From NCBI GenBank assembly GCA_029339195.1, contig JAPTJF010000022.1, forward strand, positions 218,871 through 282,870: DNA of 64,000 nt, written 5' to 3'. The notes beneath the pieces are model-generated. The model saw nothing but the letters and a program-made list of their open reading frames with translations. It made no database searches and was not told the DNA's origin. Source of the DNA: Micractinium sp. NFX-FRZ (lineage: Eukaryota > Chlorophyta > Trebouxiophyceae > Chlorellales > Chlorellaceae). The translations under genes were made by a program, and so were the position numbers. Positions 1 to 64,000 of this stretch are shown one piece after another (position 1 is the first letter of the stretch; each line of letters opens with the position of its first letter).

Positions 1-2990
1 CCGACCCCGCCCGCAAGCTGTACAGCGTGTGCGCCGACCATGTGTCGCTGTTCAGCGGGCTGACGGTGTACAGCTCTGGTGCGGGCGAGGTGACCTTCTT
101 GGGCGCCACCGACCGCGGGCCCAACCAGGTAGGTGCCAGCGGCCCTTGGGCATTCGAGGCAGCGCTGAGATCAGTTGCTGGCGCACGCTCAGCCGAAGGT
201 GCTCTCGCCCCAAGACAGGTTCTGTGCTTTCACATGCCCTGCTCCTCTTCCCGCCATGCTCCCCTCCCTCTCTCCCTCCCTCCCTCCCGCAGGGGTGCAA
301 GGACATCAAGGATGATGGCGGCCCCGTGGTGGCGGGCGGCAACTGCAAAGCCTCCAACACCACCGACTGCAACGACTGGGGGCGCGCCTACTACGGCCTG
401 GATGAGTTCCGCGGCCAGAAGATGAACCAGACCAGCACCTCCAACAACGGCCAGGGCTTCCCCGCGCCCCACTTTTCACCCGGCCTCATGGCGCTGCGAC
501 TGGACACTGCCAGCGGCATGCTGTCGGTTGGCCAGCACTGCTCGCTGTGGTACCTGGGGGCCGGCGGGGAGCGGGTGCCCGCCACGGGGCTGCCCAACTG
601 GCAGGCGGGGCCCTATGTGCCGGGACAGGGCGACAACGTGCCATGTGAGTGTTCACGGGTCGCTGGGGCGTGCGTGTGTGTGTGCTGTAGGAATGCGCGG
701 TGGCCACCTGAAAATGCATGCTGCTGGGCGGACGGGTGTGCAGGCACATGCTGGGCACTCTTGCCTGGCATGCAGCTTGCTGAACCCAGCTGCCCGCTCA
801 CATATTGTTTGAATTGGATGACACACACGTCGTGCGGGGCGGCATGTGATGTCGTGCAGACGGCGGCATGTGCACCAACCCCGTGGCCGCCGACTTCCCC
901 GTGGCGGCGCCCTTCTACAACCCCGCCGGCATCGATGTGGAGGTGGGGGATGAGCACAGGAAGCTGGGGTGTTGAATGTGCAGGGGTTGACTGCAGGTCA
1001 ACCCCAGGTAGGGCAGGCAGCCAGAGCTGGCTGCAGTGGCAGCAAGGGCATGCCTTCCTCTTCCGCTTCACACCGTCCTCCCTGCCTGCCCCTCACCTGC
1101 CGCAGGACATCCAAGTCATCCCGGGCACCTCCAACCCACGCCTGTGCCTGCTGTCTGACGAGTACAGCCCCTCTGTGGCCGTCGTCAACTGCGATGTCGA
1201 CCACGCCAGCTGCGGAGAGGTGGCCACCATGGGGGGTGCTGCTTTATGTCGTTTGCTACAGCCGCCGCTGCTGCCACTGCTGCTGCTGCTGCTGCTGCTT
1301 AAGGCTGCTGCTTAAGCTGCTGCTTAAGGAATTCCGTTGTTGTTGCCGCTGCTGCTGCTGCTGCTGTTGCCACTGCTGCTGCTGCTGCTGCGTATACCTT
1401 GCCTGCTGCGTATACCTCGCCTGCTGCACTCTTCCCCTTGACCAACTCCACTGCGTCCGCCTGCCCCTCTGTTTCCTCATCCCGCCACTCCCTTGCCGCA
1501 GATCAAGGTGCGCTACGTGCCGCAGTCCCTGGGCGCCGCCTCCTTCTTCGGCGGATTCACCGGCTATCCAGTCAGGGCTGTGCTGCCCAACTCCTTCCTG
1601 ATGCGGCGCGTCAACAAGGGCCTGGAGAACGCGGCTGTGTCGCCCGACGGCAAGAGCGCGTGGACCATGATGCAGTCTGGCATGGGAGACGACAGCGGCT
1701 CCTCACCCTACAAGGCCTCCTTCACACTCACCGCCGCCAAGCTAGACTTTTCCGACCCGATGGACGCCAAGCTGGCGGGGGTGTACCTCTACGTCGGTGC
1801 GAGGGCGTGGGGAGGGTGGTGGGCGAGATGGAGCAGGTGGGGCTGATCAGGTGGAAAGCTCGTTTTGTGAGGCAGGCGGTGGCATGCCAACACTTGAGAT
1901 GATTGAAACATACAATCACGAGCAAGCCGGCAGCCAAGGGGTGCGCATGCAACTGTGCCTGTTTGCATAGCTTGTAACATGCGATTGATGCCCCGGAGGC
2001 TCGCTGAGCGTGGCGGGGCAACCCTGCATGCCGCCCATCTGCTCCGCCCCTGCCCCCTCCCCGCCTACAGCCGACCACCCCGCCTCGTGGGGGCAGAACC
2101 CCTCCGCCAAGAGCATCTACTCCTCCTCCTTTGCCTGGGCTTCCCAGCACGTCACCTCCGCCTCCCTGCCTGCCGACTACCCTCTGCTGCTGGTCGGCGA
2201 GCGCGCCAAGGACCAGGTGGGCGGGTGGGATGCAACAAGGGAGGGCCGGGTGCCTCCCCGCCTTCTCGGCTGGATCTGCTTCCCCCGCTCAGCCATCTTC
2301 CGTGCAACTGCACCGCCGGGCTGTCCGCTCCTTGGTGCTCCACCCCCCTGCGCCATCTCTGCTTCCGCTCCTGCTCGACACCTCCCCCGGGCCTTTTCCT
2401 CTCCCCTGCACACCCTCCCTTTCTTTCCACACCCGTTCAACAGGTCAAGGTCTACTTGGCAGACTTCAGCCAGGCCACCGATGTGACCGGGCTGTACCCC
2501 AACACCACCGGCACTCCCGACCTCCTCTACTTCGACTCCACCACATTCAGTGAGCAGGGAGCTGGCTGGCAGGCTGGCCGGGGTGTGGGTGGGTGGGTGG
2601 GGTGGGTGGGTGGGGGGGCTGACGGTGGCATGTGGGCACTTTGCTGGCACTGACGGCCGCACCTGTACATGACGTCAGGTCCCACCCAACCCAACCTCTG
2701 CTGCAGCCAACTCCACCACCACCACCGCCGGCGTGGTGGCTGCCCTGAATGCCCGGGGCATCAAGCCCGCACGCAAGATCAGGGCCTTTGACACCGGCGT
2801 GCTGGCGGGTGCCACCGCCGCCCCCCTCATCCCCGGCTGGGTGGGGGCCACCGCCAAGCAGGAGGGCCTGGCTGCGCTGGGCGACTGCGTGGTTGCAATT
2901 GGTGACGACAATGACTTTGGGCTGGGGGGCAACCCACAGAGCCAGCTCAACATCGTGCGCCTGCCCACCTGCATCACCCAGCTCTACCAG
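1..2990 (+). other. Domain block: phytase-like esterase propeller 1
   Basis: Exons: 1-128, 293-644, 860-942, 1106-1219, 1502-1796, 2071-2216, 2444-2549, 2707-2990. Visible family signatures are DRGPNQ at the first exon end, a GLPNWQ segment, the acidic SDEYSPSVAVVN segment, and RRVNKGLENAAVSPDG followed by an MMQS segment. These match the order seen in the family called esterase-like activity of phytase (PF13449). The chemical activity of that family is poorly defined, so phytate hydrolysis is not claimed. The N-terminal part of this propeller is cut by the window edge. Confidence 0.8.
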
Positions 2991-5900
2991 GTGGGTGGGG
3001 GTGTGTGTGAGGGGTGCGGTGGGGCTGGGGGGCTGGGGGGAGATCACCCCCCATGATGCGTGGGGGGCGCAGGAGCCGTGTTAAGCGGGATGTGTATTGT
3101 GCGTGTGCCGGTGGGAGCATAACCGCCAGGCTGACTGACGTGGCTGGCATGCTGCTGCCTGCAGACGATGAGCCCGCCCGCCCCGGCCACCCTGGGTGTG
3201 CGAATCCTTCATGTCAACGACATCCACGCCAGGTGGGGGGGCATGCTTGACGCTGCAATGGCCGGCTGTTTGGCCGTCTAGCTTGCAACAGGCTCGCCGC
3301 GGCAGTCGCTTATGTTTGGCCTCCGCGCTGATGTCCCGTGCCTCCTCCCCTCCCTGCCCCCATCGTCACAACAGGATCGAGCCCGCCGACTCCAGCTACA
3401 ACCCTGTGACTGCAGCCCAGTACGGCACCGCCTATGGCGGCCTGGCACGGCTGGCTGGTTACGTTGCTGCGGCCCGCACCGAGGCTGCGGCTGCCGGCCA
3501 GGACATCCTGGTGCTGCACGCGGGTGAGGCCCTGGGAGCAGTGGGGCTGTTGGTGCTTGACAGGGACCGGCCTTGGTTGAAACCTGCTTGCGCCGCCACC
3601 ACAACCGCATGAATTGACCCTTCACCTTCTGCCCGCCCCGCCTGCTCCTCCCCGCCCACCCACCCACCCGCCCGATCAGGCGACCAGTACACGGGCACCA
3701 GCTGGGATTCGTACTACACGCGGCAGGGCAACTTCAGCGTGGCCGGCCTGCTCAACATGATCAACTTTGATGCCATGGCCGCCGGAAACCACGAGGTGCG
3801 TGGGGCCCAGGGGAAGGGTTGGCCCCGGAGTCGGTCGCCTGCTCCAGTGGCAGTGCCACATGCCTTCCGTGGGTGCCCGCTCGTCTCCTCACCCTCCCTG
3901 TTCCTGACCCGCTCTCCACCCCCTGCGCCTTCACCCCGTGTGTTCAGTTCGACTACGGCCCAGCCAACCTTGCCGGCTTCGCCAGCACCCTCGCCGCGCC
4001 CATCCTCAGCTGCAACGTGGATGTGAGCAAATCAGAGCTGGCCGGAAAGGTGGCGCCCTTCACCATCAAGACGCTGCCCGTCAGCGGCAAGAAGGTTGCC
4101 ATCATCGGCCTGTCCCCTCCCGACACCCAGATCACCAGCTCGCCAGGCAAGGCAGAGGGCTGCATGCCGACTGGGAGCATGCGGGGTGGCATCGAATGGG
4201 GTGGGGAGGCTGCGTAGCTAGTGGTAGCGTAAGCTTGCTGGGATGGGATTGAGATGGGAGCAGTGGCAGGGCGGGATGAGCAGGCAGGGGGGGTGGGGCG
4301 CACCATGCTCCCCATTTAAGGCCTTACGAAAGCTCCGCCCCTTGCCCCATCCCACCCTACTGCAGGCCCCAACGTCACCATCCTGAACATCGAGGCCTCC
4401 CTGCCCGGATGCATTGCGGACGCCAAGGCGCAGGGCGCCGACATGATTGTTCTGCTGGCGCATGTGAGAGGGGCGCGGGCTGCCTGCCGTGGGGTGATAG
4501 CACTCGCCTTTGGCTGGCCGCGGCGCTCATGCATGCTAGCGCTGTGGCGCTCTCAGCTTGGCCTACCCTGCCCGCTCATGCGTGCTTCATTGCCAGATGC
4601 TTCTCCAGTGTTGCCCGCTGCCTGACCGGCATCGCGCCTTCCCCTCCACACGCCGCCCCGCAGATTGGATACGACCGCGATCTACAGGTGGCTGGCAGCG
4701 CCGCCTTCCAGGAAGTGGACATTATCATCGGAGGCCACTCCCACTCCTTTTTGTACGGCGCCCCCGCCCCCGGCGGCCAGCCCCAGCTGCCCGGCAGCCC
4801 CAACCCCAACCTCACCAGCAGCGCGCGTGAGGGGGCGGTGGCCTCCGGCCCCTACCCCACCAACGTGCTCAACGGCAACAAGACCATCCCCATTGCCACC
4901 GCACTGTGGGGCTCCAGGTCGGTCAGCAACGGCCAAGCAGGATGAGGGCACTTTCTTCCTCCCTCCCTCGCCACCCTCAAGCTGCCCTCCCTCACACCCT
5001 CCCCGCTCGCCCGCCTCCTCACTAACCCTTCCCCCCGCCCCCCGCCTGCCTGTTTATGCAACTCGTGCAGGTATGTGGGCAGCCTGGCCACCGAGTGGGA
5101 CCAGTCGGGCGCCCTGCTCAACTACTCCGGCTCCCCCGTGCTGCTGGGAGGCAGCGGGTCGGTGAACCCGGTGACAGAGGACGCAGCAGTGGCGGCACGC
5201 GTGGCGGAGCTGCGGGTGCCCCTGGAGGCGCTGGCCGCCCAGGTTGTGGGTGAGTGAGGGCCGCTCTGCCTCTCCTCTTCTGCCCCTGCGCCCGCCTTGG
5301 CTGCCTGCCCACCCTCTTCTGGCCACCAGTCAACAGGCTGGCCAGCACATCCACCCGCCGCGATTGGTGGACAGTGCAGCGAGCCTGGCAAGCGGCTGCA
5401 GACACCATAGGTGCCTCTGCAGACACCATAGGTGCCTGCCATTCTCCGGCCCCGCCCCACCTCAGATCTTGTGCACCCCCTTATGCACTAACCCGCCTGC
5501 GGCCCCACCTGTGCAGGCCAGCTGGCCACCCCGCTGGTGGGCCACGCCGACCGCACCATCGGCCGCAACCAGGAGACCAACACCGGCAACCTGGTGTGCC
5601 AGGCACTCAAGTTTGCAGCCACCACAGGCGTGGTGAGCGGGGCGGGGTGGGGGTGCACCATGAGCGGGTGGCGGTGGTCTGGCTCTGAGGGTGGGTGGCG
5701 CTCCCTCGGACGATGGTGATCATTGTGAGGAGGGTGTTAGGGTTTAGGGTTGGGGGTCACCCCTGCAACAAAGGGTGGTGCTCAGTCTGAGTGCCCATCA
5801 CTGACGCTGGCGCCACCTGCCCTCTCCCCTGCTGCCTCCCCCCCCCCCCAGCCCGCCGCCGCCGCCGTGCTGGCCGCCAACCCGGGCCTGCCCGTGGTGT

Positions 5901-8900
5901 GCCTGGAGAATGCGGGCGGCCTGCGCGCCGACATCCCCGCCGGCAACGTCACCATGGCGCAGATCAACAGCGTGCTGCCCTTTGGAAACACGTGCGTGGG
6001 GGCGGGGCCGCTGCCTGGGGGTGTGGGGGAATTGCCTGGCAGTGCAACCGCAGCGTGCAGGCAGGCAGGCAGGGATGTCTGGCAGGCAGGGATGTCTGGG
6101 TTTGGCAGCCCAAAGCCGGCGCTTCTTGCAATGTGTGCCATGCGTGGCTGCCCTCTCACACATGGCACCCCCGCCGCCCCGCCCCCCTGCAGCTTTGTGC
6201 TCATGCGCATCTCCCCCGCCACCCTCATCTCCACCCTCAACAACGCGCTCTCCGGCTGGACCGGCGACAGCACCGCCGCCGGCCGCTTCTCCCAGGTGCG
6301 CCGGCCAGCGCTCTTTACACATGCCCCACAGTGTTGGAGGCATGTTGTCTGAGGCACTACGCCGCTCTGCCGATGCAGCATGCATGCATCCCACCGCCCC
6401 TCCCATCTCATCCTTCCTCCCCACCACTCGCGGCCCCGCGCAGATCGGCGGCATGCGCCTGGCCTTTGACCCCCGCCTGCCCGACAAGTTTGGCCGGCTG
6501 GTGGGTGCCACCCTCACCGACGCGCCCGGCACGCCCTCGCTGCTCACCTACACCGGCGACCTGATGCTGCTGACAACCAACTACATTGCCGCAGGAGGCG
6601 ACAAGTGAGTGCGGGGGTGCGCCGGGAGACGAGGGGGCACAGTGCAGCTGCCATGGCCTGCGCTGCCCTGTCGGCAGGTGCTGCTGGCTAAGCTGGGGGT
6701 TTTTGTATGTCCACTCTGACACCCGGTCCCGCTCACTAATTCTCTCGCTGACCCTCCCTATACGTCCGCCCCACGCCCCCCCTCTTCCCCCCCGCACCGC
6801 CCACCCGGCAGCTTCACCGCCCTGGCGGCCGTCAAGCCCCTGCTGGACACCAGCGTGGGTGACGCCCAGGTGCTGGCCGACTACATTGCCGCCAACTCAC
6901 CCGTCTCCGCCGCCAAGGACGGACGCATCGCCAACTGCGCCGCCACCCCCAACGAGCTGTGCCCTTCGTTCCTGAAGCTCTCCGACCTGCCCACCACAGC
7001 CTCCAGCAACGCCGCGGGCGAGGTGGTCGGCAAGTGAGTGGGATGGGTCTGCTGCTGGCGTGGCTGGCAGTGTACTAGTGTGATGTCCGTGCGAGCCTAA
7101 CGATTGTCTTTTGGCCCCAACTCCCGGGGGGCCCACCTCGCACATATCTTTAATTGGCCTTGATGCTCCACCCACACCCCAGTGGCAACTCTTGCCTTGC
7201 ACGCACCCGCCTCCCAAGCACGCCCCACTCCCCGGCCCCCTGCGGCAGGTTCCCCTCCACCGCCGCCTTCACCCTGTCCCAGCTCAACCCCGCGCTGGCC
7301 TCCACGCCCGGCGCGCTGGACGGCGCCGCCAGCTGCGTCGCCGACCCCACGGGCCGCCGCAAGTACAGCGTGTGCGCCGACCACGTGTCCCTGTTCAGCG
7401 GGCTGACGCTGTACAGCTCCAGCGCCGCCAATGGGCTGACCTTCCTGGGCACCACAGACCGCGGCCCCAACCAGGTAAGCTGTCTGGTGGCTGTAAGCGA
7501 GGTGCCAGCTCACAAACAGGATCCCGCCGCGCTCCCTCACCCCGCCCCACTCCCACGGGCGGCCCTCTGCATTGCTAGGCTAAATACATCATGCATCTCT
7601 GCTCCTGTTTTCTTGCCCGCCACCCAAGCAGGGGTGCAAGGACATCAAGGACGAGGTGGGGCCCGCCGCCGCCGGCGCCACCTGCTCCTCCACCAACGCC
7701 ACCGGCTGCAACGACTGGGGCAACGCGTATTACGGCGTGGACACCTACAAGGGCCTGAAGATGAACCAGACCAGCGCCTCAAACCTGGGCCAGGTGGGTG
7801 GGATGGGGGCGGTGTGGGCGTGGGTGGGCGAGTGAAGGAGCAGGTGCGTGTGTTTGTGTGACTGTGCTTGTGTGTGACTGACAGTGCTTGTGTGCATTGC
7901 AAGCGGGTGGATGGGGGGAGGGACGCCGGGCTGCACCACGCCTGCATGCCGCCCCGCCTGCCATGTGTGCAATACGACAGCCCCTACTGTGCGCTTGACG
8001 CCCCACCAACAACCGCCGCCTGCCACCCACCCCACCCCACCCCACCCTCAGGGCTTCCCCGTGCCCCGCTTCTCCCCCGGCTTCATGGCACTGCGCCTGG
8101 ACACCACCAGCGGCACGCTGTCGGTGGGCAAGCACTGCTCGCTGTGGTACCCAGGGGCCGGCGCGGAGCGGGTGCCCGCCACGGGCCTGCCCAACTGGCA
8201 GGCGGGGCCCTACCTGCCCAGCCAGGGCGACAACGTGCCGTGTGAGTGTTCGAGAGGGGAGGGCTGGGCAGGGGGTGAGGTGGGGTTGGGAGGGCCGCTT
8301 GGCTTGCTGCTCGGGTGGCAAGTGGCCACACACCAGTGCCTGTGGGGGGTGAGGCAGGGTGTTAGCCCAAGACTTAAATGCACGCCGTCGCCGCGCGCAC
8401 TGTTCTGCTTTCTGCTGGCAGTCTCTTAGTATGCCACGATCGCGCCCTGGGCATTGTGCAAGCCATGAGCACAGCAGTGTGCCAGCTGACTGTGCCCTGC
8501 TGCCCCCCCAATTGTCTTCTGCAGACGGCGCGATGTGCACCAACCCTCAGGCCGCCGACTTCCCGGTGGGAGACCCCTTCTACAACCCCGCCGGCATCGA
8601 CGTGGAGGTGAGGCTGCCGGCTGCTGGCTGCTGGGCGGGGCCGATTAGGGAGCTCCCCACCAGGGCAGGACGGGTAAACGCAGCGCGCCTGCTGTGTGGC
8701 AACCACGCACGGCAGGCCCCCACTCCCTGCCTCTTCTGGCGGCGCCCCCACGCATGCTGGCCCCTCTCCCGCCCCACCCCTGCCCGCAGGACATCCAAGT
8801 CATCCCGGGCACCTCCAACCCACGCCTGTGCCTGCTGTCTGACGAGTACAGCCCCTCTGTGGCCGTCGTCAACTGCGATGTCGACCACGCCAGCTGCGGA

Positions 8901-11900
8901 GAGGTGCGCTGGAGGCCGGGGGTGGGGAGGTTGACAGGGTAGACTCGGTTCACAAAGCAATGGGGAGGTGAACGGACATACACAGTTCACAAAGAGATGG
9001 GAGGCCAGGCCTTGTTTTGTCTGCGGCCAGCCGCAGTGCGGTGCGACCTGCCCATCACCTTCAAACAAACAGTGCCATCACCAGCAGTGTCTGCCTCGCT
9101 GCGCCTCGTTCCACCATGCCGCTCCGGCGTTTTGGCTGACATCGACCATCACACCTGCCCCTGCGCCTGCCCCTGTGCCTGCCCGCCCCTCCCCCGCCCC
9201 CCTGCTGCAGATCAAGGTTCGCTACGTGCCGCAGTCCCTGGGCGCCTTCTTTGCCGGCTCCAGCTTCACTGGCTCTGGCTACCCCGTCAAGGCTGTGCTG
9301 CCCAACGCCTTCCTAAAGCGGCGCAACAACAAGGGGCTGGAGAACGCGGCTGTGTCGCCCGACGGCAAGAGCGCGTGGACCATGATGCAGTCTGCCATGG
9401 GCGACGACGGCGGCTCCTCCCCACACAAGGCCTCCTTCACCCTCACCGCTGCCAAGCTGGACTTCTCTGACCCGATGGACGCCAAGCTGGCGGGGGTGTA
9501 CCTTTACGTCGGTGCGTCGCTGGCTGGGGAGGGTGGTGGGCGAGGTCGAGTGGATGGGTTTGATCAGGCGCAGAGCTACCCAGTTGTTTTGCGAGGCAGG
9601 CAGCAGCGAGGCCACCGCACAAGTCGAGGAAGCAGGGCAGATAGACACGGACAGATAGACATGCAAGTGGCGGCCAGGCAGTGCACATGCAACTGTGGTT
9701 GTCATGCACATTGCGTGCAATGGGTGCCAGGCCTACTTGCTCAGCAAGCTCAGACATGCATGCATGCCGCTCATCTGCTCCGCCCCTGTCCCCTCCCGCC
9801 CACCCCGCAGCCGACCACCCCGCCTCGTGGGGCCAGAACCCCTCGGCCAAGAGCATCTACGCCTCCTCCTTCTCATGGGCCTCCGAGCACGTGGCCGGCG
9901 CCAACCTGTCTGCCACCTACCCGCTGCTGCTGGTGGGCGAGCGCGCCAAGGACCAGGTGGGTGGGCGGGCAGGGGGTTGGGTGGGGCAGGGTGCCTGCTC
10001 ATCTCCTGGCTGCCTCTGCTGCACGCTCATCACGGACTGATGCTCTGCCGCATACGCAGCAGCTGATTTCTCTTGGGCACAGCGGCTGCTCCCCACAGCA
10101 GGCCTCATCAGCAGGCGGGCTCTCCCCTCCGACCCATGCCCCGGTGCTGACAAGGCGGGAGGCAGGATGCCAGCCTCCCAAACCCTGCCTGTCCCCCACT
10201 CCCAACGCAAACCCACCCCAGTCACCCCACCTTCCGCTCTGCATCCTCTCCACTTGCACGCTTGGCAGGTCAAAGCGCTCAGCTGACACCCCCTGCCCAC
10301 ACCCCTCAACCTCTCCCCATGCACCCTCCCCCTCCCCTCCCTGCCAACAGGTCAAGGTCTACCTGGCGGACTTCAGCCAGGCCACCGACGTGAGCGGGCT
10401 GTACCCCAACACCACCGGCACTCCTGACCTCCTGTACTTCGACTCCACCGCATTCAGTGAGTGTGCCTGCTGCTTGCCATGGCCGCGCTTGGTCCCTGGC
10501 GGACAATGGCTGCCGCCTGTCTGCCCGCCGTGTTTCCCTCTCTCCTTCCTTCCTTCCTGCTATGCTTGTGAGGCTGCACAGACTCGCGGCTGGTGATGGT
10601 CTCAATCCACTGGAAGCAAACAGTGGCGTGCGCGCAACTGACGCGATGCCGCCGTGCTGCTGCCCGCCATGCCTTCAACGCCAACCCGCCTCCCCTGCCC
10701 CACCCACGCCTCCTCCGCGCCGCCTCCTACAGCCAACTCCAGCACCACCACCGCCGGCGTGGTGGCCGCCCTGAGCGCCCAGGGCATCAAGCCCGCCCGC
10801 AAGATCAGGGCCTTTGACACTGGCGTGCTTGCGGGTGCCACCGCCGCCCCCCTCATCCCCGGCTGGGTGGGGGCCACCGCCAAGCAGGAGGGTCTGGCCG
10901 TGCTGGGCGACTGCGTGGTGGCGATTGGTGAGCAGCCGTGCCGGTCAAGACACGTGCCTGCTGGCCTGCTGCCATCGGATGGCTGGCCCAACACGTCTGG
11001 CTGGCCCCCTCCGAAGCCATATCGACCACCTGCTCTTGACAGCTGGCGGCGTGGCCTCGGCGTGACGTTCACTCGCCATTGCGCATCCAACTGTTGCCAC
11101 CGTGCTCTTCTGCCTTGCGCCCACAGGCGACGACGACGACTTTGGGCTGGGGGGCAACCCGCAGAGCCAGCTGAACATCGTGCGCCTGCCCACCTGCATC
11201 ACCCAGCTCTACCAGGTGGGTGCGTGTGTGTGGGCGGCGGTGGGTGGCATGGCGTGTGACGGGCTGGCCCTCTTCCCCTCTTCCCAGCGTGCCTGATGGT
11301 GCATGCTTGAATGTGCATGTCTGGCGCATGGCTGGTGCACCCACCCAGTGGCAGCCACCCGACAGCCGCTGCCTCCCTCTCCCCCCTGTGCAGACCCTGA
11401 ACACGGATGCCCTGACCCTCAACGCCACCCAGCTCACCGGCAATGGCGAGCGGGTGACTGTGAGCTGGGACCTGCAGCTGAGCGGCGCCCACCCCAGTGA
11501 CACCGTGGCACTCTACCTGGCCCCCGTCTCTTCCTCCTTTGCCTCCTCCTATGCCATCAAGTACAAGCTGGCGGGCGCCACCAGCGGCAGCGCCAGGTCA
11601 GCTGGACAATCTCCAAGTGCTGTGCTGCGCTGTGCAGTAGTTTGACTGTCAATCTTGCCAGCGTGCTGGCAGCAGCCAGCTTGCAAGCTTGCATGCACGC
11701 TGCTTGTGCCCCTGACCCGTCACACCCTCGTGCAATGCATCACTTGCCTGCTCGCCTTACCCACCCGCCCGGTCCTCCCCTCCCTCGCCCCTTCCCCTCG
11801 CCCGCCCGCAGCTTCCGCCTGCTCAACGTGCGGCAGGACTACCAGTTTGCGCTGGTCACCAACCGCACCGGCACCCCCACCGTGCTGGCCACCTCGCCCG

Positions 11901-14900
11901 TGCTCACCAACGCCGCACCCAACGAGCCGACGCAGCTGCACCTGACGCCCGGCACGGCCGCGTCCGAGTGAGGGGGTAGTTAGTGCAAGGGCCTCTTTCG
12001 TTGCACACCCAAGGGAGGCACGTATGCTGCCTCTGAGAAAGTTGAAGACACATGAAAGAACAGCGGCTGGTGTTAGCTGACCTTGCTTGCAAGAGCGAGG
12101 CCGTGTGTGGCCGCCAGCACTTTTCTTTCTCTCAGCATGAACCTGCCAGCCAACTGAGCCTCCGAATCTTGCTGGCATGCCTGCAGGATGACGGTGCAGT
12201 GGGTGACCAAGAACGCAGCACAGCCGACCGTGGTGTGGGGTGAGTGCCCGGGTGCCCTTGGATGCAGTGACATCACCAGGGCAGGGCTGGCTGGCTTCTG
12301 CACTGTTGCCGGTGCTGCTGCCTGCACAATGCCGCTAGCTGGTTGGTGCATCCAGTGTTGTATGCTTACACATTGCCGCTGCCACTGCTGGCCCAGCTGT
12401 CGACAATATCCACCCACCGCACCGGTGTGGCTGCAGGCTTGGCCCCCGGCAGCCTGGCCAGCAGCGCTGCTGCCGACTCGCGCACTTATTCGAAGCAGGA
12501 CATCAAGGACGGCTGCGGGTGGGGCAATGCAACCCTGCCTGCCAACGCCAACCTTGTGTCGGGTGCGCTGGCCGCCAGCGTGGGGGAGGGAGGTGGGGTG
12601 GTGAGGGCGCCATGTGGGGCTTGGGGACGCCATGTGGGTGGTGAGGATGCCATGCGGGGCTTGGGGACGCCATGTGGGTGGTGAGGGCGCCATGTGGGTG
12701 GTGAGGATGCCATGTGGGTGGAGAGGGCAACATGTGCGTGGTGAGGATGCCCAGCGGACTTCTCTCTACAGCTTGCTCGGCGCAGTGCTTGTGCCTCTTC
12801 ACACGGGCATGTGCTCATCACATGTGTTCCTCACAATGCCTGACTGACTGCTCACCGATGCTGCAGTCGGCAAGGGCTGGCTGGCACCTGGCACGCTGCA
12901 CCTTGCCAGGATGACGGGCCTGCAGCCCTCCACCACATACTACTACCAAGTGACGGACCAGGTGGGTGGGTGCAAGTGGGCGCGTGCATGGGCAGTGAGG
13001 TGCACCCCAGGCAGGGCCACTCTAGCTTCGGTAGGCAAGCAGTCCGCGGGAGCTGCAGCGTGCCGCCTGGAGCTGCAGCCGGTGCTAGGCTCATAAACCC
13101 TACCTTTGCCAGCCCCACCAGCCCCACCAGCCCCCACAACTCATGCGCATGGGGAGGCACCCTCTCACCGGCCGCTGGTGCATTTGTCGCCCCGCCCTGC
13201 AGGCCAGCGGCGCCGCTAGCCCCGTGCATTCCTTCACCACCGCCCCCGCCGCCGGCGACGACGCCACCCTCACCATGCTGCTGGCTGCCGACACCGGCAC
13301 GGGAGAGAACAACGACAACGCGTTGCGCCCCACCGCTCACAAGACCGTGGGGGCCTACGCCGTCTTCAAGGTGGGGCGGTCCATCACTGCCTGCTGGCTG
13401 GAAATGCCACCCAGCCCGCCGCTCAGCCGGTAGCAGCACAGCTGGCCAAGCGCTGGTTATGAGCGCTCTATGCTAGCATACACCTGCCAGGTAGCTTCCC
13501 TGGGTGACCGACCCAGCCTCCCCCGGTCCTCCTCACCCCCACCGCCTGCCCCTCCCGTTGAACTCCCAGGCCATGAACGCCGCCGCCGCCGCCAGCCCCA
13601 CCCCCGTCATGTCCTTTATCAACGGAGACATCAGCTACGCAGGTGGGCAGGGCAGGGCAGGGCAGGGCAGGGCAGGTTCCAGCTGCTGCCGACGTTCGCA
13701 TGTTGGGGCGGCGCCTGTGTGGCACTCTGCCTGGCAGTGTGGCAGCACCCCGCCCCGCTTGCAGTTGGTTCTCACTCCCCCCGCCCCCGCCCCTGCACCT
13801 GCCCCCGCTCCCCCCTGCAAGCAGATGGCGTGCTGTACGACTGGCAGCAGATGATGGACCACGCCGCACCCATGATGGCCTCCGTACCCATCCTCACCAC
13901 CCCGGGCAACCACGAGGCACCTGGGCCTGCTTGCTTTGGCTTGGGTTTGGCGGGCAAGGCGGAGCGCAGTGCACCGCGCGGTCCGGGTGCATGAGTGGCG
14001 GCGATGTCTTGGCAACTGTGCCCTCCCTGCATCGCTTTTTGTTGTACCCGCACGTGTATACGTGGTGCTGGTTGCAAGCCACGCGTGCATTGCGCCGCGC
14101 CACCTCAGCTTGCTGCCTCAAAGCTCAGACACAGCTAACAACTGCCAGCTTGCTAACCGCGCTCCCGCCCTTGCTCACTTCCCTGCAGCGCGACTATTAC
14201 TACTCCTCTGGCGGCGTGGTGGTCGACTCGGGCGACGCCATCAAGGACAGCGGCACACCAAAGTGCGTGTGCCGACAGTCTCTGTGCTGCGGCTCGCTGC
14301 TTGTCGGGGTAACGCTGCCTTGGTGCTCTTGGGCCCGAGCCCCGTCCAGTCACCCCTCGGTGCCTTGACGCATCACCCCTTGGTTGCTGCCGCAGGTATG
14401 GCGGCGAGTGCGGCATTCCCTACGAGGCGCTGTTTGTCAACCCCAACACCACGCGGGCACAGCAGTGGCACAGCATTGACGTCGGACCCGTCCACTTCCT
14501 GCAGCTGTCCAGCGGTGAGCGAGGCTGGGGATGGGCGGTGCAACGCCTGCACCAGTGCCCTGCAGCCTGGGCCTTTAACGAGGCGGGGACGTGGTGGTGG
14601 TGTGCGGCGGTACAACGGAATGCTCTAGCCGCTGCTCGCAAAAGGGCCCTCTTGAGGCCACGTGTGACCCCTCATCTCCCCGCTGTGCCCCGCCTGCAGA
14701 GCTGGACATGCGCCGCGGCTCCCCCCAGCAGCAGTTTGCCATCGCTGACCTGGCGGCTGTCAACCGCACCAAGACGCCCTTTGTCGTCGTCTCCTGGCAC
14801 CGTCTCATGTACTCTGCCGCCGCCGACACCGATTCGGGTGAGCTCCGCACAGCGGGTAGGGGGCCATGCGGAGTGCCCTGCTGCTCCCCAGCCAGGAGCT

Positions 14901-17900
14901 CGCGCCCTCGCTCCTTGCTCCTTGCTCCCTTGCCTGCCACTCTCAGGCTGACGGACAGGCTGGCGGCACACGTGGCCTGAGGCTGGGCTGCCCTGCACCT
15001 GGCCCACCCTCGCCCCCGACCAACCCTGCCCTGCCTGGCACGACCCGCCCCTCGCTGCCCCCCCTTGCAGACTACATCTGGGGCGACGTGTTCATGATGC
15101 AGCAGGGGTGGGACGACGTGCTGTACTACGGCGGCGTGGATGCCGTGTTCAACGGCCACTTCCACGTGTACCACAGGTGCCGCGCTGCGTGCTGTGCTTG
15201 ATTTGTGCTGTGCTGTGCTGCGTGCTGTGCTGTGCCATGGAGTGCATTGCGTGTGCTGCACTGGTTCCTGCAGGGCTGGCCGTCAAGTATTGGTTGCTCG
15301 CCCTGCCACCTGGCAGGCCTGCCGTCTTGAGTTCAAATACGCCGAGCCCAGCCGCACTGCGCCCCCACAACTCACCCCACTCACCCCACCCGCGCCCCAC
15401 CCGACTGCGCAGGACCTGCCCCGTGTACAACCGTGCTTGCGTGCCCGACCGTGCCGACGGCGTGCGGGGCGCCCCCGTGCACATCAACACCGGCTGGGGC
15501 GGCCCCTCCTCTGCCGACAAGCTGCCCCTCAACGCCAACGGCCAGTCGGTGCACCCGTACATCGAGGTGACCAGCGGCGCCACCCAGCGCTTTGGGTTTG
15601 TCAAGATGACGGTCAACCGCACCCACATGGTGCTGGACTCCATCCCAGTGGATTGGAACTACAACACAAGTGAGGGGGCGGGGGGCGGGGGCCAGGCAGG
15701 AGCTGCCGAGTGGTGGGCTGGGCAGGTGCCAGCCAAGACATTTGGGGTGGGTCTGGGTCTGGTTGTGTGCCGGTGGTCGGGCACAGCGCCTGCCCACACT
15801 TTCTGTCTGCCACCTGGCGTGCCCTGCCGCGCCTGCTTGTTCGCAGCGCAGCCGCCGCCCTGCCACTCCCTGCCCCACCCGTGCCCCCTGCCCTGTGCCC
15901 CGGCAGCCTCCAAGACGTACTACGGCAGCATGGCTGCGCTTGCGCCGCTCGACTCCATCACCCTCAAGGCCGGCCGGGCAGCCCGCTCCAGCGTCAAGCT
16001 GGCCATTGTGCACGTCAATGACATTCATGCCAGGTAGAGGTGCCGGCACCTGGGTGCCAGCAAGGTGCATTCTGTACTGAGGCGGAGACTAATGCCATGC
16101 CCGCACGGGCGGCCCACAAAAAGGCTTCCACGCAACTCGCTCCTTGACCCACCCCGCCGCCTGCCTCCCTGCCTCTCTCTCTCGCCCCCTGCCCCCCCTG
16201 CAGGATCGAGCCTGCCGACTCCAGCTTCAACCCGGTGCCCGCGGCCAAGTACGGCACCGCCTATGGCGGCCTGGCACGCCTGGCTGGCTTCATCGCCGCC
16301 GCACGCTCCCAGGCGGCGGCCGCCGACCAGGACATTCTGGTGCTGCACGCGGGTGAGGCCCTGGGAGCAGTGGGGTTGCTGCAAAACGGCAACAGCGACC
16401 GGCCTTGCTCTGCAATCTGCTTGCGCCACCGGCTCCAGACTGCACCCACACCCGCATGCATTGCTTGCTCCTTCACCTCCTGCTGTGCCCATCTGCACCT
16501 CCCTCCCCGCCCGCCCACCCGAGCAGGCGACCAGTACACGGGCACCAGCTGGGATTCGTACTACACGCGGCAGGGCAACTTCAGCGTGGCAGGACTGCTC
16601 AACATGATCGGCTTTGATGCCATGGCCGCCGGAAACCACGAGGTGCGGGCGAGAGGGTTGGCTGTGGTGGAACAGAGCAACCGGCGGCACTCGCTCGCCT
16701 TTTTTTTTTGTGGCAGTGGACCGTTGGTGCCCGCTCGTCTCCTCGCCCTCCCGGCTCTCAAGGCGCTCTGCAACCTCCGCTTCCACCCCTGGCCCGCAGT
16801 TTGACTACGGCCCAGGCAACCTTGCCGGCTTTGCCAGCACCCTGACTGCGCCCGTCCTCAGCTGCAACGTGGATGTGAGCAAATCCGAGCTGGCAGGCAA
16901 GGTGGCGCCCTTCATCGTCAAGACGCTGCCGCGCAGCGGCAAGAAGGTTGCCATCATCGGGCTGTCACCGCCCGACACCGCCGTCACCAGCTCGCCAGGC
17001 AAGGCTGGGGTCTGCATGCATATGCTGGTGGCAGTGCAGGATGAGCAGGCAGGGTGGGTGGGGCAGGGTGGGGCGCCCCATGCCCCCCGTCCAAGGCGCG
17101 ACGGAAGCTCTGCCCCTTGCCCCATCCCCACCGTACTGCAGGCCCCAACGTCACCATCCTGAGCATCGAGGCCTCCCTGCCCGGATGCATTGCGGACGCC
17201 AAGGCGCAGGGCGCCGACATGATCGTACTCCTGGCGCATGTGAGAGGGGCACGGGCTGCCTGCCGTGTGGTGTGGTGTGAACTTGCTGGCGGCAAGGGTG
17301 CCTTGCCTGGTGCTGTGCGCGCTCACTGAGCCATGCGTGCCGCCCCCCTGCACTGGTGCCGTTTGACAGTTTCCTCGCTGGGCGACCTGCCGCTCCCTCC
17401 CGCAACCCTGCCCCGCAGATTGGGTACGACCGTGACCTGTCTGTGGCTGGCAGCGCCGCCTTCCAGGAAGTGGACATCATCATCGGAGGCCACTCCCACT
17501 CCCTTTTGTACGGCGCCCCCGCCCCCGGCGGCCAGCCCCAGCTGCCCGGCAGCCCCAACCCCAACCTCACCAGCAGCGCGCGTGAGGGGGCGGTGGCATC
17601 CGGCCCCTACCCCACCAACGTGCTCAACGGCAACAAGACCATCCCCACTGCCACCGCACTGTGGGGCTCCAGGTCTGTGGGGGGGGGGGGCGGCCGTGGA
17701 GCATTGCCAACTCCCCCCTCCCTCCGTGCCTCCCTTGCTGCCTCGAGCTGCCCTCCCTCCCACCCTCCCCGCTTGCCCGCCTCCTCACTTACCCTCCCCC
17801 CGCCGCCTGCCCTCCCCCTTGCTGTCATGCGCTGCAGGTATGTGGGCAGCCTGGCCACCGAGTGGGACCTGGCCGGCTCCCTCCTCACCTACTCCGGCGC

Positions 17901-20900
17901 CCCCGTGCTGCTGGGAGGCAGCGGGTCGGTGAACCCGGTGGCTGAGGACGCCTCAGTGGAGGCACGCGTGGCGGAGCTGCGGGTGCCCCTGGAGGCGCTG
18001 GCCGCCCAGGTCGTGGGTGAGTTGAGCCTCCTCTTGTCTTTTACAGCCTGACCACACGCCTGCCTGGCTATCCAAGTAAGCTGCAGTTTTTAGCCCGCCC
18101 TCCTACTAGCGCGCCCGCCCAACCGAACCACCTGTGCGCCTGCCCTGCTCGGATGCCTTCCTGCCCGCCCGCCTGCCTGTCCCCCAACCCGCCACAACGG
18201 GCAATGCCCGGCCTCCACCACCACCGTGGCATGCAGGCGAGCTGGCCACCCCTCTGGCTGGCCACGCCGACCGCACCATTGGCCGCAACCAGGAGACCAA
18301 CACCGGCAACCTTATCTGTGCGGCGCTCAAGTATGCAGCTCAAAACACCGTGGTGAGTGGCGTTCATGTCTAGGGGTGTGTCTGTGTGTCTCTGCGGCCT
18401 GTGCAGGAGCACGTCCATCGTTTCAAGTTTGCATTTCAAAGAAAGCTTACCTTGCCACCCAGTCCAACAATCCCTGCTTGCTTGCCAGACGTGCACCCTT
18501 GACCTCCCTGCACACCTGGTGTGCCACCCGGCCGCCCTGCTGACCTGACCCAGGCACCGCCCCTGCTCTGACACACACTCTGTGACACCGGGGCCACCTG
18601 CGCTCTGCCCTGCTGTGCGATGCAGCCTGCCGCCGCCGCCGTGCTGGCCGCCAACCCAGGACTGCCCGTGGTGTGCCTGGAGAATGCGGGCGGCATCCGC
18701 TCCGACATCCCCGCCGGCAACGTCACCATGGCGCAGATCAACAGCGTGCTGCCCTTTGGAAACACGTGCGTGGGACAACGGTTGTGGGAGACAGCTCATG
18801 CTACTGCAAGCAGCAATGCTCAAGGCATTCGGTCGGCAGCAAGCGGAGCGCGCTGTCCATGCTCGAGCGCTGCTGCTTGAACGCCCAGCATGCATGCGGT
18901 TGACCACCTGCTCATGCGCACCCGCCCACCCCCCGTGCAGCTTTGTGCTCATGCGCGTCTCCCCCGCCACCATGCTCTCCTCCCTCAACAACGGCCTGTC
19001 TGGCTGGACTGGCGACAGCACCGCGGCGGGCCGCTTCCCTCAGGTGCGCGGGAGGGCCTGGCTGGGAGGGCAGGGGCAGAGACCGTCTCGCAGGGGCGGG
19101 GGAAATTTTGACACTGGGCGTTGTGTGGGGAGCGCCATTCACCGCACAATCGGCACGGCCGGGTGGAGTGTGCAAGGGGCGGTTCAGCATGTCAGCGGCC
19201 AGCACCGCCTCATTTGAACCTCCGTTGGCCGTGTTGCCTCGCAGATTGGCGGCATGCGCCTGGCCTTTGACCCCCGCCTGCCCGACAAGTTTGGCCGGCT
19301 GGTGGACGCCACCCTCACCGATGCCCCCGGCACGCCGTCGCTGCTCACCTACACCGGCGACCTGCTGCTGCTCACCACCAACTTTGTGGCCGCGGGCGGG
19401 GACAAGTGAGCGGGCGGGGGGTGTGCCAGGAGACGAGGGGGCACTGTGCAGCTGCCGTGCCCTGCGCTGGCCTGTTGTCGGATGGCTGGGGGGCAAGCTG
19501 GGGGGTCTGTGGCATGGAACCCCCATCCATGACATGAGGCCCCACCCCGCTCACCAATCCTTTCAACACCCGCCCTTTGCAACTGCACCCCCCACCGCCC
19601 CCCCGGCAGCTTCACCGCCCTGGCGGCCGTCAAGCCGCTGCTGGACACCAGCGTGGGTGATGCCCAGGTGATGGCCGACTACATTGCCGCCAACTCACCC
19701 GTCTCCGCCGCCAAGGACGGACGCATCGCCAACTGCGCCGCCACGCCCAACGAGCTGTGCCCTGTGATCGAGTCGCCGCCCCCGCCTCCAGCACCGTCTC
19801 CCCCCTCCCCTCCGCCGCCCAGCCCCCAGCCTCCCAACCCGTCCCCTCCGCCGCCCAGCCCTCAGCCTCCCAGCCCCTCACCTCCTCCCCCCAGCCCCAA
19901 GCCTCCCAGCCCCTCACCTCCTCCCCCCAGCCCCAAGCCTCCCAGCCCCTCACCTCCGCCTCCCAGCCCCAAGCCTCCCAGCCCCAAGCCTCCGCCTCCC
20001 AGCCCCAAGCCTCCCAGCCCCCGCCCGCCCTCTCCGCCGCCCCCCAAGAAGTCACCTCCTCCCCCCAAGCCCTCTCCCCGCCCGCCGCCCACTCCTGTGG
20101 CCTTCACCGTCGTCAACGTGAAGACAGCCACGGCCTCCGCATCTTCAGTTGGCAGCCGCATTGTTGCACGCAGGACGGTGCGCTACCCGGCCGCTCAAGC
20201 CATCGACAGCAAGGCCTCCACTTTCTTCATGAGCGCGGCTCAGGCAAGCGAGGAGAGGAGGGGAGGGTGGAAAAGAGTTGGGTGGCGCCAGCCTGCAGTG
20301 AGCCTCAACAAGAGGGTACCACCCGCGGATGCAAGCGGCGCCTGCGACCTCCCCCGCACATAACAACAAGGGGTGGGTGGCCTACAGGCCAGCTCAGCGC
20401 TCCACACCTGCCAGCTCAGTGCACCATCCCCTGCTTCTGTCCCCTCACCTCACAGGCGTCCCCCTGGCTCAGCATCGACCTGGGCAGGCGGTACGAGGTG
20501 CAGCGGGTGGTCATCACTGCAGCTGCCGCCAACCTGGGCGCCCCCACCTACACCTCCGCCCACACCTTCACTGTGCGAGTGGGGGATGTCAAGAACGCCC
20601 CCAGCACCGCCAAGCCAGACACCGGGCTGGACCGCAGGTGGGGCCACGGGCGGCGCAGCACAGCAGGGAGGCAGCTCGGTGAAGGGCAGGGCATGCGTTG
20701 TGGGTGCCGTGTGTGCTGCGCTGCGCTGCGCTGCACACTGCTGCCGTGGCTGCAGTCTCAGCTGCCCCTCACTCTCCCAATCCCTCCCCCCCCCGCCCGG
20801 GCTGCCATGCCTGCTGCTGCAGCGCTGGCGCGCTGTGCTCCACCGCCGCCGGACCCCTGAGGCCGTCCACCAGCGTGACCTGCGGGCGCACGGCTGGCGG

Positions 20901-21291
20901 CCGCTTCACCGCCACCCCCAAGGCGGGGCGCTACGTGTCGGTTGAGCTCAAGTCCAGCGTGGCGCGGGCCTTTAGCCAGCTGGCGGTGGCAGAGGTGGCC
21001 ATCTACGCCCGAGGTGCGTGCAGGGAGGGGGGGCAGCCGTGGGCACGCATCAGCAGCAGTGTTTGTGCAGTGCAGGTGGGGCGTGCGGACGGTTTGAGGA
21101 GGTGGTGAGGAGCCTGTGCAGCGCTGTGTTGGCTTCCACAACACCACGCCCTGCGAGACGGAACCTTTTCCTGCTTCCCGGCTGTGCCCGGCACAGTGGC
21201 GGGGGCCCAGCCACTCCTTGCTGCCTCTGCCTCTGCCCCTGACCCCCCGCCCCCTACCCCCTTGCACCCCGATGCTGCAGCCTTGAAGTAA
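1..21291 (+). CDS. Giant multidomain secreted phosphohydrolase, 5' end outside the window
   Basis: I recognise one continuous gene of 58 visible exons. After splicing, the 9,245 nt read without a stop from the window edge (first full codon at 3) to TAA at 21289-21291, about 3,080 codons. Domain order with window-relative residues is: phytase-like propeller 1 (1-502), 5'-nucleotidase 1 (503-1104), propeller 2 (1105-1641), purple acid phosphatase (1642-2195), 5'-nucleotidase 2 (2196-2796), SPPPP hinge (2797-2905), discoidin-like domain (2906-3080). The join between the first nucleotidase and the second propeller is an ordinary phase-2 intron (donor 7034, acceptor 7248), with no stop, start or spacer, so this is one gene rather than two. 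The family knowledge is that these enzymes cleave phosphomonoesters and nucleotides outside the cell. I infer secretion from domain type, the many N-x-S/T sites and the wall-type hinge; the signal peptide would lie upstream of the window. The terminal 11-nt exon (21281-21291) is the least certain. Confidence 0.85.
1262..1396 (+). repeat. CTG-rich microsatellite in an intron
   Basis: Two islands of CTG/CCG triplets are separated by a GCTTAAG-containing spacer in the intron 1220-1501 of the phosphatase gene. The equivalent intron of the second copy (8904-9210) lacks them. Confidence 0.85.
3165..7033 (+). other. Domain block: UshA-type 5'-nucleotidase 1
   Basis: Exons: 3165-3232, 3375-3523, 3680-3795, 3948-4146, 4366-4463, 4664-4917, 5071-5249, 5517-5632, 5852-5991, 6193-6295, 6444-6604, 6812-7033. 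The dinuclear-metal signatures appear in the correct order: HVNDIHAR, GDQYTG, GNHEFDYG, LLAHIGYD and GGHSHSF. The C-terminal substrate domain follows with LENAGGLRADIPAG and LPFGNT. The intron after 4146 uses a GC donor (CCAG|GCAAGG). All metal-site residues expected for the family are present, so the domain looks catalytically intact. Confidence 0.88.
7249..11215 (+). other. Domain block: phytase-like esterase propeller 2
   Basis: Exons: 7249-7474, 7632-7793, 8052-8241, 8525-8607, 8790-8903, 9211-9511, 9811-9956, 10351-10456, 10733-10927, 11127-11215. This is a close duplicate of the first propeller with the same intron positions, plus two introns that the first copy lacks (7794-8051 and 10928-11126). 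The exon at 8790-8903 is base-for-base identical to the one at 1106-1219. Confidence 0.82.
12601..12760 (+). repeat. 20-bp minisatellite, about 8 copies, in an intron
   Basis: The unit is close to GTGAGGATGCCATGTGGGTG and is repeated head to tail with a few substitutions, inside the intron 12563-12866 of the purple acid phosphatase block. Each unit carries a GTGAGG donor-like string. Confidence 0.9.
13643..13677 (+). repeat. GGGCA short tandem repeat
   Basis: A run of GGGCA units begins at the splice donor of the exon ending at 13642, so it makes up the start of that intron. Confidence 0.8.
15907..19769 (+). other. Domain block: UshA-type 5'-nucleotidase 2
   Basis: Exons: 15907-16033, 16204-16352, 16527-16642, 16800-16998, 17142-17239, 17419-17672, 17838-18016, 18237-18352, 18626-18765, 18941-19043, 19245-19405, and 19610 onward. 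It has the same motifs as copy 1 (HVNDIHAR, GDQYTG, GNHEFDYG, LLAHIGYD, GGHSHSL, LENAGGIRSDIPAG, LPFGNT) and the same intron positions and phases, including the GC donor after 16998. The starts of several introns are still alignable with copy 1, so the duplication is recent or kept similar by gene conversion. Confidence 0.88.
19770..20097 (+). other. Proline-rich (SPPPP/SPKPP) hinge
   Basis: About 109 codons of SPPPP, SPQPP and SPKPP repeats lie inside the long exon 19610-20243, between the second nucleotidase and the lectin-like domain. In green algae and plants such repeats are hydroxylated and arabinosylated extensin-type wall modules. I infer that it acts as a rigid, wall-interacting spacer. 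The opposite-strand and shifted-frame open frames here are by-products of the repeat. Confidence 0.85.
20098..21291 (+). other. Domain block: discoidin/fucolectin-like C-terminal domain
   Basis: Exons: end of 19610-20243, then 20456-20637, 20823-21013 and 21281-21291. The segment AIDSKASTFFMSA...ASPWLSIDLG...VQRVVI and the later ...TCGRTAGGRF...GRYVSVEL...EVAIYA are typical of galactose-binding-like (F5/8 type C or fucolectin) folds. The intron at 20244 has a GC donor (CAG|GCAAGC). A carbohydrate- or wall-binding role is inferred. Confidence 0.72.
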
Positions 21292-22468
21292 GGCGAACCT
21301 TGAGTGGGGCAGGCATCCGTGCGTGAACCCCCTCAAGAATCGGCGTGCCCGGCGCCATGCCTCACAGCCGACCCTCACACAATTGGGACCACCTCCCACC
21401 CTCTCAAGATTTCTCGCAAGAATTGACCCAAGCTTCTCCATAAAGTCGCCCCACTTGACCCTACGGCACCCCCCACACAGTGCGGGGTCCCCCACCCACC
21501 CATGGCATCGAGCGTCTGCGATTTGCAGCCCTCCCAGCCTCTCTCGCCTGCTCGGCCCTACAGCTTCCCATGCACTCACTATCTCCCTGCAATTTCCTGG
21601 CGTGTTACTGACATCGAAAACCCCTTTTGAATATGAGGTTGCAAACACATCTTGGTGCATTGTAACTCTTGGCAATGCCAGCGCAGTGCACTGCGAACCA
21701 GTAACTGATCAAAAGAAAGGAAGAAGGACACGGTGAGGGCATGTGTATGAAGAAGGGGGGCGACACGGGGCTGGAGGAGGGAAGCCACGTGTGAGGACAG
21801 GGAAGTCACCACGATGAGCTGACCCTGCGTTATTGTGCGCAGGGGGCAGGTGGATACCCTGGGAAACAACAGGGACCAGGCGCATGGCAGGACGATCTGG
21901 CATAGGCGAGCAGGAAGGTAGGGCTAGCAGTCTCTAAAGTGGGGGTAGCATGGGCCGGGAGGGGACGGTGGCGATCAAAGGAGGGTTGCAAGCCGCGGCC
22001 GGGCATGAGGGGGTCGAAGCACACGCAGGCTTCGTGGCGACAAACGGAGGAACGACATACAGTCGCCCGGTGTTGTGGTAGTGGTGCGATGTATTGTGGC
22101 AGCTGGGAGAGTGAGTGCCTCTAGCCGTGGGGCAAGATAATCAGGCGAGGCAGATGGGATGGGTGTGTCTCATTGATTGATTGGTTGATTGATTGATTCA
22201 AGGCCCCCTGATGAAGATGATGCGCTGCGGCGTGTGCCTGGGGATCTTGCGGGTAGGGAACGAGAAATGGGTAGGGGGACGGCTTGGGAGCTGAGAGGAG
22301 GATTGAGAGGGGCGGCATGAATGCCATACCACGGGTGGATGGATAGCGGAGCTGCTGGTACTCTTGGCGCATGCTGTTGCCGTTCGTTCTTTGTCACACA
22401 TTAAAGGGGTTGCCTTGCCACGGGGCCGAAGAATTGTGGCTCCGGGTGGCGGATCTGGCGCAGGGGCC
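21292..22468. other. Convergent intergenic region
   Basis: This stretch lies between the stops of the phosphatase gene (+) and the MYB-CC gene (-). No coding signal is convincing. It contains the TGTAA above and an imperfect ATTG repeat at about 22171-22199. It should hold both 3' UTRs. Confidence 0.6.
21661..21665 (+). terminator. Candidate polyadenylation signal TGTAA for the phosphatase gene
   Basis: TGTAA is the usual green-algal polyadenylation signal. This is the first one found after the stop at 21291, giving a 3' UTR of about 0.37 kb. Confidence 0.4.
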
Positions 22469-23429
22469 TCAAGTGCACGCGTTTGCAGTGCAGCGCCCAG
22501 CGCGGTTGCGCAACTGTGCATGCGTCGGCACTGCGGCACCCAGAACAGGCGCTGCTGAGTGAGCTGCTGCCTGCCGCGCGCTCTGGCCGCCAAAGGCTGC
22601 TATCGGACTGCAGGCATCACAAGGGCAGAGCAGCGCGCTGTCAGGACGATGCATGGTGTGTCTGTGCATGCCCGCCCGAACCAAGTGCTGGACCACAGCA
22701 TGCACAGCAGGGCATGGCAGGGGCCCGCTTTCGAATGTGCGTGCTGCATGTCCAGGGCAGGTCGTCATGCATGGCTCCAGGGTGCCGCAGCAAAGTGCAC
22801 CCAAGCTGAGCGTGCGGCCCAGCTGGTGCCGAGGGTAGATCCCCCCTCCCCTCCCAATGTAGTCACCTCCGGAGCTTGGGAGGAGTGAGTCGCAATGGGC
22901 GGAGCTGTACTGGGTGCCACATGTGGCCGCAGGGGCTGCGCATGCTGCGGCGACGGCAGCCCCTGCGCTGCGGCTGCTGGTCTGGCTGCTGTGGCTGAGG
23001 GTGCGCAGGCTGGGCAGGCTGCTGGTGGGAGGCGGCAGGCTGGGCAGGCTGCCGCAGTGCGTGGTGGCAGCGCTGGCATGGTGAGTGGGGGGCTGTGGGC
23101 ACGGGGCCTGCGTGGTGGGCTGGCAGGCATGCTGCGTGCGGGGGCCTCCTTCCGACCTCAGCAGGCTCTCCAGGTAGGAGCTGTGCGCCTCCAACTGCAG
23201 CTGCAGCCGGCGCTGGGCCTGCAGGCCATGGAGGGGCGGGTGCAAACAGCAGGGCTGTTGGGTGCATGGGACAGGCCGGCCGGCAGACCGGCTGCGAGGC
23301 GGCGCAGGCAGGCAGAGGGGCAGGCAGGCGTGGGATGATCCAGTGCCACTGCAGGCAAGCTGGCAGGCAGGCAGGTGCAGACAGGCACGGGCGGGCGCAG
23401 GCAGTTGGGCAGGCAGGCATGGGCAACCG

Positions 23430-23461
<32 letters not shown>

Positions 23462-25573
23462 CACAGCATGCCACACCTCCATTGTGGCCGCCAGCTGGCT
23501 CTGCATCTGAAGCTGCATCTGGAGCGCCTGCCGCAGCAGCCCGTGCGTGCTCTGCTGCGGCTGTGCCCCCTGCTGCTGCTCCTGGGCCGGCTGCAGAGGC
23601 TGCAGCGGCTGCTCATGTGCTGCTGGCTGGACCGGCTGCTGCTGCACCTGCTGCTCCTGCATGGCTGGATACAGGGGCTGCTGCTGCGTGGCTGGCTGCA
23701 GTGGCTGCTGTGGCTCCACGGGCGGCTGCTGCCACCGCCGCTGGTCACAATGCGGCTGTGGCCACTGCTGCTGCTGAGCCTGCTGCTGCTGTTGAGCCTG
23801 CTGCCACTGCTGCTGCTGAGCCTGCTGCCACTGCTGCTGCTGAGCCTGCTGCCACTGCTGCTGCATGTGCGGGTCCTGCACAAGCTCCTGACACTGCTCT
23901 GTGCCTGCCTCTGGTACCAAGGCTGCACACAGTGCAGACGCCAGGGGCCCATCAGCCGCTCCAGCTGCCTGCACCTCTGCCCCTGCAGCAGCCCCGGCTC
24001 CGCTGCTCAGCGGTGCACGGATGCTGGGCGCATCGCCGCAGGCCGCTAACACCCCAAGGTCCCAGCTCCAGCCGAGGCCCGTCAGGCAAAGCAGGCTCTC
24101 CTCCTCGTCATCACCGCCTGCGCTCAGCAGCGCTGCCACCTCCATGCTAGGGACGCTCTCCAGATCACACGCCAGGCTGCCGCTGGGCAGCGCCTGACTG
24201 CCGCCGCGTGGGGAGCCGCTGCCACTGCCACAGCAGCCTTCCGTGGCGCCTGCAGCTGGCTCCACCTCCGCCTCCGCCTCAAACATCTCGCTCATCCAGT
24301 CATTGCTGCACCCGTCAAAGCCGCCGCTGCTGCCCGCCTGCACGCCGCTGGGGCCAGAGGGCACGGCGGAGCGCCTGCCGCCGTGCCGCTTGCGCTTGCG
24401 CTTGCCGCCGGTGCCGGCGCAGCCGCCGGGCAGCACGGTGCGGTATTTTTGCAGGTGGGACTTTATGTGGAACAGGGTCAGCTCTGCAGGAGGCGGGGGT
24501 GCGGGGAGGGGGGGGCGGGACAGGCTATCGGCTGGGGTGTGTGGCAGGTGTGGCTTTGAGGGCCGGATGAGGCAGGCGGAGCAGGGCCGACCCTGGCCGG
24601 GGCTGGCCGACCCCCCGGCAGCTGCCCACCCGCACAGGAGGCTGCAGAGCTTTTGAGCCCTGCAGGCTGCCTTGGCCACACATGGGCATGGCTTGACAGG
24701 CCAGCTCGCCTCCACTGAGCTGCCCCACCCTGCCCACGCTTCTGCCTTGTGCGCATGCTGACCTGGCATGCCCATCACCTCCAGGATGCGCTTGGGGGTG
24801 GCCGTGAAGGCGCCACCTGCATGCAGGGGGCGACACGAGGGGGCAATCAGCCACTGAGCGCCACTGAGCGCAAGGTCGGTGCCAGCTGCAAGGCTGCACA
24901 CAGCGCAGCGCGGCGCTGCACTGCGGCTCTCCCGCTGCCACAGGCGCTGGCCCCTTGCAAGCGGGGGCAGCAGCTTGGCGCAGCACACATCCCCGGTGGC
25001 ACAGCATGCATGGCGGCACAGCGGTCTAGGCATGCAAAGCATGCGCAGCACGCACCCAGCTGTTCCACGGCCTCCACAAACTGCTGGTGCAGTCGGGGCG
25101 TCCACCGCAGGCGCCCGCGCTTCCAGGGCATGTCTGCAGGCAGGCAGGCAGGCAGTTGGCCGGGCCGCCAGGGCGTGGGTACTTGCTGCGCGGGTGGCGC
25201 ACAGAAGGTTTGAGGGGCGAAGACGGCAGGGAAGTCTGCGGCGAGGCAGGTGCACGATCAGTGGCGGACGCAATGCTGCTGGTTGCCCCGGCAGCAGCTC
25301 ATGCAGGCCAGTTGGGTGGACCCACGACGCCACCCTTGCAGGGAGTAGAGTGGCCAACCGGCTCTGGCGGACCTGCTGCAGTTGCTGCCCATTTTTACCT
25401 GGGTGGGGAGCCGGCGCTAGTTGAGGCTGGGGGTGGGGCACGTCTGGCAGCAGACTGACAGTCTCGGCAGAGGGCCGCCAGGCGGCAAGGGGCACAACAG
25501 GGCCGGCGGGGACCAAGCCAGCCTCAGGTGAGTGCATCAGCGGGGGAGGGAGGGCCTGCGCTGGGAGGGGCAT
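22469..25573 (-). CDS. MYB-CC (GARP/PHR1-PSR1-like) transcription factor
   Basis: Exons in transcript order: 25573-25399, 25133-25056, 24816-24763, 24483-23477, 23218-22469, giving 687 aa. The single GARP/MYB repeat is assembled from four exons: RLRWTPRLHQQFVEAVEQLG, then GGAFTATPKRILEVMGMP, then ELTLFHIKSHLQKYR. Together these match the G2-like signature with its SHLQKYR end. A basic KRKRKRHGGRR stretch follows as a likely nuclear signal. Next come acidic and polyglutamine regions and a C-terminal coiled coil (LQMQLQMQSQLAATME plus AQRRLQLQLEAHSSYLESLL), which is the MYB-CC element. Family knowledge: plant PHR1 and Chlamydomonas PSR1, which share this pairing, control phosphate-starvation genes. 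The ATG at 25573 has A at -3. The reading frame of the last intron (23219-23476, 258 nt) stays open, so its retention is possible. The C-terminal 200 aa are unremarkable and less certain. Confidence 0.85.
23429..23463 (+). repeat. GCAG tetranucleotide repeat
   Basis: About eight GCAG units lie inside the last intron of the MYB-CC gene. Confidence 0.9.
23755..23875 (-). repeat. Polyglutamine-coding repeat
   Basis: On the minus strand this encodes QQQWQQAQQQ-type repeats with a period of about 10 residues, between the DNA-binding domain and the coiled coil of the MYB-CC factor. Glutamine-rich tracts of this kind are common transcriptional activation regions. Confidence 0.85.
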
Positions 25574-28500
25574 TTGTTGCTCTGTTTATATGCCGCCTGG
25601 GCAGCCTTACAACTACTGAAGGATTTGTAACCTGCTCAAAGGGGAATGCAGCTTCGTAGCGGTGCGGTACCTGGGCATCCCAGTTCCCGGCACCGGGATG
25701 CGCCGGCACCGCAGTGCGGGACCCGGGCTAAAACAGATGCGGCCGTCTCTTGTGCAATGTCAAGGGCGTATGGTGGGCAGGCTCACCGTGAGGCATGCGG
25801 GAACTTGGAGAAGCGGCCCCCGGGCCGGGCAGGGTTCCTGCATGGCAAGATAGTCTGCAGCAGCCTGCTGCAGTCGCGTCTGGTGTGCCTGAGCCTCCTG
25901 AAGTGCGGACGCGGGAAGTGCGGGACAGACGGAGCCCGCCGTGGGGACCTCCGGGTTACGCAACACGAGTTTAGGACGTCGCCCCGTGGGTCGCTGACGC
26001 TTGCATGTGATGCGAGAAACAGAAGGGGAGTCGATGGCCGGCCATGCCGGTGTGCATTAAACTCTTCGCCAGCGTGGTGCCAGCAGGTCAATCACGGCAA
26101 TCGCGCTAGTGTGCTCTATTTCAGAGGTGCTTCACAGGTGAATGCGCTATACTGTACATCATCCGTCATGAAGCTCCATAGCGAGAACCGGCGGTCAACA
26201 GTGCAGAGCAGCCTCCAAACACAGGTATTGTGCAACGGCCGCTGCCTGCCGCTCTCGGAAGCGGATTGGGACTAAAGAAGAGTGCCAGTGCACGGTGTGC
26301 GGTCGCACTGGGCGAGGTCCGACCGGGCAGCGTGGTAGGCACCGTACGCCCCGGTTGGCTTAACTGGCCGACTTGCTGCGCCGCTTGTTGCGTGAGCAGG
26401 CGTTGCCGGCTGAGCGCCAAAGAGGGGAGACGCAGCGCCGTACGGCGCCGGCTCGCCGCGCCCAAGGACCGAAGAGCCGCGGTACCATCGTGCTGCTAGC
26501 ACGGCGGGCGCTGCTGCCGCCGCTCCGTTCCGCAGGCCAGGTAGCTCCATGCACCTGCATTCAAGCAGTGCAGCAGGGCGCACAGGCCGGGGTCTAAGCA
26601 GAGTGGGCCTACACGGTGCCAGGGCGGTGCAGAGTGCGCACAAGCAGGCGCGCCATGCTGCTGCGCCTCTGCGTGTCGCCGCACACATGCAGCATCCGCG
26701 TGGCGCCTGCCAGCGCAGGTGGGTTCATCATGCGCGTCATGCTTGCGGATGGCGGGACCACCGGCATGCCTATGGCAACTGTCACAGGGCAGGCGGGCGG
26801 GCAAGTTTGCCTGTGCTGCAGGCTTGGTGCCAGGTGATCACCTCATGAGGGCAATTCCTTATGTGGAGTGTGCACCGACATGGAAGGGTGCGCCAGACCT
26901 GCACAGCAGCGCCGAGTGTGGCACAGCTGGCCGAGGTCAGCGGGTGCAGGGCGGGCTGCCCATGTAGGTGCGGCAGCGCATGGTGTGCCAAACTCTGCCA
27001 AACGTGCTGAGCAGTGCGCCGCCCAGCTTTTGCATTGGCGCCACGTCACGTGTGTCACCCGCACATGCTGGCAGGTCACGCTGGCACAGCGCCTGAGCTA
27101 AACTTGGGCCAGCAGGCAGCGCGGTATCATTCACTGCCCCAGGCCGGCCGCACTGCGCATGCACAGGGACGCCGCCGGATAGAGGGAGAGCAGCAGCACA
27201 ATTGCCGGCGCACATGCCTGCACCACCCTCACACCCATCGTGCTGACCAAAGCCCAAACACTGCAGCTGCCTGCTGTGGCGGCTGCTCGCATGCGGGCTG
27301 TGCGGCGCTCAACCGAAGCCGCTGCGGCAGCGCCTCCCACCTGCGGATGGTGCGCGTAAAGACACATTCCGCCCCTGTCTCTCTCAGTCAGGTAGGCATG
27401 GAGGCACGGGCTGCAAGGGCCGGCGGCACGCGGGCTCACTCAGCTCAGCTGGCGGTGCCGACAGGTGGGGCGGGACCGGCCCGGCCCGCCTGCAGCGCAG
27501 CCCTCTGGCTGCCTCTGGCTGCTCATTGCCATCGCTGCCCAGCTGCCCTACGCCCCTTGCGAGTCATTGGACCTGCCAGGCGGGCTCGTGCAGGCTCCCA
27601 GGCCAACAGCACTCAAAAGGACCAGCTGGAGCTCAGCCTTGTGTGAGCCACAACTGGCAGAGTGGGCGGGCTGCTGCACGCCGGGCAACCACAGCTGTGC
27701 TTGTGATGAAGTCCACCGTTTGGGGCGAAACGTTTGGGACCGAAGCCGCACAAACACGTCAGCCGAAGAATGATCGGGGGTATATGCCTGGATGCCCTGC
27801 CAGGTCGTGCAGACCTGGCAGCCTGGGCAACCACATCGTCGATGAATCGTCGTCTAAGGGCTAATATTGTGCTAAGACCAACGCATGCCCTTACCATGTA
27901 AACAAACAACAAGACCAAGCACCTTGCAGCAAGCTTCCCTGACGTGGCCCCAGTGGCGCGCTGGTGCAGGCTGCACCGACGGCGACCGCAGCACGCCCCG
28001 GACAGCCAGGCAGGGCACGAGCAAGCCAGTGCAGGCACTGCTGACGAGTGACATTCCCTGTTGCCATGAATGATATGTCCCCTCAGTGCACGCATGTCAC
28101 ACAGTCAAACACCCACTCTGGCCAGGCTCCTCTCCGCCTGCCCGCCGCTGTGGGACTGCTTCAGTCGCCGCCAGCCCCCAAACACGCTTGCTCTCAGCGG
28201 CCAATGCATGTGCCCAGCATCGCAGGCCGCTTATATCAGTGCACGTGCGTGAGTGGTGTTGTGCTGGGCGGTGTTACGGCAGTCAGGGGCGGCGGCATAG
28301 TGGATGGGCAAATGGGCCTTGGGAGTGCATGGTGAGGCGTGGGCAGACGCACGCACAGGGATGCTGTTTCGGTTGCTTGTTTGCGAAAGAGTAGAGTTGG
28401 GGGGAGGTGGAGAATAGATACCCAGCCAGGGGAGATTTATCGCATACATGAGATGCTGCAGCCATAATGGGGAAGGTTGCTTAGCATACACCGTGCCGGT

Positions 28501-28621
28501 TCTACAGATACTGGTCGAAATACAGGGGGTGCTTTGGGGGGTGCAGGGCTGGCACCACTTCCGCCACATCAATGACACAGCGCCCGGGCCTCAAAGGAGG
28601 AGGGAGGGGCACCTGCAGGCC
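25574..28621. other. Gene-poor 3 kb: MYB-CC promoter plus unassigned DNA
   Basis: I see no recognisable protein domain or consistent exon series on either strand. The proximal part (25574 to about 25760) should carry the MYB-CC promoter and contains an imperfect GC-rich dyad at about 25663-25713. The open frames at 26.2-27.7 kb are short or Cys/Arg/Ala-biased and resemble nothing I know. A lineage-specific gene or a non-coding transcript cannot be excluded. The 3' UTR of CNOT11 occupies the right end. Confidence 0.5.
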
Positions 28622-31131
28622 TCACCCAGCCGCAGCCTCCAAGTCTCTCAGCTGGCGGTACAGGTCGGCCGCCGGCTTGTGCCGCGATTGCTGCAGGGGG
28701 CAGGCACGTGGGGCATGGGGCAGGCAGGGACACAGGGTGAGGGTGAGTGCTGGGCTTCAACGGCAGCCTACCCAATCCGGGCACCCACACAGCACGCACA
28801 GAGGCAGCAGGGCTCGGCAGCCCCAGCCCCAGGCGGAGCAGCATTGCACTGGCACGGGCGCTGCACGCCAGCTCAGCCCTGCCCTCCCTCTGACCGCTGC
28901 TCGCACATGTGCCGCTTGCATGCCCCTGCCCTGCCTGCCCCGCCCCCGCACAACACCAGCGCTGCCCTGCCCCGCCCCACCTGTATGCAAAAGGACAGCA
29001 GCTCAGGCAGGCTCTCAGCCAGGGCCATCGGCTGCCGCTGCAGCACCAGCCCCACGCACGCGCACAACAGCTTGACGTGCCGGCTCTGCCGCCCGGCATC
29101 CATGCAGGCGGCGGTGTCTTGCATGCAGTTGGCCAGGAAAGTGGCCAGCACCCAGCCAGGCAGCTCGCCGCCGCCTGCCACCTGCAAGCGCAGAGGGACG
29201 GGGAGGCCAGGGAGGGATGGCAGGGGTGACAAGGGATGGGGGTCGCAAGCAGCAGCGCCTGCTGCTCACACTGTAGAAGGCAGGCCGCCAGGTGTCAGCC
29301 AAGGCAGGCCAGGAGGAGAGCACGTGGCAGGCAACGGTTTGCGCAGGCGGGATGGTGCGCAGCCGGAACGGCCAAGGCAGCAGCGGGCCAAGGCAGCAGC
29401 AAGCCAGGCACCCAACCGAGGCTGCAACGGCACGGCTCTGCCCACGCACCACGGCAGACAGGCACTCCACGCTCTGTGCTGACATGGGCAGCTGCGCCAC
29501 GGCGGCGCAGTACATGGCCGCCGCGTTGGGGTGGTGAGCCAGCAGCGCCAGCAGCAGCTGCGGCAGTGGGTGAAGGGCGTGTCAGGGCGTTGACAGGTGG
29601 GGAGCAGCGCCGGAGGGCAGGGGCTGGGCAGCGGGTAGGGGAGCAAGGGCATCATGCCGGGGACGGCGGCAGCGTGCTGGTGCCGGTCTGAGGCCCCCCA
29701 CAACCAATGGAGGGCCATGCCTCCGCCCACCCGCCACCCACCTCGGCCGCCACGCTGCAGTTCTGCTCCACCAGGCCCCTCATGTGGTGCGGCTGCAGGA
29801 CGGCGCCGCCGTTGCTGCTGCTGCCGCCGCCGCCGCTGCCGTTGACTGCCGCAGCCAGGGGCATCGTGAGCGTTACAGCCAGCGGGCTGCGCAGCGCCTG
29901 CGACAGCTGCTGCTGCACGGCGGGCACCAGGGGCGCGCATGTGGCCTGCTGCAGCAGCGACCGCAGGCTGCCGAGCTCCTGTTCCCTGGCTTGATGGGCC
30001 ATCTGCATGTGGTGCTGCCGCGCCACCTCTGCTGCTTGCCAGGCCTCGTTCGTGTATGGCGGCGGCGCGGGCTGCATCGGGGGCGGCAGCATGCGCGGCG
30101 ACATGGGCTGCTGCTGCTGCTGCTGCTGCTGCTGTGGCGACAGGGTTCGCTGCAGAGGGGAGATGGGCTGGTGGAGGGGCGACATCGGCTGCAGCTGCGG
30201 CGACATCGGCTGCAGCTGCGGCGAGTGCGGGTGCTGCTGCGGCGAGAAGGGGTGCTGCTGCTGTGGCGAGAAGGGGTGCTGCTGCTGCAGCCACGGCGGC
30301 AGCGCCATTGATGCCCCCGGGCTGCTGCTGGGGCCGCCGTCCAAGGACAGCGGCGCTGCAGCTGAGCCCTGCCAGGGCAGCGGCGGTGGTGGCTGGCCCA
30401 GCGGCAGGCGGCAGAAGGCGATGTGGCTGTCCAGCGGGGCAGCTGCCTCTGCCAGGACCTGGCGCGGCGTGCGCTGGTGCATCAGCGCTGCAGATGCCAG
30501 AGCGGCGCCCTGAGACTGCTGCTGTGCATGCCAGCTGGGAGACGACGCGGGGCTGCTTCCCAGACTTCCAAGGCTGCCGCTGTTGCCATTGCTGCTGTCC
30601 AGGCCTGCAGGCGGCGCCAGCAGGGCGCCAGCCCAGGCGCGCACAGCGGGCGGCTCGCCGGCGTCTGGCAGGGCCAAGCGGACAAGCGCCTCGCGCGCGC
30701 CTGCCGCCCCCGGGGCCGCAAATCGCAGCAGGTACGCGGCGTTCAGCTTCTCAGCTTCGGTGTAGAGCAGGCCATCCTGCACGGTGGGTGGAAGGGCGGT
30801 GAGTGTCGTCAATGGGCCATGGGCGGCGGCGGCATGCACAACGCCAGCACACACGCACTCCGCTTAGCCAACACGTGAAGGCAAGCACAGGAAGGTAATC
30901 TGCTACAAGCACTCTGCCCACGACCAGTCTCCCTTCCCCACCCACCCGCAGCAGCGTGACGAGTGTGCGCTGCAGCCAGGCCTGGCCGTCGGTGCCGCCG
31001 CCAAAGCGCGTCGCCACCGCCTCCGCCACCGCCGCAAAAGGGTGGCTGTCGGCCGCTAGCAGGCGTAGGAGGTCGCTGGTGGTGTAGAGCGGGTCGGGCG
31101 GGGCGCCGGGGGGCGCCAGTTGGTGCTGCAT
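28622..31131 (-). CDS. CNOT11: CCR4-NOT complex subunit 11
   Basis: Exons in transcript order: 31131-30946, 30776-29742, 29557-29450, 29181-28981, 28690-28622, giving 532 aa. The N-terminal helices (LLRLLAADSHPF..., LVTLLRDGLLYTEAEKLNAAYLL) and the RTPRQVL segment match CNOT11. So do the C-terminal DUF2363-type segments (LVEQNCSVAAELLLALL, SVECLSAV, LPGWVLATFLANCM, LLSFCIQQSRHKPAADLYRQL). Family knowledge: CNOT11 binds CNOT10 at the N-terminal end of the NOT1 scaffold in the cytoplasmic deadenylase. Between the two conserved parts, residues of about 190-290 form a Q/P-rich region of HPFSPQQ and QPMSPQ repeats and a nine-Gln run, longer than in animals. The start is the first ATG upstream of the conserved helices. 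The exon 3 donor (GTG|GTGCGT) was chosen because it restores the conserved LSAV...LPGW spacing. Confidence 0.85.
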
Positions 31132-31355
31132 AGGCGGGCCTCGGAACGACGGTGACGCCGCGAGAGGGTGGGGGTCGGAGGCCCTGCAGAGGGCGTTTCG
31201 TGGCCTGTGCAGCAGGTACGGCACACCAAAGATGCTTGGCGGAAGCCAAGACCGGAGTTCTCACTGCGTGCCGTGATTTGCGTGCTCTGAAGCTGTCGCG
31301 GGTTTCTGCGCCATCGGAAGCAGCGAGTGTCCCAGAAACATAGCCCGATCACAAC
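31132..31355. promoter_or_regulatory. Bidirectional promoter CNOT11 / SIP aquaporin
   Basis: Only 224 bp separate the two divergent start codons, so both promoters must overlap here. No TATA-like element was seen. Confidence 0.6.
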
Positions 31356-33034
31356 ATGGCGCCCCGCAAGCGGCCTCCTCGGCCTCAGAAAAAGAAGAGC
31401 AGCGCTGGCTCCATGGCTCTGCGCGACGCAGTTGCCAGCGCTGCCTTCATGTTTGGCGCCGGTGCCATCAATCACGTGAGCAGTTCGGCGAAAGGGCTGG
31501 AGCGGCAACCGGCACACCGCTGGCAGGCCCTTGCCTACTTGCTGCACCGCCTGTGAACTACTGGTCTGGATTGTTAGCTAAGCAGCGCCGTATAGCTGTT
31601 GCATGATTCATGCTTGCCCTACCCTGCCGCCGCCGCCGCCGCTGCCGTTGCTGCCGCAATTGCGCTCACCGCCTGCAACTGCCCACCGCCCACGCGCTGC
31701 AGCTTGGCGCGGTGGTTGCGCCGGTGCTGGGGCTTAGCCCTGCAGCGTCAGGGCTTGCACTGATGCTGGCGCTGCTCATCGTGCTGGGCTGGGCCTGCGA
31801 GTGGGCGGGGGGCGCGCTGTACAACCCCTCCAACAACGCCATGCTCTTTGCTCTCGGCAAGGGCAGCCCGCGCGAGCACGTGGTGCGGGCAGTGGCACAG
31901 GCTGCAGGCGGCGTGGCGGGCGCGCTGCTCGCTCGGGCGCTGCTGCCTCCGCACTGGGCAACGTAAGCGGGCGGGGCTGCGGTGGTGCGCGTCGCTGCGC
32001 AGGAGGCGGCAGGTGGCTGCACAGGGGAGAGTGGGTGCTGCTGCGGGCGCGCACGGGCATTGGGCAGCAGGCCTGTCCCTGTCAGTTGGGTCTTGCATTC
32101 TTGTGCAGTGACCTGTATTTATTGCACCTCTCGCGCTGTGCCTTGTTTTATGCCATCCTAGTAGAAATAACCAGCTGCTGCACGTCGGCTGTTCAAGCAC
32201 CCACTCATAAACGTACGCTCCACCGCCGCTCGCCGCCCGCTTGCATGCAGGGGCTTCTCTGGCATGGCGCTGGGCCTGCGCTCGGGCGTGGGCCTGCTTG
32301 ACGGCGCGGCCTGCGAGTTTGTGCTGGGCTCGCTGCTAGCTTTTGCGGTGCTGTGGTCAGGGCAGCTGCAGAGCAGGTGCGCCGCGGCGGGCGGTGGAGG
32401 GAAGACGTTGAACGGAGGGCACACCTGCTGCGCTGCTGTGTGTGCCACACTCGAGGCTAGGCACTCTTTTCACCATCCACACAGCTCATGATGCCAGTGC
32501 ATCCCACCGCCCCTCCTCACGCCAACCTCCCTCCCCTGTGCAGCGTGCTCAAGCTCTGGCTGCCGCTTCTGGCCACCGTGCTGGCGGTCAAGGCGGGGGA
32601 GCACCTCACAGGGCCCTCGCTCAACCCTGGTGAGTGCCGCTGCCACCGCCTGCTGGCTGTGAGCTTCGGTGATGATGTCCCTGGCATGATGGCAGCTTGC
32701 CGGCAATTTGGCCAGGGTGCAAGCCCTTGGTTCAGCACAGCGCTCCTGCCATCCTGCCTGCTTTTGTCCTCCTGCCCTCCCCACTTCTAGCCTACCAACG
32801 TACTTGGCCCTCCCATGCGTCCCCTCCCCTCCCACCCCTGCAGCCTTCACCTTTGCCTGGAACTTTTTGTACCCAAGCCAGCAGCTGGGAGAGGCCCTGC
32901 TTGTCTTCTGGGCCGCCCCGCTGGCCTCGGGCCTGTTTGGCGGCTGGGCGTTCCTGGGCTGGCAGCAGTGGTCGGCGGAGCGCAGCGCACAGCAGCAGGG
33001 TGGCGGCCAGCAGCGGCGCGCCAAGGCTGACTGA
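31356..33034 (+). CDS. SIP-type aquaporin
   Basis: Exons: 31356-31475, 31703-31962, 32251-32376, 32544-32629, 32844-33034, giving 260 aa. About six hydrophobic segments and the two half-helix motifs identify a major intrinsic protein. The first is the variant LYNPSNN (NPS instead of NPA) and the second is LTGPSLNPA, whose NP and A are joined across an intron. An altered first NPA box together with a lysine-rich tail is typical of small basic intrinsic proteins. Those are endoplasmic-reticulum water channels in plants. Here the basic stretch (KRPPRPQKKK) is at the N-terminus and the C-terminus ends in QQRRAKAD. The protein is predicted to act as a water or small-solute channel; location is inferred. 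Confidence 0.83.
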
Positions 33035-33444
33035 GCGTGAAACGCAGATGTTCTCCGTGATGCAGGCCTGCAAAGACTCCGCTGCCACATTTGTAAATGA
33101 TGTGCTCTGCGTGATGTGTGTTTCAGTTTACAAGTAGAGAAAAGGGCCTCTGAAGGGGGATGAGCCCGCTGCTGGGCGACGTTAAGGGGTCACAGGCGTC
33201 AGGAGTGTGGGGTGTGGACAGGGTGCCTGCTACGCTTTGAATGAACTGATTCCGGGGGGACTGCGGGAGCGGGGGAGAGGGTAGGACAAGTGACGGGGAA
33301 GAAGCAGGGTGTGGAGCGCATAGGAAAAGGGCAGTGGGCTAGGGCTCGCACTGGGCTGCGCTGCATGAGGGCCGTGTGCAAGACATGCTGCACTCCGGGC
33401 GCCGGCCGGCAGCACGCTGCCCAGCGTCGCCTGACAAGCCCAGC
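33035..33444. other. Convergent 3' region between SIP aquaporin and Rab
   Basis: This holds both 3' UTRs. TGTAA occurs at 33092-33096 on the plus strand (58 nt after the aquaporin stop) and at 33132-33128 on the minus strand (about 313 nt after the Rab stop). No coding signal is seen. Confidence 0.55.
33092..33096 (+). terminator. Polyadenylation signal TGTAA of the SIP gene
   Basis: TGTAA lies 58 nt downstream of the stop codon at 33034, in an A/T-richer context. Confidence 0.55.
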
Positions 33445-35629
<2,185 letters not shown>

Positions 35630-35852
35630 TGCTGTGTGCTGCGGCAGGCTGGGGCCCCGTCAACCGACTGAGCCGATCTTGTGGCTGCTGCAGGGTAGAG
35701 GAGTGCAGCCGCTGGTGGTGTCTTGCTGATCAGCGGTGAAGCAGACAGCAGCAGGGGCAGCAGAGCGGTCGCAGCCCTTCGTTCATCTCGCACTTGCCCG
35801 CAGCAGGCGCGCCACAGGGGGACAGGTTGTGTGTGTGGGGCATCGGACGAGC

Positions 35853-38518
35853 TCATGCAAACAAATCTTGATAAAGAGGCAGCGCCGGCAGCTCCTCGCA
35901 CTCGCACAGCAGCTCTGTGCCGTCGCCGGCGCCGCCCTCCGGCTGTGGTGCTGCCGCTACGCATACGCCACCACCGCTGCCGCTGCCACCGCCACCTGTG
36001 CACTGAGGCAGCTCCACAGCCGCGTCCAGCACTCTATACGCGGCATCCAGCCCTGATAGCAGCGCGCCGTGCACAGTGGAGGGGTGCGCCACCGAAGTTG
36101 CCTCACCCGCCAGCACCAGACTGCCGCTCTGGGGCTCAGCGAGGGTGGCACGGTCGGCGGGGGAGCCACCCACTGCAACAGGTGGCGGGGCGGAGGGGAA
36201 CAGGTGGCTGGGTGCTTTGAAAAGTAACGGGAGGGAATGCATGGGCAAGGCGAGGGCAAACAGCCGGGGAGAGCTTGCATCCACCACGCAAGAAACGCGG
36301 CGACAACGGCGGCATGAGCGGCACGGGCGCTGCGGGGCAGCACTGGTCATGCAGCCAGGCACGAACCCCTCTGCCTCCCCTCATCTTCCCGGCCTCCCCC
36401 CAAGCACCTGCATAATAGCTGAGCGAGCCTTGTGCCCAGGGGTCCTGCCCCCACCGGGTCAGCAGGTGGGACCGCGGCCCAGTTGGAGCCCGCCCTGGGA
36501 ACATGGCCTGCAGTGCTGCCATGGCGCTGGCCACCGCCTCTGCCTCTGTCAGCCTGCCCAGCTGCTGCGCCGCCTGCTCCGCCGCCATCGCCACCAGAAC
36601 TGGTCGGCGGGTGTAGGCTGCCATGCTGAGGAAGCGGCGCCAGGCCACGCCGCCGCTGGTGCTGCTTGCAGGGGGCACCAGCAGCTCCAGCTGTTCGCAC
36701 GGCGCGCGCAGCGTGCCTGCCCCACAGTCCTGGTCCTCCCAGAAGGCCTGCAGGTGGGGGCAGGACGTGCATGGCGACGCAATTGTGCTGTTACGGATGC
36801 AGGTGGATGGCAGGAGCGACGGCTGAGCACCCCAGCACAGCTAGAGCTGCATGCCTGCCGGCCCCATCTGCCCGCCCGTCTGCTCTGCCTGGCCGCCCTC
36901 GAGCTTTACCCAGCGCCTTGCCGGCCCACGCCCCCTAGTCCTACAGCTGCAGCCCACACGCCTGCCCTCATCCCTCCCTTCCCTCACCGTGTCAAACTCG
37001 AGCCACAGCTTCTCGAGGTGCCCCACTCCCAGCCCCCTCAGGGCCGCCTCGCTCTGCTCAGGCAGCGGCGGGTTGAGCGCCAAGCTGCCGCTCTGCAGCA
37101 CCCCAAGCGGTACGGTGCAGATGACATACTGCGCTGCCAGCTGGCGCCCATCAGCGGTGGTCACCAGGGCGCCGCTGTCGCTGTGCCGGATGGACACCAC
37201 GGGGGTGTTGAGCTGCAAGCGGGCGCCAGCCAGCAAGGGAGCAGCGTAGCTGAGCGGCAGGCGGTCAAATCCGCCCAGCACAATGTTGTCGGGGCCGGGG
37301 AAGCGGGTGTGGTTGTCGTGGTACAGCGCCGACAGCTGCGCCAGGCTGGCGCCGCTGTGCATGCCGTGCTGCGCTGCCAGCGCAGCACCCGTCAGGGCGG
37401 CGCCATCGGCGCTGCCACCCAGCCTGGCCTGCATTTCTGGAAGCTTCAGCACATCTGCCAGCGATTGGTTGGCTGTAGCCCTGCTGGCGAGCGCCTCGAA
37501 ATCCGCCTGCCAGCGCTGCAGGTTGCTGAGCTGGCGCGCGGGGAGCGGTGAGCCGTCGCCCCTGAAGTAACGCTGCCGCGGGCCGCTGCCGGTGGGGTGC
37601 CCAACCATCACTCGCTCAAGCCCAAGCCTGTTGGCCTCTTCCGTCAGCGGGTGGGCCCCTTGGCTGGGCTCGCCGCTGCCTGATCCCCAGATGAACTGAG
37701 CACCCAGCTCGGCGGTGGTGGCGCCGCCACGCCCAAAGGGCACGCTGTGGATGCGCCCACCCACGCGGTCCTGCACGAGCGAGGAGGCAGCAGGAGTGGG
37801 CAGGGAAACGGGTGAGGGGTGGGGCTGGCAAGTGATACTTCAGATGATTGGAGACCTCGGGGTGCTGGCGATGACTCGAGGAAACCAAGCAAGCGGTGCA
37901 GTAAGAGGCTTCTGCAGGGGAGACGACAGGTCACCAAACCTGCCCTGCCCTGCCCCGGGCCCTCTTGAAGTATGATTGCTCACTCACCCGTGCCTCCAGC
38001 ACCAGCACGCTCATGTTGCGCAGCGCGCTAGCAGCCGCCAGACCCGCAATCCCCGATCCCACAATGATGACGTCAGCATCCAGGCGAGGCAGGCCCAGCG
38101 CCGCCTGCTCGGCTGGCAGCAGCCAGGCGTGCAGTTCAGCCAGGAAAGCGGGCTGGGCAGTGATGTTGCGCTGCCGCTGGAAGTAGGGCAGCGGTGCATT
38201 GCCACCATCACCGCTGCCGGATGAGAAGACACCTCGCGCATAGAGCACGATGGCTGTGATAGCACCCGCTAGGATGAGTGCCGCCAGTGCCCAGGCGCCG
38301 CACAGCAGCAGGCGCCGCCGCCGACGGCTGGCGGCGGAGGGAGATGGCTCGCGTGTCTGCTGGGCTCCGCCGGCATACTGCTGCTCTGGCTGCGTCAATG
38401 GGTTCCAATATGTCTGCCACTGGGCTGGCGAGGCATGGTGTGGCGTTTTGGGTTGTCCACCAGCGCCCAGGGTGACGGCGCAGGCCACCCCACCGGGGTG
38501 TGTGCTCTCTCGAGTCAT
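35853..38518 (-). CDS. Flavin amine oxidase (polyamine oxidase/LSD1-like) with N-terminal membrane anchor
   Basis: Exons in transcript order: 38518-37988, 37770-36988, 36747-36408, 36172-35853, giving 657 aa. The FAD-binding dinucleotide fold is VIIVGSGIAGLAAASAL followed by LEARDRVGGR. Amine-oxidase segments include ELGAQFIWG, VPLGVLQ, WGQDPWAQGSLSYYA and the C-terminal FAD contact LVLAGEATS...STVHGALLSG. Residues of about 65-100 are an arginine cluster (SRRRRR) and one strong hydrophobic helix before the catalytic domain. This predicts a type II membrane protein with the enzyme in the lumen or outside the cell. Most plant polyamine oxidases lack such an anchor. The substrate (polyamine or other amine) cannot be read from the sequence. 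Confidence 0.85.
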
Positions 38519-38992
38519 CCCCTATGCACAAAGCTATCATACAACCAGGGCGCGTCGCGCGATCGCAGGAGAGAGTAACGCAAGCACCTTGCCGAGGTGG
38601 CGCGGGCGCGCTCAACAATGTCCGCCGGTTTATAACACGTGCCCTCCTGGTATCGCGTTCTCTATATGATATTGCATCGCTTCTTGCATTCCCAGACCCC
38701 GACTTGGCCAGCACAGCTGTCCCGCTGAAATGCTCATGCGCTCCGTCGGTTCTTGCAGGCCCTGCAGAGCCCCAAAGGTGCGCATTCAATGTATCACCCG
38801 AAATGAAAGCACGCCGACAGGACTCCGACATCCTGCAGGCCGGGTTTTCACAGCCGCTGCCACTCTGCCGCTGCCGCCGCTATGCCGCCGCCACTCCTGT
38901 GCCGCTGCCCGGTGCACTCAACTCCCCTGCTGCTTTGCTTTGCCATTCGTGCTGCTGCGTTTCTCTTTTACTGCAGGAACAGAGGCCGCATC
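38519..38992. promoter_or_regulatory. Divergent promoter amine oxidase / isochorismatase-like
   Basis: This 474-bp region separates two divergent starts. A TATA-like TTATAA at 38630-38635 lies about 112 bp upstream of the amine oxidase ATG. If the isochorismatase starts at the in-frame ATG at 38882 instead, the shared region shrinks to 363 bp. Confidence 0.5.
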
Positions 38993-40700
38993 ATGCCCTC
39001 TGCACTTCATCCCACCGGCTCGGCGGCGGCGGCCAGCAGCGCCATGCGCCCAGCCCTGCTGCTGATCGACATGCAGGAGCACTTCAGGCAAGCATCGGGG
39101 GCTTGGAAGCCAACTAGTCTCACCCCTGAGAGGCTGCCACCGCTGCGCCGCCCCCTGATTGACTGGCCCCCCTGCCCCGCGACCCTTTGTAGAGAAGGCA
39201 TGGCGGAGCTGCTGCTGGGGCGCCTCAACTCGCTGCCGACGCCTGCCGCCGCCTCCACATCCCCGTCATATTCACACAGGTGCACCCAGCCAGCCAGCCA
39301 GCCAGTGGCACATGTGGCTGCTAGCAGCGGTGTTGACACCCCAGCCAGCAGGTGGGGGCGCTGGGTACAGCGTGAGGGTGAGGCTGGCAGCACAGAACCC
39401 CTGGCCCCCAGTCTTTGCTGTTCAACATTTCCCACGGGTTGCCGTCCAGTTGCACCCCCCTGCCCACCATTTCATGCACTCCTCCCTGCAGCATGGGCAC
39501 CCCGACCCCGAGGCCGAGGAACACACCAGCGTGCTAGTGCGGTGGTGGGGCGCTGACGGGAGCATACGGTGGGCACGTGGGCGCATGGTGGTGTGTTGCA
39601 GTTGGCACACATTGGGCACACATCGGGATGTGAGGCAGCCAGGCATGAGGGTGAGATGACAAGCATGTGCGGAGGCAGAGTGCCTGCCAGGCAAGCAAGC
39701 AGGCAGGCAGGCAAGCGGGCAGGCAGGCAGGCGGGGTGGCTCTGTTCCCACCCTCCCATCCCCGCTCCTCCTCGGGTCAGGTATGGCTCGCCCACATGGC
39801 AGCTGCTGCCGGAGCTGCACCGCCAGCCTGGCGGCCACGTCATACACTCCAAGCGCACCTATGACGCTTTCCAGGCAGGCATAGGGGGCTACTGATGGGT
39901 GGGCTGCTGGGGGACTGGCACAACATACGCCCCATGCGCACGTGCGACATACCTCAGTGTGTGGGCGCCGGGCTGTGTTCTGGCAGCGATCAAGAGGAGA
40001 GGCGCCAATCACTGCGGCGCTTCTCAGCGGCCTCTCAGCCCTGCCACCTGCTACCTAAAGCGCTGCATTTTTCCTGCTAACTGCAAGCTGAACATGTTGT
40101 CACGGCTTCAAACCTCCATCAGGGCACGGAGCTGCAAGAGCTGCTGCAGCGGCAGGGCTGCGACACCCTGGTCATTGGCGGGGTGATGACTAACCTGTGC
40201 TGCGAGACGGCCGCGCGGTGCGCATGTCGGGGCGCCACATGTGCATGCTGTGCGCAGCGCACGACCCAACCGCACGGTGCTCTAGCTGGGGCGCCACACG
40301 TGCATGCTGTGCGCGGCGGGCCACAGCAGTCAGAAGCATAGGGTATACAGCCAGGGCGGTAACACTGATGGACATCTTGTCGGCCAGCACCACCTGCTGC
40401 TGACGTGGCACTGGCGCCAGCCACCGCCTGCATATGCATGCATGCCCCCCGCTGCCCCCCTCCCTGCCCACCGCCACTGACCTCCCTCCCTGCCCTCCAC
40501 AAATATGCAGCTCTGCTTTCACGAAAAACAACTCCGTCCTGTTTCTGTCAGACGGCACGGCCACCGCCTCAAAGCGCATGCACGACGCCTCCCTGATCAA
40601 CCTCGGCTACGGTTTTGCACGAGTGCTGACCTGCGCTGAGGCAGCGGAAGAGCTGGAGGCGGCGGCGGGGAGGAGGAAGGGAGGGGTGGCGGCGGGGTAG
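38993..40700 (+). CDS. Isochorismatase-like cysteine hydrolase with an apparent one-base frameshift
   Basis: Exons: 38993-39087, 39193-39279, 39492-39568, 39781-39874, 40123-40217, 40511-40700. The catalytic triad of the family is visible: Asp in LLLIDMQEHF, Lys in HSKRTYDAF and Cys in GGVMTNLCCET. Exon 2 reads GMAELLLGRLNSL in one frame and ADACRRLHIPVIFTQ in the next, and both parts are clearly family sequence. The frame change falls near 39230-39236, and the spliced length (638 nt) is one base short of a multiple of three. All other exons agree in phase. Either a base is missing in the assembly or this allele is broken. Introns at 39088 and 39875 have GC donors. An alternative in-frame start at 38882 would add a hydrophobic, Arg-containing leader. 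Substrate unknown. Confidence 0.75.
39690..39735 (+). repeat. GCAG/GCAA short tandem repeat in an intron
   Basis: A run of AGGCAGGCAGGCAAGC units lies in the intron 39569-39780 of the isochorismatase-like gene. Confidence 0.8.
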
Positions 40701-41021
40701 CAGAGCCTGCAGTGCAGCTGCAGTGCATGCGCCACCTGTGTTGCACCTGGAACGCTGCTGTTTAACAACGATAAGGAGGGCTGTTCATGATGCAGAGTGC
40801 AGGAGGATGAGGAGGGCAAAGCAGGGCGAGTTTCAGGGTGGGAAGTTTCAAAGAGTGGCGGCGTGCATAGAAACGGATTTGGGCTGGAGTGTATAAGAAC
40901 GTCGGGAGCGCCGGCATGGGTGGGCGGCCGGCATGGGTGGCCACAGCGGTACAGAGGCCAGTCAGAAGGATGAGGTGAATAACAGAAACATCAGAACACA
41001 CGAGAGGCCACCAGCCAGCGC
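40701..41021. other. Convergent intergenic region
   Basis: This 321-bp stretch lies between two stop codons and contains no coding signal. It should hold the 3' UTRs of the isochorismatase-like gene and the RING gene. Confidence 0.5.
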
Positions 41022-42460
41022 TCAGGGGTGCATCCCCAGCGCGGAGTGCTGCCACGGCAGCTGCTCGTGTGCGGGTGCTGGCTGCGGCGGGTGGGCGGCT
41101 GTCGATAGGAACAGCAGGTACGGCGGCTCGTCTGCCGGCTGCATAGCGGCAGTAGCTAGGATGGTGCCCAGGTTGAGGAGCAGGCTGACGAGCAGGATGC
41201 CTGCTGCCATGCCAAAGGCGACGGCGTAGAGGGAGAGCAGCATGCGGGGCGCGTGGCTCTCCAGCCGCAGCACCAGCGCAGGCAGCAGGCCGCCGCGTGG
41301 GGCGCGCTGCCTCATGGCCTCCGCCACCAGCAGCAGCGAGGTCGCGCACAGCAGCCACACCACCCAGCCGGGCGGCTCATCCCTGGGTTGCGGGCAGGAG
41401 GCGCGGTTGGCCAGCAAGCCCACCAGGCCTGCCGTCCACACGCTGATGCGGCAAATGGTGAGGAGGCCGGCGCCCAGGAAGCGCCACAGCAGGGCCGCAC
41501 CCAGCGCCGAGCCGCCCGCCAGGAAGAGCACAGAGGAGGCCCAGCTGGCCAGCACCAGCGCCAGGCTGCCCTGCTGCTTGGGGTGCTGCAGCTGGCGCAG
41601 GCGCAGGGCGGCCAGCCCGGCGGCGGCAGCCTCCAGCGCTGCCTCTGGGAGCAGGCGCTCTGCCGCCAGCAGCACCAGGGGCACCGAGGTACTACTGGGA
41701 GTGGCGCCCGCCGGTGCAGGCTCGCCCCACTTGCTGCTCCCTGCCTGCTCCTCCCTCAGGGCTGCCCCTGCAGTGGCGGCAAACCGCTCGATGCCCGCCA
41801 GCCGGCCACCTGCGCTGCTGGGCCGCCTGCTGACGGTTCCTGGCGAGCCGGAGCCTGAGGTGGACAGTGGCAGGGTGCTGCTGTTGTCGTCGCACTTGCA
41901 GCTGCCGGGCGGGTCGCCTGCATGGCTGCCCTGCTCCACGTCCGCTGCTGCACAGGGGGTGTCGGCAGCGGGGCGGTAGTATGCCAGCCCGCCTGCGGCT
42001 GCCCTGGTGACGCCTGCAGGCTCGACCAGCGCTCGACAGCAGGGGCAGCGCCAGGCAGTGACGGCCTCATCTGCGGGGTGGCCAGGGGAGGAGGGAGGGT
42101 CGGGGCGCCGAAATGAGCATGCAGTGCGTCACGCAAGTCCAAAGTCGAGTCCTGCTATTTGGCACACATACATTTGAATGTCGAGATTGCAGAACGACTG
42201 GAAACCGGTGCTCAGAGGAATACGTCCCCCTGGGCACCTCAGTGCCTGCGGCACGCCGTCCCGTGCGCGTCCCCCCGAGGCAGGGCCTCCTCCCCTCCCT
42301 GCCCCTGTGGCGCCCTGCTCCCGCCGCTGGCCCTGCTCACGGAGCACCCACCTATGAACACCTCGACGATGCAGCTTGCGCAGAAGGCATGGCGGCAGGG
42401 GAGCGTGAGGGCGGTGCTTGTGAGCGGCTCAAGGCAGACGGCACAGTCGTCGCCCGCCAT
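41022..42460 (-). CDS. RING-finger (C3HC4) multi-span membrane protein, probable E3 ubiquitin ligase
   Basis: Exons in transcript order: 42460-42352 and 42070-41022, giving 385 aa. The N-terminal RING runs CAVCLEPL...LPCRHAFCASC and is completed across the intron by WRCPCC, so all eight zinc ligands are present. A polar linker follows. The C-terminal half has about four hydrophobic segments (around SWASSVLFLAGGSALGAALL, ISVWTAGLVGLLAN, WVVWLLCATSLLLVAEAM and LYAVAFGMAAGILLVSLLLN). I do not recognise the membrane part. A RING domain ahead of membrane helices suggests membrane-localised ubiquitination, with the RING on the cytosolic side. Confidence 0.8.
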
Positions 42461-42639
42461 GCTCGGGGCGGCCCTTCGTGTTGCTCACCGGTAAATAGCG
42501 TGCACCCGAAAGTAAGCAATTGCAAACGAGGTTGGGGCGCTCTCGGCCATCGCCAGCCAGCTCAGCGAAGCTCAGGGTTCGCCTACCCCCTCTTAGAGCG
42601 TTGCCACTTAATTCCGGATTGATCAATATATCGGTGGCA
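42461..42639. promoter_or_regulatory. Bidirectional promoter RING gene / MFS transporter
   Basis: Only 179 bp separate the divergent start codons, so the promoters and 5' UTRs must overlap. An A/T-rich AATATATC lies about 15 bp before the transporter ATG, too close to be a TATA box. Confidence 0.55.
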
Positions 42640-45600
42640 ATGAGGGGGCTTCGTGCAGCCGCCAGGGCGGCCTGGACGCAGACCAAGAATGGCTTCACTT
42701 CGCTGAGGGGCAGCCCGCGGTGAGCCTCTTGTTTCCGTAGGTGGTTTAGAATGTTGTCGGCCGAGCCGCGGCCGCTGCCGACACCACTCTGCTGGCACTG
42801 CCGTGTCTCCCGCCCTGAGCGCCGCTCTTTTCGGCTGCCGCGCTTGCTGTGGCGCCTTACAGCCGACAGCTTGCGATCAGATGCATCAGGCCGCGCGCCA
42901 GAGCAGGCAGGCGACTGCTGTTTGACACCCGCTGCCCCCCGCCTGCCTCCCGCCGCACACGCTGTTGACTTCCTGTGGTCGGACTTTGAGCGTCCCAGTG
43001 CTTGCCTCAGACACGTGGCACTTTGTTTGATGTAAAGCTGCATGCGTAATCTGTGCTCTAATGCTGGCATGCCACCGCGCCTCCGGCCTGCACACCCCAC
43101 CACACGCATAGCTGGTGACCGCCCGCATCCCCCATTCTACCTAGCCACCCGCCCACTTCGCCGTCGCCTCGCACTCATTGTCGGCTGTGCCCAGCGCGCT
43201 GTGCCATGCTTGCCATCCACCACATGCTTTGCTGCGCACTCTCACGTTGCCTGCGTGCCAACGTTTCGACTCAAGTTGCTAGGGTCCCTTCCTCCCACTT
43301 CCCGCCCTCACTGTCACCCCCCCTCTCCCTCTCCATTCTATGATTTCTACTCCCCACCCTCGCCTCCTCACCTTCAACCCCCTTGCAGGGACCTGTATGT
43401 CGTGTTTGCCCTGAAAGTGCTGGAGAGCTACAACTACTTCTCCCTCTCCCGCCTCTTCACGCTCTACCTGACAGAGGAATTTGGAGTGGACGACTACAGG
43501 TGGGTGCTGCGCTGCGCTGTGCTGGGCTGCGCTGTGCTGGGCTATGCTGTGCTGTGCTGTGCTTTTCCTGGCAACAACAGCAGCCGTATCGAGTGTGCAG
43601 GGTGGAGGGACGGCGGGCTGGGGCAGGAGCATCGCCTGCGTCCAGCTGGCATGCGCTGCAGCACTCTCACGCCCTTCCCCACACCGCCCCACCTGGCCGC
43701 TTGTTGATGTTGGTTGCCAGGGCGGGCACGCTGTACGGCCTGTGGGGCACGCTGCTCACCGCCTACGGCTTCCTGATGGGGGGAGCCATCGACTGTCTGG
43801 GTGTGTGGCTGCCCTCCGCATGCGGTTCTGGGGAGGTGGGGGGGCATTGCATGTGGACTGGGGCAGGGGGCCACCCACATGGGCTGGTGTGGCCCACGGC
43901 TGCCCAGCAGGGTAGCGCCGTGCCTGCTCTGTGCATGCGTGCGCCTGCTTGCCACCCTGCGCTGCCTCCTCGCCCGCCCACCTGCTCAGCTGCGCTGCGC
44001 CCCCCCATGCCACCCGCCCTCCCCATCCTCCGCCCCTCCCTCAACCACAGGCGTCAAGGCCTCCCTGATCATCTGCTTTGTGCTCAACATTGGCAGCCGG
44101 CTGGTGATGGCGTCCACGACATCCAGGTGGGAGGGGGCACACCTTGTGATTTGCCACGCTGTGCACGCTGTGCCGTGCTGTGGCGTAATGTTTTGGGCTG
44201 GGCTGGGCTGCGCTGCGCTGCACTGCGCCTGGCTTTGCTGGGCTGCAGGTTGCCATGCTGCACGGCCCTGTGCACCTCGCCTCCGCTGCTGCTGCCCACT
44301 CCCCGTGCCTTCCAGTCTGCCCGCCACGGTCCCTGCTGCAGGTGGTTGCTTCTGGTCATGCTCCTGGGGCCAAACACGTTGGCGGGGGCGCTGGGTGTGC
44401 CGGTCATGACGGTGAGAGCTGCCAGACTGGCAGACAGGAGGCGTCAGCGTGTTGAGGGCGGGCAGGAGGCAGCTGCCAGCGCTGCACCCATCCCTGCCTG
44501 CATTGCGGGGCATGCTGCGCTGCCGCAGCATGCTGCGCTCAGAGCTGCCAGCGGGGCAGGGGGAGGGCAGCGGGCACGCAGGCGTGTGTGCGCCCGACAT
44601 GGCCAGCCAGCACCGCCACCAGAGCTCCGTCTCTCCTGTGGGCCTCCCTGCCTGCATATCCCGGGTGCCCTGCTGCCTGCGCTTCGCCTGCCTTACCCTG
44701 CCTTTGCTGGCCACAACGCTTGCATCGCCCACCCCCCCGGTCCTCGTGTCACTCCCCCCGCACCCACCCCCACCTGTGACGCCTGTGACGCAGATTGGGG
44801 TGAAGCGTTACACGCACGAGGGCAACCGAGGCTTTGCCTTTGCGCTCTTTTATTCTCTCATGAACTGCGCGGCGCTGTCGCAGGTGGTGGGGCGGGCCAG
44901 GGTGGTGGGAGGGCTCTGGTGGCCCGCCGGCTGGCTTAGGGCCAGCTTAGGGCTGTACTTCACGCCTGCACGTCTGCGTTTGTGTGTTTACGTATGCTTG
45001 TTATGTGTGCATGTATGGGGTTCATATATGTGTCTGGTTGAGCGTGGCCAGGGCTGCAGGTGTCCTGCTTTGTGAGGTGGCGTCCCTGCCTACGCTCCTG
45101 CCTACCGTCCTGCCCCCCTGCCCTCCTCCCTCCCCCTGGGCACAGGGCGTGCTGATGGACGCCTTCCGCATCGGCATGCCCCACGGCTTCAACATCCCAT
45201 CCCTCCCGGAGCACAGCCTGCTCAACAGCGGCAGCCGGCTGTTCCTGGCGTCGGGTGCGGAGGGCAGGGGGGGGTGGCGGAAGGGTGGCGGGTAGCCACA
45301 CGTGGCGATGTGTTACATGTGCATGGGGTTGGTGGCGCGCTGGCCGTCACCCGCTGCTTGCAGCACTTGGTCAGCAGGTGCACTGCCAATCGCACCGCAT
45401 TCCACTCATGCCTGGACTCTGCCCTGCTGCTCCACTGCTCTCACCCACCCTGCCTCTCTGTCCCCTCCACGTGCCCCCATCCTCGCCCGCCAGGCTGCGT
45501 CACCTCGCTCATCGGCCTCGTCGTGAGCTTCTTCCTGTCTGAAAACGCGCACGCCGCCCCCAAGCGCACCTCCAGTGAGAGCGGGGCTGGCCTCCTGGAG

Positions 45601-48600
45601 GGATCGGTGGGTGGGCTAGGGGCGGGCGGGTGGGCGGCCTCCTGTGAGCACCTGTGGGGATCTCCTGTGCGCCCACCCAGGGAGGGGTGCCCTGAGCTGG
45701 GCTGCCTCTACCCCCAGGCTGGCCCTGCCAACACTAGTGCAGCTGGGCGTGGAAGGTTTTGCACTGAATAGGCCTGCAAGGCTTGCCTGCCCCCCACCAC
45801 GCCGCCTGCCTGCCTGCCTGCCTTCTTCTCTGCCCACATGTGCAGGTGCACAGCCAGCGCACCAACTCCTCAGCTGAGCTGGAGCTCCCAACCTCGCCAG
45901 AGGTGCCTCTCCTGGGGGCGGGCGGCAGCAGGGGCGGCGGCAGCGTAGGCGCTGTCGGCTCGCCAGCGCCGCGCCACCGGGTGCCCGGCAGCGACAAGGC
46001 GGCGGCGGAGGGCAAGGTAGACGATGCTGCTGCGGCAGGGCACACAGCGGCGGGGCAGCAGCCGCCGCGCCAGCAGCAGCAGCAGGTGCAACAGCACAAG
46101 CGGCAGTCAGCGGCGGAGTTCTGGGAGGGTGCACGCGCGGTGCTGAGGTCACGAGGCTTCTACAAGTGAGGGTGCGGGAGGGAGCGAGGGAGGGAGGGAT
46201 GGAGTCAGTGGGTGCAGTGAGTGGATTGAAACAGTGAGTGCGATAGTGAGTGAGAGAGTGCGGTGAGGAAACGAGGTAAGGTAGGAGGAGGCGCCCCCTG
46301 ACGAGCAGGATGTGTGCAGTGGTGTGCATGCCCATCCAGCCACGCTCAGCAGCTTCATGTGAGGCGCTGTCGGTGCCAATCACGGGTGAAGTTGCTGCCA
46401 TGCCGGCTCTTTACACTCCTACTGCCCCTGCCTTTCCACCCCCACCCTACTACCAAACCCCACCTCCGCAGGTACCTCCTGATGTGCTTCTTCACCGGTA
46501 AGGCCCGACCCGCCAGGCAGGCAGCCGGGGCAGTGCACGCAGACCCACACTGCCAACCCAAGCCTCTTTGCTGTGCCCCCTTTCAAACCCGGGAACCCAT
46601 CTGCACCTCCTCCTCACCTCTCAACTGCCTGCAGTCAACCTCAAGTCTGTGTTTCGGCACCTAGACGCGACGCTTCCAAAATACCAAATCAGGTGGGCGT
46701 GCACAGCAGTGGGGCGGGGGCGCCAGTGATGTGGGTTTTCAGGCACTCCCAGTGCACCCCCGACCCGCCGCCATTTTCAACCTGCTCACGCCCTGCCCCC
46801 CGCCTGCGTTCGTCGTGTGCACTCCCACCCTCTCCCCCATCCCGCCGCCAACCTCCTGCGCCGCCCTTCCGTTTTTTCTCAAAAGTATCCATGCCGTGAA
46901 CCGCCCCAACGCCCCGGGCCACCCCCGTGCAGGGCCTTTGGGTGCAACTTCCCCATCGGCGCCGTCTACTCAATCAACCCATTCATGGTGGGTGGGTGGC
47001 TCCTCAGCCCGCACGGCGGACGAGCAGGGGAGGTCCCAGGCTGCGGTGCCCGGGGGTCGTTGTCGCCGCCCCTGAGCCCGACCCGCCTTCCCTGCAGATG
47101 TGCTCTTCTGAAGCTGATCCTGCCCTGCCCCGCTCTTCCCGGCCCTGCCTCACACCCTCCACACACTCACCCGCCGCCTCCCTGCACAGATCGTCTTGCT
47201 GGTGCCGCTGGTGGGAGCCATGACCACGGGTGGGCGGGCGGGCGGGCTTTGGCTGCCGGGCGCAGGAGGGAGGATGAACTGACGGGCGAGGGGCTGCCGG
47301 GGCTGAGCTGGAGGGGGATGAGCAGGCCATGTGGTGCAGCAACGGGCGGTGGGGAATGGAGGTGTGGGCAGGCTGTACTGTGTGACCTCGTTGAGCTCAC
47401 CATGCGGTGTGCCACGTGTTGCATGCACGCATCGGCGGGCAGGGCAACCCAAGCATTGGCCTGCCTACCGCCAATGCCAACCTGCCACCCCCGTCTCTGC
47501 CCACTCTGCGCTCCTTCCTCCCCCACCCGTGCCTCCCAAACCTTGCAGACTACCAGCACTTTGACATGATCCACATCGGCGGCTGGGTGTCCGCCCTCTC
47601 CCCCTTCTTCATCGTGGCGTTCAACACGGGTAGGGCGGGGCAGGAGGGTTGACCAAATCAGGGCGCGTACGCAGGCTTGTGTGGTGGTCTGCGTGTTGTG
47701 AGGGGTGTCCCGGTGCTGCTTGCTGTGTGGGCTGGTGGGCTGGTGGCTGGCCGATGGGCGGCAGGCGTGTGTGCCGTCCTGGGGAGGCAGGCCCTGCGCC
47801 GCCATGCTGCCACTGCCTTGCCTTGTCTTGTCTCAACCAGCCCACCCCACCCACTGCCTCGCATGCCCACCCACGGCCCGGCCTTCACCCTCCCTCCGCC
47901 CCACCCCCTCGCCCCCACCCCACTCAAGCGCAGCCTGGTCCACCGCCGCCTTTGTGGCCCTGCTGTCGCTGGGGGAGGCCATTTGGTCGCCACGCTGGTG
48001 AGCCAACAGCTCAATATAAGAGTGCTCGCATAGTTTGCTGGCGTGCAATAAGAATCTGCCCCCTAGCTGTTCTTCAGGCCATTTGGTGGCCACGCTGGTG
48101 AGCCAATCGCTCAACACAAGAAGAGTGCCCCTCCCAATGCTGAATGACTGGCGTGCGGGCATCTGCCCGCCAGCTGCCCCTGAGGCTGCCGCCAGGAACC
48201 AGCTGCGGCATCACGTGGCTTCCTGAGCGCCCCGCATGTGCGTGCCTGGCGCACCTCTCTCCATTCACTTCTCTGCCTTCGACTCTTTGCTATCACCTGC
48301 CTGTGCCCCACGCAGGTATGACTACAGCATGGGAGTGGCGCCGGATGGGCGGGAGGGCATCTTCACGGCGCTTGCCTCTGCCCCCCTGTTTGCCGCCATG
48401 CTGCCCACCGGTGAGCGAGGGGCGGGCAGCTCACGAGGGGGGGGAAGCTGAAGGGGCACTCGCCAGCTGTCAGCAGTGCCGCAGCTGCTGCTGTTGCTGC
48501 TTCCGCCGCGGCTCATGGGTGCTGCAGTGCCGCCCTTTGCCGAGGGCGGGCAGCTGAAGGCGGCAAGTATCGGTGGTGATAGCTCAACCCCGACTCCGCA

Positions 48601-49721
48601 GTATGCCACCCTCCTCCTGCGGACACCACCACAGCACAGCACAGCGCAGCACAGCACGGCACAACATGTGTCCCCAGATCTGGCCGGCCTTCTGCCCCGT
48701 GCGCCCCTCTGCAGGCATGATCTCCGGAGCTCTCCTGCAGGCCTACTGCCCAGACAACGGGCAGTGTGTGGACCGGTCCCAGCAGGACGGCGCGGACACC
48801 AGCAGCGCAGGCAACGGCAGCGGCAGCGGCAGCGTGGCCGCCGATGCCGGGCGCCGCCTGCTGTCCCTCTTCTCTGGCAAGGGCGAGGGGCGGTGGCTGC
48901 AGGGCCTGGCGGCGGCAGCGGGGGCAGATGGGGACACCCCAGCTGCCTTCCCATGTGACGGCCGCATGCTGTGGCTGATTGTGGGGCTCATCACCCTCTC
49001 TTCCCCGCTGCTGGTGCTGCTCACTCAGGTGTGGGCCCGGGAGGGGGGGGGAGAGGTGGCTGGCCTGCCCTGGCTGGCTGGCTGGTGGGCTGGGCGCTGG
49101 CGGGGCCTGGCTGGCCTGGCTGGCTGGCTGGCTGGCTGGTGGGCTGGGCGCTGGCGGGGCCTGGCTGGCCTGGCTGGCTGGCTGCTGTCCTTCCCGTGCT
49201 GCCCAGCAGCATTTACACCTGCCGCTTCCCCGTCCCTTCATCGTGCCCCCCCCTGATCGTCTCGCCGCGTGCTGCAGCGCTGGCTGCGCCCCGGCCCACG
49301 CGACTTTGCTCGGCTGCACGACGCGCAGCGCATCAAGTGAGGGCCGTCGCAACTGGTGCTACCAGATGCGGTGGGGGTGGGATGGTGCTAGTTGCCGGCT
49401 TTGATAAATGATGGCCGGAAGAGGGCATGCGGAGACGGTCCGTGCCACGTTGCCGCCCCTAGGCCTGCACCCCCAACCTTCCCCCTGATCTCCACTCTTC
49501 TCCCTTCCCACCCCTTGGGGCGCACCGGCAGGCCGGGCGGCACCACCACGGAGGGCGAGTGCTTTGACGTGAACGAGGCAGACCCGCTGGCATTGCTGGA
49601 GAATGTGTATGAATCGCGCCTGCTGCACGCAGCCGAGAGCGGCAGCGGCCCAGGCGGCTCGCGCCCAGGCAGCGCCGGCGGGCAGCCTGCGGGGCGCCCC
49701 GGCAGCGCCAGTGCCAGCTGA
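42640..49721 (+). CDS. Major facilitator superfamily transporter
   Basis: Exons: 42640-42719, 43389-43499, 43721-43800, 44051-44126, 44342-44411, 44794-44883, 45146-45254, 45494-45606, 45846-46165, 46472-46497, 46635-46692, 46933-46987, 47190-47229, 47549-47629, 47934-47997, 48316-48410, 48715-49028, 49278-49336, 49532-49721. The 2,031 nt close in frame to 676 aa. There are about twelve hydrophobic segments. MFS hallmarks include GFLMGGAIDCLGVKASLII after helix 2 and FALFYSLMNCAALSQ. A Ser/Gln/Ala-rich cytoplasmic loop of about 110 aa follows helix 6. The segment SLGEAIWSPRWYDYS...APDGREGIF is shared by a group of protist MFS proteins distantly related to peptide (POT) carriers. Substrate unknown. 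The donor of exon 8 (TCG|GTGGGT at 45607) was chosen to keep phase. Confidence 0.8.
47976..48116 (+). repeat. Exon-intron junction duplicated 100 bp downstream
   Basis: About 41 bp covering the end of the exon 47934-47997, its GTGAGC donor and the first intron bases (47976-48016) recur at 48076-48116 with three mismatches. Confidence 0.85.
49070..49185 (+). repeat. 54-bp tandem duplication with GGCT repeats in an intron
   Basis: A block of about 46 bp starting GCTGGTGGGCTGGGCGCTGG occurs at 49081 and again at 49135, embedded in GGCT repeats, in the intron 49029-49277 of the MFS gene. Confidence 0.85.
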
Positions 49722-50345
49722 GCCCAGCGCCGCTGGGACGCATGCTGCCGGCGCCATCTTCGTCTGCTGCCGGCAGCGCCGCCCAGCTCGAGTGGCGAGC
49801 CCACCCCCCTGTATGAACCCCCCTGTATGCCCCACTGCTGTACGTTACTAGCAGCATCCCGGCTGCCAAGCTCATCCGGGCCTGGTCACTACGGCATATG
49901 TGTAGCATGTACATACGCCTATGCGCTCGCGTGCCTGCACCCCTCTGCACACGCACTCCACTGTGTACCACTTGCACCCCATCTCGTGCTCACCGACACC
50001 AGCTTACAGCGCGCCTTGCCATGCCACTGCCCTTTCGCACCCCGCGCACCTGCTTTCATTGTCTGTAGTGCTTCCCTGAGAGCTGCTTGAGAGCGCCCTT
50101 TCATCATGATGCTGTGTGAAATTGTTGTTGTTGCAACGACCAGACAGGTGCTGCATGCTGGCGTGTTCGCATTGTGTGTTGGGCAGGCCCCGCCGCCCCC
50201 GCCGCTATGCTGGGCCTGCTGCGATGTTGATATAATCCGCCAACATTAGCCGCGCTGAGCATTGCTCTTATCAATTGACACCAGAGTGTCCAACTGCGGG
50301 GTACTGGGATCTGAGACGACGTCAGGGAGGAGCATGTTCAGCGGC
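49722..50345 (+). promoter_or_regulatory. Intergenic region with possible copper-response elements
   Basis: This 624-bp region holds the 3' UTR of the MFS gene and the promoter of the first Cys-Met protein gene. A TATA-like GATATAAT lies at about 50229-50236, roughly 110 bp before the ATG. Four GTAC sites occur at 49840, 49909, 49965 and 50301. GTAC is the core of the CRR1-bound copper-response element in Chlamydomonas, but a 4-bp core is weak evidence. Confidence 0.4.
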
Positions 50346-52802
50346 ATGAAGTTTTGTGGAGCGCTCCTGGCGCTTTGCCTTCTTGGACAAGCTCTGGGTG
50401 AGCATGGCGTGCTGCCTGAGCGCCGGTGACAGCATGATGGCCAGCTTGCGCGCAGGCCACGCCCGCTGGTACACCTTGCGTCCCCCTCACGCGGGGCGTG
50501 TGAGAGGTTGGCCCGCGCGGGCAGAGCATGCCATTTCGAAACGCGCGACTCAGATTTCAAGCCGGCGGCAAGGGTGGCGGTGCACCTGCGGTGTACTCAC
50601 CACCGCGCCTGCTTGCGCCAGCGGCGGCCGCCGCTGCCGCCACCGCCAGATGCCTCCTGGTTTCTTCTCGCCCTCCTTCCTGCAGCTCATGGGGGCGAAG
50701 ACCACAGCATGGACATGGGAGGCGGCAGCGACAAGATGCAAATGGGTGGCGGCGAGGGGATGCAGATGGGCGGCGACGACGGAATGATGGAGATGGGAGG
50801 CGCCGGCAGCGGCAACACGACGGACGCCTGCTACTCCGACCCCTCTGCCGCCGACTGCGCGAGCTTTACCCGCTCGGATGATGGTGCGGGGCAAGGGGTT
50901 CCTCTTGAGGCAGGGCCACGGTGCATTCTGCTGGGCTGGGGAGCTAAAGAGGGGTCCGGCGTGGTGGCAGCGCGGCTGCATGGGCCCGTGGCAGTGTGAG
51001 CACCGCAGGTACACAACGGGGTGTAGGGCGCGCCCCGTGCTGCGCACCCCAACAGCCCAGCGCGCCTGTGCGCCAACTACCTCACTGCGCGACTGGAGGC
51101 TGTCCCGCACACCCGCCTCCCTCGCCCACCCCGCCCTCGCCCACCCCGCCCTCGCCCACCCCGCCCTCACCCACCCCCTGCCCCTCCCCCACCCCGCAGA
51201 CTGGGAGGCCGACATTGAGGTGCTGTGCGATGCGATGCCTTTCATGATCGGCTGCTCCCTCTGGCAGCAGTGCCAGGTGGGCGCAAGGCGGTGGTGCCCG
51301 GCAGCAGAGGGGCTGCGCAGGCCGCTAGCGCTGTGCATGGTCATGCTGCTGCCTTGGTTTCGCCTCACCACACCCGCGGTGCAGCAGCGCGTGCTCCCAC
51401 CCCATGCGTCCTGCCTGCGTCCTGCCTGCCTGCCTGCGTGCCTGCCATCATGTGTGCCCGGTGGGCCCATCCGTTTGCCACCCATCTGGCCTGCCCACCT
51501 GCCCCCGTCCCTGGCAACTGCCCCCGCTCACCCATCCCCCCAAACCCCTTCACCCCCAACCCCTTGTCCTGCCCCACAGAACGGCACCGCCTCTGGCGAG
51601 TACTGCGAACTCTCCTCGCTGGCGGGCAACATCTGCGTGGACATGCCTGGTGAGCCGCGTGTGCTGTCATGGGGAGAGTAATTGTGTTGATTTGAGCTGG
51701 GTTGGGTTGGACATGCCCTTGCTGGCGGCAGGGCAACGTGCTCGTGGACATGCCTCGGGAGGCCTGTGGCCTGGGTTGAGAGCCGCCTCGGGTGGGCTGC
51801 TGTGCTCTGTGCCGTGCTGTGATGGGACGCGCTGCACTGCGCTGGCTGGATCCCTGTCAACTGGCTTGCACTGCTGCCGTGTCTGCTTGCTGGTGTAGCA
51901 CCCCTTGGCCGCTTACGCGCCCCCCTCCCCCTCAGCATCGCCGCTGTGCAGAGTGTAAGTGTTGTGCACTTGCCAGCCCTGCTGCATTTACCGACGACGC
52001 CCTCCACCCACTTGGCCTCGTTGCTGCCCTCCCTTCCCCTTTTCGTGGTGCAGGCATGAAGGGGTGCGAGGCGTGGGTGGCGCTGTGCGGCGCCAACAGC
52101 ACGGCGGTGGAGCAGTGCACCTCCCCCGGCCCCATCCCTGGGGTGGTGACCACCTTTGCCGCCAAGGAGGGCATCGAGGTGGGCGGGCGGGCGGGACTGC
52201 GGGCTGGGGGGCTGCCGGTGTTGCCGCCTCCACCCACCGTGACCACACCTCCCGGGTGCCAGCAGCTGGCGCGGGGTGGCCCACAGCGGGGCCTGGGCAA
52301 TGGTGTGTGTGCTATCGGCACGGGGCCGCTGCCCCCGCGGGCGGGCTCGCCGACACCCCGCTTTGCCTTTCCATGTGGCTCGTCTTTTGCGTGCCCGCAG
52401 AGCCTGTGCGGCACCCACTGCATGGACGGCTGCGGTGACTGCGAGATGGGCAAGACGTACGCCACCTGCACAGACCCCCTGCTCATCCTCGCCCGCATGT
52501 GCTACGGTACGCGCTGAAGGCCGCACGCGTATTTCAAGGGGCAACGGTGTGCAATGTGTAGGGTAGTGGCAGCGCCCTGCTGCTGGGAGGGTTACTGCAA
52601 GCTCCAGCTCTCCCCCTCCCTCGGCCCGCCCTCTCTTCTCATGCCGCCCCTGTGTTGCTCCCCCACCCCGCCTGCAGAGATGCCCACCATGCCCGAGTGC
52701 CGCGAGATGACGGGCATTGTGCCCATGTGCGAGGATGAGGCGGTGGCAGCCAACTTCCCGCTCGTGTGCACCAACCCGCCCTCGCCCACCGCCAAGTGCT
52801 GA
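50346..52802 (+). CDS. Secreted Cys-Met copper-binding protein (CTR3-like), copy 1
   Basis: Exons: 50346-50397, 50686-50883, 51200-51276, 51580-51649, 52054-52178, 52401-52506, 52678-52802, giving 250 aa. A signal peptide (MKFCGALLALCLLGQAL) leads into a Met-rich stretch (SMDMGGGSDKMQMGGGEG, with more repeats), the type of sequence that loads copper onto CTR transporters. The body is rich in Cys. It contains CYEMPTMPEC, an exact CxxMxxMxxC motif assembled across the last intron. That Cys-Met motif is known from Chlamydomonas CTR copper-assimilation proteins. No transmembrane helices follow, which resembles the soluble relative CTR3. Copper binding is inferred, not shown. Confidence 0.75.
51121..51180 (+). 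repeat. 15-bp tandem repeat in an intron
   Basis: Four copies of a unit close to CTCGCCCACCCCGCC lie directly before the acceptor of the exon 51200-51276. Confidence 0.85.
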
Positions 52803-53251
52803 GCAGTTGCGCGCAATGCGCAGCCCACATCAGAGCAATGCGCATCACAAAGGCACGGACCTTAACATGCCCATGCAGCTGCCACTTGGCCAGACATTGA
52901 CTGCTGCCTGCCCCCATGCACCTCCCAGCGTGCACCTCGTGGCTCCCCACTGACAGCGCTGCCGTGAGCAGCTCCGCATGTAAACCACAACGCAAACCAC
53001 TGGGTCACTGGTGTGCTCTTGTGAGAGACGTGTTGCAATTTTGATGCTGCTGTCCCCCCCTTGCTGTGCTGCCCGTGACCGGGAGCGGCGCCCAGCCGGC
53101 ACATTCAAAACCGCCGCAGCTGGGAGCGCTGCCTGACATCACTGATGACAGGGAGTCGGTTCATGCCGCCCACGAGGGCCTTTATGCTTAACCTCTGATT
53201 ATATCAGCGCGACTCCTTATCTGTCTGACCTGATAGAGAAGCGCGTTCACG
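52803..53251 (+). promoter_or_regulatory. Intergenic region between the two Cys-Met genes
   Basis: TGTAA at 52979-52983 is a likely polyadenylation signal of copy 1. A TATA-like ATTATATC at about 53198-53205 lies roughly 50 bp upstream of the copy 2 ATG. A 16-bp direct repeat (GCGCGTTCACGATGCG at 53241 and 53261) overlaps the start codon. No GTAC site was seen here. Confidence 0.45.
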
Positions 53252-55180
53252 ATGCGGTCGGCGCGTTCACGATGCGTGCTACTTGCCCTCTTTTGCTTGG
53301 CGGCTCCCACGCTGGCTATGCAAGCAGCCGCAGGCGAGGGGGTTAGGGGAACGCAGCGAAGCGCGTGATGCAGGTCGAGCACGGGGCCAGCTGCCGCCGC
53401 CGCCCGCGGCTGGCCGTGCCGCGCGCCCTGCTGCTGGTACGGCAGCGTCGGAACAGCTTGCGTCATACAATGGGAGGACCCGGGACCCACCCGTTGTTCT
53501 CACATCCAATACTTCCTCCGCACCTTGCTTGCAGCCGTGGTGGCGCCTGCGCCCGCCGTGGATGAGGTCGACCTCTCGGGCAGCCGCAACCTGACGTCCC
53601 TCTGCTACGACGACCCCTCTGCCCTGGAGTGCACCGGGTTTGAGCGCAGCGACGAGGGTGGGTGCACGGGCACAGGGTGAGGTGCCTGGTGTGGATCAGG
53701 GTCCGGGGTTAAACCCTAAATCCTGCCCCTCATCCAAATCTGACTCAAACCGAGCGGCAGCGCTGGCTCCCTCATCACCTAGTGCATGCAGCAATTGGCC
53801 CCGCCCCCCAGCCCACCACCTTTCCGCCCGGCGTGCTGCCATGGCCTACGCCCAGGAGCAGGAAGCCACCCATGGCTGTTCCCTTTTCAGCTGTTGCAGA
53901 TTGGACCGATGACTTGACCCAGCTCTGCAGCCCCACACCCTACCTGATTGGCTGCCATCTGCGGGAGCAGTGCAAGGTAGGAGGAGCCACCTGGCTGCCT
54001 GGCCGGCTGGGTGCGCCGCACTCTGCTTGCATCCTATGCCTGCTCAAGCACCCAAGTTGCACAGGTCCTCCTTCAGCGCTTTGCAAGGCAAAGACACCTT
54101 GCACCTCCGCCTGCCTGCTTCTCCTGCAGAGCGGCGCTGCATCTGGCACGCACTGCGCCCTCTCCTCCCTCACCGCCAACGTCTGCCTCGACATGCCACT
54201 GGTGGGCGGGTGGGCGCGTGCGCTGCCGGGCGGGCAAATCTGTGTGGTGGGCCTGACTGCCGGCTGGGACAAGGTGTGCGTCATGTTGCATCACATGGCC
54301 CCACTGTGCCCCGACCCCGCACAGTTTGTGTTGCTCACCACCCCCCTTGCCTCCCGCCCGCCCCCCCGCTCCATCCCCGTGCCTGCCCACTCCCCAGGTC
54401 AACGGCACCACCGAGGGCTGCGAGGCCTGGAGCGCGCTGTGCGGCAGCCAGGACAGCGTGGTGGCTCAGTGCACCTCCCCTGGCCCCATCTCCGATCTTA
54501 TCAACACCCTGACCACCCGTGATGGCATCAACGTGAGGGCATGCATGCTCGGTGCTCGGCGGTGTGGGCTGTGTTGTGTGCGCCAGAGGCCGTGAGATGT
54601 GCGGTGCTTTGGGCTATGATGCCTATGCCATGCTGCCACGTGGCGTGCCATGCCGTGGTGAGCCGCGACATGCAGCGTTGGACCTGCGCTTTCATAACGC
54701 CGCCCTTGGCTGCCTTGGCCCACCCAATGCCCGTGCCCCTGTGTTGCATCCCGTTGCGTGCAGAGCATCTGCCTGACCCACTACATGCCGGGGTGCGAGT
54801 GCGGCCCCCATGAAGGCCCCGAGTCCCACAACTTCAGCAACTGCACCTTCCCGGGTCCCCTCCCCGCCTTCTCCTACATGTGCTACGCTATGCCCGACAT
54901 GCCCGAGTGCGAGCAGACCGGGTTCAAGGCCATGTGCTCCGACGCTGATGTGGCAGCCACCTTCTCCGCTGTGTGTGTGGCCCCCCCCAACCCTACAGAG
55001 ATGCAGCCCCCCTCCCAGCCCACCGCAGCACCACAGGCTGCCTCTGCCGAGCCGCCTTCTGCGGCGCCCCCAGCCGAGGCGCCCGTGCCCGCCCCTGTGC
55101 CTTCTGCTGGCTGGGCGCCGGCGCCGGGTGTGGCAGCATTCATGCTTGCAACGTTGCTGGCAGTTGTGGCGCTATTTTGA
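53252..55180 (+). CDS. Secreted, probably GPI-anchored Cys-Met copper-binding protein, copy 2
   Basis: Exons: 53252-53333, 53535-53657, 53900-53976, 54130-54201, 54398-54532, 54764-55180, giving 301 aa. It is a tandem paralogue of the preceding gene, with matching blocks (LC.DDPSALEC, a PYLIGCHLREQCK-type exon of identical 77-nt length, GCEAWSALCGS, CTSPGPI) and the motif CYAMPDMPEC, again CxxMxxMxxC. The signal peptide is VLLALFCLAAPTLA. Unlike copy 1 it lacks the Met-rich N-terminus and has a Pro/Ala-rich tail ending in a hydrophobic segment (VAAFMLATLLAVVALF), typical of GPI attachment. The first intron needs a GC donor (GCAG|GCGAGG). The last exon fuses two exons of copy 1. Copper binding at the cell surface is inferred. 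Confidence 0.75.
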
Positions 55181-55636
55181 AAAGGGTGTATGCTCTTGTG
55201 GGTTCATTGTCCCTTGCCTATTTGCCAACTTCATCTTTGTTTGTGAGAGCGGTGAGCGCCACAGGGCGGCGCTGCAGGAGGGAGCCGGAGCAGACCTGTT
55301 CAATCAATCTCTATTTATAAATCAAATTGCCATATAAGGAGCAAGGCGCAACAGAGGCTGCCTTATAACGATAACCTGATTGCACCCCGGGTGCTGGATG
55401 GGTGGGGTGGCTGCCGCCGCTTGCCGCCAGGCATGTGCCGCCACCTCAGCTGGGTCAGATCGGCACCCCCTCATCGCGCTAACGGGACCAGCGTCGGCAG
55501 CCCTGCACGGAAAGCTCGGTCTCTGAGCGCACAAGGGCTCCCTAGCGCACTCTATCTTCTATCAAGCCCGCCGCTATCAAGGCGGCTGCTGCTCCGCCAG
55601 CCCCGACTGCACGTTTTCCAAGCATCGGAAGCTACA
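55181..55636 (+). promoter_or_regulatory. Promoter region of the photodecarboxylase gene
   Basis: This 456-bp region holds the 3' UTR of the second Cys-Met gene and the upstream region of the next gene. The TATA-like TATTTATAAAT at 55312-55322 is about 315 bp before the ATG. It could also belong to the 3' end of the previous gene. Confidence 0.4.
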
Positions 55637-61974
<6,338 letters not shown>

Positions 61975-63426
61975 GCGTGCCGACTGGCGGCGGCCGCCCG
62001 AGCGGCATATGTGTGTGCCCACACACCATGAGTGGCACCCTCCACCCCGGAGCGTGCACCACCAGGCGTCTCCCCATGGCGGAGCGCCCCCGACTGGCGT
62101 CCCCCCTCACACGCCTGAGCTCACCACCCCGAGAGCGAGATGCAATACACCAACCACAAAGTTAGAGAAGGGACCCCCCCCCACCCGCCCACCCCCTCGC
62201 ACCGTCTTGTGAGGCGGAGCAGTGCCGGCGGGGTCGCCCCCATGCCGGCCTGCCTGCCGCCGTTTTCGTTTTTTTCCCTTGCTTCGCAGCTGCCGCACGT
62301 CCCGCCCCTGTTTGATGACAGTTTTGATCCCCTCCCTGCCGTGGAGCGCCTTGCTGGCCATGCGGGCGCCACCCTACGTATGCCTGCTCCCACCGCTACG
62401 GGCGCGCTCCCCCCATGCCGCCCACCTCTACTCTCCCCCCCCCCCTTTGGTGGAGGAGTCTTTCGCTTGCTCCAACAACACTGCGCGTGCCCCCCCAACT
62501 CCCTGGGGGTCCCATCTTATCCCTGTTTGTCCCCCCTCCTCCCCTTCCGTGCTGCCTCGATTCCTCCTGACCTCGTCTGAGTATGAGACACTCCTCACCG
62601 TCTCCATCGAAGCTTGATTGATACTGCCTCTCCCTGTTACTTTACGCATCCCGCCCACACCACGCCTCGCACGGCCACACCACGCCTGGCACGCAGCGGG
62701 CAGCGGGTCTTGCTGACTGGCAGGAGGCCAGGGCAGGGTGTGGCATTGGTGCCTAGGATGTGCTGCTGGTCACGGTTCGTTACAGAGCAGGCAGCTGCAC
62801 TGACATAAGCCTTGCTTGGTGGCACTGGGCACTGGCGGGGGATTGGTGGGCGCTCTCAAGTTGAGTCAGCAGCAGGGGGGGGCACAGCTAGATGCAACAC
62901 TGCATACCCACACACAACTGGCCGGCTGCCGTGGTGTGCCCAGCCGGTGCTACCTACAGCATCTGCAGCAGCTCAGCTGCTTGCTTGGCCGTGAACACAA
63001 GGCGCCGCAGTGCGTGAACTGAAGGCCATGTAGGCTTTCAGCTGCTCGGTTGCATGCACTGCGCAGTGCCCCCTGCCCACCAAAAAAGCTGGAGGGGCGC
63101 ATGACCACGGCAGCAGACGCATGCCCTCCCTGCAGCGTCGCATGCACTCTGCAGCGCCGATCACACAACGGATTGCGGGTGGCCGAGCTCCAGCACGCCA
63201 GCGCTGGCCCCCGCTGCCGCCTGCATGTGCAAGGCAGGGGTCGGCAGCACGTGCACGGTCAAACCGGGCATCGCCTCGACGCTACTGTAATGCATTCATG
63301 CATGCTGTCATTTGAGAGCATGAACACTACACCAGAGGCATACCCGGCTACTCACACGCCGCCCCCCGCTGCCCTAGTGGCAGGCAGCCCCCCCCACGCC
63401 GCCCCTTCCCCCTCGCCCCCACACAC
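61975..63426. other. Convergent intergenic region
   Basis: This is about 1.45 kb between the photodecarboxylase stop and the visible sulfatase exons. It is pyrimidine-rich at 62.1-62.6 kb on the plus strand. No domain is recognisable. A terminal sulfatase exon may lie here on the minus strand; a frame reading QLKAYMAFSSRTAAPC and ending near 62980 is one candidate without support. Confidence 0.45.
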
Positions 63427-64000
63427 CTTGTCGGTGTTGGTCACCAGGTTGATACTCCTCACGTGGCAGTTGGCGCCGCGGCACACCTTGAGCAGGCTCA
63501 GCTGGCCCTGCAGGGTGGCGATGAGCGTCTGCGGGCAGGGGCGGGCGGGTGGCGGGCAAGCAGCGGTGCAGGGTAAGCGGCCGGGCTGGGTATAGTTGAG
63601 CCTGGGAGCGTTGGTTGCAGACAGCTGGCACGGTGTGCTGGTGCCATCGGTGCCGAGGCCGTCGCGGCAGCCGGTACCGTGTCAAGGTGGCAGCCTTGCT
63701 GGCGGCAGCACTGTCAGGGCACGGGGCCATGGTGGCCTGGCGACAGCGACCGAGTGGCTGTCGGCGCCCGCGCACCCGTGGCGCAGTCTCAAAGATGTTG
63801 TTCACTTCGTGAGGGTCGGAGTTGAGGTCGTACAGCTCGTACCCTTCAGGGAACTCGATGTACTGCAAGGGCAGGCGGGGTTGAATGTGTGGCGTGGGAA
63901 GGGGGCTTGGGGTGCCGCTCTGCTGAAGCCTTAGCGCAGTGGCGCACAGGCTCCCACTGGGGCGCAGAGGAGACGGGCAGATGGCAGCAAATCCCTCGGG
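63427..64000 (-). CDS. Sulfatase family protein, C-terminal part only
   Basis: Two exons are clear: 63862-63776, encoding YIEFPEGYELYDLNSDPHEVNNI and following residues, and 63528 to either 63463 or 63427, encoding TLIATLQGQLSLLKVCRGANC. The ELYDLxxDPxExNN segment followed by a helix and a CRGxxC end is the standard C-terminus of type I sulfatases such as algal arylsulfatase. The catalytic N-terminal half, with the formylglycine site, lies beyond the right window edge. The true 3' end is unresolved because two donors are possible (CAC|GTGAGG and AAG|GTGTGT) and the terminal exon was not identified. Algal arylsulfatases are secreted and induced by sulfur starvation; that role is inferred. Confidence 0.75.

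What the first reader, a model, noticed from the sequence alone, without database searches (positions are those of the whole stretch)
1..21291. A single gene encodes a phosphate-scavenging polyprotein with five phosphohydrolase or esterase-like modules
One uninterrupted spliced frame of about 3,080 codons joins phytase-like propeller, 5'-nucleotidase, phytase-like propeller, purple acid phosphatase, 5'-nucleotidase, wall-type proline hinge and discoidin-like lectin domain. Bacterial fusions of a propeller with a 5'-nucleotidase are known. I do not know of a described protein combining two such pairs with a purple acid phosphatase and a carbohydrate-binding tail. The metal ligands of all three phosphatase sites look intact. 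It could be a wall-tethered assembly attacking nucleotides, phosphomonoesters and other organic phosphate.
Basis: partly seen in the sequence, partly recalled or inferred. Interest (0 to 1): 0.88.

Follow-up and report, generated by a model that had tools for sequence, protein, structure and literature searches.

The report
Giant algal phosphate-scavenging multi-enzyme protein
A genome that is likely green-algal carries one gene predicted to make a roughly 330-kilodalton secreted protein that strings two 5'-nucleotidases, a purple acid phosphatase and two propeller domains onto a wall-type tail, which would likely let the cell strip phosphate from nucleotides and perhaps DNA at its surface.

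Summary
The gene starts 455 bp upstream of the window with one signal peptide and ends at 21,291: 59 predicted coding exons, 3,211 codons. Pfam confirms every module. Three of five module junctions need no splicing: two lie inside single exons, and the purple acid phosphatase and second 5'-nucleotidase share one open frame. The other two cross introns of 174 and 178 bp with no new signal peptide and no TGTAA. All three phosphatase sites keep their metal-ligand motifs. Duplicated modules share introns, dN/dS near 0.33 by NG86. The purple acid phosphatase matches PPD1 best, an enzyme that cleaves diphosphonucleotides and DNA; this suggests a nucleotide-to-phosphate line. "Phytase" is not supported for the propellers: a modelled relative matches E. 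coli YjiK best, then assorted propellers including lactonases. The tail recurs on six other contigs, among them behind a subtilase, a PA14 protein and another purple acid phosphatase. A MYB-CC regulator gene lies tail-to-tail downstream. No relative of the whole protein was found. The single transcript and all activities are untested.

The parts
1..2990 (+). Propeller 1 (PF13449); starts upstream of the window at -377, after the signal peptide (-455..-378)
   Evidence: Pfam E 2.8e-10, 41 bits vs cut-off 27.6
3165..6965 (+). 5'-nucleotidase 1 (Metallophos + 5_nucleotid_C), preceded by a linker of about 11 aa
   Evidence: PF02872 6.7e-21, PF00149 2.1e-12; best solved match 2z1a, 4.9e-63
6812..7033 (+). 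Single exon holding the 5'-nucleotidase 1 C-terminus and the propeller 2 N-terminus, with no Met or signal peptide between
6966..11215 (+). Propeller 2 (PF13449), about 85% identical to propeller 1
   Evidence: Pfam 1.8e-12
11394..15977 (+). Purple acid phosphatase, PPD1-like, seven ligand residues in place; corrected exons 13825-13916 and 14189-14262; the exact end within 15907-15977 is set by eye
   Evidence: PF16656 9.7e-22, PF17808 3.9e-8, PF00149 4.1e-10, PF14008 2.3e-5; 3zk4 4.5e-47
14952..16037 (+). Open frame (361 aa) that holds both the end of the purple acid phosphatase and metal motif I of 5'-nucleotidase 2; it stays open whether or not the predicted 237-bp intron 15670-15906 is removed
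   Evidence: ORF 14952..16037
15978..19763 (+). 5'-nucleotidase 2, 88-89% identical to 5'-nucleotidase 1
   Evidence: PF02872 1.2e-20
19610..20243 (+). Single exon joining the end of 5'-nucleotidase 2, the proline hinge and the tail start (GC donor at 20,244)
19764..20096 (+). Proline-rich hinge, 111 aa, 65% proline, pI 11.3
20097..21291 (+). Discoidin-like (F5/8 type C) tail, pI 10.8, to the stop codon
   Evidence: PF22633 2e-7, 32 bits vs cut-off 27.8
2991..3164 (+). Junction intron propeller 1 / 5'-nucleotidase 1
   Evidence: no TGTAA, no signal peptide
11216..11393 (+). Junction intron propeller 2 / purple acid phosphatase
   Evidence: no TGTAA, no signal peptide
21661..21665 (+). TGTAA, chlorophyte-type polyadenylation signal (recalled), 370 nt after the stop; the other two on the + strand in -700..22,500 are at 1,973 and 7,492, inside introns
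22867..25133 (-). MYB-CC (PHR1/PSR1-type) transcription factor gene, tail-to-tail neighbour
   Evidence: PF00249 4.7e-8, PF14379 1.4e-7; TIGR01557 2.4e-24; model

Best explanation
One gene of a likely green alga encodes, in one predicted spliced frame, a predicted secreted multi-enzyme protein that likely works as a wall-tethered nucleotide-dismantling line. Shown from sequence: a single signal peptide; propeller, 5'-nucleotidase, propeller, PPD1-like purple acid phosphatase and 5'-nucleotidase following each other with short linkers; then a basic proline hinge and a discoidin-like tail that also occurs on other predicted proteins of the genome. Inferred: hinge and tail hold the protein in the cell wall; the purple acid phosphatase cuts pyrophosphate and phosphodiester bonds of nucleotides or DNA; the 5'-nucleotidases next to it release phosphate and nucleosides for uptake; the propellers act as lactonase/esterase-like modules or as rigid spacers. 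The gene most likely arose from a propeller-5'-nucleotidase unit that duplicated in tandem, with a purple acid phosphatase inserted before the second 5'-nucleotidase and a tail captured at the end. That it is switched on by phosphate starvation is inferred from the enzymes and from the MYB-CC neighbour.
For: Junction anatomy and signals. Domains. Ligand motifs: NDIHA, GDQ, GNHE, LLAHI, GGHSH in both 5'-nucleotidases; ADTG, GDISY, GNHE, VSWHR, GHFH in the purple acid phosphatase. Best solved match is 3zk4, diphosphonucleotide phosphatase 1 (4.5e-47), against 5e-22 and weaker for the other purple acid phosphatases, and the extra FN3 domain passes its cut-off, 33.8 vs 33 bits. PPD1 cleaves diphosphonucleotides, phosphodiesters and DNA in vitro (PMC4062093, passages; that 3zk4 is this enzyme is recalled). 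A wall-localised soybean purple acid phosphatase, GmPAP1-like, is induced by Pi starvation and its overexpression helps growth on dNTP (PMC5853315, passages). Purifying selection between copies: NG86 dN/dS 0.092/0.271 and 0.071/0.223; introns at the same column and phase in 8 of 9 (propeller) and 11 of 11 (5'-nucleotidase). Single-phosphatase genes elsewhere in the genome: a 5'-nucleotidase with signal peptide on C420 whose last open frame ends in a GPI-like tail, and a purple acid phosphatase with hinge and the same tail type on C53. Tail on 7 contigs. MYB-CC neighbour.
Against: No transcript, proteomic or activity data. Two junctions rest on predicted splicing. No P1BS site (GNATATNC) in the 10 kb upstream and no excess in the window (4 found, 2.39 expected, 22 of 100 shuffles reach it). 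A furin-like R-A-A-R (motif recalled) lies between the purple acid phosphatase and 5'-nucleotidase 2; R-X-X-R occurs four times in the protein and only this one is at a junction, so cleavage into pieces is possible. No activity can be assigned to the propellers. No relative of the whole protein shows that the architecture is conserved. The gene-finder was trained on the gene itself.
Confidence: 0.6

Rival explanations
1. The locus is two or three adjacent genes (propeller 1; 5'-nucleotidase 1 with propeller 2; purple acid phosphatase with 5'-nucleotidase 2 and tail) that the model joins wrongly.
For: Two junctions cross introns (2,991-3,164 and 11,216-11,393), so joining there is only predicted.
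Against: Gaps of only 174 and 178 bp, phase-compatible, with no TGTAA in them; the second and third 'genes' would lack signal peptides although their domains are extracellular types (best 12-residue hydropathy 1.14 and 0.41 against 3.09 at the real start). The other three junctions need no splicing.
Confidence: 0.07
2. The chain is made as one precursor and then cut by proteases into separate wall enzymes, so the fusion serves co-delivery in fixed ratio and not a physical assembly line.
For: R-A-A-R between purple acid phosphatase and 5'-nucleotidase 2 (motif recalled).
Against: Of four R-X-X-R sites in the protein none is at another junction; linkers are short.
Confidence: 0.22
3. The protein clears extracellular nucleotide signals or degrades foreign DNA as defence, with phosphate supply as a by-product.
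For: 5'-nucleotidase 1 matches CD73 as well as 2z1a; the NAD nucleotidase model nadN is the best NCBIfam match, though under its cut-off (253.7 vs 436 bits); PPD1's authors suggest a role in pathogen defence (PMC4062093).
Against: MYB-CC neighbour; the multi-module enzyme YfkN of Bacillus belongs to the phosphate-starvation regulon (PMC8475336).
Confidence: 0.17
4. Assembly artefact or decaying gene.
For: Unnamed draft assembly of 838 contigs; no read data available.
Against: Copies differ by 11-15% in protein with purifying selection and shared introns; no N runs; the modelled frame has no internal stop in 3,211 codons.
Confidence: 0.03

Closest known systems
Bacillus subtilis YfkN (trifunctional nucleotide phosphoesterase; natural cpdB-ushA fusion)
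   Same: Secreted, wall-displayed through sortase YhcS, two metallophosphoesterase modules acting on nucleotides in one chain, raised under phosphate starvation (PMC8475336, PMC3222306, passages)
   Different: Bacterial and sortase-anchored; no purple acid phosphatase, propeller or discoidin tail named in the passages; the whole algal protein scores 226.4 bits against that family's cut-off of 2554
PPD1, diphosphonucleotide phosphatase/phosphodiesterase of yellow lupin (3zk4)
   Same: Closest solved relative of the purple acid phosphatase module, same ligand motifs, FN3 domain
   Different: Stand-alone enzyme forming a hexamer
CD73 / Thermus 5'-nucleotidase (2z1a)
   Same: Same two-domain 5'-nucleotidase
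   Different: Single module; CD73 is GPI-anchored (recalled)
Bacterial 5'-nucleotidase/propeller fusions (L068, L085; both titled Verrucomicrobia)
   Same: Both modules in one ORF
   Different: Order 5'-nucleotidase then propeller; a purple acid phosphatase was not sought; 2 of 53 loci
C53 gene of the same genome
   Same: Purple acid phosphatase (46% identical) + hinge + tail of the same type
   Different: One phosphatase only, with copies of an unnamed module

Membership tests
5'-nucleotidase (CD73/UshA type), both modules | Metallophos followed by 5_nucleotid_C above cut-off | tested here: met
5'-nucleotidase (CD73/UshA type), both modules | Two-metal ligand motifs and AMP-pocket motifs (motif names recalled) | tested here: met
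   alignment to 2z1a shown for module 1; module 2 has the same motif strings apart from conservative L/I/V changes
5'-nucleotidase (CD73/UshA type), both modules | AMP hydrolysis | not testable with these tools
   no assay
Purple acid phosphatase | Five motifs with seven ligands | tested here: met
PPD1-type purple acid phosphatase | Additional N-terminal FN3-like domain | tested here: met
   PF17808 33.8 vs 33 bits on the corrected model; 30.5 bits on the earlier one; only just met
PPD1-type purple acid phosphatase | Diphosphonucleotide/DNA cleavage | not testable with these tools
   no assay
PF13449 (esterase-like activity of phytase) | Profile score above cut-off | tested here: met
   41 and 48.2 bits vs 27.6
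Beta-propeller phytase | Fold and site of a solved phytase | tested here: inconclusive
F5/8 type C (discoidin-like) | Profile score above cut-off | tested here: met
   PF22633 32 vs 27.8 bits; PF00754 27.8 vs 28.2, just under
YfkN family (PRK09419) | NCBIfam curated cut-off | tested here: not met
   whole protein 226.4 vs 2554 bits

The most novel reading that the evidence does not exclude
A single-polypeptide extracellular metabolon of a eukaryote: a wall-anchored chain whose purple acid phosphatase opens DNA, dinucleotides and nucleotide polyphosphates and hands the mononucleotides to 5'-nucleotidases fused next to it, held apart by two propellers, so that phosphate and nucleosides are freed at the cell surface. 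I know of no other multi-enzyme phosphate line in one chain in algae.
Probability: 0.3. Interest if true: 0.8.

Novelty: new variant of a known kind. Interest (0 to 1): 0.63.

Why it matters
Algae live on scarce dissolved phosphate, and how they use organic phosphate such as nucleotides and DNA matters for blooms and nutrient recovery. A single chain with three intact phosphatase sites and a wall-type tail would show that eukaryotes, like Bacillus with YfkN, can bundle nucleotide-degrading steps into one surface protein, here in a larger and different combination. It makes channelling against simple co-delivery directly testable, and points to a tail cassette that could be tried for displaying enzymes on algal walls.

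Tried and rejected
Full-length homologue search: none at E <= 0.001 among the 2,602 scored candidates (candidates by rule 0.55-1.75 times the query length). Unit search: 7 hits, all covering about half of the query, with 5'-nucleotidase domains and none with PF13449. Propeller search: 4 hits, one eukaryotic (P0009) with a signal-peptide-like start and similar N-terminus. Only the candidates sharing most words are scored, so rarity is not proven. Separate-gene reading rejected for the reasons under rivals. P1BS sites near the promoter: none. Pherophorin-type PF12499: nothing, and no control rang, so uninformative. Solved structures for the propeller by sequence: none up to E 1; for the tail one match at E 0.087, not used. 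My idea that exon 15,907-16,033 encodes the last strand of the purple acid phosphatase is by eye only: Pfam's C-terminal profile stops before it (52 of 63 positions) and blastp with the C53 paralogue stops at residue 560 of 592, just before that exon; the junction claim therefore rests on the open frame. Foldseek with the propeller relative gave only weak matches at low TM-score, mostly varied propellers. Beta-propeller phytases are not among the 50 rows, which does not exclude them. Print: the listings shown by searches of an open-licence library name no such protein; the most direct, 64 and 66, returned 1 and 0 papers. Passages of four papers were read, none in full.
Full report
Where it is. 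The genome gives 49 exon-level matches to the chlorophyll a/b-binding family and has MYB-CC genes, so I take it for a green alga (inference). Upstream DNA was fetched.

The gene. The start codon lies at window -455 (L010:9545), followed by MAPQRRVALLLLAVLAACSAGQAAAQ, a signal peptide by its hydropathy. A dynamic-programming search with codon and splice tables, refined by hand, gives 59 coding exons ending at 21,291. Replacing one exon edge in the purple acid phosphatase by a GC-AG intron (13,917-14,188) gives 3,211 codons and 331.8 kDa. That change restores GNHERD...GGECG, as in PPD1, turns two separate PPD1 alignments into one (E 1.2e-44, 4.5e-47), and lifts the FN3 domain over its cut-off (30.5 to 33.8 bits). 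Residue numbers are for the earlier 3,242-residue model. With free choice of start the same chain is best (score 1524; reverse strand 10; 12 shuffles 3-18). The tables were trained on this gene, so the contrast is a consistency check.

The junctions. 5'-nucleotidase 1 and propeller 2 meet inside exon 6,812-7,033: the residues after the junction (SFLKLSDLPTTASSNAAGEV) match the mature N-terminus of the whole protein (SYLKLSDLPTTPSSNAVGEV), with no Met or signal peptide. The end of the purple acid phosphatase and motif I of 5'-nucleotidase 2 lie in one open frame, 14,952-16,037, which stays open whether or not the predicted 237-bp intron is removed. Exon 19,610-20,243 carries the end of 5'-nucleotidase 2, the hinge and the tail start. 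The other two junctions are introns of 174 and 178 bp without TGTAA. TGTAA occurs three times on the + strand from -700 to 22,500: at 1,973 and 7,492, inside introns, and at 21,661, 370 nt after the stop.

The modules. Propellers are 85% and 5'-nucleotidases 89% identical, under purifying selection (NG86 dN/dS 0.34 and 0.32; YN00 and ML lower), with 8 of 9 and 11 of 11 introns of copy 1 at the same column and phase in copy 2, which has two more propeller introns; the ninth of the propeller set is the boundary intron itself. So the units duplicated after most introns were gained. 5'-nucleotidase 1 matches Thermus 5'-nucleotidase and CD73; the purple acid phosphatase matches PPD1 best. Hinge and tail are basic (pI about 11), the other modules acidic (pI 5.0-5.8).

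The parts elsewhere in the genome. No other propeller of this kind was found. A lone 5'-nucleotidase with a signal-peptide-like start lies on C420; its last open frame ends in a hydrophobic, GPI-like stretch. A purple acid phosphatase, 46% identical over the aligned part, with hinge and a tail of the same type lies on C53. The tail occurs on 7 contigs, this one included. I modelled 5 of the other 6, not C582: subtilase on C81 and PA14 on C206 by Pfam, PA14-like on C197 by eye and a proline hinge on C248, purple acid phosphatase on C53. The tail is thus attached to varied predicted proteins, which favours a general holding role; that the holder is the wall is inferred from the proline hinge.

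The neighbour. On the minus strand, tail-to-tail, lies a MYB-CC transcription factor, the type of PHR1 and PSR1, regulators of phosphate starvation. PF14379 was found once elsewhere in the genome (C294); the window's own copy was probably missed there because its motif is split by an intron. The adjacency was noticed after the fact and no P1BS site supports it.

How it would work. PPD1 cleaves the pyrophosphate bond of diphosphonucleotides, phosphodiesters and DNA in vitro, and a wall-localised soybean purple acid phosphatase helps growth on dNTP. Such cuts yield mononucleotides, the substrates of 5'-nucleotidases. Having both kinds of site in one chain at the wall would give complete phosphate release close to the membrane. 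Every catalytic step here is inferred from family knowledge.

What it is like. Bacillus YfkN is the closest known idea: a natural fusion of two nucleotide phosphoesterases, secreted, wall-displayed and raised under phosphate starvation. The algal protein is not a member of that family by its cut-off and adds a purple acid phosphatase, two propellers and a different tail. I file it as a new variant of a known kind.

Noticed in passing
window 22867-25133 (-): MYB-CC (PHR1/PSR1-type) regulator gene tail-to-tail with the giant phosphatase gene.
   Followed up: partly
C53:163841-174174 (L028, L029): Predicted gene with repeated copies of an unnamed module of about 130 aa (no Pfam match) on both sides of a purple acid phosphatase, then hinge and discoidin-like tail.
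   Followed up: partly
C81, C206, C197, C248, C582 (L034-L041): Same type of discoidin-like tail at the end of a subtilase, PA14 proteins and others: a shared cassette.
   Followed up: partly
C420:50736-55041 (L026, L027): Stand-alone 5'-nucleotidase with signal-peptide-like start and GPI-like C-terminus, likely the single-module relative.
   Followed up: partly
window 12596-12751: Short tandem repeat with a 40-bp shift (87% identity over 116 bp) inside an intron of the purple acid phosphatase part.
   Followed up: no
P0009: A eukaryotic database protein (eukprot) with a signal-peptide-like start and a related propeller, 375 aa long; the rest of its gene may show whether the fusion exists in another species.
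   Followed up: no
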